Positions 1-64,000 of a stretch of DNA of 64,000 nt are shown here, piece after piece. A program made the position numbers and the translations under genes. The stretch's first letter is position 1; the number at the start of each line of letters is the position of its first letter. The stretch covers positions 312,501 to 376,500 of the forward strand of contig OX442320.1 of assembly GCA_949358305.1 (NCBI GenBank), written 5' to 3'. Origin of the DNA: Strigamia acuminata. Taxonomy: Eukaryota; Arthropoda; Chilopoda; Geophilomorpha; Linotaeniidae. The notes under the pieces are model-generated. The model searched no databases and was not told the origin of the DNA. It was given only the letters and a program-made list of their open reading frames with translations.

Positions 1-1
1 C

Positions 2-2953
2 TCCTAGATCTTCAAACTTGTCTGCACGCATGTGGAAATCCTTATCTTTGAGTGCGTCAAAGACATCTGCCTTTGATGATGCCCACTTGACGAGAGGCAT
101 CTTTCCCTCGTCAAGGATCCTGCGTAGATTGACACAGTGCGTAACTGTCTCTTGGGTTCCATCGGCCCCGGACGTCAAGTCGTCCATGTAGATGCCCTTA
201 TCGAGGGCGTCTGCCTCTTTGGGGAAAAGCACCAAATACAATCGCCCTTGCGCGCGGATGACAGCGCACAACAAGAATGGCGAAGAATTCACCCCGAAAG
301 GGACGACTATCATTCTTAAAACGACCAGGTGATCCCACAAATTCTGCCAAGAATATCCTTCTTGGAAATATTCTTCTGAGACCCAAAGGAACCGCAAAAA
401 ATCGCAGTGGTCAGGATTAATCAGCACTTGCAGGAAAGCCTGCTTGATGTCTGCTATCGCCACTACACAAAAAAGGCGAAAACGGATCATAACTGGGACA
501 ATATCCGGATTTAAAGAAGGGCCAGGATACAGACAGTCGTTCAGCGAAGGTAGCCCCTTCTTCGCCGACGACGCGTTGAAAACGACACGGAACTTGGTCG
601 TTTCCCGGTCCTCCTTGATCACTGGATGGTGCGGAATAACATAAACTCCAGTTTTCTTGTATCTCTCTGCAAGAGGTACTACTTCCGCGTGCTCTTCTTT
701 GACGTAGTCCCACATGGCTTTGTTATAACGTTCCTTGTGGTCGCTGTTACTATCAATTCGCCTAAGCGTATGTGATAGTTGGTTCAGAGCCAACTCCCAG
801 TTTGACTCCAAAGCCCCGATCTTATCGTTAAAGGGCAAGCAAACTTGGTAGCGACCATCATCCATTCGCTTGTGAGACTTCTCAAAGCGATCTCGAACAA
901 AATCTGAATCGCGTTCGCCAGCGGTAATTCCAACAGCCTCCAAACTCCAAAGCTTTTCCAAGTCACGGTCAGTCTTAATCTCACAGGTGTTGCAGCAAGA
1001 AACGTCACGCGAGCTCTCGGAGAAGACATCTGTCGACCCAGCGGCTCCTGACAACACCCAACCAAAAATGGTATTGATCAAACCCAAGCGGTTATCAAGA
1101 CGTTTCCGTCCGTCAAGGCAGATTTCCCACCAAACATCAACTCCAAGCAAGATATCAACATTGCCTGCAGTCGAAGGTAAGTCTTCAGCCAATTCGAACC
1201 CCAAATCTTTAACCTTCTGAATGGTATCAGGGCTGGCTATCCCATACACATGCGGTAGGCTTCTTGCACTTAAAGCCGTCACCTTGAGCTCTCTGGCTCC
1301 GTGTCTAGACTGAAGGAGTAGCTTGTAAACGTCGTAAGACGTCGATCCAGCATTATCCTCTTCATTGAGGCGTTGGGCTGTGGCTTCGATTGACCCGCAA
1401 CTCTTCAACCGTATCCGGTCGGCTACACTCTTTAAAATGTAGGACCGATGGCTGCCCGGATCTAACATGCCACGTATCGTGTGCGAACCTCCAGACTTTG
1501 TTTTTAACTCCGCTGTGAATATCATCAACTGAAGTGTTGAGGAGATCGCCAAGGAAACGTTCGCGCTCACGTCCTTGGGCTTCTCTATCCCACCTCCACT
1601 TCCTGTGTTCAATTTCCTGCAGATGGACGAATGATGTCGTCCGCCGCAAGTCCTACAGCTGGTTTTAACCTGGCACCGCATTGCCCTGTGTCCTTCTTGC
1701 AGGCAATTGAAGCAAAGTCGGTTCTGTTGAATGATCGTGGTCTTCTCTGCCACGCTCATTTCCTTCCTACAGAAAGTGTTAGCATGACCTTCTTTGCAAA
1801 AAATGCAAATTGCGCTTCCCACGATCAGCTTTGGGCTAAAAGACTCTTTGGCTTTTTTGGACGTGGCGCAGGTGGACATCGTGCCCTTGCGTTGATCCTT
1901 ATCCTTGTCGGAACTTCCAGACTTGTCTTTTTTAGTTGCAAGACCTCCTGCCCCCATGACATCTTCCATCTGCTCCAAGAGCTGAACTTCAGCCGCAAAA
2001 AAATTCAAGATTGTCACTAAATTTGAGGTCTTAGCCCCTTGCTGCTGGTAAAACCTCATCACCATGGCAGGTGGAAATTTCCTCAGCACGTCGGGTGCCA
2101 GAAGCAGACCAGCAGTCTGTACTGGAACGCTCAACTGCTCCAGCAAGCGGATAGCAGTGGACACCTTGGTCAACTGTGTACGGACAGCTTTGACCGGATG
2201 CAATTCCGTAACCTGTCTCATATCCCTTATGGACTTGACCAATGCCACTCTCTGGGCTTCATCGTCCCCGTAGGAACGTTCCAACTCTTCTCTTGCCAAA
2301 TTGTAATTACCGTCCACTAAAGGGAATGCAGAGATCAGCATGGCAGCTTCTCCCGTGCACAGCGACTGCAAGTATTGCAACTTCTCAATTTCTGATAAAT
2401 CAGGGTTGCTGTGAACAGCAGAATCAAAGCTGCTTAGGAAGGGACGAAATGTCGTCACATCTCCATTGAATTTCCGCATTTCCAACTTAGGAAGCTTTGC
2501 ATTATTATGCCTTCTTGTCGATTGCGACAAGGTCTGGTTCAAAATCGAACTCTGAGACGTACTGGTCGTCAACGCTGAAGCATTTGCTGGATTTGCTGAC
2601 CAATGCGTCACGAACTTCTTTGACATTCGGGTTCTGTGCTTAAGAACCGAAATCGGTGTCTCTAACTCTTCGATTTCCCTTAGATTTGCCAAGTACTGAT
2701 CTCTTGTCAGGTTGGGCTGCATCGTGTTCAGGTCGTTTATCATTCTCATCATCTGTTCATCTGCAGCCATTTCTACAGCTTCCAGCTCGCCGGTATCTTT
2801 TAGTGTCAAGGACCTTCTCAAAAGCGCGTCCAAAGAGATCCCCAAAGTCGTGAACCTCCCAGACAACACGTCCATTTCTTCCGGCGGTTGTTGCTCAACC
2901 GTTGTTGGCGTTGTTCTCCCTGAACCTGACCTTGATCCACCTCCTGTAGCCAT
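2..2953 (-). CDS. BEL/Pao Gag-Pol polyprotein (Gag, protease, start of reverse transcriptase), partial
   Basis: I followed this minus-strand frame codon by codon from the ATG at 2953 to the window edge and found no stop in 984 codons. The Gag part carries a BEL/Pao-type domain (KFNGDVTTFRPFLSSFDSAV near residues 180-200) and three zinc knuckles ending at C445, including CX2CX4HX4C from C414. The protease follows with LDPGSHRSY (catalytic Asp about D498). The reverse transcriptase has ADIKQAF (D835) and YMDD (922-925). RNase H and integrase are expected further left. The product would form particles and copy the element's RNA in the cytoplasm. One continuous frame for Gag and Pol is usual in BEL/Pao. 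The start is the first in-frame ATG after the leader; the similar kinase element begins its frame with MAT as well. Confidence 0.9.
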   Translation of the reverse strand, partial: MATGGGSRSGSGRTTPTTVEQQPPEEMDVLSGRFTTLGISLDALLRRSLTLKDTGELEAVEMAADEQMMRMINDLNTMQPNLTRDQYLANLREIEELETPISVLKHRTRMSKKFVTHWSANPANASALTTSTSQSSILNQTLSQSTRRHNNAKLPKLEMRKFNGDVTTFRPFLSSFDSAVHSNPDLSEIEKLQYLQSLCTGEAAMLISAFPLVDGNYNLAREELERSYGDDEAQRVALVKSIRDMRQVTELHPVKAVRTQLTKVSTAIRLLEQLSVPVQTAGLLLAPDVLRKFPPAMVMRFYQQQGAKTSNLVTILNFFAAEVQLLEQMEDVMGAGGLATKKDKSGSSDKDKDQRKGTMSTCATSKKAKESFSPKLIVGSAICIFCKEGHANTFCRKEMSVAEKTTIIQQNRLCFNCLQEGHRAMRCQVKTSCRTCGGRHHSSICRKLNTGSGGGIEKPKDVSANVSLAISSTLQLMIFTAELKTKSGGSHTIRGMLDPGSHRSYILKSVADRIRLKSCGSIEATAQRLNEEDNAGSTSYDVYKLLLQSRHGARELKVTALSARSLPHVYGIASPDTIQKVKDLGFELAEDLPSTAGNVDILLGVDVWWEICLDGRKRLDNRLGLINTIFGWVLSGAAGSTDVFSESSRDVSCCNTCEIKTDRDLEKLWSLEAVGITAGERDSDFVRDRFEKSHKRMDDGRYQVCLPFNDKIGALESNWELALNQLSHTLRRIDSNSDHKERYNKAMWDYVKEEHAEVVPLAERYKKTGVYVIPHHPVIKEDRETTKFRVVFNASSAKKGLPSLNDCLYPGPSLNPDIVPVMIRFRLFCVVAIADIKQAFLQVLINPDHCDFLRFLWVSEEYFQEGYSWQNLWDHLVVLRMIVVPFGVNSSPFLLCAVIRAQGRLYLVLFPKEADALDKGIYMDDLTSGADGTQETVTHCVNLRRILDEGKMPLVKWASSKADVFDALKDKDFHMRADKFEDLG

Positions 2954-3695
2954 GTCAAACCTGGAATGGCAGAAAGTGAAGACAATCAGTCAGTCAAAAA
3001 CCAAAGACACACAACTCTAAACACAGGTGATATTTGGACAAACAATGACCAAATACACTAACTGCTCAACTAAACCGCTATTGATCTGAATGATATACAG
3101 ACAGACTCACTGTAAGCTCTATGCTACTAAAGATCTGAGTGGCGCAACACCCAGTCTCTAATTCCTATAGTAGACTAATTCCTGTTAACTGCTAAACTCT
3201 CTAAACTCCTAAGGATTTGAGTGATGCAACACCCAAAAACTCTAAGCTGTCAAGCAGACTCTTTTAACTACTAGGCTATCTAAATTCTCCCCTGCCTAAG
3301 CAGTTATAGTGGAGAAAAACTTAAACTTTAACTTAAACACGAAAATGCACACTTCCCCTCCCCCCAGAAGGGACACATCAAAAAACCCAAAAAACAGCCC
3401 ACCAAAATACACTTTATAAACTAAAACTGTTCTTCTTCTTTCAGGCTGTAGCGGTTCAACTTGCACATTGCGTTGTGTTTGACTTGGCAGACTCAGGACG
3501 TCAATGTCCGCTCTCACGTGACTCTCTGGCGTGCGCACTTGATGCCGGTCGCTCACGGAACCAGCCGTACAAACAAACCAACTGGCACGCACCAAACCAC
3601 TTGAATCACTTGCTGAACGTCCGAATGACCTCTTTTTCATGCACGCTGTACACACGCGCATGAAATCCTGGTCACGGCACCAAAAAACAGCTCCC
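2954..3695 (-). other. 5' leader of the BEL/Pao element
   Basis: Untranslated stretch between the 5' LTR and the Gag start. It holds the primer site next to the LTR, and a 17-bp motif at 3465-3481 (acattgcgttgtgtttg on the plus strand) that recurs in the leader of the kinase element at 34926-34942. Two imperfect copies of a short phrase, gagtggcgcaacaccca near 3138 and gagtgatgcaacaccca near 3220, form a diverged direct repeat. The 184-residue frame over 3296-3850 crosses leader and LTR and is not credible as a gene. Confidence 0.7.
3665..3682 (-). other. Primer-binding site of the BEL/Pao element
   Basis: On the minus strand the sequence is TGGTGCCGTGACCAGGAT, beginning with the TGG expected opposite a tRNA CCA end. 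It lies about 13 nt inside the proposed LTR end. The kinase element has a near-identical site at 35208-35227. I do not assign the tRNA. Confidence 0.65.
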
Positions 3696-5267
3696 TGTAG
3701 CAAACAACCTTGGATCTCACAGGAAAAAACTGGCGAATTGGTCACCAAACTCTGGAAACCGCCCGAGACTGTATAGTGGTTGAAGAGACAAGTTGAAATC
3801 CTCTCTCTGAGCATAAGCCTAACTTGAAGAAGGGTTAGGCCTGACTGCATGAAACTAGGCCTGACTGCATTTAGATGAAGTGATTGGCAAAACCTCTTTA
3901 GCTACTGGGTAGAAATTCCGTGCTCCCAGGGAGGAGGAGAGCAGGCAAAGCTCTCTACTCACAAGTCATCATGATTGTTGAAGTAAAAGAAACCCAGGAA
4001 TAAATTATCCAAAGAAGGAGGAAAAATATCAACTGGTTTTAATACTTAACAACTGATAACAACTGTTGCTTCTTTAGCAACCTACTCTTAACAACTGGTC
4101 ACCTGATTACAATAAATGTCAGTGACCAAACAATACAGATTTGAATAATAACAATAGTGCCGACAAGGTTTCCGTATATCTACAACAGATGTCAAACTTA
4201 ACATAAATAAAGACAAAACTTAACCTAACACCTTGATAACAGTATGACCTGTGCAAACAGCACTTCACTTAAACTTAACAAATAATTCAAAGGCTAAAAC
4301 TAACATTAGTTACACTCAAAACACAATGCTGAGCCCAAACCCAATCACCACCAAAAGAGGGCGCAACGTGTCACAGTTTTAACCCCTTAACAACCATGCA
4401 ATAACAAAAGTAAAAGCTTAGATTAACATCAACTAATATTGGTAAATATACAAACAATAACTAGTAAATATTCCCTATGTCCAGGTTCCATTAAAACCCC
4501 AAAAGAAACAATGACAGGGCACCAGTGCAGCACCAAATCTAAGATGGCGACCATGCAACTGCTAAAATGACGTGAATGGAGCCAGACAAGGTCGCGAGCG
4601 ACTCACAGGCCTTCTCAACGATGGATCTGCGTCCTAGAACGGTCAGTACAACTTTCCCAGTGCTTGGACATTGAAACCCGACCGATTCAACTCATTTGCA
4701 GGACCCATACGACCACGAGAGGCGTCGCAAGGCGTGCGCTCACGCCCGACGCTCGCAAACGCTCACAAACGATGTCCAACGTCCATCCAGCGACCCAAGA
4801 CACCTGTGGACTACCTTAAACACCAATACAAGTTAGTATAAATTAAATTACCAGTGAAACAAGCACTAAAACTGCAATTGTGCTTATTTCAAGTTCTCCT
4901 GTTTCCCAGCTCACTTATGCTATGGCGGCCATCTTGCCGATGCACGCCTATCTCTCTCACAAGTGAACTGGAAACAGGAGAAAACTTATAAATACTAGAA
5001 ATAACACAAACAAGTGAAAAAGACACATAAAACAATGCCAAAAGACTAAAAACACAACTTCCAAACATTCCAGGTGTGGCAAGCGAAGTGACAACCCCCT
5101 TGAACTTCCAGGATCGTGACAACAAGGCAGCAAACCAACTGGACATGTCAGATAAGAGTTGCAAATCTATTCAAACTTGACAACAAAATTAAAAAGCCTT
5201 TTCTCTCTTTCAGAAAATAAACAACGTGAAATCTCCAGATCTTTTTGTTGCGTTCTTGCTCGCAACA
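3696..5267 (-). repeat. 5' LTR of the BEL/Pao element (about 1572 bp)
   Basis: The outer end is exact: the minus strand starts TGTTGCGAGCAAG where satellite stops at 5268. The inner end is inferred from the TG (plus strand) at 3696, next to the primer site, giving TG...CA termini; without the second LTR it could be off by a few bases. Near the outer end, TGTTGCG (5246-5252) and CGCAACA (5261-5267) form an inverted repeat. The block actggaaacagg at 4967-4978 is shared with the kinase element's LTR (31059-31070). A 15-bp direct repeat, taggcctgactgcat, occurs at 3836-3850 and 3856-3870. YY1/Pho-like sequences are at 4541-4549 and 4924-4936. Confidence 0.75.
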
Positions 5268-8200
5268 GAGACATTGGTCTTGTGGTGTTTGTGCTAAGTC
5301 AACTATGATGAGATCAAAAGTCTATTCTCCCAAATCATTGCTTGGATGTTTCTAAAACTTACATTGGAGCCTTCTACTAAGGTTTAAACACTATTTCTGA
5401 ACATTCAGAGACATTGATCTTGTGGTCTTTGTGCTAAGTCAACTGCAATGTGAAATAAGCTCAAAATTTTTTTTTCAAAATTTATTGCTTGGATGTTGCT
5501 AAAACTTACATTGAAGGCTTCTACTAAGGTTTAAACACTATTTCTGAACATTCAGAGACATTGGACTTGTGGTGTTTGTGCTAAGTCAACCGTGATGAGA
5601 TCAAAAGTCTATTCTCCCAAATCATTGCTTGGATGTTTCTAAAACTTACATTGGAGCCTTCTACTAAGGTTTAAACACTATTTCTGAACATTCAGAGACA
5701 TTGGTCTTGTGGTGTTTGTGCTAAGTCAACTATGATGAGATCAAAAGTCTATTCTCCCAAATGATTGCTTGGATGTTTCTAAAACTTACATTGGAGCCTT
5801 CTACTAAGGTTTAAACACTATTTCTGAACATTCAGAGACATTGGTCTTGTGGTGTTTGTGCTAAGTTAACTGTGATGAGATCAAAAGTCTATTCTCGCAA
5901 ATCATTGCTTGGATGTTGCTAAAACTTCCCTTGAAGTCTTCTACTAAGGTTTAAACACTATTTCTGAACATTCAGAGACATTGGTCTTGTGGTGTTTGTG
6001 CTAAGTCAACTGCGATGTGAAATGAGCTCAAAATTTTTTTTTCAAAATTTATTGCTTGGATGTTGCTAAAACTTTCATTGGAGCCTTCTACTAAGGTTTA
6101 AACACTATTTCTGAACATTCAGAGACATTGGTCTTGTGGTGTTTGTGCTAAGTCAACTGTGATGAGATCAAAAGTCTATTCTCCCAAATCATTGCTTGGA
6201 TGTTTCTAAAACTTACATTGGAGCCTTCTACTAAGGTTTAAACACTATTTCTGAACATTCAGAGACATTGATCTTGTGGTCTTTGTGCTAAGTCAACTGC
6301 AATGTGAAATAAGCTCAAAATTTTTTTTTCAAAATTTATTGCTTGGATGTTGCTAAAACTTACATTGAAGGCTTCTACTAAGGTTTAAACACTATTTCTG
6401 AACATTCAGAGACATTGGACTTGTGGTGTTTGTGCTAAGTCAACCGTGATGAGATCAAAAGTCTATTCTCCCAAATCATTGCTTGGATGTTTCTAAAACT
6501 TACATTGGAGCCTTCTACTAAGGTTTAAACACTATTTCTGAACATTCAGAGACATTGGTCTTGTGGTGTTTGTGCTAAGTCAACTATGATGAGATCAAAA
6601 GTCTATTCTCCCAAATGATTGCTTGGATGTTTCTAAAACTTACATTGGAGCCTTCTACTAAGGTTTAAACACTATTTCTGAACATTCAGAGACATTGGTC
6701 TTGTGGTGTTTGTGCTAAGTCAACTATGATGAGATCAAAAGTCTATTCTCCCAAATGATTGCTTGGATGTTTCTAAAACTTACATTGGAGCCTTCTACTA
6801 AGGTTTAAACACTATTTCTGAACATTCAGAGACATTGGTCTTGTGGTGTTTGTGCTAAGTCAACTATGATGAGATCAAAAGTCTATTCTCCCAAATCATT
6901 GCTTGGATGTTTCTAAAACTTACATTGGAGCCTTCTACTAAGGTTTAAACACTATTTCTGAACATTCAGAGACATTGGTCTTGTGGTGTTTGTGCTAAGT
7001 CAACTGCGATGTAAAATGAGCTCAAAATTTTTTTTTCAAAATTTATTGCTTGGATGTTGCTAAAACTTACATTGGAGCCTTCTACTAAGGTTTAAACACT
7101 ATTTCTGAATATTCAGAGACATTGGTCTTGTGGTGTTTGTGCTAAGTCAACTGTGATGAGATCAAAAGTCTATTCTCCCAAATCATTGCTTGGATGTTTC
7201 TAAAACTTACATTGGAGCCTTCTACTAAGGTTTAAACACTATTTCTGAACATTCAGAGACATTGGTCTTGTGGTGTTTGTGCTAAGTCAACTATGATGAG
7301 ATCAAAAGTCTATTCTCCCAAATGATTGCTTGGATGTTTCTAAAACTTACATTGGAGCCTTCTACTAAGGTTTAAACACTATTTCTGAACATTCAGAGAC
7401 ATTGGTCTTGTGGTGTTTGTGCTAAGTTAACTGTGATGAGATCAAAAGTCTATTCTCGCAAATCATTGCTTGGATGTTGCTAAAACTTCCCTTGAAGTCT
7501 TCTACTAAGGTTTAAACACTATTTCTGAACATTCAGAGACATTGGTCTTGTGGTGTTTGTGCTAAGTCAACTGCGATGTGAAATGAGCTCAAAATTTTTT
7601 TTTCAAAATTTATTGCTTGGATGTTGCTAAAACTTTCATTGGAGCCTTCTACTAAGGTTTAAACACTATTTCTGAACATTCAGAGACATTGGTCTTGTGG
7701 TGTTTGTGCTAAGTCAACTGTGATGAGATCAAAAGTCTATTCTCCCAAATCATTGCTTGGATGTTTCTAAAACTTACATTGGAGCCTTCTACTAAGGTTT
7801 AAACACTATTTCTGAACATTCAGAGACATTGGTCTTGTGGTGTTTGTGCTAAGTCAACTACGATGAGATCAAAAGTCTATTCTCCCAAATCATTGCTTGG
7901 ATGTTTCTAAAACTTACATTGGAGCCTTCTACTAAGGTTTAAACACTATTTCTGAACATTCAGAGACATTGGTCTTGTGGTGTTTGTGCTAAGTCAACTA
8001 TGATGAGATCAAAAGTCTATTCTCCCAAATCATTGCTTGGATGTTTCTAAAACTTACATTGGAGCCTTCTACTAAGGTTTAAACACTATTTCTGAACATT
8101 CAGAGACATTGGTCTTGTGGTGTTTGTGCTAAGTCAACTGCGATGTAAAATGAGCTCAAAATTTTTTTTTCAAAATTTATTGCTTGGATGTTGCTAAAAC

Positions 8201-11200
8201 TTACATTGGAGCCTTCTACTAAGGTTTAAACACTATTTCTGAATATTCAGAGACATTGGTCTTGTGGTGTTTGTGCTAAGTCAACTGTGATGAGATCAAA
8301 AGTCTATTCTCCCAAATCATTGCTTGGATGTTTCTAAAACTTACATTGGAGCCTTCTACTAAGGTTTAAACACTATTTCTGAACATTCAGAGACATTGAT
8401 CTTGTGGTGTTTGTGCTAAGTCAACTATGATGAGATCAAAAGTCTATTCTCCCAAATGATTGCTTGGATGTTTCTAAAACTTACATTGGAGCCTTCTACT
8501 AAGGTTTAAACACTATTTCTGAACATTCAGAGACATTGGTCTTGTGGTGTTTGTGCTAAGTTAACTGTGATGAGATCAAAAGTCTATTCTCGCAAATCAT
8601 TGCTTGGATGTTGCTAAAACTTCTCTTGAAGTCTTCTACTAAGGTTTAAACACTATTTCTGAACATTTAGAGACATTGGTCTTGTGGTGTTTGTGCTAAG
8701 TCAACTGCGATGTGAAATGAGCTCAAAATTTTTTTTTTTCAAAATTTATTGCTTGGATGTTGCTAAAACCTACATTGGAGCCTTCTACTAAGGTTTAAAC
8801 ACTATTTCTGAACATTCAGAGACATTGGTCTTGTGGTGTTTGTGCTAAGTCAACTATGATGAGATCAAAAGTCTATTCTCCCAAATGATTGCTTGGATGT
8901 TTCTAAAACTTACATTGGAGCCTTCTACTAAGGTTTAAACACTATTTCTGAACATTCAGAGACATTGGTCTTGTGGTGTTTGTGCTAAGTTAACTGTGAT
9001 GAGATCAAAAGTCTATTCTCGCAAATCATTGCTTGGATGTTGCTAAAACTTCCCTTGAAGTCTTCTACTAAGGTTTAAACACTATTTCTGAACATTCAGA
9101 GACATTGGTCTTGTGGTGTTTGTGCTAAGTCAACTGCGATGTGAAATGAGCTCAAAATTTTTTTTTCAAAATTTATTGCTTGGATGTTGCTAAAACTTTC
9201 ATTGGAGCCTTCTACTAAGGTTTAAACACTATTTCTGAACATTCAGAGACATTGGTCTTGTGGTGTTTGTGCTAAGTCAACTGTGATGAGATCAAAAGTC
9301 TATTCTCCCAAATCATTGCTTGGATGTTTCTAAAACTTACATTGGAGCCTTCTACTAAGGTTTAAACACTATTTCTGAACATTCAGAGACATTGGTCTTG
9401 TGGTGTTTGTGCTAAGTCAACTATGATGAGATCAAAAGTCTATTCTCCCAAATCATTGCTTGGATGTTTCTAAAACTTACATTGGAGCCTTCTACTAAGG
9501 TTTAAACACTATTTCTGAACATTCAGAGACATTGATCTTGTGGTCTTTGTGCTAAGTCAACTGCAATGTGAAATAAGCTCAAAATTTTTTTTTCAAAATT
9601 TATTGCTTGGATGTTGCTAAAACTTACATTGAAGGCTTCTACTAAGGTTTAAACACTATTTCTGAACATTCAGAGACATTGGACTTGTGGTGTTTGTGCT
9701 AAGTCAACCGTGATGAGATCAAAAGTCTATTCTCCCAAATCATTGCTTGGATGTTTCTAAAACTTACATTGGAGCCTTCTACTAAGGTTTAAACACTATT
9801 TCTGAACATTCAGAGACATTGGTCTTGTGGTGTTTGTGCTAAGTCAACTATGATGAGATCAAAAGTCTATTCTCCCAAATGATTGCTTGGATGTTTCTAA
9901 AACTTACATTGGAGCCTTCTACTAAGGTTTAAACACTATTTCTGAACATTCAGAGACATTGGTCTTGTGGTGTTTGTGCTAAGTTAACTGTGATGAGATC
10001 AAAAGTCTATTCTCGCAAATCATTGCTTGGATGTTGCTAAAACTTCCCTTGAAGTCTTCTACTAAGGTTTAAACACTATTTCTGAACATTCAGAGACATT
10101 GGTCTTGTGGTGTTTGTGCTAAGTCAACTGCGATGTGAAATGAGCTCAAAATTTTTTTTTCAAAATTTATTGCTTGGATGTTGCTAAAACTTTCATTGGA
10201 GCCTTCTACTAAGGTTTAAACACTATTTCTGAACATTCAGAGACATTGGTCTTGTGGTGTTTGTGCTAAGTCAACTGTGATGAGATCAAAAGTCTATTCT
10301 CCCAAATCATTGCTTGGATGTTTCTAAAACTTACATTGGAGCCTTCTACTAAGGTTTAAACACTATTTCTGAACATTCAGAGACATTGGTCTTGTGGTGT
10401 TTGTGCTAAGTCAACTATGATGAGATCAAAAGTCTATTCTCCCAAATCATTGCTTGGATGTTTCTAAAACTTACATTGGAGCCTTCTACTAAGGTTTAAA
10501 CACTATTTCTGAACATTCAGAGACATTGGTCTTGTGGTGTTTGTGCTAAGTCAACTGCGATGTAAAATGAGCTCAAAATTTTTTTTTCAAAATTTATTGC
10601 TTGGATGTTGCTAAAACTTACATTGGAGCCTTCTACTAAGGTTTAAACACTATTTCTGAATATTCAGAGACATTGGTCTTGTGGTGTTTGTGCTAAGTCA
10701 ACTGTGATGAGATCAAAAGTCTATTCTCCCAAATCATTGCTTGGATGTTTCTAAAACTTACATTGGAGCCTTCTACTAAGGTTTAAACACTATTTCTGAA
10801 CATTCAGAGACATTGATCTTGTGGTGTTTGTGCTAAGTCAACTATGATGAGATCAAAAGTCTATTCTCCCAAATGATTGCTTGGATGTTTCTAAAACTTA
10901 CATTGGAGCCTTCTACTAAGGTTTAAACACTATTTCTGAACATTCAGAGACATTGGTCTTGTGGTGTTTGTGCTAAGTTAACTGTGATGAGATCAAAAGT
11001 CTATTCTCGCAAATCATTGCTTGGATGTTGCTAAAACTTCTCTTGAAGTCTTCTACTAAGGTTTAAACACTATTTCTGAACATTTAGAGACATTGGTCTT
11101 GTGGTGTTTGTGCTAAGTCAACTGCGATGTGAAATGAGCTCAAAATTTTTTTTTTTCAAAATTTATTGCTTGGATGTTGCTAAAACCTACATTGGAGCCT

Positions 11201-12530
11201 TCTACTAAGGTTTAAACACTATTTCTGAACATTCAGAGACATTGGTCTTGTGGTGTTTGTGCTAAGTTAACTGTGATGAGATCAAAAGTCTATTCTCGCA
11301 AATCATTGCTTGGATGTTGCTAAAACTTCCCTTGAAGTCTTCTACTAAGGTTTAAACACTATTTCTGAACATTCAGAGACATTGGTCTTGTGGTGTTTGT
11401 GCTAAGTCAACTGCGATGTGAAATGAGCTCAAAATTTTTTTTTCAAAATTTATTGCTTGGATGTTGCTAAAACTTACATTGGAGCCTTCTACTAAGGTTT
11501 AAACACTATTTCTGAATATTCAGAGACATTGGTCTTGTGGTGTTTGTGCTAAGTCAACTGTGATGAGATCAAAAGTCTATTCTCCCAAATCATTGCTTGG
11601 ATGTTTCTAAAACTTACATTGGAGCCTTCTACTAAGGTTTAAACACTATTTCTGAACATTCAGAGACATTGATCTTGTGGTGTTTGTGCTAAGTCAACTA
11701 TGATGAGATCAAAAGTCTATTCTCCCAAATGATTGCTTGGATGTTTCTAAAACTTACATTGGAGCCTTCTACTAAGGTTTAAACACTATTTCTGAACATT
11801 CAGAGACATTGGTCTTGTGGTGTTTGTGCTAAGTTAACTGTGATGAGATCAAAAGTCTATTCTCGCAAATCATTGCTTGGATGTTGCTAAAACTTCTCTT
11901 GAAGTCTTCTACTAAGGTTTAAACACTATTTCTGAACATTTAGAGACATTGGTCTTGTGGTGTTTGTGCTAAGTCAACTGCGATGTGAAATGAGCTCAAA
12001 ATTTTTTTTTTTCAAAATTTATTGCTTGGATGTTGCTAAAACCTACATTGGAGCCTTCTACTAAGGTTTAAACACTATTTCTGAACATTCAGAGACATTG
12101 GTCTTGTGGTGTTTGTGCTAAGTTAACTGTGATGAGATCAAAAGTCTATTCTCGCAAATCATTGCTTGGATGTTGCTAAAACTTCCCTTGAAGTCTTCTA
12201 CTAAGGTTTAAACACTATTTCTGAACATTCAGAGACATTGGTCTTGTGGTGTTTGTGCTAAGTCAACTGCGATGTGAAATGAGCTCAAAATTTTTTTTTC
12301 AAAATTTATTGCTTGGATGTTGCTAAAACTTACATTGGAGCCTTCTACTAAGGTTTAAACACTATTTCTGAATATTCAGAGACATTGGTCTTGTGGTGTT
12401 TGTGCTAAGTCAACTGTGATGAGATCAAAAGTCTATTCTCCCAAATCATTGCTTGGATGTTTCTAAAACTTACATTGGAGCCTTCTACTAAGGTTTAAAC
12501 ACTATTTCTGAACATTCAGAGACATTGGTC

Positions 12531-13953
12531 TTATGGTGTTTGTGCTAAGTCAACTATGATGAGATCAAAAGTCTATTCTCCCAAATCATTGCTTGGATGT
12601 TTCTAAAACTTACATTGGAGCCTTCTACTAAGGTTTAAACACTAATTCTGAACATTCAGAGACATTGGTCTTGTGGTGTTTGTGCTAAGTCAACTATGAT
12701 GAGATCAAAAGTCTATTCTCCCAAATCATTGCTTGGATGTTTCTAAAACTTACATTGGAGCCTTCTACTAAGGTTTAAACACTATTTCTGAACATTCAGA
12801 GACATTGGTCTTGTGGTGTTTGTGCTAAGTCAACTGCGATGTGAAATGAGCTCAAAATTTTTTTTTCAAAATTTATTGCTTGGATGTTGCTAAAACTTAC
12901 ATTGGAGCCTTCTACTAAGGTTTAAACACTATTTCTGAATATTCAGAGACATTGGTCTTGTGGTGTTTGTGCTAAGTCAACTGTGATGAGATCAAAAGTC
13001 TATTCTCCCAAATCATTGCTTGGATGTTTCTAAAACTTACATTGGAGCCTTCTACTAAGGTTTAAACACTATTTCTGAACATTCAGAGACATTGGTCTTG
13101 TGGTGTTTGTGCTAAGTCAACTATGATGAGATCAAAAGTCTATTCTCCCAAATGATTGCTTGGATGTTTCTAAAACTTACATTGGAGCCTTCTACTAAGG
13201 TTTAAACACTATTTCTGAACATTCAGAGACATTGGTCTTGTGGTGTTTGTGCTAAGTTAACTGTGATGAGATCAAAAGTCTATTCTCGCAAATCATTGCT
13301 TGGATGTTGCTAAAACTTCTCTTGAAGTCTTCTACTAAGGTTTAAACACTATTTCTGAACATTTAGAGACATTGGTCTTGTGGTGTTTGTGCTAAGTCAA
13401 CTGCGATGTGAAATGAGCTCAAAATTTTTTTTTTTCAAAATTTATTGCTTGGATGTTGCTAAAACCTACATTGGAGCCTTCTACTAAGGTTTAAACACTA
13501 TTTCTGAACATTCAGAGACATTGGTCTTGTGGTGTTTGTGCTAAGTTAACTGTGATGAGATCAAAAGTCTATTCTCGCAAATCATTGCTTGGATGTTGCT
13601 AAAACTTCCCTTGAAGTCTTCTACTAAGGTTTAAACACTATTTCTGAACATTCAGAGACATTGGTCTTGTGGTGTTTGTGCTAAGTCAACTGCGATGTGA
13701 AATGAGCTCAAAATTTTTTTTTCAAAATTTATTGCTTGGATGTTGCTAAAACTTACATTGGAGCCTTCTACTAAGGTTTAAACACTATTTCTGAATATTC
13801 AGAGACATTGGTCTTGTGGTGTTTGTGCTAAGTCAACTGTGATGAGATCAAAAGTCTATTCTCCCAAATCATTGCTTGGATGTTTCTAAAACTTACATTG
13901 GAGCCTTCTACTAAGGTTTAAACACTATTTCTGAACATTCAGAGACATTGGTC
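12531..13953. repeat. 1423-bp higher-order satellite unit (10 monomers)
   Basis: The marker ttatggtg recurs at 12531, 13954 and 14521. The first interval is 1423 bp, which equals seven 140-bp monomers, two of 147 bp and one of 149 bp (11-T variant). The next interval is 567 bp, four monomers, and starts with the same monomer order, as expected after unequal exchange. Boundaries are arbitrary within the cycle. Confidence 0.85.
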
Positions 13954-14689
13954 TTATGGTGTTTGTGCTAAGTCAACTATGATGAGATCAAAAGTCTATT
14001 CTCCCAAATCATTGCTTGGATGTTTCTAAAACTTACATTGGAGCCTTCTACTAAGGTTTAAACACTAATTCTGAACATTCAGAGACATTGGTCTTGTGGT
14101 GTTTGTGCTAAGTCAACTATGATGAGATCAAAAGTCTATTCTCCCAAATCATTGCTTGGATGTTTCTAAAACTTACATTGGAGCCTTCTACTAAGGTTTA
14201 AACACTATTTCTGAACATTCAGAGACATTGGTCTTGTGGTGTTTGTGCTAAGTCAACTGCGATGTGAAATGAGCTCAAAATTTTTTTTTCAAAATTTATT
14301 GCTTGGATGTTGCTAAAACTTACATTGGAGCCTTCTACTAAGGTTTAAACACTATTTCTGAATATTCAGAGACATTGGTCTTGTGGTGTTTGTGCTAAGT
14401 CAACTGTGATGAGATCAAAAGTCTATTCTCCCAAATCATTGCTTGGATGTTTCTAAAACTTACATTGGAGCCTTCTACTAAGGTTTAAACACTATTTCTG
14501 AACATTCAGAGACATTGGTCTTATGGTGTTTGTGCTAAGTCAACTATGATGAGATCAAAAGTCTATTCTCCCAAATCATTGCTTGGATGTTTCTAAAACT
14601 TACATTGGAGCCTTCTACTAAGGTTTAAACACTAATTCTGAACATTCAGAGACATTGGTCTTGTGGTGTTTGTGCTAAGTCAACTATGA

Positions 14690-17600
14690 TGAGATCAAAA
14701 GTCTATTCTCCCAAATCATTGCTTGGATGTTTCTAAAACTTACATTGGAGCCTTCTACTAAGGTTTAAACACTATTTCTGAACATTCAGAGACATTGGTC
14801 TTGTGGTGTTTGTGCTAAGTCAACTGCGATGTAAAATGAGCTCAAAATTTTTTTTTTCAAAATTTATTGCTTGGATGTTGCTAAAACTTACATTGGAGCC
14901 TTCTACTAAGGTTTAAACACTATTTCTGAACATTCAGAGACATTGGTCTTGTGGTGTTTGTGCTAAGTCAACTGTGATGAGATCAAAAGTCTATTCTCTC
15001 AAATCATTGCTTGGATGTTTCTAAAACTTACATTGGAGCCTTCTACTAAGGTTTAAACACTATTTCTGAACATTCAGAGACATTGATCTTGTGGTCTTTG
15101 TGCTAAGTCAACTGCAATGTGAAATCAGCTCAAAATTTTTTTTTCAAAATTTATTGCTTGGATGTTGCTAAAACTTACATTGAAGGCTTCTACTAAGGTT
15201 TAAACACTATTTCTGAACATTCAGAGACATTGGACTTGTGGTGTTTGTGCTAAGTCAACCGTGATAAGATCAAAAGTCTATTCTCCCAAATCATTGCTTG
15301 GATGTTTCTAAAACTTACATTGGAGCCTTCTACTAAGGTTTAAACACTATTTCTGAACATTCAGAGACATTGGTCTTGTGGTGTTTGTGCTAAGTCAACT
15401 GTGATGAGATCAAAAGTCTATTCTCCCAAATCATTGCTTGGATGTTTCTAAAACTTACATTGGAGCCTTCTACTAAGGTTTAAACACTATTTCTGAACAT
15501 TCAGAGACATTGGTCTTGTGGTGTTTGTGCTAAGTCAACTATGATGAGATCAAAAGTCTATTCTCCCAAATGATTGCTTGGATGTTTCTAAAACTTACAT
15601 TGGAGCCTTCTACTAAGGTTTAAACACTATTTCTGAACATTCAGAGACATTGGTCTTGTGGTGTTTGTGCTAAGTCAACTATGATGAGATCAAAAGTCTA
15701 TTCTCCCAAATCATTGCTTGGATGTTTCTAAAACTTACATTGGAGCCTTCTACTAAGGTTTAAACACTATTTCTGAACATTCAGAGACATTGGTCTTGTG
15801 GTGTTTGTGCTAAGTCAACTGCGATGTAAAATGAGCTCAAAATTTTTTTTTTCAAAATTTATTGCTTGGATGTTGCTAAAACTTACATTGGAGCCTTCTA
15901 CTAAGGTTTAAACACTATTTCTGAACATTCAGAGACATTGGTCTTGTGGTGTTTGTGCTAAGTCAACTGTGATGAGATCAAAAGTCTATTCTCTCAAATC
16001 ATTGCTTGGATGTTTCTAAAACTTACATTGGAGCCTTCTACTAAGGTTTAAACACTATTTCTGAACATTCAGAGACATTGGACTTGTGGTGTTTGTGCTA
16101 AGTCAACCGTGATAAGATCAAAAGTCTATTCTCCCAAATCATTGCTTGGATGTTTCTAAAACTTACATTGGAGCCTTCTACTAAGGTTTAAACACTATTT
16201 CTGAACATTCAGAGACATTGGTCTTGTGGTGTTTGTGCTAAGTCAACTGTGATGAGATCAAAAGTCTATTCTCCCAAATCATTGCTTGGATGTTTCTAAA
16301 ACTTACATTGGAGCCTTCTACTAAGGTTTAAACACTATTTCTGAACATTCAGAGACATTGGTCTTGTGGTGTTTGTGCTAAGTCAACTATGATGAGATCA
16401 AAAGTCTATTCTCCCAAATGATTGCTTGGATGTTTCTAAAACTTACATTGGAGCCTTCTACTAAGGTTTAAACACTATTTCTGAACATTCAGAGACATTG
16501 GTCTTGTGGTGTTTGTGCTAAGTTAACTGTGATGAGATCAAAAGTCTATTCTCGCAAATCATTGCTTAGATGTTGCTAAAACTTCCCTTGAAGTCTTCTA
16601 CTAAGGTTTAAACACTATTTCTGAACATTCAGAGACATTGGTCTTGTGGTGTTTGTGCTAAGTCAACTGCGATGTGAAATGAGCTCAAAATTTTTTTTTC
16701 AAAATTTATTGCTTGGATGTTGCTAAAACTTTCATTGGAGCCTTCTACTAAGGTTTAAACACTATTTCTGAACATTCAGAGACATTGGTCTTGTGGTGTT
16801 TGTGCTAAGTCAACTGTGATGAGATCAAAAGTCTATTCTCCCAAATCATTGCTTGGATGTTTCTAAAACTTACATTGGAGCCTTCTACTAAGGTTTAAAC
16901 ACTATTTCTGAACATTCAGAGACATTGGTCTTGTGGTGTTTGTGCTAAGTTAACTGTGATGAGATCAAAAGTCTATTCTCGCAAATCATTGCTTGGATGT
17001 TGCTAAAACTTCTCTTGAAGTCTTCTACTAAGGTTTAAACACTATTTCTGAACATTTAGAGACATTGGTCTTGTGGTGTTTGTGCTAAGTCAACTGCGAT
17101 GTGAAATGAGCTCAAAATTTTTTTTTCAAAATTTATTGCTTGGATGTTGCTAAAACTTACATTGGAGCCTTCTACTAAGGTTTAAACACTATTTCTGAAT
17201 ATTCAGAGACATTGGTCTTGTGGTGTTTGTGCTAAGTCAACTATGATGAGATCAAAAGTCTATTCTCCCAAATCATTGCTTGGATGTTTCTAAAACTTAC
17301 ATTGGAGCCTTCTACTAAGGTTTAAACACTATTTCTGAACATTCAGAGACATTGGTCTTGTGGTGTTTGTGCTAAGTCAACTATGATGAGATCAAAAGTC
17401 TATTCTCCCAAATCATTGCTTGGATGTTTCTAAAACTTACATTGGAGCCTTCTACTAAGGTTTAAACACTATTTCTGAACATTCAGAGACATTGGTCTTG
17501 TGGTGTTTGTGCTAAGTCAACTGCGATGTGAAATGAGCTCAAAATTTTTTTTTCAAAATTTATTGCTTGGATGTTGCTAAAACTTACATTGGAGCCTTTT

Positions 17601-18383
17601 ACTAAGGTTTAAACACTATTTCTGAATATTCAGAGACATTGGTCTTGTGGTGTTTGTGCTAAGTCAACTGTGATGAGATCAAAAGTCTATTCTCCCAAAT
17701 CATTGCTTGGATGTTTCTAAAACTTACATTGGAGCCTTCTACTAAGGTTTAAACACTATTTCTGAACATTCAGAGACATTGGTCTTGTGGTGTTTGTGCT
17801 AAGTCAACTATGATGAGATCAAAAGTCTATTCTCCCAAATGATTGCTTGGATGTTTCTAAAACTTACATTGGAGCCTTCTACTAAGGTTTAAACACTATT
17901 TCTGAACATTCAGAGACATTGGTCTTGTGGTGTTTGTGCTAAGTCAACTATGATGAGATCAAAAGTCTATTCTCCCAAATCATTGCTTGGATGTTTCTAA
18001 AACTTACATTGGAGCCTTCTACTAAGGTTTAAACACTATTTCTAAACATTCAGAGACATTGGTCTTGTGGTGTTTGTGCTAAGTCAACTGCGATGTGAAA
18101 TGAGCTCAAAATTTTTTTTTCAAAATTTATTGCTTGGATGTTGCTAAAACTTACATTGGAGCCTTCTACTAAGGTTTAAACACTATTTCTGAACATTCAG
18201 AGACATTGGTCTCGTGGTGTTTGTGCTAAGTCAACTATGATGAGATCAAAAGTCTATTCTCCCAAATGATTGCTTGGATGTTTCTAAAACTTACATTGGA
18301 GCCTTCTACTAAGGTTTAAACACTATTTCTGAACATTCAGAGACATTGGTCTTGTGGTGTTTGTGCTAAGTCAACTATGATGA
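14690..18383. repeat. Satellite flank shared with the region left of copia copy B
   Basis: From about 14,690 to the copia LTR this stretch lines up with about 52,220-55,913 at a constant offset of 37,530 bp. Rare variants match in place: attgcttaga at 16561 and 54091, ggagcctttt at 17591 and 55121, tctaaacatt at 18041 and 55571, ctcgtggtgt at 18211 and 55741. Only a few single-base differences were seen, such as aaatcagctc against aaataagctc near 15,123. Left of this point the monomer order diverges. Confidence 0.85.
18379..18383. other. Target-site duplication, copia copy A, left
   Basis: The 5 bp gatga before the LTR are repeated directly after the right LTR at 24175-24179; a 5-bp duplication is normal for Ty1/copia. 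Confidence 0.9.
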
Positions 18384-18673
18384 TGTTGGAGTCCAGGATC
18401 GTGATTAACACAACTACATGCTCAAATGCAGCAAGAAATCCACTCAGCAAGATGAAGAACATAAACAGATATTTATTCTGTGAGGAGAGAACATGGCGAG
18501 AGAAAATACACAACAATCACACATAGAGAGAGTACTCTAGTGAGTGAAAACTAAGTAACAATAAATAAGATTTACATGGCAATGGTATAGTTATCACTTA
18601 TCCATTAAACACAAAACAGATCTACACAACATTATACAGAGTTTCTGATTGCACACATGAAACTGCCCCAACA
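18384..18673 (-). repeat. 3' LTR of copia copy A
   Basis: 290 bp, reading identical to the 5' LTR at 23885-24174, from tgttggagtcc to ctgccccaaca on the plus strand. An AATAAA polyadenylation signal lies on the minus strand at 18472-18477. Confidence 0.97.
18472..18477 (-). promoter_or_regulatory. Polyadenylation signal AATAAA in copia 3' LTR
   Basis: Plus-strand tttatt gives AATAAA on the element's coding strand, inside the LTR where transcript 3' ends form. The same hexamer occurs in the 5' LTR at 23973-23978. Confidence 0.6.
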
Positions 18674-18676
18674 AAA

Positions 18677-18687
18677 CTCCTCCTTTT
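18677..18687 (-). other. Polypurine tract, copia copy A
   Basis: AAAAGGAGGAG on the minus strand, three bases before the 3' LTR, is where plus-strand DNA synthesis would be primed. The interval 18688-18769 down to the stop codon is short A/T-rich untranslated sequence. Confidence 0.8.
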
Positions 18688-18769
18688 CATTGTGTAATAA
18701 AAACAAAACATCAAGGTAAATAAAATATTATAACCAATGATAAACTAGGATATAACAAATAATAAACTA

Positions 18770-21700
18770 TTATATCATGTCACATAAAAATTGATCTCTA
18801 AATAATTCAAATTTGTCTCTTGACAACCATTTCGTGAAGATATCAGCAGGATTTTCCTTACCATTAATGAATTTAACGAGTATACGCTCGTCTCGGATCC
18901 AATCCCGAATGAAAAAGTATTTCACTTCAATATGTTTGTTTTTGTTGTTTTGGATGAGATTGCGAGAAAAGTTCAGAGCTGCTTGGCTGTCAGAGTAAAT
19001 GATTGGCACGTGATTAACTCTTAGCTTTTTGAAAAACTTAGTACTCAAAAACCTATTTAACCAATCAGACTCTCGTGCACACTCAATTATCGTGGTGAAT
19101 TCGGCTTCCATAGTCGATAAAGAGGTTGTTCTTTGCTTACGACATGACCAACTTATTGGTACGCCTCCCAACGACACCACAAAGCCACCAAAACTCTTCC
19201 GCTCATCCTGGTCATTCGCATAAGATGCGTCACAAAAAGAAAACATTTGAGAAGACTCACAATCAGACAAAGAAATTACTTTATCCTTAGTGTTAGCTAG
19301 GTATTTCAAAACGTGCAATAGCATACGAATGTGTGACTCATTGTGCTTCTCATTGTATTGCGACAACAAAATTGTGGAAAAGAGGATGTCAGGACGTGTG
19401 CGGGTTGCCAAAAACAATAACGAACCAACCAAAGATCTGTATGGAAAGTCAGTATTTAACTGCTCATATTCCAAAGGTCTACGCACGACAGCACCCTGAT
19501 TTCCAGGCAATTTAATTTTAAATGAATTGTCAACATCGTACGCTTTGCAGAGTTTTTCTATGAAATCCCTCTGATGCATATAATACTTGTCGCCAACCTT
19601 AGTAAAGTTAACCCCGAGCACTCGAGTTATTGGCCCTAGGACCACTATATCGAATTTGGATTTGAGAAGCGATACAATCTGCTCTTGCACATCTTTTGAC
19701 AAACTAAACAGAAGCAGATCGTCAACATAAATCAGCATAATAGCTCGATATCCAAAACGATAAACACAATTAAACCCAATTACGTTTTTAAAACCAATGT
19801 TACGCAGGGCTGCATCCAGTGTGTAATACCATTCACGACCACTTTGGTGTAGACCATAAAGTGCCTTTTTAAGTAGCCAGATTACGTTACAGTTCTTGTC
19901 TTCGCCCCCATATCCTTTCGGACAACGCATGTAGATCTTGTGTTTCAGGTCGGCATACAAGTAGGCGCACTTCACATCAATATGAACGTGTTGCCACGAT
20001 GAAAGCACTACTAAAACGACAAAGAGCAACCTTACCAACACAAAGTCCACTACAGGGCTAAATATTTCGTCATAATCAAGTCCTTCTCTTTGAGAAAATC
20101 CTTGTGCGACAAGCCGACTTCGAAAACGACATGCACTGTTGCCTATCGCTTGTTTGAAGCTGATCCGAGGGAATCTCTTCGAATACTTTGCGATCCTTGA
20201 GTGTCTGGATCTCATCGTCCATGGCTGACTTCCATTGCTCAGCTTCAGGGGAAGAGATTGCTTCTGCAAAAGTACCCGGGTCTATGAAAGCATGATGAAT
20301 TTCGATGTCATCATTGTTGGTGGAGTCAAAATATTCTAGTTCGTCATCGTCATCGTCATCAGAACTTGGCTCATAATCGGGATCTCCAGGGTCATCCACG
20401 TCTCGAATATACATCTCCTCCTCGGACGATTCTCGGGCCGTTTCCAAATCATTCGTGTGTCGGAAACTTGTCTCGCCCTTGGGAGATTTACGGCTCGTGA
20501 TCGTTCGCAAACAACGACGTGGAGTGAGTATATCGGGTGTCAGGCGTGCCCTGTTAAAGTCAAAAAGTTCGTCAATGCATAGCTGTCGACGATCGTCATG
20601 CCAACGGCGTACGTCCGCCATCGAACAGCACAACATGTCGTCCGGAGAAAGGTAAGAAACATCGACCATTCCCGCCCGAACGCGAACTTCTCTCGTCCAC
20701 CCCTCGGGTGGTAGAATGTCGGTCGATGAAGAGGCTGTGGCGCCATCCAGTGATGCACTCACTGTCGTAGTACGTGGCGAGCGGCGTTTCTTTCTTCGGA
20801 TAGTCACTTTGTGGGATTCCTCCGTCATTCCCTCCTCCTGTCGATCATGACAATGGGGAGGTGCAGGTGAGGAGGTAAACACGGGAGGTGACGAGATAAG
20901 AGAAACGGGAGTCGTCGGAGAAAAAGCCAAAGTAGAGGACAATATTGGGGTTTGTGCGGAATGAAAAGAAGCCGCCGAGTTTGTAGAATGTTCAGATGAA
21001 TCACTCGAAGAGTTGAGGGAATCAGATGAGGGCACATACACGTTCTGTCGAGGCGATCGGCGTTTGCTTCGGTAAATAACCTGCTGATCGAACAACGGTA
21101 ACGACACACTAGATACACGTCCCTCAGGTCCCCTAAGTAAAGATTCATCAAATTTAACAGATTTGGATTCAATAATTTCCCCTGTCTCCGAATTCCAAAT
21201 TCGATATCCCGAAGTGCTCCGAGCATAACCCACCAAAACTCCCCTCCACGCACGAGGACTTAGTTTACTCGCGCGCGGGGCGGAATAATGTACAAAACAC
21301 TGTGACCCGATGCGTTTAAGAAAAGATACATTACATTTTCTGCGATAAAACGCAACGTATGGGGTCGTAAAATTCAATTTTGAGTGCGGAAAACGGTTCT
21401 TGACGAAGGCTGCGGTTTGGACCAATTCTGACCACAAACAATGCGGTAGTCCAGTTTCAAGCAAAACACTGCGCACCTGTTCAATCAAGACACGGTTTAG
21501 GCGCTCAGAAATTCCATTCATTTCGGGACAGTACGTGTTTGTGCGTTCATGCACAATCCCGAGCTTATCTGCATGACTTCCAAATGCCTTATTAACAAAC
21601 TCTAGGCCATTGTCTGACCGGATGCGTTTCAATTTAAAGCCAGTTTGGTGTTCGGTCTGTGTTTGCCAAGAAACAAAAGCCTGGAATGCATCAGATTTGT

Positions 21701-23672
21701 TACGGATGGGAATGGCCCAAACGTAACGTGTAAAATCATCTGTAATGCCAAGGAAATAATAACAATTGCCAACACCAATTTCAGGAGCAGCTCCCCATAA
21801 ATCAATATGGACAAGCTCCAATGGCTTTTTGGATTGTAAATAATCCAATCCACGAAATGATACACGACAGGATTTGGAAGTTCTGCATGTGGCACAATTG
21901 CCAAACTTTCGCTTAGAAATAGAAATTCCAGTGACATCAGCGTCGCGTGACAAATTTACAATACCACGTTTATGCAAATGCATATAACGTGAATGCCATA
22001 AATCGATGTCAGCATTTTTATTTGTACGCGAGGCTGTTTGCGACTCTGGTCTGGAAATTTGCTTATTAAGCTTTGCCGGATCCCGAATGTCAATCTGAAT
22101 CTTTTTGGGTTTGGCGGTTTTAAGTACTTCTGCAAAAATCTTTGCAGGCGATACAACTGGGACCGCAGGAAATATGGCAGGAGGTGCAGGCAAATTGTTA
22201 GGCGTTTTGACAAACATTGTCTGTTTGGCATTCACGAGGTTACGTGGCTTGGCCCTTTCTTCGGGTGTCAATGCCCGACCAACAAACCAGTATAAATTCC
22301 CTCGCTTAATAGCCCTAAATAAAATTGCCACTCCGTGTAAACCATATGCATCCATTATGCCATTTGCAATTCTAAAAGAACCGCCTTTGTTATCAAAACG
22401 GCCCACGGACATCAGATTGCGTCGAAAATTCGGGACATAAAGGACATTTTCCAGACCAATGTCACGTTTGACGCCATCTACGTCGCTCTCGACGTAGACA
22501 GTGCCACGTCCAGTGACAGTTGAGGTTCCTTCGCCCAGTTTCACTTTGAAAGGAACAACGGGGGTCATGTCAGAAAATAATTCTCGCTGATAACAGACAT
22601 GATCGGAAGCCCCAGAATCTAAAAGCCAATCTTGGTCAGACTTATCAATTAAGTGACACTGGACGAAGAAATTCTCAATGTCGGAAAAAGAAAATACAGT
22701 GTTGATATCTTCAGTGTGGGCTTCAAGTTGATGAGACTCAGAATCAACAGTCAACTTCTGCTTGCGTTTTTTCTTTGATTTGACCCGTGTTGCTACGGAA
22801 ACTGCCGGGGTAACAGGACTCGATTGCTGTGGCACAGATGATGGCCGAAAAGAAGGTTGCTGTTGCATGCGTGGCTGGGAAGGCTGGCCCGTACGTGGTG
22901 TAGGGCATTGTCTAGCCGAATGTCCTCGGCCACCGCAGTTGTAGCAAATAAATTCACCAGTCGGCTTTGCATCTTGCCTTGATCTGGGTTTCGAGTCTCG
23001 TCCCCGAAATACCGGTTTCTGATTCGGATTCGCAAGCGAATTGACCTGTGAAGACAACAAAGAAAGATTAGCAGAATCTTTTTCTAAATTTTCAAGACGT
23101 AATCGGTTGTATTCATCATACAACCGGCTTTTCACTTTATCAAAAGTGAAATCAGCTTTTGGCCATGCATATATTTGTGCACTTAGGATTTGATACTGTT
23201 CTGGCAACTTATAAATTAATTGAGCAGCCATGTCTCGGTCAGAGACTGGGAGTTTGGCATTTTCAAGCTCCAATGCCTGTCGCTCCACGCGATTAACAAA
23301 CTCCTGCATGGATTCTTCGGGCAGCATGTGAAGAGACCAGAAATTCCGTTTCAATGACGTTTCGAGCGACAAAGTCAGCGGCTCATATGCTTGTTGCAAA
23401 GCTTCCCACGCTTCCTTGGCTGTAGGCTTCGCCATTGCAACTCTGCGGCGTATTGAATCACAGGCAAAACCAATTACAGTGCGAGCTTTCTCTTTTCTTT
23501 CAGCAAAAATCCGTATTTCTTTAGCGGTTGCTGTTAGCGGGTCAGGTGTGATCGCTGTGCCATTTACGAAACTCCATAGTCCTTTGTTTCGCAAAAGTAA
23601 TTCGGCATCTTCACGCCATTCCCGGTAATTTTCACCGTTTAACAGATCAATGTGTGGCTCCTTGTTGGCCAT
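18770..23672 (-). pseudogene. Ty1/copia Gag-Pol polyprotein, frameshifted by a 44-bp deletion
   Basis: From the ATG at 23672 the frame encodes Gag, a CCHC knuckle, protease (DSGA), the integrase zinc and DDE domains and the long Ser/Asp-rich linker, nearly identical to copy B. At 20158/20159 it lacks 44 bp that in copy B encode the start of the reverse transcriptase. The frame shifts and stops at 20076-20078 after about 27 foreign residues. The rest of reverse transcriptase (YVDD) and RNase H continues open in another frame to 18770. The deletion ends share the triplet gaa, so it looks like a small microhomology deletion. This copy could still supply Gag, protease and integrase but not polymerase. 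The upstream TTG at 23681 is in frame but is not a likely start. Confidence 0.93.
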
Positions 23673-23869
23673 AATTTCCAAGTTTCAGAAAATATGATTC
23701 TTCAAAGCACTTGCAAAACGAAATTACGATGAAAACAAGTTAAAATACAAACGTTTCATGGTAAAAACTCGACTCGGAAAAATGCATCGCCATCTTGGAG
23801 GAGAAAAACAACAGTGACGTGCATCTTGCGATGCAAATAACTTATCGTGAGGCAAATGTAGAGTTTCCA

Positions 23870-23883
23870 ATCCTCTGCTACCA
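23870..23883 (-). other. Primer-binding site (initiator tRNA-Met), copia copy A
   Basis: Minus-strand TGGTAGCAGAGGAT, one base inside the 5' LTR, is complementary to the conserved 3' end of metazoan initiator tRNA-Met (...ATCCTCTGCTACCA). Use of this tRNA is common in Ty1/copia elements. Confidence 0.88.
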
Positions 23884-23884
23884 C

Positions 23885-24174
23885 TGTTGGAGTCCAGGAT
23901 CGTGATTAACACAACTACATGCTCAAATGCAGCAAGAAATCCACTCAGCAAGATGAAGAACATAAACAGATATTTATTCTGTGAGGAGAGAACATGGCGA
24001 GAGAAAATACACAACAATCACACATAGAGAGAGTACTCTAGTGAGTGAAAACTAAGTAACAATAAATAAGATTTACATGGCAATGGTATAGTTATCACTT
24101 ATCCATTAAACACAAAACAGATCTACACAACATTATACAGAGTTTCTGATTGCACACATGAAACTGCCCCAACA
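23885..24174 (-). repeat. 5' LTR of copia copy A
   Basis: 290 bp with TG...CA ends, reading identical to the 3' LTR. It ends at the target duplication gatga (24175-24179). The 212-bp leader between LTR and ATG (23673-23884) includes a YY1/Pho-like CCAAGATGGCG on the minus strand at 23788-23798. Confidence 0.97.
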
Positions 24175-27100
24175 GATGAGATCAAAAGTCTATTCTCCCA
24201 AATCATTACTTGGATGTTTCTAAAACTTACATTGGAGCCTTCTACTAAGGTTTAAACACTATTTCTGAACATTCAGAGACATTGATCTTGTGGTCTTTGT
24301 GCTAAGTCAACTGCAATGTGAAATAAGCTCAAAATTTTTTTTTCAAAATTTATTGCTTGGATGTTGCTAAAACTTACATTGAAGGCTTCTACTAAGGTTT
24401 AAACACTATTTCTGAACATTCAGAGACATTGGACTTGTGGTGTTTGTGCTAAGTCAACCGTGATGAGATCAAAAGTCTATTCTCCCAAATCATTGCTTGG
24501 ATGTTTCTAAAACTTACATTGGAGCCTTCTACTAAGGTTTAAACACTATTTCTGAATATTCAGAGACATTGGTCTTGTGGTGTTTGTGCTAAGTCAACTA
24601 TGATGAGATCAAAAGTCTATTCTCCCAAATCATTGCTTGGATGTTTCTAAAACTTACATTGGAGCCTTCTACTAAGGTTTAAACACTATTTCTGAACATT
24701 CAGAGACATTGGTCTTGTGGTGTTTGTGCTAAGTCAACTGCGATGTAAAATAAGCTCAAAATTTTTTTTTCAAAATTTATTGCTTGGATGTTGCTAAAAC
24801 TTACATTGGAGCCTTCTACTAAGGTTTAAACACTATTTCTGAATATTCAGAGACATTGGTCTTGGGGTGTTTGTGCTAAGTCAACTGTGATGAGATCAAA
24901 AGTCTATTCTCCCAAATCATTGCTTGGATGTTTCTAAAACTTACATTGGAGCCTTCTACTAAGGTTTAAACACTATTTCTGAACATTCAGAGACATTGGT
25001 CTTGTGGTGTTTGTGCTAAGTTAACTGTGATGAGATCAAAAGTCTATTCTCGCAAATCATTGCTTGGATGTTGCTAAAACTTCTCTTGAAGTCTTCTACT
25101 AAGGTTTAAACACTATTTCTGAACATTCAGAGACATTGGTCTTGTGGTGTTTGTGCTAAGTTAACTGTGATGAAATCAAAAGTCTATTCTCGCAAATCAT
25201 TGCTTGGATGTTGCTAAAACTTCCCTTGAAGTCTTCTACTAAGGTTTAAACACTATTTCTGAACATTCAGAGACATTGGTCTTGTGGTGTTTGTGCTAAG
25301 TCAACTGCGATGTGAAATGAGCTCAAAATTTTTTTTTCAAAATTTATTGCTTGGATGTTGCTAAAACTTTTATTGGAGCCTTCTACTAAGGTTTAAACAC
25401 TATTTCTGAACATTCAGAGACATTGGTCTTGTGGTGTTTGTGCTAAGTCAACTGTGATGAGATCAAAAGTCTATTCTCCTAAATCATTGCTTGGATGTTT
25501 CTAAAACTTACATTGGAGCCTTCTACTAAGGTTTAAACACTATTTCTGAACATTCAGAGACATTGGTCTTGTGGTGTTTGTGCTAAGTCAACTGTGATGA
25601 GATCAAAAGTCTATTCTCCCAAATCATTGCTTGGATGTTTCTAAAATTTACATTGGAGCCTTCTACTAAGGTTTAAACACTATTTCTGAACATTCAGAGA
25701 CATTGGTCTTGTGGTGTTTGTGCTAAGTCAACTATGATGAGATCAAAAGTCTATTCTCCCAAATGATTGCTTGGATGTTTCTAAAACTTACATTGGAGCC
25801 TTCTACTAAGGTTTAAACACTATTTCTGAACATTCAGAGACATTGGTCTTGTGGTGTTTGTGCTAAGTTAACTGTGATGAGATCAAAAGTCTATTCTCGC
25901 AAATCATTGCTTGGATGTTGCTAAAACTTCTCTTGAAGTCTTCTACTAAGGTTTAAACACTATTTCTGAACATTTAGAGACATTGGTCTTGTGGTGTTTG
26001 TGCTAAGTCAACTGCGATGTGAAATGAGCTCAAAATTTTTTTTTCAAAATTTATTGCTTGGATGTTGCTAAAACCTACATTGGAGCCTTCTACTAAGGTT
26101 TAAACACTATTTCTGAACATTCAGAGACATTGGTCTTGTGGTGTTTGTGCTAAGTTAACTGTGATGAGATCAAAAGTCTATTCTCGCAAATCATTGCTTG
26201 GATGTTGCTAAAACTTCCCTTGAAGTCTTCTACTAAGGTTTAAACACTATTTCTGAACATTCAGAGACATTGGTCTTGTGGTGTTTGTGCTAAGTCAACT
26301 GCGATGTGAAATGAGCTCAAAATTTTTTTTTCAAAATTTATTGCTTGGATGTTGCTAAAACTTTCATTGGAGCCTTCTACTAAGGTTTAAACACTATTTC
26401 TGAACATTCAGAGACATTGGTCTTGTGGTGTTTGTGCTAAGTCAACTGTGATGAGATCAAAAGTCTATTCTCCCAAATCATTGCTTGGATGTTTCTAAAA
26501 CTTACATTGGAGCCTTCTACTAAGGTTTAAACACTATTTCTGAACATTCAGAGACATTGGTCTTGTGGTGTTTGTGCTAAGTCAACTATGATGAGATCAA
26601 AAGTCTATTCTCCCAAATCATTGCTTGGATGTTTCTAAAACTTACATTGGAGCCTTCTACTAAGGTTTAAACACTATTTCTGAACATTCAGAGACATTGG
26701 TCTTGTGGTGTTTGTGCTAAGTCAACTGTGATGAGATCAAAAGTCTATTCTCTCAAATCATTGCTTGGATGTTTCTAAAACTTACATTGGAGCCTTCTAC
26801 TAAGGTTTAAACACTATTTCTGAACATTCAGAGACATTGATCTTGTGGTCTTTGTGCTAAGTCAACTGCAATGTGAAATAAGCTCAAAATTTTTTTTTCA
26901 AAATTTATTGCTTGGATGTTGCTAAAACTTACATTGAAGGCTTCTACTAAGGTTTAAACACTATTTCTGAACATTCAGAGACATTGGTCTTGTGGTGTTT
27001 GTGCTAAGTTAACTGTGATGAGATCAAAAGTCTATTCTCGCAAATCATTGCTTGGATGTTGCTAAAACTTCCCTTGAAGTCTTCTACTAAGGTTTAAACA

Positions 27101-29997
27101 CTATTTCTGAACATTCAGAGACATTGGTCTTGTGGTGTTTGTGCTAAGTCAACTGCGATGTGAAATGAGCTCAAAATTTTTTTTTCAAAATTTATTGCTT
27201 GGATGTTGCTAAAACTTTCATTGGAGCCTTCTACTAAGGTTTAAACACTATTTCTGAACATTCAGAGACATTGGTCTTGTGGTGTTTGTGCTAAGTCAAC
27301 TGTGATGAGATCAAAAGTCTATTCTCCTAAATCATTGCTTGGATGTTTCTAAAACTTACATTGGAGCCTTCTACTAAGGTTTAAACACTATTTCTGAACA
27401 TTCAGAGACATTGGTCTTGTGGTGTTTGTGCTAAGTCAACTATGATGAGATCAAAAGTCTATTCTCCCAAATCATTGCTTGGATGTTTCTAAAACTTACA
27501 TTGGAGCCTTCTACTAAGGTTTAAACACTATTTCTGAACATTCAGAGACATTGGTCTTGTGGTGTTTGTGCTAAGTCAACTGCGATGTAAAATGAGCTCA
27601 AAATTTTTTTTTCAAAATTTATTGCTTGGATGTTGCTAAAACTTACATTGGAGCCTTCTACTAAGGTTTAAACACTATTTCTGAATATTCAGAGACATTG
27701 GTCTTGTGGTGTTTGTGCTAAGTCAACTGTGATGAGATCAAAAGTCTATTCTCCCAAATCATTGCTTGGATGTTTCTAAAACTTACATTGGAGCCTTCTA
27801 CTAAGGTTTAAACACTATTTCTGAACATTCAGAGACATTGGTCTTGTGGTGTTTGTGCTAAGTCAACTATGATGAGATCAAAAGTCTATTCTCCCAAATG
27901 ATTGCTTGGATGTTTCTAAAACTTACATTGGAGCCTTCTACTAAGGTTTAAACACTATTTCTGAACATTCAGAGACATTGGTCTTGTGGTGTTTGTGCTA
28001 AGTTAACTGTGATGAGATCAAAAGTCTATTCTCGCAAATCATTGCTTGGATGTTGCTAAAACTTCTCTTGAAGTCTTCTACTAAGGTTTAAACACTATTT
28101 CTGAACATTCAGAGACATTGGTCTTGTGGTGTTTGTGCTAAGTTAACTGTGATGAGATCAAAAGTCTATTCTCGCAAATCATTGCTTGGATGTTGCTAAA
28201 ACTTCCCTTGAAGTCTTCTACTAAGGTTTAAACACTATTTCTGAACATTCAGAGACATTGGTCTTGTGGTGTTTGTGCTAAGTCAACTGCGATGTGAAAT
28301 GAGCTCAAAATTTTTTTTTCAAAATTTATTGCTTGGATGTTGCTAAAACTTTCATTGGAGCCTTCTACTAAGGTTTAAACACTATTTCTGAACATTCAGA
28401 GACATTGGTCTTGTGGTGTTTGTGCTAAGTCAACTGTGATGAGATCAAAAGTCTATTCTCCTAAATCATTGCTTGGATGTTTCTAAAACTTACATTGGAG
28501 CCTTCTACTAAGGTTTAAACACTATTTCTGAACATTCAGAGACATTGGTCTTGTGGTGTTTGTGCTAAGTCAACTATGATGAGATCAAAAGTCTATTCTC
28601 CCAAATTATTGCTTGGATGTTTCTAAAACTTACATTGGAGCCTTCTACTAAGGTTTAAACACTATTTCTGAACATTCAGAGACATTGGTCTTGTGGTGTT
28701 TGTGCTAAGTCAACTGCGATGTAAAATGAGCTCAAAATTTTTTTTTCAAAATTTATTGCTTGGATGTTGCTAAAACTTACATTGGAGCCTTCTACTAAGG
28801 TTTAAACACTATTTCTGAATATTCAGAGACATTGGTCTTGTGGTGTTTGTGCTAAGTCAACTGTGATGAGATCAAAAGTCTATTCTCCCAAATCATTGCT
28901 TGGATGTTTCTAAAATTTACATTGGAGCCTTCTACTAAGGTTTAAACACTATTTCTGAACATTCAGAGACATTGGTCTTGTGGTGTTTGTGCTAAGTCAA
29001 CTATGATGAGATCAAAAGTCTATTCTCCCAAATGATTGCTTGGATGTTTCTAAAACTTACATTGGAGCCTTCTACTAAGGTTTAAACACTATTTCTGAAC
29101 ATTCAGAGACATTGGTCTTGTGGTGTTTGTGCTAAGTTAACTGTGATGAGATCAAAAGTCTATTCTCGCAAATCATTGCTTGGATGTTGCTAAAACTTCT
29201 CTTGAAGTCTTCTACTAAGGTTTAAACACTATTTCTGAACATTTAGAGACATTGGTCTTGTGGTGTTTGTGCTAAGTCAACTGCGATGTGAAATGAGCTC
29301 AAAATTTTTTTTTCAAAATTTATTGCTTGGATGTTGCTAAAACCTACATTGGAGCCTTCTACTAAGGTTTAAACACTATTTCTGAACATTCAGAGACATT
29401 GGTCTTGTGGTGTTTGTGCTAAGTTAACTGTGATGAGATCAAAAGTCTATTCTCGCAAATCATTGCTTGGATGTTGCTAAAACTTCCCTTGAAGTCTTCT
29501 ACTAAGGTTTAAACACTATTTCTGAACATTCAGAGACATTGGTCTTGTGGTGTTTGTGCTAAGTCAACTGCGATGTGAAATGAGCTCAAAATTTTTTTTT
29601 CAAAATTTATTGCTTGGATGTTGCTAAAACTTTCATTGGAGCCTTCTACTAAGGTTTAAACACTATTTCTGAACATTCAGAGACATTGGTCTTGTGGTGT
29701 TTGTGCTAAGTCAACTGTGATGAGATCAAAAGTCTATTCTCCCAAATCATTGCTTGGATGTTTCTAAAACTTACATTGGAGCCTTCTACTAAGGTTTAAA
29801 CACTATTTCTGAACATTCAGAGACATTGGTCTTGTGGTGTTTGTGCTAAGTCAACTATGATGAGATCAAAAGTCTATTCTCCCAAATCATTGCTTGGATG
29901 TTTCTAAAACTTACATTGGAGCCTTCTACTAAGGTTTAAACACTATTTCTGAACATTCAGAGACATTGGTCTTGTGGTGTTTGTGCTAAGTCAACTA
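24175..29997. repeat. Satellite array 2
   Basis: About 5.8 kb of the same monomers. The first several hundred bases match the flank of copia copy B at 61749, including the rare cattacttgg variant (24207 and 61781). At 24740 the match resumes at an offset 427 bp larger, so the copy B side has three more monomers here (two of 140 and one of 147). Private variants include ttggggtg near 24863 and gatgaaatc near 25170. The array ends at the acta target duplication of the kinase element. Confidence 0.97.
29994..29997. other. Target-site duplication of the kinase element, left
   Basis: acta here is repeated at 36589-36592, just outside the right LTR. Joining the flanks recreates an ordinary monomer reading gtcaactatgatgag, which confirms both element ends. 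Confidence 0.85.
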
Positions 29998-31355
29998 TGT
30001 TTCTGGCAAGGTCGCAGGCGACAACCAGGCCAGAAGGAGGGGCGGCAATACTTGACTGCTGCTTGGCTAAAATTGATACACAGAAGTTGGCCAAAGACTT
30101 GAAGAAATGCAAACACTGGACTTGAACTTGCTGCTTCACATGATGATCTGCCACTGGTGAGTTCAAGGAGGAGGAAGGAGGATTTTTCTACTCACTGCAC
30201 ATTGCTTTCTGGTTGTATAGAGAAATGAGACTTGGAGAGAAATAAAAAGCAACCATTTTATTCTCTAAATTCTTAACAAGACTACTACAATTGAATCACG
30301 AGGATTTTACAAAGAAGTCACACTTTAACAATAATAAGAAACAACAAGTGTAACTATCTCCACATTGTATAAGGACACTTGCACTTAAAGTTACAGAGGT
30401 CTCTAAGTGCTTGTAAAGAGAAATAAGTACTGCTGGCACAACAAAACTACCGTAGAAGTTAATAGTTGAAAACACATAAGCCTAACAGCAAGTATTTGAC
30501 ATTAAATGCAAAAGTATACATTAACAACAGTCTCTAAACACAATGCTCATTGAGAACTAAATTATTCACTCTAAAACACACTGAACAACTCATAAAATAG
30601 AGAAAAGAATAAGTAAAGACATTTTAGACCAATGAGCTGGCAACTTTACAGTAAGTGCAGAAGTTAAGTTATAAATCAACACAGATAAATCTTAAACTTA
30701 ACACTTTTACATTGCATAATAATTAAGTGATTAATTATTAATCAGAACCCACAAAAACTCTTTGGGATTAAACATTTTCTCCTCTCTTTACAGATACAAG
30801 TAGACCACTCCCACAGTAATGGCCGACAATGTAAACAGAGATCACTTGCAGGAAGATAAAAAGGCTTGAAATTAGCTCACTAGACAGGCTACACACAATC
30901 TAAGTTAACAAAACGCTTAATTGGTTAGTAATATACAGAAAACAAACAGAAATTGATTGAAACAGCTTAAAACTGATAATAACATACATTTCTCATTCTA
31001 GTACCCTTTTGCTGTCTGAGAGCATCATTACACCTTGTCACTACATTGACAGTAGTGGACTGGAAACAGGAAAACACTTGGAAACATCAAAACATGCATA
31101 ACACAGGTAAACAAGATAGAAAATAAATTCTAAGTGGATAAATAACTAATGTAAGAACTCTTTTCTTCCCAGATTTATCCGGTCAGATCAACCAGTACTG
31201 AGAAATTCACTCAAACTAACTCAAAGAAGACTTATATTCAAATAAGTGTCTAATTAAATTCCCAATCTAAGATAAATATTAAAAACCCTTTTTAATAATT
31301 CCAGATGACTAATTTTTAAGACGTTTAGCAGCTTTCCTTTATGTTGCTAGCAACA
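29998..31355 (-). repeat. 3' LTR of the kinase element
   Basis: 1358 bp from tgtttctggc to gctagcaaca on the plus strand, same length and sequence as the 5' LTR at a constant offset of 5233. Minus-strand AATAAA lies at 30257-30262. The outer transcription-start end carries a perfect 14-bp palindrome TGTTGCTAGCAACA at 31342-31355. The 35 bp between the stop codon and this LTR show no purine-rich run on the coding strand. Confidence 0.95.
30257..30262 (-). promoter_or_regulatory. Polyadenylation signal AATAAA in kinase-element 3' LTR
   Basis: Plus-strand tttatt within the LTR; the twin in the 5' LTR is at 35490-35495. No other AATAAA on the coding strand was sought systematically. Confidence 0.5.
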
Positions 31356-31390
31356 TAGATTGCCGGCGAAAAGAAAGTGCGAACAACCCA

Positions 31391-34300
31391 TCATTTAGTT
31401 CGATTACTTCTGGTCTTTGATGATAATATTTGGGAGACCTCTTTCACCTTTTCGTATTCCACTCTGGGTGGCATGATTCTTTGACGGATCAAATTTGGTA
31501 TCCACGGAGGTATTCTTCGGTTGACAATCATACAACTAAGTCGAATAATTCCGTTGATGATTTTCCTTTTCGTCTCTAGAGACTTCATGGGCTTTGAGAA
31601 ACATACTCGACAGGTTGGTTTGTATTTGTCGATCCCTCCTATCATCTTGACTCTGGTTTCGTGCGAAATTCGTCTTGAAAATTCAGCTTTATCTCCGCAA
31701 AAATAACATTTTGCTTGTAGTTTCACAACAGACTCGGCTAGTGGAACTAACTCGGATATCTGATCAAATGGCTTCCTCTTGAAGTCGACGTCTAATGCGG
31801 CGACTATTACCTTTTTCTTTTGCTCAGCCATTTCATTTGAAAAAGTAAAAATGTCGGGAAAAAACTGTCCTTCGTCAATTCTGATTGTCTTCACTAATTT
31901 CGTTTTTTCCACAGCATTGGTTAGGCTACTGGTAGCAATTGCTTCTCGTCGATGACCGTCGGGGGTCACGACTTCGGTTTTACTGTAACGATCGTCATTG
32001 GAGTGTTTAATTAGCAGGGACGACGTCTTCTCTTCCTTTTCTAAAAGCTTCAATAACTTGGTCGTTTTTCCCGCATACATTGGACCAATGATGAGATGAA
32101 TTCCCTTTTGATTGGTTGACAAATCAATTTTCTTTTTCCAGAAATTCAGAATCACGTTTCCACTCCATCTCACGATTGCACACAATTTGGGTAAACTGGG
32201 CACTTGGTTTGTAAGTAATTCGACGTTCTTTCTCCCTGACTCTAACTGATTTCGCCCTCGTAATTCCGGCTTCATGTCCGAGCTTGGAGTTCTGTTGACC
32301 AATCCTCCATCCTTGAACGACTTTTTCGTTTTTTGGAGGGTGGTGTCCAGTTCCTCTTTCTCCAGACCACTGGAGAGGCTCGCGGCAAAACAAGAAGGTG
32401 TGACGTCTGTCTGTTTATTCACACCGGGTTCGCCATTCATGTTGGGCAGTGATTTCGGAATTAATTGGACTATTTTGTTTTCGTCATTTTCAGGTTGATT
32501 TGAGATCACTTCTTCTTTGGACTCGACCGCCATGCAAGAAATGTTGCACGCTGCCATGTTTTCTTCAAGCGGGTTGTTTGGTTTCAGTCGACCGTTTAGA
32601 ATCCACCCAAAAATTGTCTCCATTAATCCCAACTCGTCGTTGATTTTTCGGCTTCCACCTTGACAAATCTTCCACCATGCGTTGCTTCCTAATAAGACGT
32701 CAATGTCTTCCGATTCTGACGGATGTATCTCAGCCATCTCAAGTCCGAGTGATTGGACTTGCTTTATGGCTTCTGCTCCAATTATCCCTTTGACTTTCGG
32801 GAGTGTGTCGGTTTCTAATGCAAGGATTGATGTCTTTTTTGTTCCGTGTCTTGATTGTAGTTCGAATCTAAAGACATCATGTGTCGTCGGAACTGGCTTT
32901 TTGTTGAGCAGACACTGTGTCATCGTGTGTAGTGTCTCGATCTTTTGCATCCGGAATTTATTTACTAGTCTCTTCGTGACGTAGGAGCGATGGCTTCCTG
33001 GATCTAGTAATCCGCGGACGGGGTACATGTCTCCATTTTTCTTCACAAAAAGAGCAGTGAAGACCATCAGTTGAATCTCCACCGACTCGGTAAGCGATAC
33101 ATTAGTAGACACGTTTTCTTCTTTTGGTGTAATCGCTTTTTCTTTGTTGTTTTTGTTGCAGATCGATGTGTGATGTCTTCCACCACACAAGCGACAACAA
33201 AACTTCACGGTACATTCTTTGGCTGTGTGGTTATATCTCAAGCAGTTGAAACAAAGTCGTTTCTTCTTCACTATTTCGATCCTCGCCGGTACATCGAGAT
33301 CCGCATCACAATTTGCGTGTGCGTGATCACCATCACAATAAGCGCAGGCGGGTTTGCGGTTTGGATTTGACTTGGAATTCATACTCAATTTTCCATTCTC
33401 GGAAGTCACGAATGAGGACATGGTTCCAGTTGGTCTTTCTCTTGTTTCCTTTGAAGTTTTCTCAAATTTTTCTGACTTCTTCAGATGAGCGCGCTTAAGG
33501 AGAACGCTTTCTTCCGACAATTCAGCCAGTTGTATCTCGGTTGCTACGAAGTCCAGAAAAACGTTAACATCATCAACTTTTCCTTGATGCTTTCGGTAAA
33601 AACGTTGGGAGATCTCCGGTGGAAATTTTCTAAGTAGTTCTGGAATAAGGTACGTTCCAGTAGTGTCAACTGACACAGACAGTTGCGCCATGGTCCGGAC
33701 AGCAGATGCCAATGACGTGAATAGAGCTTTGAGTGGCTCGATTGGGTAGAGATCGAAAACGGGTTTCGACTCCCTAATCATCTTTGAAATAGCATTTCTC
33801 TGCGTGTTTTCAGAACCGAATAGACTCTCCAATGTATTTTTCGCTAATGGGTAGGCGTCATCAGTTATTGGGTACGACTTGATTGCGGATTCTGCAGCCC
33901 CAGTGCAGCATGACCTCAGATATATAAGCTTTTCCACGTTCGAAAGCTCCGTGTTCTGATCAACTGCTGATTCGAATAAATTCGCAAAACCTCTATATTC
34001 AGTTGCATCGCCACTAAATTTGGCAATGTCGGTTTTCGGCAATCTCGTGTTTCTCCTAGATGAAGCGGACGTCTGGTTTAAACTGGAATTCTGTCCCGGA
34101 TGGGAACCAAATTGCCCTGCCATTTTTCCAGACACTTTTGCTCTTTGCTTCAATAAATTTACTCTGGTTCTAATGTCTTCAATTCGTTGAAGCCCCGCTA
34201 AATAGTCCTCTCTTTTTGACTCGTCTTTAAGAGCTTTCAATTCGTCTGCGAGATCACTCAATTGCTGGTCAACCGTTATTTGCATGGCTTCCAGCTCTCC

Positions 34301-34408
34301 TCCGTCTAGAATGTTGACTGAAGATCCCAGCAGATCCTCGGCTCCTTGAGCCTTTGCTTTCCAAATGACCTCCTTTTCCTCGAGATCAGCAGCGGATAAT
34401 GTAGCCAT
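31391..34408 (-). CDS. Gag-protease-thymidine kinase fusion polyprotein
   Basis: 1005 residues from the ATG at 34408 (the frame opens nine bases earlier with GTG, not a plausible eukaryotic start). Residues 120-290: BEL/Pao Gag domain (KFSGDATEYRGFANLFESAV). Zinc knuckles: C355-C367, C386-C399, C405-C417. Protease: LLDPGSHRSY with catalytic D469, through about residue 606. A hydrophilic linker ends in LNFW (754-757). Residues 769-942: TK1-type thymidine kinase, with Walker A GPMYAGKTT (775-783), DEGQFF with catalytic E846, VIVAALDVDF, zinc cysteines C901, C904, C933, C936, and GGIDKY (924-929). A basic 63-residue tail follows. The kinase would phosphorylate thymidine with ATP to dTMP, feeding dTTP synthesis. 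All visible catalytic and zinc residues are kept, and there are no introns. Protease cleavage could release the kinase from Gag, or it could stay in the particle. Confidence 0.95.
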   Translation of the reverse strand: MATLSAADLEEKEVIWKAKAQGAEDLLGSSVNILDGGELEAMQITVDQQLSDLADELKALKDESKREDYLAGLQRIEDIRTRVNLLKQRAKVSGKMAGQFGSHPGQNSSLNQTSASSRRNTRLPKTDIAKFSGDATEYRGFANLFESAVDQNTELSNVEKLIYLRSCCTGAAESAIKSYPITDDAYPLAKNTLESLFGSENTQRNAISKMIRESKPVFDLYPIEPLKALFTSLASAVRTMAQLSVSVDTTGTYLIPELLRKFPPEISQRFYRKHQGKVDDVNVFLDFVATEIQLAELSEESVLLKRAHLKKSEKFEKTSKETRERPTGTMSSFVTSENGKLSMNSKSNPNRKPACAYCDGDHAHANCDADLDVPARIEIVKKKRLCFNCLRYNHTAKECTVKFCCRLCGGRHHTSICNKNNKEKAITPKEENVSTNVSLTESVEIQLMVFTALFVKKNGDMYPVRGLLDPGSHRSYVTKRLVNKFRMQKIETLHTMTQCLLNKKPVPTTHDVFRFELQSRHGTKKTSILALETDTLPKVKGIIGAEAIKQVQSLGLEMAEIHPSESEDIDVLLGSNAWWKICQGGSRKINDELGLMETIFGWILNGRLKPNNPLEENMAACNISCMAVESKEEVISNQPENDENKIVQLIPKSLPNMNGEPGVNKQTDVTPSCFAASLSSGLEKEELDTTLQKTKKSFKDGGLVNRTPSSDMKPELRGRNQLESGRKNVELLTNQVPSLPKLCAIVRWSGNVILNFWKKKIDLSTNQKGIHLIIGPMYAGKTTKLLKLLEKEEKTSSLLIKHSNDDRYSKTEVVTPDGHRREAIATSSLTNAVEKTKLVKTIRIDEGQFFPDIFTFSNEMAEQKKKVIVAALDVDFKRKPFDQISELVPLAESVVKLQAKCYFCGDKAEFSRRISHETRVKMIGGIDKYKPTCRVCFSKPMKSLETKRKIINGIIRLSCMIVNRRIPPWIPNLIRQRIMPPRVEYEKVKEVSQILSSKTRSNRTK
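31583..32104 (-). other. Thymidine kinase (TK1-type) domain within the fusion
   Basis: About 174 residues covering the TK1 core: P-loop, the RYSK segment expected near the substrate pocket, the DEGQFFPDIF block, the LVPLAESVVKL helix, both CX2C zinc ribs and the substrate lasso GGIDKY. These blocks look like eukaryotic TK1 rather than the unrelated deoxyribonucleoside kinase (dNK) family. It is slightly shorter than cellular TK1 because the N-terminal extension and the C-terminal regulatory tail are missing, as expected for a domain joined to another protein. Whether the donor was a host gene or a virus cannot be settled without a tree. Confidence 0.94.
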
Positions 34409-35230
34409 AATCCTCACCGAGAAATGAAGAATTCAAAGGATCAGTTCAGGATTCAAACTCAACTTAACTGACTAAATTGGTTAACAAGAAATTGTCTAAT
34501 TCTTTTACACTCTAGGATTTACTGAACACACAAAAACGGGATGGATATCCACAAGCTGTTAACAGGATTGAAACACACGGGATGTTAACAGGATTGGCAA
34601 ATTAACCCCCAAAATTCAATAATTAAAGGTAATTGACAATTCTCTTATTTTCACAATTGAGTTTCTGACTAGATACTCGTTTTAAATTGGGATACCAACA
34701 CTAAAGCTTAGTATTATTCACTAATTCACTGGATATTCTCTAAATTCCACAAACTGGAATCGAGAATTTATTCAAACTGTTAAGACTTAAACTTCTTCTC
34801 CCCCCAACTACACCAGTTTCTAATCAAAAACTCTTTTTGAAATAATTACAGCAGCAAATTCGGATATTATTCTATTTAAATAATAATTCTTAATAATTAT
34901 TTCTTCAAATCTTCTTGTAGGATGTACATTGCGTTGTGTTTGGAATTGATTGTCGTGCAGGATCGCTCGTACTCTCGAAGCCTTGCTTGATCCAAGTTGA
35001 AAAACATCTTGACCATCTTGACAATTTGAGAATCCAACTTGAAAAACCCACTTTTTTGCCTGTGAAAGGCGGACGAGAGCATACACTTCACTGTAGTGGC
35101 ACAGCTTCAATGGCACTTTACACATAAAAGCTTTGCACAGCTTGAGAACAAAACCCACTGATGAATTTTGCAGCACACATGAAGGTCCACTGAGATAACT
35201 GGAAGAAATCCTTGGTTCACGGTACCAAAT
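34409..35230 (-). other. 5' leader of the kinase element
   Basis: Untranslated A/T-rich stretch between primer site and ATG. A short direct repeat gttaacaggattg occurs twice near 34558-34590. The 17-bp motif at 34926-34942 (acattgcgttgtgtttg) is identical to one in the leader of the BEL/Pao element and is a candidate for a shared packaging or dimerisation signal. The small frames over 34820-35399 have no recognisable product. Confidence 0.7.
35208..35227 (-). other. Primer-binding site of the kinase element
   Basis: Minus-strand TGGTACCGTGAACCAAGGAT, three bases inside the 5' LTR. It matches the BEL/Pao site at 3665-3682 apart from a few substitutions and inserted bases, suggesting use of the same or a similar tRNA by both elements. 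Confidence 0.7.
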
Positions 35231-36588
35231 TGTTTCTGGCAAGGTCGCAGGCGACAACCAGGCCAGAAGGAGGGGCGGCAATACTTGACTGCTGCTTGGC
35301 TAAAATTGATACACAGAAGTTGGCCAAAGACTTGAAGAAATGCAAACACTGGACTTGAACTTGCTGCTTCACATGATGATCTGCCACTGGTGAGTTCAAG
35401 GAGGAGGAAGGAGGATTTTTCTACTCACTGCACATTGCTTTCTGGTTGTATAGAGAAATGAGACTTGGAGAGAAATAAAAAGCAACCATTTTATTCTCTA
35501 AATTCTTAACAAGACTACTACAATTGAATCACGAGGATTTTACAAAGAAGTCACACTTTAACAATAATAAGAAACAACAAGTGTAACTATCTCCACATTG
35601 TATAAGGACACTTGCACTTAAAGTTACAGAGGTCTCTAAGTGCTTGTAAAGAGAAATAAGTACTGCTGGCACAACAAAACTACCGTAGAAGTTAATAGTT
35701 GAAAACACATAAGCCTAACAGCAAGTATTTGACATTAAATGCAAAAGTATACATTAACAACAGTCTCTAAACACAATGCTCATTGAGAACTAAATTATTC
35801 ACTCTAAAACACACTGAACAACTCATAAAATAGAGAAAAGAATAAGTAAAGACATTTTAGACCAATGAGCTGGCAACTTTACAGTAAGTGCAGAAGTTAA
35901 GTTATAAATCAACACAGATAAATCTTAAACTTAACACTTTTACATTGCATAATAATTAAGTGATTAATTATTAATCAGAACCCACAAAAACTCTTTGGGA
36001 TTAAACATTTTCTCCTCTCTTTACAGATACAAGTAGACCACTCCCACAGTAATGGCCGACAATGTAAACAGAGATCACTTGCAGGAAGATAAAAAGGCTT
36101 GAAATTAGCTCACTAGACAGGCTACACACAATCTAAGTTAACAAAACGCTTAATTGGTTAGTAATATACAGAAAACAAACAGAAATTGATTGAAACAGCT
36201 TAAAACTGATAATAACATACATTTCTCATTCTAGTACCCTTTTGCTGTCTGAGAGCATCATTACACCTTGTCACTACATTGACAGTAGTGGACTGGAAAC
36301 AGGAAAACACTTGGAAACATCAAAACATGCATAACACAGGTAAACAAGATAGAAAATAAATTCTAAGTGGATAAATAACTAATGTAAGAACTCTTTTCTT
36401 CCCAGATTTATCCGGTCAGATCAACCAGTACTGAGAAATTCACTCAAACTAACTCAAAGAAGACTTATATTCAAATAAGTGTCTAATTAAATTCCCAATC
36501 TAAGATAAATATTAAAAACCCTTTTTAATAATTCCAGATGACTAATTTTTAAGACGTTTAGCAGCTTTCCTTTATGTTGCTAGCAACA
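35231..36588 (-). repeat. 5' LTR of the kinase element
   Basis: 1358 bp, identical to the 3' LTR wherever compared, with the terminal palindrome TGTTGCTAGCAACA at 36575-36588 and AATAAA (minus strand) at 35490-35495. Transcription would start inside this LTR and run leftward through the fusion gene. Confidence 0.95.
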
Positions 36589-39500
36589 ACTATGATGAGA
36601 TCAAAAGTCTATTCTCCCAAATCATTGCTTGGATGTTTCTAAAACTTACATTGGAGCCTTCTACTAAGGTTTAAACACTATTTCTGAACATTCAGAGACA
36701 TTGGTCTTGTGGTGTTTGTGCTAAGTCAACTGTGATGAGATCAAAAGTCTATTCTCTCAAATCATTGCTTGGATGTTTCTAAAACTTACATTGGAGCCTT
36801 CTACTAAGGTTTAAACACTATTTCTGAACATTCAGAGACATTGATCTTGTGGTCTTTGTGCTAAGTCAACTGCAATGTGAAATAAGCTCAAAATTTTTTT
36901 TTCAAAATTTATTGCTTGGATGTTGCTAAAACTTACATTGAAGGCTTCTACTAAGGTTTAAACACTATTTCTGAACATTCAGAGACATTGGACTTGTGGT
37001 GTTTGTGCTAAGTCAACCGTGATAAGATCAAAAGTCTATTCTCCCAAATCATTGCTTATATGTTTCTAAAACTTACATTGGAGCCTTCTACTAAGGTTTA
37101 AACACTATTTCTGAACATTCAGAGACATTGGTCTTGTGGTGTTTGTGCTAAGTCAACTGTGATGAGATCAAAAGTCTATTCTCCCAAATCATTGCTTGGA
37201 TGTTTCTAAAACTTACATTGGAGCCTTCTACTAAGGTTTAAACACTATTTCTGAACATTCAGAGACATTGGTCTTGTGGTGTTTGTGCTAAGTCAACTAT
37301 GATGAGATCAAAAGTCTATTCTCCCAAATGATTGCTTGGATGTTTCTAAAACTTACATTGGAGCCTTCTACTAAGGTTTAAACACTATTTCTGAACATTC
37401 AGAGACATTGGTCTTGTGGTGTTTGTGCTAAGTTAACTGTGATGAGATCAAAAGTCTATTCTCGCAAATCATTGCTTGGATGTTGCTAAAACTTCCCTTG
37501 AAGTCTTCTACTAAGGTTTAAACACTATTTCTGAACATTCAGAGACATTGGTCTTGTGGTGTTTGTGCTAAGTCAACTGCGATGTGAAATGAGCTCAAAA
37601 TTTTTTTTTCAAAATTTATTGCTTGGATGTTGCTAAAACTTTCATTGGAGCCTTCTACTAAGGTTTAAACACTATTTCTGAACATTCAGAGACATTGGTC
37701 TTGTGGTGTTTGTGCTAAGTCAACTGTGATGAGATCAAAAGTCTATTCTCGCAAATCATTGCTTGGATGTTGCTAAAACTTCCCTTGAAGTCTTCTACTA
37801 AGGTTTAAACACTATTTCTGAACATTCAGAGACATTGGTCTTGTGGTGTTTGTGCTAAGTTAACTGTGATGAGATCAAAAGTCTATTCTCGCAAATCATT
37901 GCTTGGATGTTGCTAAAACTTCCCTTGAAGTCTTCTACTAAGGTTTAAACACTATTTCTGAACATTCAGAGACATTGGTCTTGTGGTGTTTGTGCTAAGT
38001 CAACTGCGATGTGAAATGAGCTCAAAATTTTTTTTTCAAAATTTATTGCTTGGATGTTGCTAAAACTTTCATTGGAGCCTTCTACTAAGGTTTAAACACT
38101 ATTTCTGAACATTCAGAGACATTGGTCTTGTGGTGTTTGTGCTAAGTTAACTGTGATGAGATCAAAAGTCTATTCTCGCAAATCATTGCTTGGATGTTGC
38201 TAAAACTTCCCTTGAAGTCTTCTACTAAGGTTTAAACACTATTTCTGAACATTCAGAGACATTGGTCTTGTGGTGTTTGTGCTAAGTCAACTGCGATGTG
38301 AAATGAGCTCAAAATTTTTTTTTCAAAATTTATTGCTTGGATGTTGCTAAAACTTTCATTGGAGCCTTCTACTAAGGTTTAAACACTATTTCTGAACATT
38401 CAGAGACATTGGTCTTGTGGTGTTTGTGCTAAGTCAACTGTGATGAGATCAAAAGTCTATTCTCCCAAATCATTGCTTGGATGTTTCTAAAACTTACATT
38501 GGAGCCTTCTACTAAGGTTTAAACACTATTTCTGAACATTCAGAGACATTGGTCTTGTGGTGTTTGTGCTAAGTCAACTATGATGAGATCAAAAGTCTAT
38601 TCTCCCAAATCATTGCTTGGATGTTTCTAAAACTTACATTGGAGCCTTCTACTAAGGTTTAAACACTATTTCTGAACATTCAGAGACATTGGTCTTGTGG
38701 TGTTTGTGCTAAGTCAACTATGATGAGATCAAAAGTCTATTCTCCCAAATCATTGCTTGGATGTTTCTAAAACTTACATTGGAGCCTTCTACTAAGGTTT
38801 AAACACTATTTCTGAACATTCAGAGACATTGGTCTTGTGGTGTTTGTGCTAAGTCAACTGTGATGAGATCAAAAGTCTATTCTCTCAAATCATTGCTTGG
38901 ATGTTTCTAAAACTTACATTGGAGCCTTCTACTAAGGTTTAAACACTATTTCTGAACATTCAGAGACATTGATCTTGTGGTCTTTGTGCTAAGTCAACTG
39001 CAATGTGGAATAAGCTCAAAATTTTTTTTTCAAAATTTATTGCTTGGATGTTGCTAAAACTTACATTGAAGGCTTCTACTAAGGTTTAAACACTATTTCT
39101 GAACATTCAGAGACATTGGACTTGTGGTGTTTGTGCTAAGTCAACCGTGATAAGATCAAAAGTCTATTCTCCCAAATCATTGCTTATATGTTTCTAAAAC
39201 TTACATTGGAGCCTTCTACTAAGGTTTAAACACTATTTCTGAACATTCAGAGACATTGGTCTTGTGGTGTTTGTGCTAAGTCAACTGTGATGAGATCAAA
39301 AGTCTATTCTCCCAAATCATTGCTTGGATGTTTCTAAAACTTACATTGGAGCCTTCTACTAAGGTTTAAACACTATTTCTGAACATTCAGAGACATTGGT
39401 CTTGTGGTGTTTGTGCTAAGTCAACTATGATGAGATCAAAAGTCTATTCTCCCAAATGATTGCTTGGATGTTTCTAAAACTTACATTGGAGCCTTCTACT

Positions 39501-41960
39501 AAGGTTTAAACACTATTTCTGAACATTCAGAGACATTGGTCTTGTGGTGTTTGTGCTAAGTTAACTGTGATGAGATCAAAAGTCTATTCTCGCAAATCAT
39601 TGCTTGGATGTTGCTAAAACTTCCCTTGAAGTCTTCTACTAAGGTTTAAACACTATTTCTGAACATTCAGAGACATTGGTCTTGTGGTGTTTGTGCTAAG
39701 TCAACTGCGATGTGAAATGAGCTCAAAATTTTTTTTTCAAAATTTATTGCTTGGATGTTGCTAAAACTTTCATTGGAGCCTTCTACTAAGGTTTAAACAC
39801 TATTTCTGAACATTCAGAGACATTGGTCTTGTGGTGTTTGTGCTAAGTCAACTGTGATGAGATCAAAAGTCTATTCTCCCAAATCATTGCTTGGATGTTT
39901 CTAAAACTTACATTGAAGCCTTCTACTAAGGTTTAAACACTATTTCTGAACATTCAGAGACATTGGTCTTGTGGTGTTTGTGCTAAGTCAACTATGATGA
40001 GATCAAAAGTCTATTCTCCCAAATCATTGCTTGGATGTTTCTAAAACTTACATTGGAGCCTTCTACTAAGGTTTAAACACTATTTCTGAACATTCAGAGA
40101 CATTGGTCTTGTGGTGTTTGTGCTAAGTCAACTATGATGAGATCAAAAGTCTATTCTCCCAAATCATTGCTTGGATGTTTCTAAAACTTACATTGGAGCC
40201 TTCTACTAAGGTTTAAACACTATTTCTGAACATTCAGAGACATTGGTCTTGTGGTGTTTGTGCTAAGTCAACTGCGATGTAAAATGAGCTCAAAATTTTT
40301 TTTTCAAAATTTATTGCTTGGATGTTGCTAAAACTTACATTGGAGCCTTCTACTAAGGTTTAAACACTATTTCTGAATATTCAGAGACATTGGTCTTGTG
40401 GTGTTTGTGCTAAGTCAACTGTGATGAGATCAAAAGTCTATTCTCCCAAATCATTGCTTGGATGTTTCTAAAACTTACATTGGAGCCTTCTACTAAGGTT
40501 TAAACACTATTTCTGAACATTCAGAGACATTGATCTTGTGGTGTTTGTGCTAAGTCAACTATGATGAGATCAAAAGTCTATTCTCCCAAATGATTGCTTG
40601 GATGTTTCTAAAACTTACATTGGAGCCTTCTACTAAGGTTTAAACACTATTTCTGAACATTCAGAGACATTGGTCTTGTGGTGTTTGTGCTAAGTTAACT
40701 GTGATGAGATCAAAAGTCTATTCTCGCAAATCATTGCTTGGATGTTGCTAAAACTTCTCTTGAAGTCTTCTACTAAGGTTTAAACACTATTTCTGAACAT
40801 TTAGAGACATTGGTCTTGTGGTGTTTGTGCTAAGTCAACTGCGATGTGAAATGAGCTCAAAATTTTTTTTTTTCAAAATTTATTGCTTGGATGTTGCTAA
40901 AACCTACATTGGAGCCTTCTACTAAGGTTTAAACACTATTTCTGAACATTCAGAGACATTGGTCTTGTGGTGTTTGTGCTAAGTTAACTGTGATGAGATC
41001 AAAAGTCTATTCTCCCAAATCATTGCTTGGATGTTTCTAAAACTTACATTGGAGCCTTCTACTAAGGTTTAAACACTATTTCTGAACATTCAGAGACATT
41101 GATCTTGTGGTGTTTGTGCTAAGTCAACTATGATGAGATCAAAAGTCTATTCTCCCAAATGATTGCTTGGATGTTTCTAAAACTTACATTGGAGCCTTCT
41201 ACTAAGGTTTAAACACTATTTCTGAACATTCAGAGACATTGGTCTTGTGGTGTTTGTGCTAAGTTAACTGTGATGAGATCAAAAGTCTATTCTCGCAAAT
41301 CATTGCTTGGATGTTGCTAAAACTTCTCTTGAAGTCTTCTACTAAGGTTTAAACACTATTTCTGAACATTTAGAGACATTGGTCTTGTGGTGTTTGTGCT
41401 AAGTCAACTGCGATGTGAAATGAGCTCAAAATTTTTTTTTTTCAAAATTTATTGCTTGGATGTTGCTAAAACCTACATTGGAGCCTTCTACTAAGGTTTA
41501 AACACTATTTCTGAACATTCAGAGACATTGGTCTTGTGGTGTTTGTGCTAAGTTAACTGTGATGAGATCAAAAGTCTATTCTCGCAAATCATTGCTTGGA
41601 TGTTGCTAAAACTTCCCTTGAAGTCTTCTACTAAGGTTTAAACACTATTTCTGAACATTCAGAGACATTGGTCTTGTGGTGTTTGTGCTAAGTCAACTGC
41701 GATGTGAAATGAGCTCAAAATTTTTTTTTCAAAATTTATTGCTTGGATGTTGCTAAAACTTACATTGGAGCCTTCTACTAAGGTTTAAACACTATTTCTG
41801 AATATTCAGAGACATTGGTCTTGTGGTGTTTGTGCTAAGTCAACTGTGATGAGATCAAAAGTCTATTCTCCCAAATCATTGCTTGGATGTTTCTAAAACT
41901 TACATTGGAGCCTTCTACTAAGGTTTAAACACTATTTCTGAACATTCAGAGACATTGGTC

Positions 41961-43383
41961 TTATGGTGTTTGTGCTAAGTCAACTATGATGAGATCAAAA
42001 GTCTATTCTCCCAAATCATTGCTTGGATGTTTCTAAAACTTACATTGGAGCCTTCTACTAAGGTTTAAACACTAATTCTGAACATTCAGAGACATTGGTC
42101 TTGTGGTGTTTGTGCTAAGTCAACTATGATGAGATCAAAAGTCTATTCTCCCAAATCATTGCTTGGATGTTTCTAAAACTTACATTGGAGCCTTCTACTA
42201 AGGTTTAAACACTATTTCTGAACATTCAGAGACATTGGTCTTGTGGTGTTTGTGCTAAGTCAACTGCGATGTGAAATGAGCTCAAAATTTTTTTTTCAAA
42301 ATTTATTGCTTGGATGTTGCTAAAACTTACATTGGAGCCTTCTACTAAGGTTTAAACACTATTTCTGAATATTCAGAGACATTGGTCTTGTGGTGTTTGT
42401 GCTAAGTCAACTGTGATGAGATCAAAAGTCTATTCTCCCAAATCATTGCTTGGATGTTTCTAAAACTTACATTGGAGCCTTCTACTAAGGTTTAAACACT
42501 ATTTCTGAACATTCAGAGACATTGGTCTTGTGGTGTTTGTGCTAAGTCAACTATGATGAGATCAAAAGTCTATTCTCCCAAATGATTGCTTGGATGTTTC
42601 TAAAACTTACATTGGAGCCTTCTACTAAGGTTTAAACACTATTTCTGAACATTCAGAGACATTGGTCTTGTGGTGTTTGTGCTAAGTTAACTGTGATGAG
42701 ATCAAAAGTCTATTCTCGCAAATCATTGCTTGGATGTTGCTAAAACTTCTCTTGAAGTCTTCTACTAAGGTTTAAACACTATTTCTGAACATTTAGAGAC
42801 ATTGGTCTTGTGGTGTTTGTGCTAAGTCAACTGCGATGTGAAATGAGCTCAAAATTTTTTTTTTTCAAAATTTATTGCTTGGATGTTGCTAAAACCTACA
42901 TTGGAGCCTTCTACTAAGGTTTAAACACTATTTCTGAACATTCAGAGACATTGGTCTTGTGGTGTTTGTGCTAAGTTAACTGTGATGAGATCAAAAGTCT
43001 ATTCTCGCAAATCATTGCTTGGATGTTGCTAAAACTTCCCTTGAAGTCTTCTACTAAGGTTTAAACACTATTTCTGAACATTCAGAGACATTGGTCTTGT
43101 GGTGTTTGTGCTAAGTCAACTGCGATGTGAAATGAGCTCAAAATTTTTTTTTCAAAATTTATTGCTTGGATGTTGCTAAAACTTACATTGGAGCCTTCTA
43201 CTAAGGTTTAAACACTATTTCTGAATATTCAGAGACATTGGTCTTGTGGTGTTTGTGCTAAGTCAACTGTGATGAGATCAAAAGTCTATTCTCCCAAATC
43301 ATTGCTTGGATGTTTCTAAAACTTACATTGGAGCCTTCTACTAAGGTTTAAACACTATTTCTGAACATTCAGAGACATTGGTC
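41961..43383. repeat. 1423-bp higher-order satellite unit, second locus
   Basis: Spacing between ttatggtg markers is again 1423 bp with the same monomer order as 12531-13953, about 29.4 kb away, so long-range copying of this unit has occurred. Confidence 0.82.
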
Positions 43384-46300
43384 TTATGGTGTTTGTGCTA
43401 AGTCAACTATGATGAGATCAAAAGTCTATTCTCCCAAATCATTGCTTGGATGTTTCTAAAACTTACATTGGAGCCTTCTACTAAGGTTTAAACACTAATT
43501 CTGAACATTCAGAGACATTGGTCTTGTGGTGTTTGTGCTAAGTCAACTATGATGAGATCAAAAGTCTATTCTCCCAAATCATTGCTTGGATGTTTCTAAA
43601 ACTTACATTGGAGCCTTCTACTAAGGTTTAAACACTATTTCTGAACATTCAGAGACATTGGTCTTGTGGTGTTTGTGCTAAGTCAACTGCGATGTGAAAT
43701 GAGCTCAAAATTTTTTTTTCAAAATTTATTGCTTGGATGTTGCTAAAACTTACATTGGAGCCTTCTACTAAGGTTTAAACACTATTTCTGAATATTCAGA
43801 GACATTGGTCTTGTGGTGTTTGTGCTAAGTCAACTGTGATGAGATCAAAAGTCTATTCTCCCAAATGATTGCTTGGATGTTTCTAAAACTTACATTGGAG
43901 CCTTCTACTAAGGTTTAAACACTATTTCTGAACATTCAGAGACATTGGTCTTGTGGTGTTTGTGCTAAGTCAACTATGATGAGATCAAAAGTCTATTCTC
44001 CCAAATCATTGCTTGGATGTTTCTAAAACTTACATTGGAGCCTTCTACTAAGGTTTAAACACTATTTCTGAACATTCAGAGACATTGGTCTTGTGGTGTT
44101 TGTGCTAAGTCAACTGCGATGTAAAATGAGCTCAAAATTTTTTTTTTCAAAATTTATTGCTTGGATGTTGCTAAAACTTACATTGGAGCCTTCTACTAAG
44201 GTTTAAACACTATTTCTGAACATTCAGAGACATTGGTCTTGTGGTGTTTGTGCTAAGTCAACTGTGATGAGATCAAAAGTCTATTCTCTCAAATCATTGC
44301 TTGGATGTTTCTAAAACTTACATTGGAGCCTTCTACTAAGGTTTAAACACTATTTCTGAACATTCAGAGACATTGATCTTGTGGTCTTTGTGCTAAGTCA
44401 ACTGCAATGTGAAATAAGCTCAAAATTTTTTTTTCAAAATTTATTGCTTGGATGTTGCTAAAACTTACATTGAAGGCTTCTACTAAGGTTTAAACACTAT
44501 TTCTGAACATTCAGAGACATTGGACTTGTGGTGTTTGTGCTAAGTCAACCGTGATAAGATCAAAAGTCTATTCTCCCAAATCATTGCTTGGATGTTTCTA
44601 AAACTTACATTGGAGCCTTCTACTAAGGTTTAAACACTATTTCTGAACATTCAGAGACATTGGTCTTGTGGTGTTTGTGCTAAGTCAACTGTGATGAGAT
44701 CAAAAGTCTATTCTCCCAAATCATTGCTTGGATGTTTCTAAAACTTACATTGGAGCCTTCTACTAAGGTTTAAACACTATTTCTGAACATTCAGAGACAT
44801 TGGTCTTGTGGTGTTTGTGCTAAGTCAACTATGATGAGATCAAAAGTCTATTCTCCCAAATGATTGCTTGGATGTTTCTAAAACTTACATTGGAGCCTTC
44901 TACTAAGGTTTAAACACTATTTCTGAACATTCAGAGACATTGGTCTTGTGGTGTTTGTGCTAAGTCAACTATGATGAGATCAAAAGTCTATTCTCCCAAA
45001 TCATTGCTTGGATGTTTCTAAAACTTACATTGGAGCCTTCTACTAAGGTTTAAACACTATTTCTGAACATTCAGAGACATTGGTCTTGTGGTGTTTGTGC
45101 TAAGTCAACTGCGATGTAAAATGAGCTCAAAATTTTTTTTTTCAAATTTTATTGCTTGGATGTTGCTAAAACTTACATTGGAGCCTTCTACTAAGGTTTA
45201 AACACTATTTCTGAACATTCAGAGACATTGGTCTTGTGGTGTTTGTGCTAAGTCAACTGTGATGAGATCAAAAGTCTATTCTCTCAAATCATTGCTTGGA
45301 TGTTTCTAAAACTTACATTGGAGCCTTCTACTAAGGTTTAAACACTATTTCTGAACATTCAGAGACATTGGACTTGTGGTGTTTGTGCTAAGTCAACCGT
45401 GATAAGATCAAAAGTCTATTCTCCCAAATCATTGCTTGGATGTTTCTAAAACTTACATTGGAGCCTTCTACTAAGGTTTAAACACTATTTCTGAACATTC
45501 AGAGACATTGGTCTTGTGGTGTTTGTGCTAAGTCAACTGTGATGAGATCAAAAGTCTATTCTCCCAAATCATTGCTTGGATGTTTCTAAAACTTACATTG
45601 GAGCCTTCTACTAAGGTTTAAACACTATTTCTGAACATTCAGAGACATTGGTCTTGTGGTGTTTGTGCTAAGTCAACTATGATGAGATCAAAAGTCTATT
45701 CTCCCAAATGATTGCTTGGATGTTTCTAAAACTTACATTGGAGCCTTCTACTAAGGTTTAAACACTATTTCTGAACATTCAGAGACATTGGTCTTGTGGT
45801 GTTTGTGCTAAGTCAACTATGATGAGATCAAAAGTCTATTCTCCCAAATCATTGCTTGGATGTTTCTAAAACTTACATTGGAGCCTTCTACTAAGGTTTA
45901 AACACTATTTCTGAACATTCAGAGACATTGGTCTTGTGGTGTTTGTGCTAAGTCAACTATGATGAGATCAAAAGTCTATTCTCCCAAATGATTGCTTGGA
46001 TGTTTCTAAAACTTACATTGGAGCCTTCTACTAAGGTTTAAACACTATTTCTGAACATTCAGAGACATTGGTCTTGTGGTGTTTGTGCTAAGTTAACTGT
46101 GATGAGATCAAAAGTCTATTCTCGCAAATCATTGCTTGGATGTTGCTAAAACTTCTCTTGAAGTCTTCTACTAAGGTTTAAACACTATTTCTGAACATTT
46201 AGAGACATTGGTCTTGTGGTGTTTGTGCTAAGTCAACTGCGATGTGAAATGAGCTCAAAATTTTTTTTTTTCAAAATTTATTGCTTGGATGTTGCTAAAA

Positions 46301-47358
46301 CCTACATTGGAGCCTTCTACTAAGGTTTAAACACTATTTCTGAACATTCAGAGACATTGGTCTTGTGGTGTTTGTGCTAAGTTAACTGTGATGAGATCAA
46401 AAGTCTATTCTCCCAAATCATTGCTTGGATGTTTCTAAAACTTACATTGGAGCCTTCTACTAAGGTTTAAACACTATTTCTGAACATTCAGAGACATTGA
46501 TCTTGTGGTGTTTGTGCTAAGTCAACTATGATGAGATCAAAAGTCTATTCTCCCAAATGATTGCTTGGATGTTTCTAAAACTTACATTGGAGCCTTCTAC
46601 TAAGGTTTAAACACTATTTCTGAACATTCAGAGACATTGGTCTTGTGGTGTTTGTGCTAAGTTAACTGTGATGAGATCAAAAGTCTATTCTCGCAAATCA
46701 TTGCTTGGATGTTGCTAAAACTTCTCTTGAAGTCTTCTACTAAGGTTTAAACACTATTTCTGAACATTTAGAGACATTGGTCTTGTGGTGTTTGTGCTAA
46801 GTCAACTGCGATGTGAAATGAGCTCAAAATTTTTTTTTTTCAAAATTTATTGCTTGGATGTTGCTAAAACCTACATTGGAGCCTTCTACTAAGGTTTAAA
46901 CACTATTTCTGAACATTCAGAGACATTGGTCTTGTGGTGTTTGTGCTAAGTTAACTGTGATGAGATCAAAAGTCTATTCTCGCAAATCATTGCTTGGATG
47001 TTGCTAAAACTTCCCTTGAAGTCTTCTACTAAGGTTTAAACACTATTTCTGAACATTCAGAGACATTGGTCTTGTGGTGTTTGTGCTAAGTCAACTGCGA
47101 TGTGAAATGAGCTCAAAATTTTTTTTTCAAAATTTATTGCTTGGATGTTGCTAAAACTTACATTGGAGCCTTCTACTAAGGTTTAAACACTATTTCTGAA
47201 TATTCAGAGACATTGGTCTTGTGGTGTTTGTGCTAAGTCAACTGTGATGAGATCAAAAGTCTATTCTCCCAAATCATTGCTTGGATGTTTCTAAAACTTA
47301 CATTGGAGCCTTCTACTAAGGTTTAAACACTATTTCTGAACATTCAGAGACATTGGTC

Positions 47359-48779
47359 TTATGGTGTTTGTGCTAAGTCAACTATGATGAGATCAAAAGT
47401 CTATTCTCCCAAATCATTGCTTGGATGTTTCTAAAACTTACATTGGAGCCTTCTACTAAGGTTTAAACACTAATTCTGAACATTCAGAGACATTGGTCTT
47501 GTGGTGTTTGTGCTAAGTCAACTATGATGAGATCAAAAGTCTATTCTCCCAAATCATTGCTTGGATGTTTCTAAAACTTACATTGGAGCCTTCTACTAAG
47601 GTTTAAACACTATTTCTGAACATTCAGAGACATTGGTCTTGTGGTGTTTGTGCTAAGTCAACTGCGATGTGAAATGAGCTCAAAATTTTTTTTTCAAAAT
47701 TTATTGCTTGGATGTTGCTAAAACTTACATTGGAGCCTTCTACTAAGGTTTAAACACTATTTCTGAATATTCAGAGACATTGGTCTTGTGGTGTTTGTGC
47801 TGTCAACTGTGATGAGATCAAAAGTCTATTCTCCCAAATCATTGCTTGGATGTTTCTAAAACTTACATTGGAGCCTTCTACTAAGGTTTAAACACTATTT
47901 CTGAACATTCAGAGACATTGGTCTTGTGGTGTTTGTGCTAAGTCAACTATGATGAGATCAAAAGTCTATTCTCCCAAATGATTGCTTGGATGTTTCTAAA
48001 ACTTACATTGGAGCCTTCTACTAAGGTTTAAACACTATTTCTGAACATTCAGAGACATTGGTCTTGTGGTGTTTGTGCTAAGTTAACTGTGATGAGATCA
48101 AAAGTCTATTCTCGCAAATCATTGCTTGGATGTTGCTAAAACTTCTCTTGAAGTCTTCTACTAAGGTTTAAACACTATTTCTGAACATTTAGAGACATTG
48201 GTCTTGTGGTGTTTGTGCTAAGTCAACTGCGATGTGAAATGAGCTCAAAATTTTTTTTTTTCAAAATTTATTGCTTGGATGTTGCTAAAACCTACATTGG
48301 AGCCTTCTACTAAGGTTTAAACACTATTTCTGAACATTCAGAGACATTGGTCTTGTGGTGTTTGTGCTAAGTTAACTGTGATGAGATCAAAAGTCTATTC
48401 TCGCAAATCATTGCTTGGATGTTGCTAAAACTTCCCTTGAAGTCTTCTACTAAGGTTTAAACACTATTTCTGAACATTCAGAGACATTGGTCTTGTGGTG
48501 TTTGTGCTAAGTCAACTGCGATGTGAAATGAGCTCAAAATTTTTTTTTCAAAATTTATTGCTTGGATGTTGCTAAAACTTACATTGGAGCCTTCTACTAA
48601 GGTTTAAACACTATTTCTGAATATTCAGAGACATTGGTCTTGTGGTGTTTGTGCTAAGTCAACTGTGATGAGATCAAAAGTCTATTCTCCCAAATCATTG
48701 CTTGGATGTTTCTAAAACTTACATTGGAGCCTTCTACTAAGGTTTAAACACTATTTCTGAACATTCAGAGACATTGGTC
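47359..48779. repeat. 1421-bp higher-order satellite unit, third locus
   Basis: Same 10-monomer order as at 12531 and 41961; two bases shorter because one monomer reads gtgctgtcaac instead of gtgctaagtcaac near 47800. Confidence 0.82.
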
Positions 48780-51700
48780 TTATGGTGTTTGTGCTAAGTC
48801 AACTATGATGAGATCAAAAGTCTATTCTCCCAAATCATTGCTTGGATGTTTCTAAAACTTACATTGGAGCCTTCTACTAAGGTTTAAACACTAATTCTGA
48901 ACATTCAGAGACATTGGTCTTGTGGTGTTTGTGCTAAGTCAACTATGATGAGATCAAAAGTCTATTCTCCCAAATCATTGCTTGGATGTTTCTAAAACTT
49001 ACATTGGAGCCTTCTACTAAGGTTTAAACACTATTTCTGAACATTCAGAGACATTGGTCTTGTGGTGTTTGTGCTAAGTCAACTGCGATGTGAAATGAGC
49101 TCAAAATTTTTTTTTCAAAATTTATTGCTTGGATGTTGCTAAAACTTACATTGGAGCCTTCTACTAAGGTTTAAACACTATTTCTGAATATTCAGAGACA
49201 TTGGTCTTGTGGTGTTTGTGCTAAGTCAACTGTGATGAGATCAAAAGTCTATTCTCCCAAATGATTGCTTGGATGTTTCTAAAACTTACATTGGAGCCTT
49301 CTACTAAGGTTTAAACACTATTTCTGAACATTCAGAGACATTGGTCTTGTGGTGTTTGTGCTAAGTCAACTATGATGAGATCAAAAGTCTATTCTCCCAA
49401 ATCATTGCTTGGATGTTTCTAAAACTTACATTGGAGCCTTCTACTAAGGTTTAAACACTATTTCTGAACATTCAGAGACATTGGTCTTGTGGTGTTTGTG
49501 CTAAGTCAACTGTGATGAGATCAAAAGTCTATTCTCTCAAATCATTGCTTGGATGTTTCTAAAACTTACATTGGAGCCTTCTACTAAGGTTTAAACACTA
49601 TTTCTGAACATTCAGAGACATTGATCTTGTGGTCTTTGTGCTAAGTCAACTGCAATGTGAAATAAGCTCAAAATTTTTTTTTCAAAATTTATTGCTTGGA
49701 TGTTGCTAAAACTTACATTGAAGGCTTCTACTAAGGTTTAAACACTATTTCTGAACATTCAGAGACATTGGACTTGTGGTGTTTGTGCTAAGTCAACCGT
49801 GATAAGATCAAAAGTCTATTCTCCCAAATCATTGCTTGGATGTTTCTAAAACTTACATTGGAGCCTTCTACTAAGGTTTAAACACTATTTCTGAACATTC
49901 AGAGACATTGGTCTTGTGGTGTTTGTGCTAAGTCAACTGCGATGTAAAATGAGCTCAAAATTTTTTTTTTCAAAATTTATTGCTTGGATGTTGCTAAAAC
50001 TTACATTGGAGCCTTCTACTAAGGTTTAAACACTATTTCTGAACATTCAGAGACATTGGTCTTGTGGTGTTTGTGCTAAGTCAACTGTGATGAGATCAAA
50101 AGTCTATTCTCTCAAATCATTGCTTGGATGTTTCTAAAACTTACATTGGAGCCTTCTACTAAGGTTTAAACACTATTTCTGAACATTCAGAGACATTGAT
50201 CTTGTGGTCTTTGTGCTAAGTCAACTGCAATGTGAAATAAGCTCAAAATTTTTTTTTCAAAATTTATTGCTTGGATGTTGCTAAAACTTACATTGAAGGC
50301 TTCTACTAAGGTTTAAACACTATTTCTGAACATTCAGAGACATTGGACTTGTGGTGTTTGTGCTAAGTCAACCGTGATAAGATCAAAAGTCTATTCTCCC
50401 AAATCATTGCTTGGATGTTTCTAAAACTTACATTGGAGCCTTCTACTAAGGTTTAAACACTATTTCTGAACATTCAGAGACATTGGTCTTGTGGTGTTTG
50501 TGCTAAGTCAACTGTGATGAGATCAAAAGTCTATTCTCCCAAATCATTGCTTGGATGTTTCTAAAACTTACATTGGAGCCTTCTACTAAGGTTTAAACAC
50601 TATTTCTGAACATTCAGAGACATTGGTCTTGTGGTGTTTGTGCTAAGTCAACTATGATGAGATCAAAAGTCTATTCTCCCAAATGATTGCTTGGATGTTT
50701 CTAAAACTTACATTGGAGCCTTCTACTAAGGTTTAAACACTATTTCTGAACATTCAGAGACATTGGTCTTGTGGTGTTTGTGCTAAGTCAACTATGATGA
50801 GATCAAAAGTCTATTCTCCCAAATCATTGCTTGGATGTTTCTAAAACTTACATTGGAGCCTTCTACTAAGGTTTAAACACTATTTCTGAACATTCAGAGA
50901 CATTGGTCTTGTGGTGTTTGTGCTAAGTCAACTGCGATGTAAAATGAGCTCAAAATTTTTTTTTTCAAATTTTATTGCTTGGATGTTGCTAAAACTTACA
51001 TTGGAGCCTTCTACTAAGGTTTAAACACTATTTCTGAATATTCAGAGACATTGGTCTTGTGGTGTTTGTGCTAAGTCAACTGTGATGAGATCAAAAGTCT
51101 ATTCTCCCAAATCATTGCTTGGATGTTTCTAAAACTTACATTGGAGCCTTCTACTAAGGTTTAAACACTATTTCTGAACATTCAGAGACATTGGTCTTAT
51201 GGTGTTTGTGCTAAGTCAACTATGATGAGATCAAAAGTCTATTCTCCCAAATCATTGCTTGGATGTTTCTAAAACTTACATTGGAGCCTTCTACTAAGGT
51301 TTAAACACTAATTCTGAACATTCAGAGACATTGGTCTTGTGGTGTTTGTGCTAAGTCAACTATGATGAGATCAAAAGTCTATTCTCCCAAATCATTGCTT
51401 GGATGTTTCTAAAACTTACATTGGAGCCTTCTACTAAGGTTTAAACACTATTTCTGAACATTCAGAGACATTGGTCTTGTGGTGTTTGTGCTAAGTCAAC
51501 TGCGATGTGAAATGAGCTCAAAATTTTTTTTTCAAAATTTATTGCTTGGATGTTGCTAAAACTTACATTGGAGCCTTCTACTAAGGTTTAAACACTATTT
51601 CTGAATATTCAGAGACATTGGTCTTGTGGTGTTTGTGCTAAGTCAACTGTGATGAGATCAAAAGTCTATTCTCCCAAATGATTGCTTGGATGTTTCTAAA

Positions 51701-54700
51701 ACTTACATTGGAGCCTTCTACTAAGGTTTAAACACTATTTCTGAACATTCAGAGACATTGGTCTTGTGGTGTTTGTGCTAAGTCAACTATGATGAGATCA
51801 AAAGTCTATTCTCCCAAATCATTGCTTGGATGTTTCTAAAACTTACATTGGAGCCTTCTACTAAGGTTTAAACACTATTTCTGAACATTCAGAGACATTG
51901 GTCTTGTGGTGTTTGTGCTAAGTCAACTGTGATGAGATCAAAAGTCTATTCTCTCAAATCATTGCTTGGATGTTTCTAAAACTTACATTGGAGCCTTCTA
52001 CTAAGGTTTAAACACTATTTCTGAACATTCAGAGACATTGATCTTGTGGTCTTTGTGCTAAGTCAACTGCAATGTGAAATAAGCTCAAAATTTTTTTTTC
52101 AAAATTTATTGCTTGGATGTTGCTAAAACTTACATTGAAGGCTTCTACTAAGGTTTAAACACTATTTCTGAACATTCAGAGACATTGGACTTGTGGTGTT
52201 TGTGCTAAGTCAACCGTGATAAGATCAAAAGTCTATTCTCCCAAATCATTGCTTGGATGTTTCTAAAACTTACATTGGAGCCTTCTACTAAGGTTTAAAC
52301 ACTATTTCTGAACATTCAGAGACATTGGTCTTGTGGTGTTTGTGCTAAGTCAACTGCGATGTAAAATGAGCTCAAAATTTTTTTTTTCAAAATTTATTGC
52401 TTGGATGTTGCTAAAACTTACATTGGAGCCTTCTACTAAGGTTTAAACACTATTTCTGAACATTCAGAGACATTGGTCTTGTGGTGTTTGTGCTAAGTCA
52501 ACTGTGATGAGATCAAAAGTCTATTCTCTCAAATCATTGCTTGGATGTTTCTAAAACTTACATTGGAGCCTTCTACTAAGGTTTAAACACTATTTCTGAA
52601 CATTCAGAGACATTGATCTTGTGGTCTTTGTGCTAAGTCAACTGCAATGTGAAATAAGCTCAAAATTTTTTTTTCAAAATTTATTGCTTGGATGTTGCTA
52701 AAACTTACATTGAAGGCTTCTACTAAGGTTTAAACACTATTTCTGAACATTCAGAGACATTGGACTTGTGGTGTTTGTGCTAAGTCAACCGTGATAAGAT
52801 CAAAAGTCTATTCTCCCAAATCATTGCTTGGATGTTTCTAAAACTTACATTGGAGCCTTCTACTAAGGTTTAAACACTATTTCTGAACATTCAGAGACAT
52901 TGGTCTTGTGGTGTTTGTGCTAAGTCAACTGTGATGAGATCAAAAGTCTATTCTCCCAAATCATTGCTTGGATGTTTCTAAAACTTACATTGGAGCCTTC
53001 TACTAAGGTTTAAACACTATTTCTGAACATTCAGAGACATTGGTCTTGTGGTGTTTGTGCTAAGTCAACTATGATGAGATCAAAAGTCTATTCTCCCAAA
53101 TGATTGCTTGGATGTTTCTAAAACTTACATTGGAGCCTTCTACTAAGGTTTAAACACTATTTCTGAACATTCAGAGACATTGGTCTTGTGGTGTTTGTGC
53201 TAAGTCAACTATGATGAGATCAAAAGTCTATTCTCCCAAATCATTGCTTGGATGTTTCTAAAACTTACATTGGAGCCTTCTACTAAGGTTTAAACACTAT
53301 TTCTGAACATTCAGAGACATTGGTCTTGTGGTGTTTGTGCTAAGTCAACTGCGATGTAAAATGAGCTCAAAATTTTTTTTTTCAAATTTTATTGCTTGGA
53401 TGTTGCTAAAACTTACATTGGAGCCTTCTACTAAGGTTTAAACACTATTTCTGAACATTCAGAGACATTGGTCTTGTGGTGTTTGTGCTAAGTCAACTGT
53501 GATGAGATCAAAAGTCTATTCTCTCAAATCATTGCTTGGATGTTTCTAAAACTTACATTGGAGCCTTCTACTAAGGTTTAAACACTATTTCTGAACATTC
53601 AGAGACATTGGACTTGTGGTGTTTGTGCTAAGTCAACCGTGATAAGATCAAAAGTCTATTCTCCCAAATCATTGCTTGGATGTTTCTAAAACTTACATTG
53701 GAGCCTTCTACTAAGGTTTAAACACTATTTCTGAACATTCAGAGACATTGGTCTTGTGGTGTTTGTGCTAAGTCAACTGTGATGAGATCAAAAGTCTATT
53801 CTCCCAAATCATTGCTTGGATGTTTCTAAAACTTACATTGGAGCCTTCTACTAAGGTTTAAACACTATTTCTGAACATTCAGAGACATTGGTCTTGTGGT
53901 GTTTGTGCTAAGTCAACTATGATGAGATCAAAAGTCTATTCTCCCAAATGATTGCTTGGATGTTTCTAAAACTTACATTGGAGCCTTCTACTAAGGTTTA
54001 AACACTATTTCTGAACATTCAGAGACATTGGTCTTGTGGTGTTTGTGCTAAGTTAACTGTGATGAGATCAAAAGTCTATTCTCGCAAATCATTGCTTAGA
54101 TGTTGCTAAAACTTCCCTTGAAGTCTTCTACTAAGGTTTAAACACTATTTCTGAACATTCAGAGACATTGGTCTTGTGGTGTTTGTGCTAAGTCAACTGC
54201 GATGTGAAATGAGCTCAAAATTTTTTTTTCAAAATTTATTGCTTGGATGTTGCTAAAACTTTCATTGGAGCCTTCTACTAAGGTTTAAACACTATTTCTG
54301 AACATTCAGAGACATTGGTCTTGTGGTGTTTGTGCTAAGTCAACTGTGATGAGATCAAAAGTCTATTCTCCCAAATCATTGCTTGGATGTTTCTAAAACT
54401 TACATTGGAGCCTTCTACTAAGGTTTAAACACTATTTCTGAACATTCAGAGACATTGGTCTTGTGGTGTTTGTGCTAAGTTAACTGTGATGAGATCAAAA
54501 GTCTATTCTCGCAAATCATTGCTTGGATGTTGCTAAAACTTCTCTTGAAGTCTTCTACTAAGGTTTAAACACTATTTCTGAACATTTAGAGACATTGGTC
54601 TTGTGGTGTTTGTGCTAAGTCAACTGCGATGTGAAATGAGCTCAAAATTTTTTTTTCAAAATTTATTGCTTGGATGTTGCTAAAACTTACATTGGAGCCT

Positions 54701-55913
54701 TCTACTAAGGTTTAAACACTATTTCTGAATATTCAGAGACATTGGTCTTGTGGTGTTTGTGCTAAGTCAACTATGATGAGATCAAAAGTCTATTCTCCCA
54801 AATCATTGCTTGGATGTTTCTAAAACTTACATTGGAGCCTTCTACTAAGGTTTAAACACTATTTCTGAACATTCAGAGACATTGGTCTTGTGGTGTTTGT
54901 GCTAAGTCAACTATGATGAGATCAAAAGTCTATTCTCCCAAATCATTGCTTGGATGTTTCTAAAACTTACATTGGAGCCTTCTACTAAGGTTTAAACACT
55001 ATTTCTGAACATTCAGAGACATTGGTCTTGTGGTGTTTGTGCTAAGTCAACTGCGATGTGAAATGAGCTCAAAATTTTTTTTTCAAAATTTATTGCTTGG
55101 ATGTTGCTAAAACTTACATTGGAGCCTTTTACTAAGGTTTAAACACTATTTCTGAATATTCAGAGACATTGGTCTTGTGGTGTTTGTGCTAAGTCAACTG
55201 TGATGAGATCAAAAGTCTATTCTCCCAAATCATTGCTTGGATGTTTCTAAAACTTACATTGGAGCCTTCTACTAAGGTTTAAACACTATTTCTGAACATT
55301 CAGAGACATTGGTCTTGTGGTGTTTGTGCTAAGTCAACTATGATGAGATCAAAAGTCTATTCTCCCAAATGATTGCTTGGATGTTTCTAAAACTTACATT
55401 GGAGCCTTCTACTAAGGTTTAAACACTATTTCTGAACATTCAGAGACATTGGTCTTGTGGTGTTTGTGCTAAGTCAACTATGATGAGATCAAAAGTCTAT
55501 TCTCCCAAATCATTGCTTGGATGTTTCTAAAACTTACATTGGAGCCTTCTACTAAGGTTTAAACACTATTTCTAAACATTCAGAGACATTGGTCTTGTGG
55601 TGTTTGTGCTAAGTCAACTGCGATGTGAAATGAGCTCAAAATTTTTTTTTCAAAATTTATTGCTTGGATGTTGCTAAAACTTACATTGGAGCCTTCTACT
55701 AAGGTTTAAACACTATTTCTGAACATTCAGAGACATTGGTCTCGTGGTGTTTGTGCTAAGTCAACTATGATGAGATCAAAAGTCTATTCTCCCAAATGAT
55801 TGCTTGGATGTTTCTAAAACTTACATTGGAGCCTTCTACTAAGGTTTAAACACTATTTCTGAACATTCAGAGACATTGGTCTTGTGGTGTTTGTGCTAAG
55901 TCAACTATGATGA

Positions 55914-56203
55914 TGTTGGAGTCCAGGATCGTGATTAACACAACTACATGCTCAAATGCAGCAAGAAATCCACTCAGCAAGATGAAGAACATAAACAGAT
56001 ATTTATTCTGTGAGGAGAGAACATGGCGAGAGAAAATACACAACAATCACACATAGAGAGAGTACTCTAGTGAGTGAAAACTAAGTAACAATAAATAAGA
56101 TTTACATGGCAATGGTATAGTTATCACTTATCCATTAAACACAAAACAGATCTACACAACATTATACAGAGTTTCTGATTGCACACATGAAACTGCCCCA
56201 ACA
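55914..56203 (-). repeat. 3' LTR of copia copy B
   Basis: 290 bp reading the same as the other three copia LTRs, with minus-strand AATAAA at 56002-56007. The polypurine tract AAAAGGAGGAG lies just inside at 56207-56217; 56218-56299 is short untranslated sequence. Confidence 0.97.
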
Positions 56204-56206
56204 AAA

Positions 56207-56217
56207 CTCCTCCTTTT
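56207..56217 (-). other. Polypurine tract, copia copy B
   Basis: AAAAGGAGGAG on the coding strand, three bases from the 3' LTR, identical to copy A. Confidence 0.8.
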
Positions 56218-56299
56218 CATTGTGTAATAAAAACAAAACATCAAGGTAAATAAAATATTATAACCAATGATAAACTAGGATATAACAAATAATAAACTA

Positions 56300-59200
56300 T
56301 TATATCATGTCACATAAAAATTGATCTCTAAATAATTCAAATTTGTCTCTTGACAACCATTTCGTGAAGATATCAGCAGGATTTTCCTTACCATTAATGA
56401 ATTTAACGAGTATACGCTCGTCTCGGATCCAATCCCGAATGAAAAAGTATTTCACTTCAATATGTTTGTTTTTGTTGTTTTGGATGAGATTGCGAGAAAA
56501 GTTCAGAGCTGCTTGGCTGTCAGAGTAAATGATTGGCACGTGATTAACTCTTAGCTTTTTGAAAAACTTAGTACTCAAAAACCTATTTAACCAATCAGAC
56601 TCTCGTGCACACTCAATTATCGTGGTGAATTCGGCTTCCATAGTCGATAAAGAGGTTGTTCTTTGCTTACGACATGACCAACTTATTGGTACGCCTCCCA
56701 ACGACACCACAAAGCCACCAAAACTCTTCCGCTCATCCTGGTCATTCGCATAAGATGCGTCACAAAAAGAAAACATTTGAGAAGACTCACAATCAGACAA
56801 AGAAATTACTTTATCCTTAGTGTTAGCTAGGTATTTCAAAACGTGCAATAGCATACGAATGTGTGACTCATTGTGCTTCTCATTGTATTGCGACAACAAA
56901 ATTGTGGAAAAGAGGATGTCAGGACGTGTGCGGGTTGCCAAAAACAATAACGAACCAACCAAAGATCTGTATGGAAAGTCAGTATTTAACTGCTCATATT
57001 CCAAAGGTCTACGCACGACAGCACCCTGATTTCCAGGCAATTTAATTTTAAATGAATTGTCAACATCGTACGCTTTGCAGAGTTTTTCTATGAAATCCCT
57101 CTGATGCATATAATACTTGTCGCCAACCTTAGTAAAGTTAACCCCGAGCACTCGAGTTATTGGCCCTAGGACCACTATATCGAATTTGGATTTGAGAAGC
57201 GATACAATCTGCTCTTGCACATCTTTTGACAAACTAAACAGAAGCAGATCGTCAACATAAATCAGCATAATAGCTCGATATCCAAAACGATAAACACAAT
57301 TAAACCCAATTACGTTTTTAAAACCAATGTTACGCAGGGCTGCATCCAGTGTGTAATACCATTCACGACCACTTTGGTGTAGACCATAAAGTGCCTTTTT
57401 AAGTAGCCAGATTACGTTACAGTTCTTGTCTTCGCCCCCATATCCTTTCGGACAACGCATGTAGATCTTGTGTTTCAGGTCGGCATACAAGTAGGCGCAC
57501 TTCACATCAATATGAACGTGTTGCCACGATGAAAGCACTACTAAAACGACAAAGAGCAACCTTACCAACACAAAGTCCACTACAGGGCTAAATATTTCGT
57601 CATAATCAAGTCCTTCTCTTTGAGAAAATCCTTGTGCGACAAGCCGACTTCGAAAACGACATGCACTGTTGCCTATCGCTTGTTTGAACTTGTAAATCCA
57701 GCGATTTCCAACGAGTTTCGACCCCTGCGGAAGCTGATCCGAGGGAATCTCTTCGAATACTTTGCGATCCTTGAGTGTCTGGATCTCATCGTCCATGGCT
57801 GACTTCCATTGCTCAGCTTCAGGGGAAGAGATTGCTTCTGCAAAAGTACCCGGGTCTATGAAAGCATGATGAATTTCGATGTCATCATTGTTGGTGGAGT
57901 CAAAATATTCTAGTTCGTCATCGTCATCGTCATCAGAACTTGGCTCATAATCGGGATCTCCAGGGTCATCCACGTCTCGAATATACATCTCCTCCTCGGA
58001 CGATTCTCGGGCCGTTTCCAAATCATTCGTGTGTCGGAAACTTGTCTCGCCCTTGGGAGATTTACGGCTCGTGATCGTTCGCAAACAACGACGTGGAGTG
58101 AGTATATCGGGTGTCAGGCGTGCCCTGTTAAAGTCAAAAAGTTCGTCAATGCATAGCTGTCGACGATCGTCATGCCAACGGCGTACGTCCGCCATCGAAC
58201 AGCACAACATGTCGTCCGGAGAAAGGTAAGAAACATCGACCATTCCCGCCCGAACGCGAACTTCTCTCGTCCACCCCTCGGGTGGTAGAATGTCGGTCGA
58301 TGAAGAGGCTGTGGCGCCATCCAGTGATGCACTCACTGTCGTAGTACGTGGCGAGCGGCGTTTCTTTCTTCGGATAGTCACTTTGTGGGATTCCTCCGTC
58401 ATTCCCTCCTCCTGTCGATCATGACAATGGGGAGGTGCAGGTGAGGAGGTAAACACGGGAGGTGACGAGATAAGAGAAACGGGAGTCGTCGGAGAAAAAG
58501 CCAAAGTAGAGGACAATATTGGGGTTTGTGCGGAATGAAAAGAAGCCGCCGAGTTTGTAGAATGTTCAGATGAATCACTCGAAGAGTTGAGGGAATCAGA
58601 TGAGGGCACATACACGTTCTGTCGAGGCGATCGGCGTTTGCTTCGGTAAATAACCTGCTGATCGAACAACGGTAACGACACACTAGATACACGTCCCTCA
58701 GGTCCCCTAAGTAAAGATTCATCAAATTTAACAGATTTGGATTCAATAATTTCCCCTGTCTCCGAATTCCAAATTCGATATCCCGAAGTGCTCCGAGCAT
58801 AACCCACCAAAACTCCCCTCCACGCACGAGGACTTAGTTTACTCGCGCGCGGGGCGGAATAATGTACAAAACACTGTGACCCGATGCGTTTAAGAAAAGA
58901 TACATTACATTTTCTGCGATAAAACGCAACGTATGGGGTCGTAAAATTCAATTTTGAGTGCGGAAAACGGTTCTTGACGAAGGCTGCGGTTTGGACCAAT
59001 TCTGACCACAAACAATGCGGTAGTCCAGTTTCAAGCAAAACACTGCGCACCTGTTCAATCAAGACACGGTTTAGGCGCTCAGAAATTCCATTCATTTCGG
59101 GACAGTACGTGTTTGTGCGTTCATGCACAATCCCGAGCTTATCTGCATGACTTCCAAATGCCTTATTAACAAACTCTAGGCCATTGTCTGACCGGATGCG

Positions 59201-61246
59201 TTTCAATTTAAAGCCAGTTTGGTGTTCGGTCTGTGTTTGCCAAGAAACAAAAGCCTGGAATGCATCAGATTTGTTACGGATGGGAATGGCCCAAACGTAA
59301 CGTGTAAAATCATCTGTAATGCCAAGGAAATAATAACAATTGCCAACACCAATTTCAGGAGCAGCTCCCCATAAATCAATATGGACAAGCTCCAATGGCT
59401 TTTTGGATTGTAAATAATCCAATCCACGAAATGATACACGACAGGATTTGGAAGTTCTGCATGTGGCACAATTGCCAAACTTTCGCTTAGAAATAGAAAT
59501 TCCAGTGACATCAGCGTCGCGTGACAAATTTACAATACCACGTTTATGCAAATGCATATAACGTGAATGCCATAAATCGATGTCAGCATTTTTATTTGTA
59601 CGCGAGGCTGTTTGCGACTCTGGTCTGGAAATTTGCTTATTAAGCTTTGCCGGATCCCGAATGTCAATCTGAATCTTTTTGGGTTTGGCGGTTTTAAGTA
59701 CTTCTGCAAAAATCTTTGCAGGCGATACAACTGGGACCGCAGGAAATATGGCAGGAGGTGCAGGCAAATTGTTAGGCGTTTTGACAAACATTGTCTGTTT
59801 GGCATTCACGAGGTTACGTGGCTTGGCCCTTTCTTCGGGTGTCAATGCCCGACCAACAAACCAGTATAAATTCCCTCGCTTAATAGCCCTAAATAAAATT
59901 GCCACTCCGTGTAAACCATATGCATCCATTATGCCATTTGCAATTCTAAAAGAACCGCCTTTGTTATCAAAACGGCCCACGGACATCAGATTGCGTCGAA
60001 AATTCGGGACATAAAGGACATTTTCCAGACCAATGTCACGTTTGACGCCATCTACGTCGCTCTCGACGTAGACAGTGCCACGTCCAGTGACAGTTGAGGT
60101 TCCTTCGCCCAGTTTCACTTTGAAAGGAACAACGGGGGTCATGTCAGAAAATAATTCTCGCTGATAACAGACATGATCGGAAGCCCCAGAATCTAAAAGC
60201 CAATCTTGGTCAGACTTATCAATTAAGTGACACTGGACGAAGAAATTCTCAATGTCGGAAAAAGAAAATACAGTGTTGATATCTTCAGTGTGGGCTTCAA
60301 GTTGATGAGACTCAGAATCAACAGTCAACTTCTGCTTGCGTTTTTTCTTTGATTTGACCCGTGTTGCTACGGAAACTGCCGGGGTAACAGGACTCGATTG
60401 CTGTGGCACAGATGATGGCCGAAAAGAAGGTTGCTGTTGCATGCGTGGCTGGGAAGGCTGGCCCGTACGTGGTGTAGGGCATTGTCTAGCCGAATGTCCT
60501 CGGCCACCGCAGTTGTAGCAAATAAATTCACCAGTCGGCTTTGCATCTTGCCTTGATCTGGGTTTCGAGTCTCGTCCCCGAAATACCGGTTTCTGATTCG
60601 GATTCGCAAGCGAATTGACCTGTGAAGACAACAAAGAAAGATTAGCAGAATCTTTTTCTAAATTTTCAAGACGTAATCGGTTGGATTCATCATACAACCG
60701 GCTTTTCACTTTATCAAAAGTGAAATCAGCTTTTGGCCATGCATATATTTGTGCACTTAGGATTTGATACTGTTCTGGCAACTTATAAATTAATTGAGCA
60801 GCCATGTCTCGGTCAGAGACTGGGAGTTTGGCATTTTCAAGCTCCAATGCCTGTCGCTCCACGCGATTAACAAACTCCTGCATGGATTCTTCGGGCAGCA
60901 TGTGAAGAGACCAGAAATTCCGTTTCAATGACGTTTCGAGCGACAAAGTCAGCGGCTCATATGCTTGTTGCAAAGCTTCCCACGCTTCCTTGGCTGTAGG
61001 CTTCGCCATTGCAACTCTGCGGCGTATTGAATCACAGGCAAAACCAATTACAGTGCGAGCTTTCTCTTTTCTTTCAGCAAAAATCCGTATTTCTTTAGCG
61101 GTTGCTGTTAGCGGGTCAGGTGTGATCGCTGTGCCATTTACGAAACTCCATAGTCCTTTGTTTCGCAAAAGTAATTCGGCATCTTCACGCCATTCCCGGT
61201 AATTTTCACCGTTTAACAGATCAATGTGTGGCTCCTTGTTGGCCAT
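56300..61246 (-). CDS. Ty1/copia Gag-Pol polyprotein, intact
   Basis: 1648 residues from the ATG at 61246 (an in-frame TTG three codons upstream is an unlikely start). In order: Gag domain (1-230); CCHC knuckle C243-X2-C-X4-H-X4-C256; protease DSGA with D352; integrase zinc site H560, H565, C593, C596; integrase core D624, D687, E723 (35 residues between the last two, the classic D,D35,E); a Ser-rich then Asp-rich linker (870-1140); reverse transcriptase with HIDVK (D1247) and YVDD (1330-1333); RNase H with D1496, E1537, D1576. Integrase before reverse transcriptase defines Ty1/copia. All catalytic residues I looked for are present, so it may be active. Gag and Pol share one frame, so any Gag excess must come from another mechanism such as splicing or proteolysis. 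Confidence 0.96.
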   Translation of the reverse strand: MANKEPHIDLLNGENYREWREDAELLLRNKGLWSFVNGTAITPDPLTATAKEIRIFAERKEKARTVIGFACDSIRRRVAMAKPTAKEAWEALQQAYEPLTLSLETSLKRNFWSLHMLPEESMQEFVNRVERQALELENAKLPVSDRDMAAQLIYKLPEQYQILSAQIYAWPKADFTFDKVKSRLYDESNRLRLENLEKDSANLSLLSSQVNSLANPNQKPVFRGRDSKPRSRQDAKPTGEFICYNCGGRGHSARQCPTPRTGQPSQPRMQQQPSFRPSSVPQQSSPVTPAVSVATRVKSKKKRKQKLTVDSESHQLEAHTEDINTVFSFSDIENFFVQCHLIDKSDQDWLLDSGASDHVCYQRELFSDMTPVVPFKVKLGEGTSTVTGRGTVYVESDVDGVKRDIGLENVLYVPNFRRNLMSVGRFDNKGGSFRIANGIMDAYGLHGVAILFRAIKRGNLYWFVGRALTPEERAKPRNLVNAKQTMFVKTPNNLPAPPAIFPAVPVVSPAKIFAEVLKTAKPKKIQIDIRDPAKLNKQISRPESQTASRTNKNADIDLWHSRYMHLHKRGIVNLSRDADVTGISISKRKFGNCATCRTSKSCRVSFRGLDYLQSKKPLELVHIDLWGAAPEIGVGNCYYFLGITDDFTRYVWAIPIRNKSDAFQAFVSWQTQTEHQTGFKLKRIRSDNGLEFVNKAFGSHADKLGIVHERTNTYCPEMNGISERLNRVLIEQVRSVLLETGLPHCLWSELVQTAAFVKNRFPHSKLNFTTPYVAFYRRKCNVSFLKRIGSQCFVHYSAPRASKLSPRAWRGVLVGYARSTSGYRIWNSETGEIIESKSVKFDESLLRGPEGRVSSVSLPLFDQQVIYRSKRRSPRQNVYVPSSDSLNSSSDSSEHSTNSAASFHSAQTPILSSTLAFSPTTPVSLISSPPVFTSSPAPPHCHDRQEEGMTEESHKVTIRRKKRRSPRTTTVSASLDGATASSSTDILPPEGWTREVRVRAGMVDVSYLSPDDMLCCSMADVRRWHDDRRQLCIDELFDFNRARLTPDILTPRRCLRTITSRKSPKGETSFRHTNDLETARESSEEEMYIRDVDDPGDPDYEPSSDDDDDDELEYFDSTNNDDIEIHHAFIDPGTFAEAISSPEAEQWKSAMDDEIQTLKDRKVFEEIPSDQLPQGSKLVGNRWIYKFKQAIGNSACRFRSRLVAQGFSQREGLDYDEIFSPVVDFVLVRLLFVVLVVLSSWQHVHIDVKCAYLYADLKHKIYMRCPKGYGGEDKNCNVIWLLKKALYGLHQSGREWYYTLDAALRNIGFKNVIGFNCVYRFGYRAIMLIYVDDLLLFSLSKDVQEQIVSLLKSKFDIVVLGPITRVLGVNFTKVGDKYYMHQRDFIEKLCKAYDVDNSFKIKLPGNQGAVVRRPLEYEQLNTDFPYRSLVGSLLFLATRTRPDILFSTILLSQYNEKHNESHIRMLLHVLKYLANTKDKVISLSDCESSQMFSFCDASYANDQDERKSFGGFVVSLGGVPISWSCRKQRTTSLSTMEAEFTTIIECARESDWLNRFLSTKFFKKLRVNHVPIIYSDSQAALNFSRNLIQNNKNKHIEVKYFFIRDWIRDERILVKFINGKENPADIFTKWLSRDKFELFRDQFLCDMI

Positions 61247-61443
61247 AATTTCCAAGTTTCAGAAAATATGATTCTTCAAAGCACTTGCAAAACGAAATTA
61301 CGATGAAAACAAGTTAAAATACAAACGTTTCATGGTAAAAACTCGACTCGGAAAAATGCATCGCCATCTTGGAGGAGAAAAACAACAGTGACGTGCATCT
61401 TGCGATGCAAATAACTTATCATGAGGCAAATGTAGAGTTTCCA

Positions 61444-61457
61444 ATCCTCTGCTACCA
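61444..61457 (-). other. Primer-binding site (initiator tRNA-Met), copia copy B
   Basis: TGGTAGCAGAGGAT on the minus strand, one base inside the 5' LTR, as in copy A. Confidence 0.88.
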
Positions 61458-61458
61458 C

Positions 61459-61748
61459 TGTTGGAGTCCAGGATCGTGATTAACACAACTACATGCTCAA
61501 ATGCAGCAAGAAATCCACTCAGCAAGATGAAGAACATAAACAGATATTTATTCTGTGAGGAGAGAACATGGCGAGAGAAAATACACAACAATCACACATA
61601 GAGAGAGTACTCTAGTGAGTGAAAACTAAGTAACAATAAATAAGATTTACATGGCAATGGTATAGTTATCACTTATCCATTAAACACAAAACAGATCTAC
61701 ACAACATTATACAGAGTTTCTGATTGCACACATGAAACTGCCCCAACA
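61459..61748 (-). repeat. 5' LTR of copia copy B
   Basis: 290 bp with TG...CA ends, matching the other copia LTRs. The leader 61247-61458 contains the YY1/Pho-like CCAAGATGGCG at 61362-61372. The 97-residue frame crossing LTR and leader (61298-61591) has no recognisable domain. Confidence 0.97.
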
Positions 61749-64000
61749 GATGAGATCAAAAGTCTATTCTCCCAAATCATTACTTGGATGTTTCTAAAAC
61801 TTACATTGGAGCCTTCTACTAAGGTTTAAACACTATTTCTGAACATTCAGAGACATTGATCTTGTGGTCTTTGTGCTAAGTCAACTGCAATGTGAAATAA
61901 GCTCAAAATTTTTTTTTCAAAATTTATTGCTTGGATGTTGCTAAAACTTACATTGAAGGCTTCTACTAAGGTTTAAACACTATTTCTGAACATTCAGAGA
62001 CATTGGACTTGTGGTGTTTGTGCTAAGTCAACCGTGATGAGATCAAAAGTCTATTCTCCCAAATCATTGCTTGGATGTTTCTAAAACTTACATTGGAGCC
62101 TTCTACTAAGGTTTAAACACTATTTCTGAATATTCAGAGACATTGGTCTTGTGGTGTTTGTGCTAAGTCAACTATGATGAGATCAAAAGTCTATTCTCCC
62201 AAATGATTGCTTGGATGTTTCTAAAACTTACATTGGAGCCTTCTACTAAGGTTTAAACACTATTTCTGAACATTCAGAGACATTGGTCTTGTGGTGTTTG
62301 TGCTAAGTTAACTGTGATGAGATCAAAAGTCTATTCTCGCAAATCATTGCTTGGATGTTGCTAAAACTTCCCTTGAAGTCTTCTACTAAGGTTTAAACAC
62401 TATTTCTGAACATTCAGAGACATTGGTCTTGTGGTGTTTGTGCTAAGTCAACTGCGATGTGAAATGAGCTCAAAATTTTTTTTTCAAAATTTATTGCTTG
62501 GATGTTGCTAAAACTTTCATTGGAGCCTTCTACTAAGGTTTAAACACTATTTCTGAACATTCAGAGACATTGGTCTTGTGGTGTTTGTGCTAAGTCAACT
62601 GTGATGAGATCAAAAGTCTATTCTCCTAAATCATTGCTTGGATGTTTCTAAAACTTACATTGGAGCCTTCTACTAAGGTTTAAACACTATTTCTGAACAT
62701 TCAGAGACATTGGTCTTGTGGTGTTTGTGCTAAGTCAACTGCGATGTAAAATAAGCTCAAAATTTTTTTTTCAAAATTTATTGCTTGGATGTTGCTAAAA
62801 CTTACATTGGAGCCTTCTACTAAGGTTTAAACACTATTTCTGAATATTCAGAGACATTGGTCTTGTGGTGTTTGTGCTAAGTCAACTGTGATGAGATCAA
62901 AAGTCTATTCTCCCAAATCATTGCTTGGATGTTTCTAAAACTTACATTGGAGCCTTCTACTAAGGTTTAAACACTATTTCTGAACATTCAGAGACATTGG
63001 TCTTGTGGTGTTTGTGCTAAGTTAACTGTGATGAGATCAAAAGTCTATTCTCGCAAATCATTGCTTGGATGTTGCTAAAACTTCTCTTGAAGTCTTCTAC
63101 TAAGGTTTAAACACTATTTCTGAACATTCAGAGACATTGGTCTTGTGGTGTTTGTGCTAAGTTAACTGTGATGAAATCAAAAGTCTATTCTCGCAAATCA
63201 TTGCTTGGATGTTGCTAAAACTTCCCTTGAAGTCTTCTACTAAGGTTTAAACACTATTTCTGAACATTCAGAGACATTGGTCTTGTGGTGTTTGTGCTAA
63301 GTCAACTGCGATGTGAAATGAGCTCAAAATTTTTTTTTCAAAATTTATTGCTTGGATGTTGCTAAAACTTTTATTGGAGCCTTCTACTAAGGTTTAAACA
63401 CTATTTCTGAACATTCAGAGACATTGGTCTTGTGGTGTTTGTGCTAAGTCAACTGTGATGAGATCAAAAGTCTATTCTCCTAAATCATTGCTTGGATGTT
63501 TCTAAAACTTACATTGGAGCCTTCTACTAAGGTTTAAACACTATTTCTGAACATTCAGAGACATTGGTCTTGTGGTGTTTGTGCTAAGTCAACTGTGATG
63601 AGATCAAAAGTCTATTCTCCCAAATCATTGCTTGGATGTTTCTAAAATTTACATTGGAGCCTTCTACTAAGGTTTAAACACTATTTCTGAACATTCAGAG
63701 ACATTGGTCTTGTGGTGTTTGTGCTAAGTCAACTATGATGAGATCAAAAGTCTATTCTCCCAAATGATTGCTTGGATGTTTCTAAAACTTACATTGGAGC
63801 CTTCTACTAAGGTTTAAACACTATTTCTGAACATTCAGAGACATTGGTCTTGTGGTGTTTGTGCTAAGTTAACTGTGATGAGATCAAAAGTCTATTCTCG
63901 CAAATCATTGCTTGGATGTTGCTAAAACTTCCCTTGAAGTCTTCTACTAAGGTTTAAACACTATTTCTGAACATTCAGAGACATTGGTCTTGTGGTGTTT
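61749..64000. repeat. Satellite array 4, continues past the window
   Basis: About 2.25 kb of the same monomers. It repeats the flank right of copia copy A: first at offset 37,574, then from about 62,741 at offset 38,001 because of a three-monomer (427-bp) length difference. Shared rare variants include cattacttgg, gatgaaatc, ttttattgg and ctaaaattt. If the larger block is repeated in full, another kinase element could lie about 4 kb beyond the right edge; the window cannot show this. Confidence 0.96.

Follow-up and report, generated by a model that had tools for sequence, protein, structure and literature searches.

Non-autonomous LTR elements of the TR-GAG type keep Gag and lack pol. Other LTR elements have gained enzymes: in the available portion of PMC5408684 the bdelloid elements Juno, Vesta and TelKA carry a dUTPase between protease and reverse transcriptase (RT), and non-primate lentiviruses, according to the accessible text of PMC12365946, require dUTPase for efficient replication in non-dividing cells. 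Captured genes are also documented, within the parts available of both sources, for crocodilian endogenous retroviruses (ERVs), which carry KIT-ligand or nectin3, the latter replacing part of the element's own coding (PMC4299795), and for LTR elements of rice and sorghum (PMC3726574).

The window analyzed here, a 64-kb stretch of Strigamia acuminata DNA, contains at 29998-36588 (minus strand) an LTR retrotransposon, hereafter the TK element, in which a thymidine kinase (TK) domain stands where a polymerase would be expected. Our working model, which we hold with about even confidence, is that this may be a non-autonomous element of BEL/Pao lineage with a particle-linked kinase supplying dTMP, captured from a cytosolic TK1-type gene. 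A first-pass annotation had described identical 1358-bp LTRs with a target duplication, a primer site, and one frame encoding a BEL/Pao Gag and protease fused to a TK1-type kinase in place of the polymerase, with the motifs GPMYAGKTT, DEGQFF and GGIDKY and four zinc cysteines; each part of that description was borne out by the results below. To it the analysis adds the missing purine tract ahead of the 3' LTR, a linker and a tail, and an unusually strong divergence of the kinase.

The paired LTRs are 1358 bp each and identical at 1358 of 1358 bases. The 5' LTR (35231..36588, minus strand) starts with TGTTGCTAGCAACA and ends with CAGAAACA, and the 3' LTR (29998..31355, minus strand) has the same sequence without a mismatch. 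A 4-bp target-site duplication (TSD), ACTA, adjoins the 3' LTR at 29994..29997 and the 5' LTR at 36589..36592. The TG..CA-type LTRs, the TSD and a primer-like site (see below) are hallmarks of LTR retrotransposons in general. When the flanks are joined with one ACTA, they match unbroken satellite at 38571-38870 over 300 of 300 bases, and 197 of 290 BLAST matches to the joined site span the whole junction. The TK element thus entered a satellite array by ordinary integrase-type insertion, and did so recently, since its LTRs show no differences. BLAST found no second copy of it within the 64-kb window, which counts against the working model.

The array itself, examined over 28000-38500, combines 140- and 147-bp steps into a higher-order pattern, and the same satellite recurs elsewhere in the window, with matches from 5307 to 63027 among those listed. 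A satellite pattern gave no match in the genome-contig and viral-contig sets searched. Two further elements with 290-bp LTRs, at 18384-24174 and 55914-61748, appear by eye from their proteins to be of copia type. Identity between their regions is 99.25% across an alignment of 6144 columns that takes in the satellite flanks, and they share the same flanks and a 5-bp GATGA duplication; these twins represent either a duplicated array segment or one target used repeatedly. The copy at 55914-61748 has one 1652-aa frame and that at 18384-24174 has two overlapping frames. The insertion sites of the TK element (duplication ACTA) and of the two copia elements (duplication GATGA) lie a few bases apart within the satellite monomer stretch ACTATGATGAGAT, a clustering that hints at a preferred position in the monomer.

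A single open reading frame (ORF) of 1008 aa (31391..34417, minus strand; first ATG at residue 4, 34408-34406, giving 1005 aa from there) encodes, in order, Gag, protease, linker, thymidine kinase and a C-terminal tail. The Gag core, DUF1759, covers residues 134-275 (33593..34018, minus strand; Pfam PF03564, E 2.1e-17). Three zinc knuckles starting CAYC, CFNC and CRLC (33158..33346, minus strand) have counterparts at matching alignment columns in most BEL relatives. The protease active-site motif DPGS (residues 472-475; 32993..33004, minus strand) lies in a D-x-G column present in 20 of 20 BEL relatives, 6 of which have DPGS itself; DUF1758, the main Pfam protease profile, gave no match on the ORF at E<=1, and this counts against the working model. 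The 145-aa linker (residues 626-770; 32108..32542, minus strand) has no significant relatives, with no PDB match at E<=5 and a sole Pfam match, PF05242, at E 0.034, below the cut-off. Likewise, the 66-aa tail (residues 943-1008; 31394..31591, minus strand) has no significant relative, its best PDB match having E 0.41 and Pfam giving none. The frame runs unbroken across the Gag-kinase junction and ends 35 bp short of the 3' LTR. Third-position GC, which was counted for the working model, is 0.419 in the kinase and 0.418 in Gag residues 1-330, with the other segments at 0.424-0.497. The ORF as a whole had no relative in the genome-contig and viral-contig sets searched.

RT, RNase H and integrase are absent among the 8 Pfam matches of the ORF at E<=1. 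The BEL comparison set comprised the 20 database proteins found with the ORF, of which 16 are listed with PF05380 (Pao-type pol); all 20 align to the ORF over Gag-protease only, the longest alignments ending at about residues 616-627 and one at about 667. Remnants of pol were sought in the linker and tail with these 20 proteins, Pfam and PDB, and none was found. The TK element thus has the DUF1759 Gag with zinc knuckles and the in-frame aspartic protease motif of a BEL element, and lacks a detected RT, RNase H and integrase; as judged from its sequence, it is a non-autonomous BEL/Pao derivative and not a full member of the group.

A second BEL element occupies 1-5267 of the window (minus strand), about 25 kb from the TK element, and is cut by the window start; it has an RT region, and one LTR is in view. 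Its frame at 2-2989 (minus strand) continues into the RT region (RVT_1, E 7.4e-4, below the family cut-off), and the BEL proteins align onward through that region. The Gag-protease of this neighbor is identical to that of the TK element at 233 of 615 aligned positions (38%), and the two resemble each other in primer site and in how the LTR begins. No BLAST match was found between its DNA and the TK element, and for this reason the neighbor is not established as a helper. An autonomous partner sharing the LTR of the TK element was not seen in the window, which counts against the working model.

The primer-binding-site-like sequence TTTGGTACCGTGAACC lies at 35214..35229 (minus strand), separated by a single base from the inner end of the 5' LTR. 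A pattern derived from the TK element itself and matched across the window found one other occurrence, with 3 mismatches, at 3669-3684 (minus strand), which is the expected place in the neighboring BEL element; 0.26 matches were expected by chance, and 2 of 100 shuffles reached 2. The other priming site is the difficulty. The gap between stop codon and 3' LTR (31356..31390, minus strand) is 35 bases long and has a pyrimidine run in place of a purine tract; no sense polypurine tract was found before the 3' LTR, where the last 30 nt are 30% purine and contain CTTTCTTTTC. Both copia elements in the window, which are controls from another superfamily and not from BEL, carry GAAAAGGAGGAG 3 nt before the LTR. 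The missing tract leaves plus-strand priming of the TK element unexplained and counts against the working model. Priming at the LTR border must nonetheless have happened at least once, because the LTRs are identical and a TSD is present. The LTR opens with the palindrome TGTTGCTAGCAACA, and the neighboring BEL LTR opens with a related inverted repeat, TGTTGCGAGCAAGAACGCAACA; an RNA hairpin at the palindromic start was considered as a substitute plus-strand primer and was dropped, since folding of the first 40 bases did not surpass that of shuffles (z 1.15).

The kinase domain itself (residues 771-942; 31592..32107, minus strand) matches Pfam PF00265 at E 2.8e-52 over residues 773-940, and its best PDB match by sequence is human TK1 (2wvj, E 3.2e-39). 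An AlphaFold model computed with an alignment of 55 rows reaches a mean pLDDT of 89.7 and a pTM of 0.87, and the best Foldseek match to it is again human TK1 (1w4r, E 2e-20, 42% identity). The motifs GPMYAGKTT (778-786), DEGQFF (848-853), CYFC (904-907), GGIDKY (927-932) and CRVC (936-939) are present, so that the P-loop, DEGQFF, zinc cysteines, lasso and predicted fold by which a TK1-type enzyme is recognized are all found. For the P-loop we assigned G778, G783, K784 and T785 from the general P-loop pattern. With the P-loop pattern included, 16 sites were mapped by motif from the available portions of papers on the vaccinia and Leishmania enzymes (PMC1636055, PMC4433323), the others being D808, R810, D848, E849, F879, S914, R916, Y932, C904, C907, C936 and C939. 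The usual residue is kept at 15 of these 16 catalytic, substrate and zinc sites, including the catalytic Glu, the Mg-binding Asp, the P-loop Lys, the Asp-Arg loop, the lasso Arg and Tyr, and the four Cys.

The exception is residue 914, which is Ser; among the best 120 of 790 homologues, the residue is Thr in 108 and Ser in 12. Ser at this position is natural in vaccinia TK, according to the accessible text of PMC1636055, whereas in human TK1 the corresponding Thr-to-Ser substitution, according to the title of PDB entry 2wvj, shifts specificity away from thymidine. Ser914 counts against the working model. Residue 880 is Lys in place of Gln and corresponds to vaccinia Gln-114, mutation of which abolished dTTP feedback (PMC1636055, in the part available); we did not rely on this substitution, as homologue P0077 has Lys and P0048 has Arg there. 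Taken together, the sequence speaks for a fold that is competent as a kinase and has retained its active site, though in a single copy with many near-invariant positions altered.

Those alterations are extensive. The homologues used for comparison were the best 120 of 790, ranked by likeness to the window TK, and hence are not a random sample of TKs. The window TK departs at 24 of 80 columns conserved at >=90% in these 120 (one departure is a gap, leaving 23 without it), and 5 of the 24 sit among the 35 columns invariant in all 120; the same count made for each of the 120 homologues (78-79 columns, gaps ignored) gave a median of 1 and a maximum of 13. The departures include F781Y beside the P-loop, E787K, R790K and H819P, and the altered near-invariant columns count against the working model. 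Mean identity of the window TK to the others is 0.443, compared with a median of 0.646 and a next-lowest value of 0.523, and its end branch is the longest in both trees (5.75 under a mixture model with 61 rows; 2.56 under LG+G4 with 31 rows). Among the conserved columns, the named sites are kept at 13 of 14 and the others at 43 of 66 (Fisher p 0.054). Preferential retention of the active site is therefore borderline, suggestive and not decisive, and was entered against the working model.

Neutral decay was simulated with substitutions only and no indels, in 400 runs per identity level. Open frames survived in 126, 34, 15 and 3 of 400 runs at 90, 80, 70 and 50% identity, and all 16 sites were retained in 57, 5, 0 and 0 of 400 at the same levels. 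From this we infer that selection probably acted through most of the kinase's divergence, either within the element or in the donor gene. The constraint on the kinase could predate capture, which counts against the working model. As to the donor, animal TKs lead the homologues listed (best 120 of 790), with Timema at 51% identity; buffalopox TK has 45% identity to the window TK among the matches listed, IMG/VR contigs reach at most 36% (best 80 of 82 relatives), and phage records at most 33% (best 5 of 62). Quick trees gave no starred set for the window TK with 60 of the 120 homologues and a starred set of 3 rows with 30 of the 120. Neither placement of the donor is trusted, the trees being quick, the branch very long, and the 60-homologue tree carrying a long-branch-join warning.

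Under the working model, Gag would assemble particles that package the element RNA. The TK element must borrow RT and integrase because it has no pol, and an autonomous BEL relative would supply RT, RNase H and integrase in trans. The kinase would be synthesized at the C-terminal end of the Gag precursor and carried in or near the particle, where it would convert thymidine and ATP to dTMP; host kinases would take dTMP to dTTP, and raising dTTP where it is short would favor cDNA synthesis. Any benefit from the kinase would fall on cDNA made by the trans-supplied enzymes, since the element does not bring an RT itself. The captured gene would be of the eukaryotic cytosolic TK1 type. In favor of the model we count the anatomy of the element, the Gag and TK family matches, the likeness to the neighbor's Gag-protease, the preserved knuckles and protease motif, the complete kinase with its confident model, the continuous frame and the decay simulation. 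A dTTP-supply role, which the first-pass annotation had proposed, is plausible by analogy. The larger proposal, that a retrotransposon lineage made an enzyme of thymidine salvage part of its capsid precursor, with particles providing dTMP for themselves and repaying the trans-supplied polymerase, is one that we offer tentatively and regard as doubtful.

Another account would have the kinase be a passenger, acquired in frame when reverse transcription switched templates to the mRNA of a host TK, conferring no benefit and leaving a chance chimera that is perhaps dead through loss of the polypurine tract with pol. Captured genes are frequent in LTR retrotransposons, and in rice many are now pseudogenes (PMC3726574, in the portion available); the TK element has no purine tract, is present once in the window, and, with its identical LTRs, is too young an insertion for decay to have set in. 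These observations keep such an origin a possibility of some substance, albeit one that we think unlikely. They must be set against the presence of a whole catalytic domain in frame, with its stop 35 bp before the LTR, and against the retention of catalytic and zinc sites in so diverged a kinase, which is not what a random fragment captured recently would show, provided that the divergence occurred within the element.

It is distinctly improbable, in our judgment, that the domain lost thymidine phosphorylation and was retained for a different function, for instance in binding nucleotides or in the structure of the particle. The 24 of 80 altered near-invariant columns, F781Y, E787K, R790K and H819P among them, would fit such a change, but the catalytic Glu, Mg-binding Asp, P-loop Lys, Asp-Arg loop and four Cys are intact, and the predicted model retains the TK1 fold. 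Lastly, long satellite arrays are difficult to assemble and one copy was examined, so the Gag-kinase junction might be an assembly or recombination artefact and not one contiguous molecule; with a frame that is continuous over the junction, matching LTRs and a TSD that surround it, and no N anywhere in the window, we consider this very unlikely.

The first-pass annotation knew of no described retrotransposon with such cargo, and our literature and protein searches also gave none among the matches listed. Among the matches listed in our search of open-license papers, none described a Gag-thymidine kinase fusion that replaces pol; nothing was found in the open-license literature on a thymidine kinase together with Belpaoviridae, and the word "kinase" is absent, by text search, from the available text of PMC12440569. 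The search of the kinase segment against protein databases that had been suggested returned TK homologues, as described above. A protein search with residues 745-1008 against proteins of 554-1764 aa (1244 candidates) found no BEL-TK fusion, its sole match being a Lagenidium protein of 593 aa in which the kinase lies close to the N-terminus and TK is the only listed Pfam domain. Gene sets often omit ORFs derived from transposable elements, and the negative result of this fusion search is weak for that reason. Gene capture by LTR elements and dUTPase cargo are already known; the Gag-kinase fusion without pol appears, as far as these searches reach, to be new. If the working model is true, a thymidine kinase in the position of dUTPase would mean that retroelements have met the nucleotide problem in a second, independent way, dTTP limitation of retrotransposition in germ line or soma would become testable, and an LTR element devoid of pol would be able to evolve a useful Gag-linked enzyme.

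In sum, the TK element has in common with BEL/Pao elements (Belpaoviridae) the DUF1759 Gag, three zinc knuckles, the D-x-G column, TG...CA LTRs and a 4-bp TSD, and differs from them in having no detected RT, RNase H or integrase, no sense polypurine tract, and a kinase after the protease. With cytosolic TK1-type (type II) kinases it shares the catalytic domain, motifs, zinc cysteines and predicted fold, whereas its kinase is fused behind Gag-protease and changed at 24 of 80 near-invariant columns. It resembles gene-capturing LTR elements in holding a host gene between its LTRs, although theirs is other cargo in other superfamilies, and it adds to the TR-GAG type a complete kinase domain. Finally, like the bdelloid dUTPase elements, it has an enzyme of nucleotide metabolism in the slot after the protease, but where those elements carry a dUTPase and retain pol, this one carries a thymidine kinase and its pol is gone.
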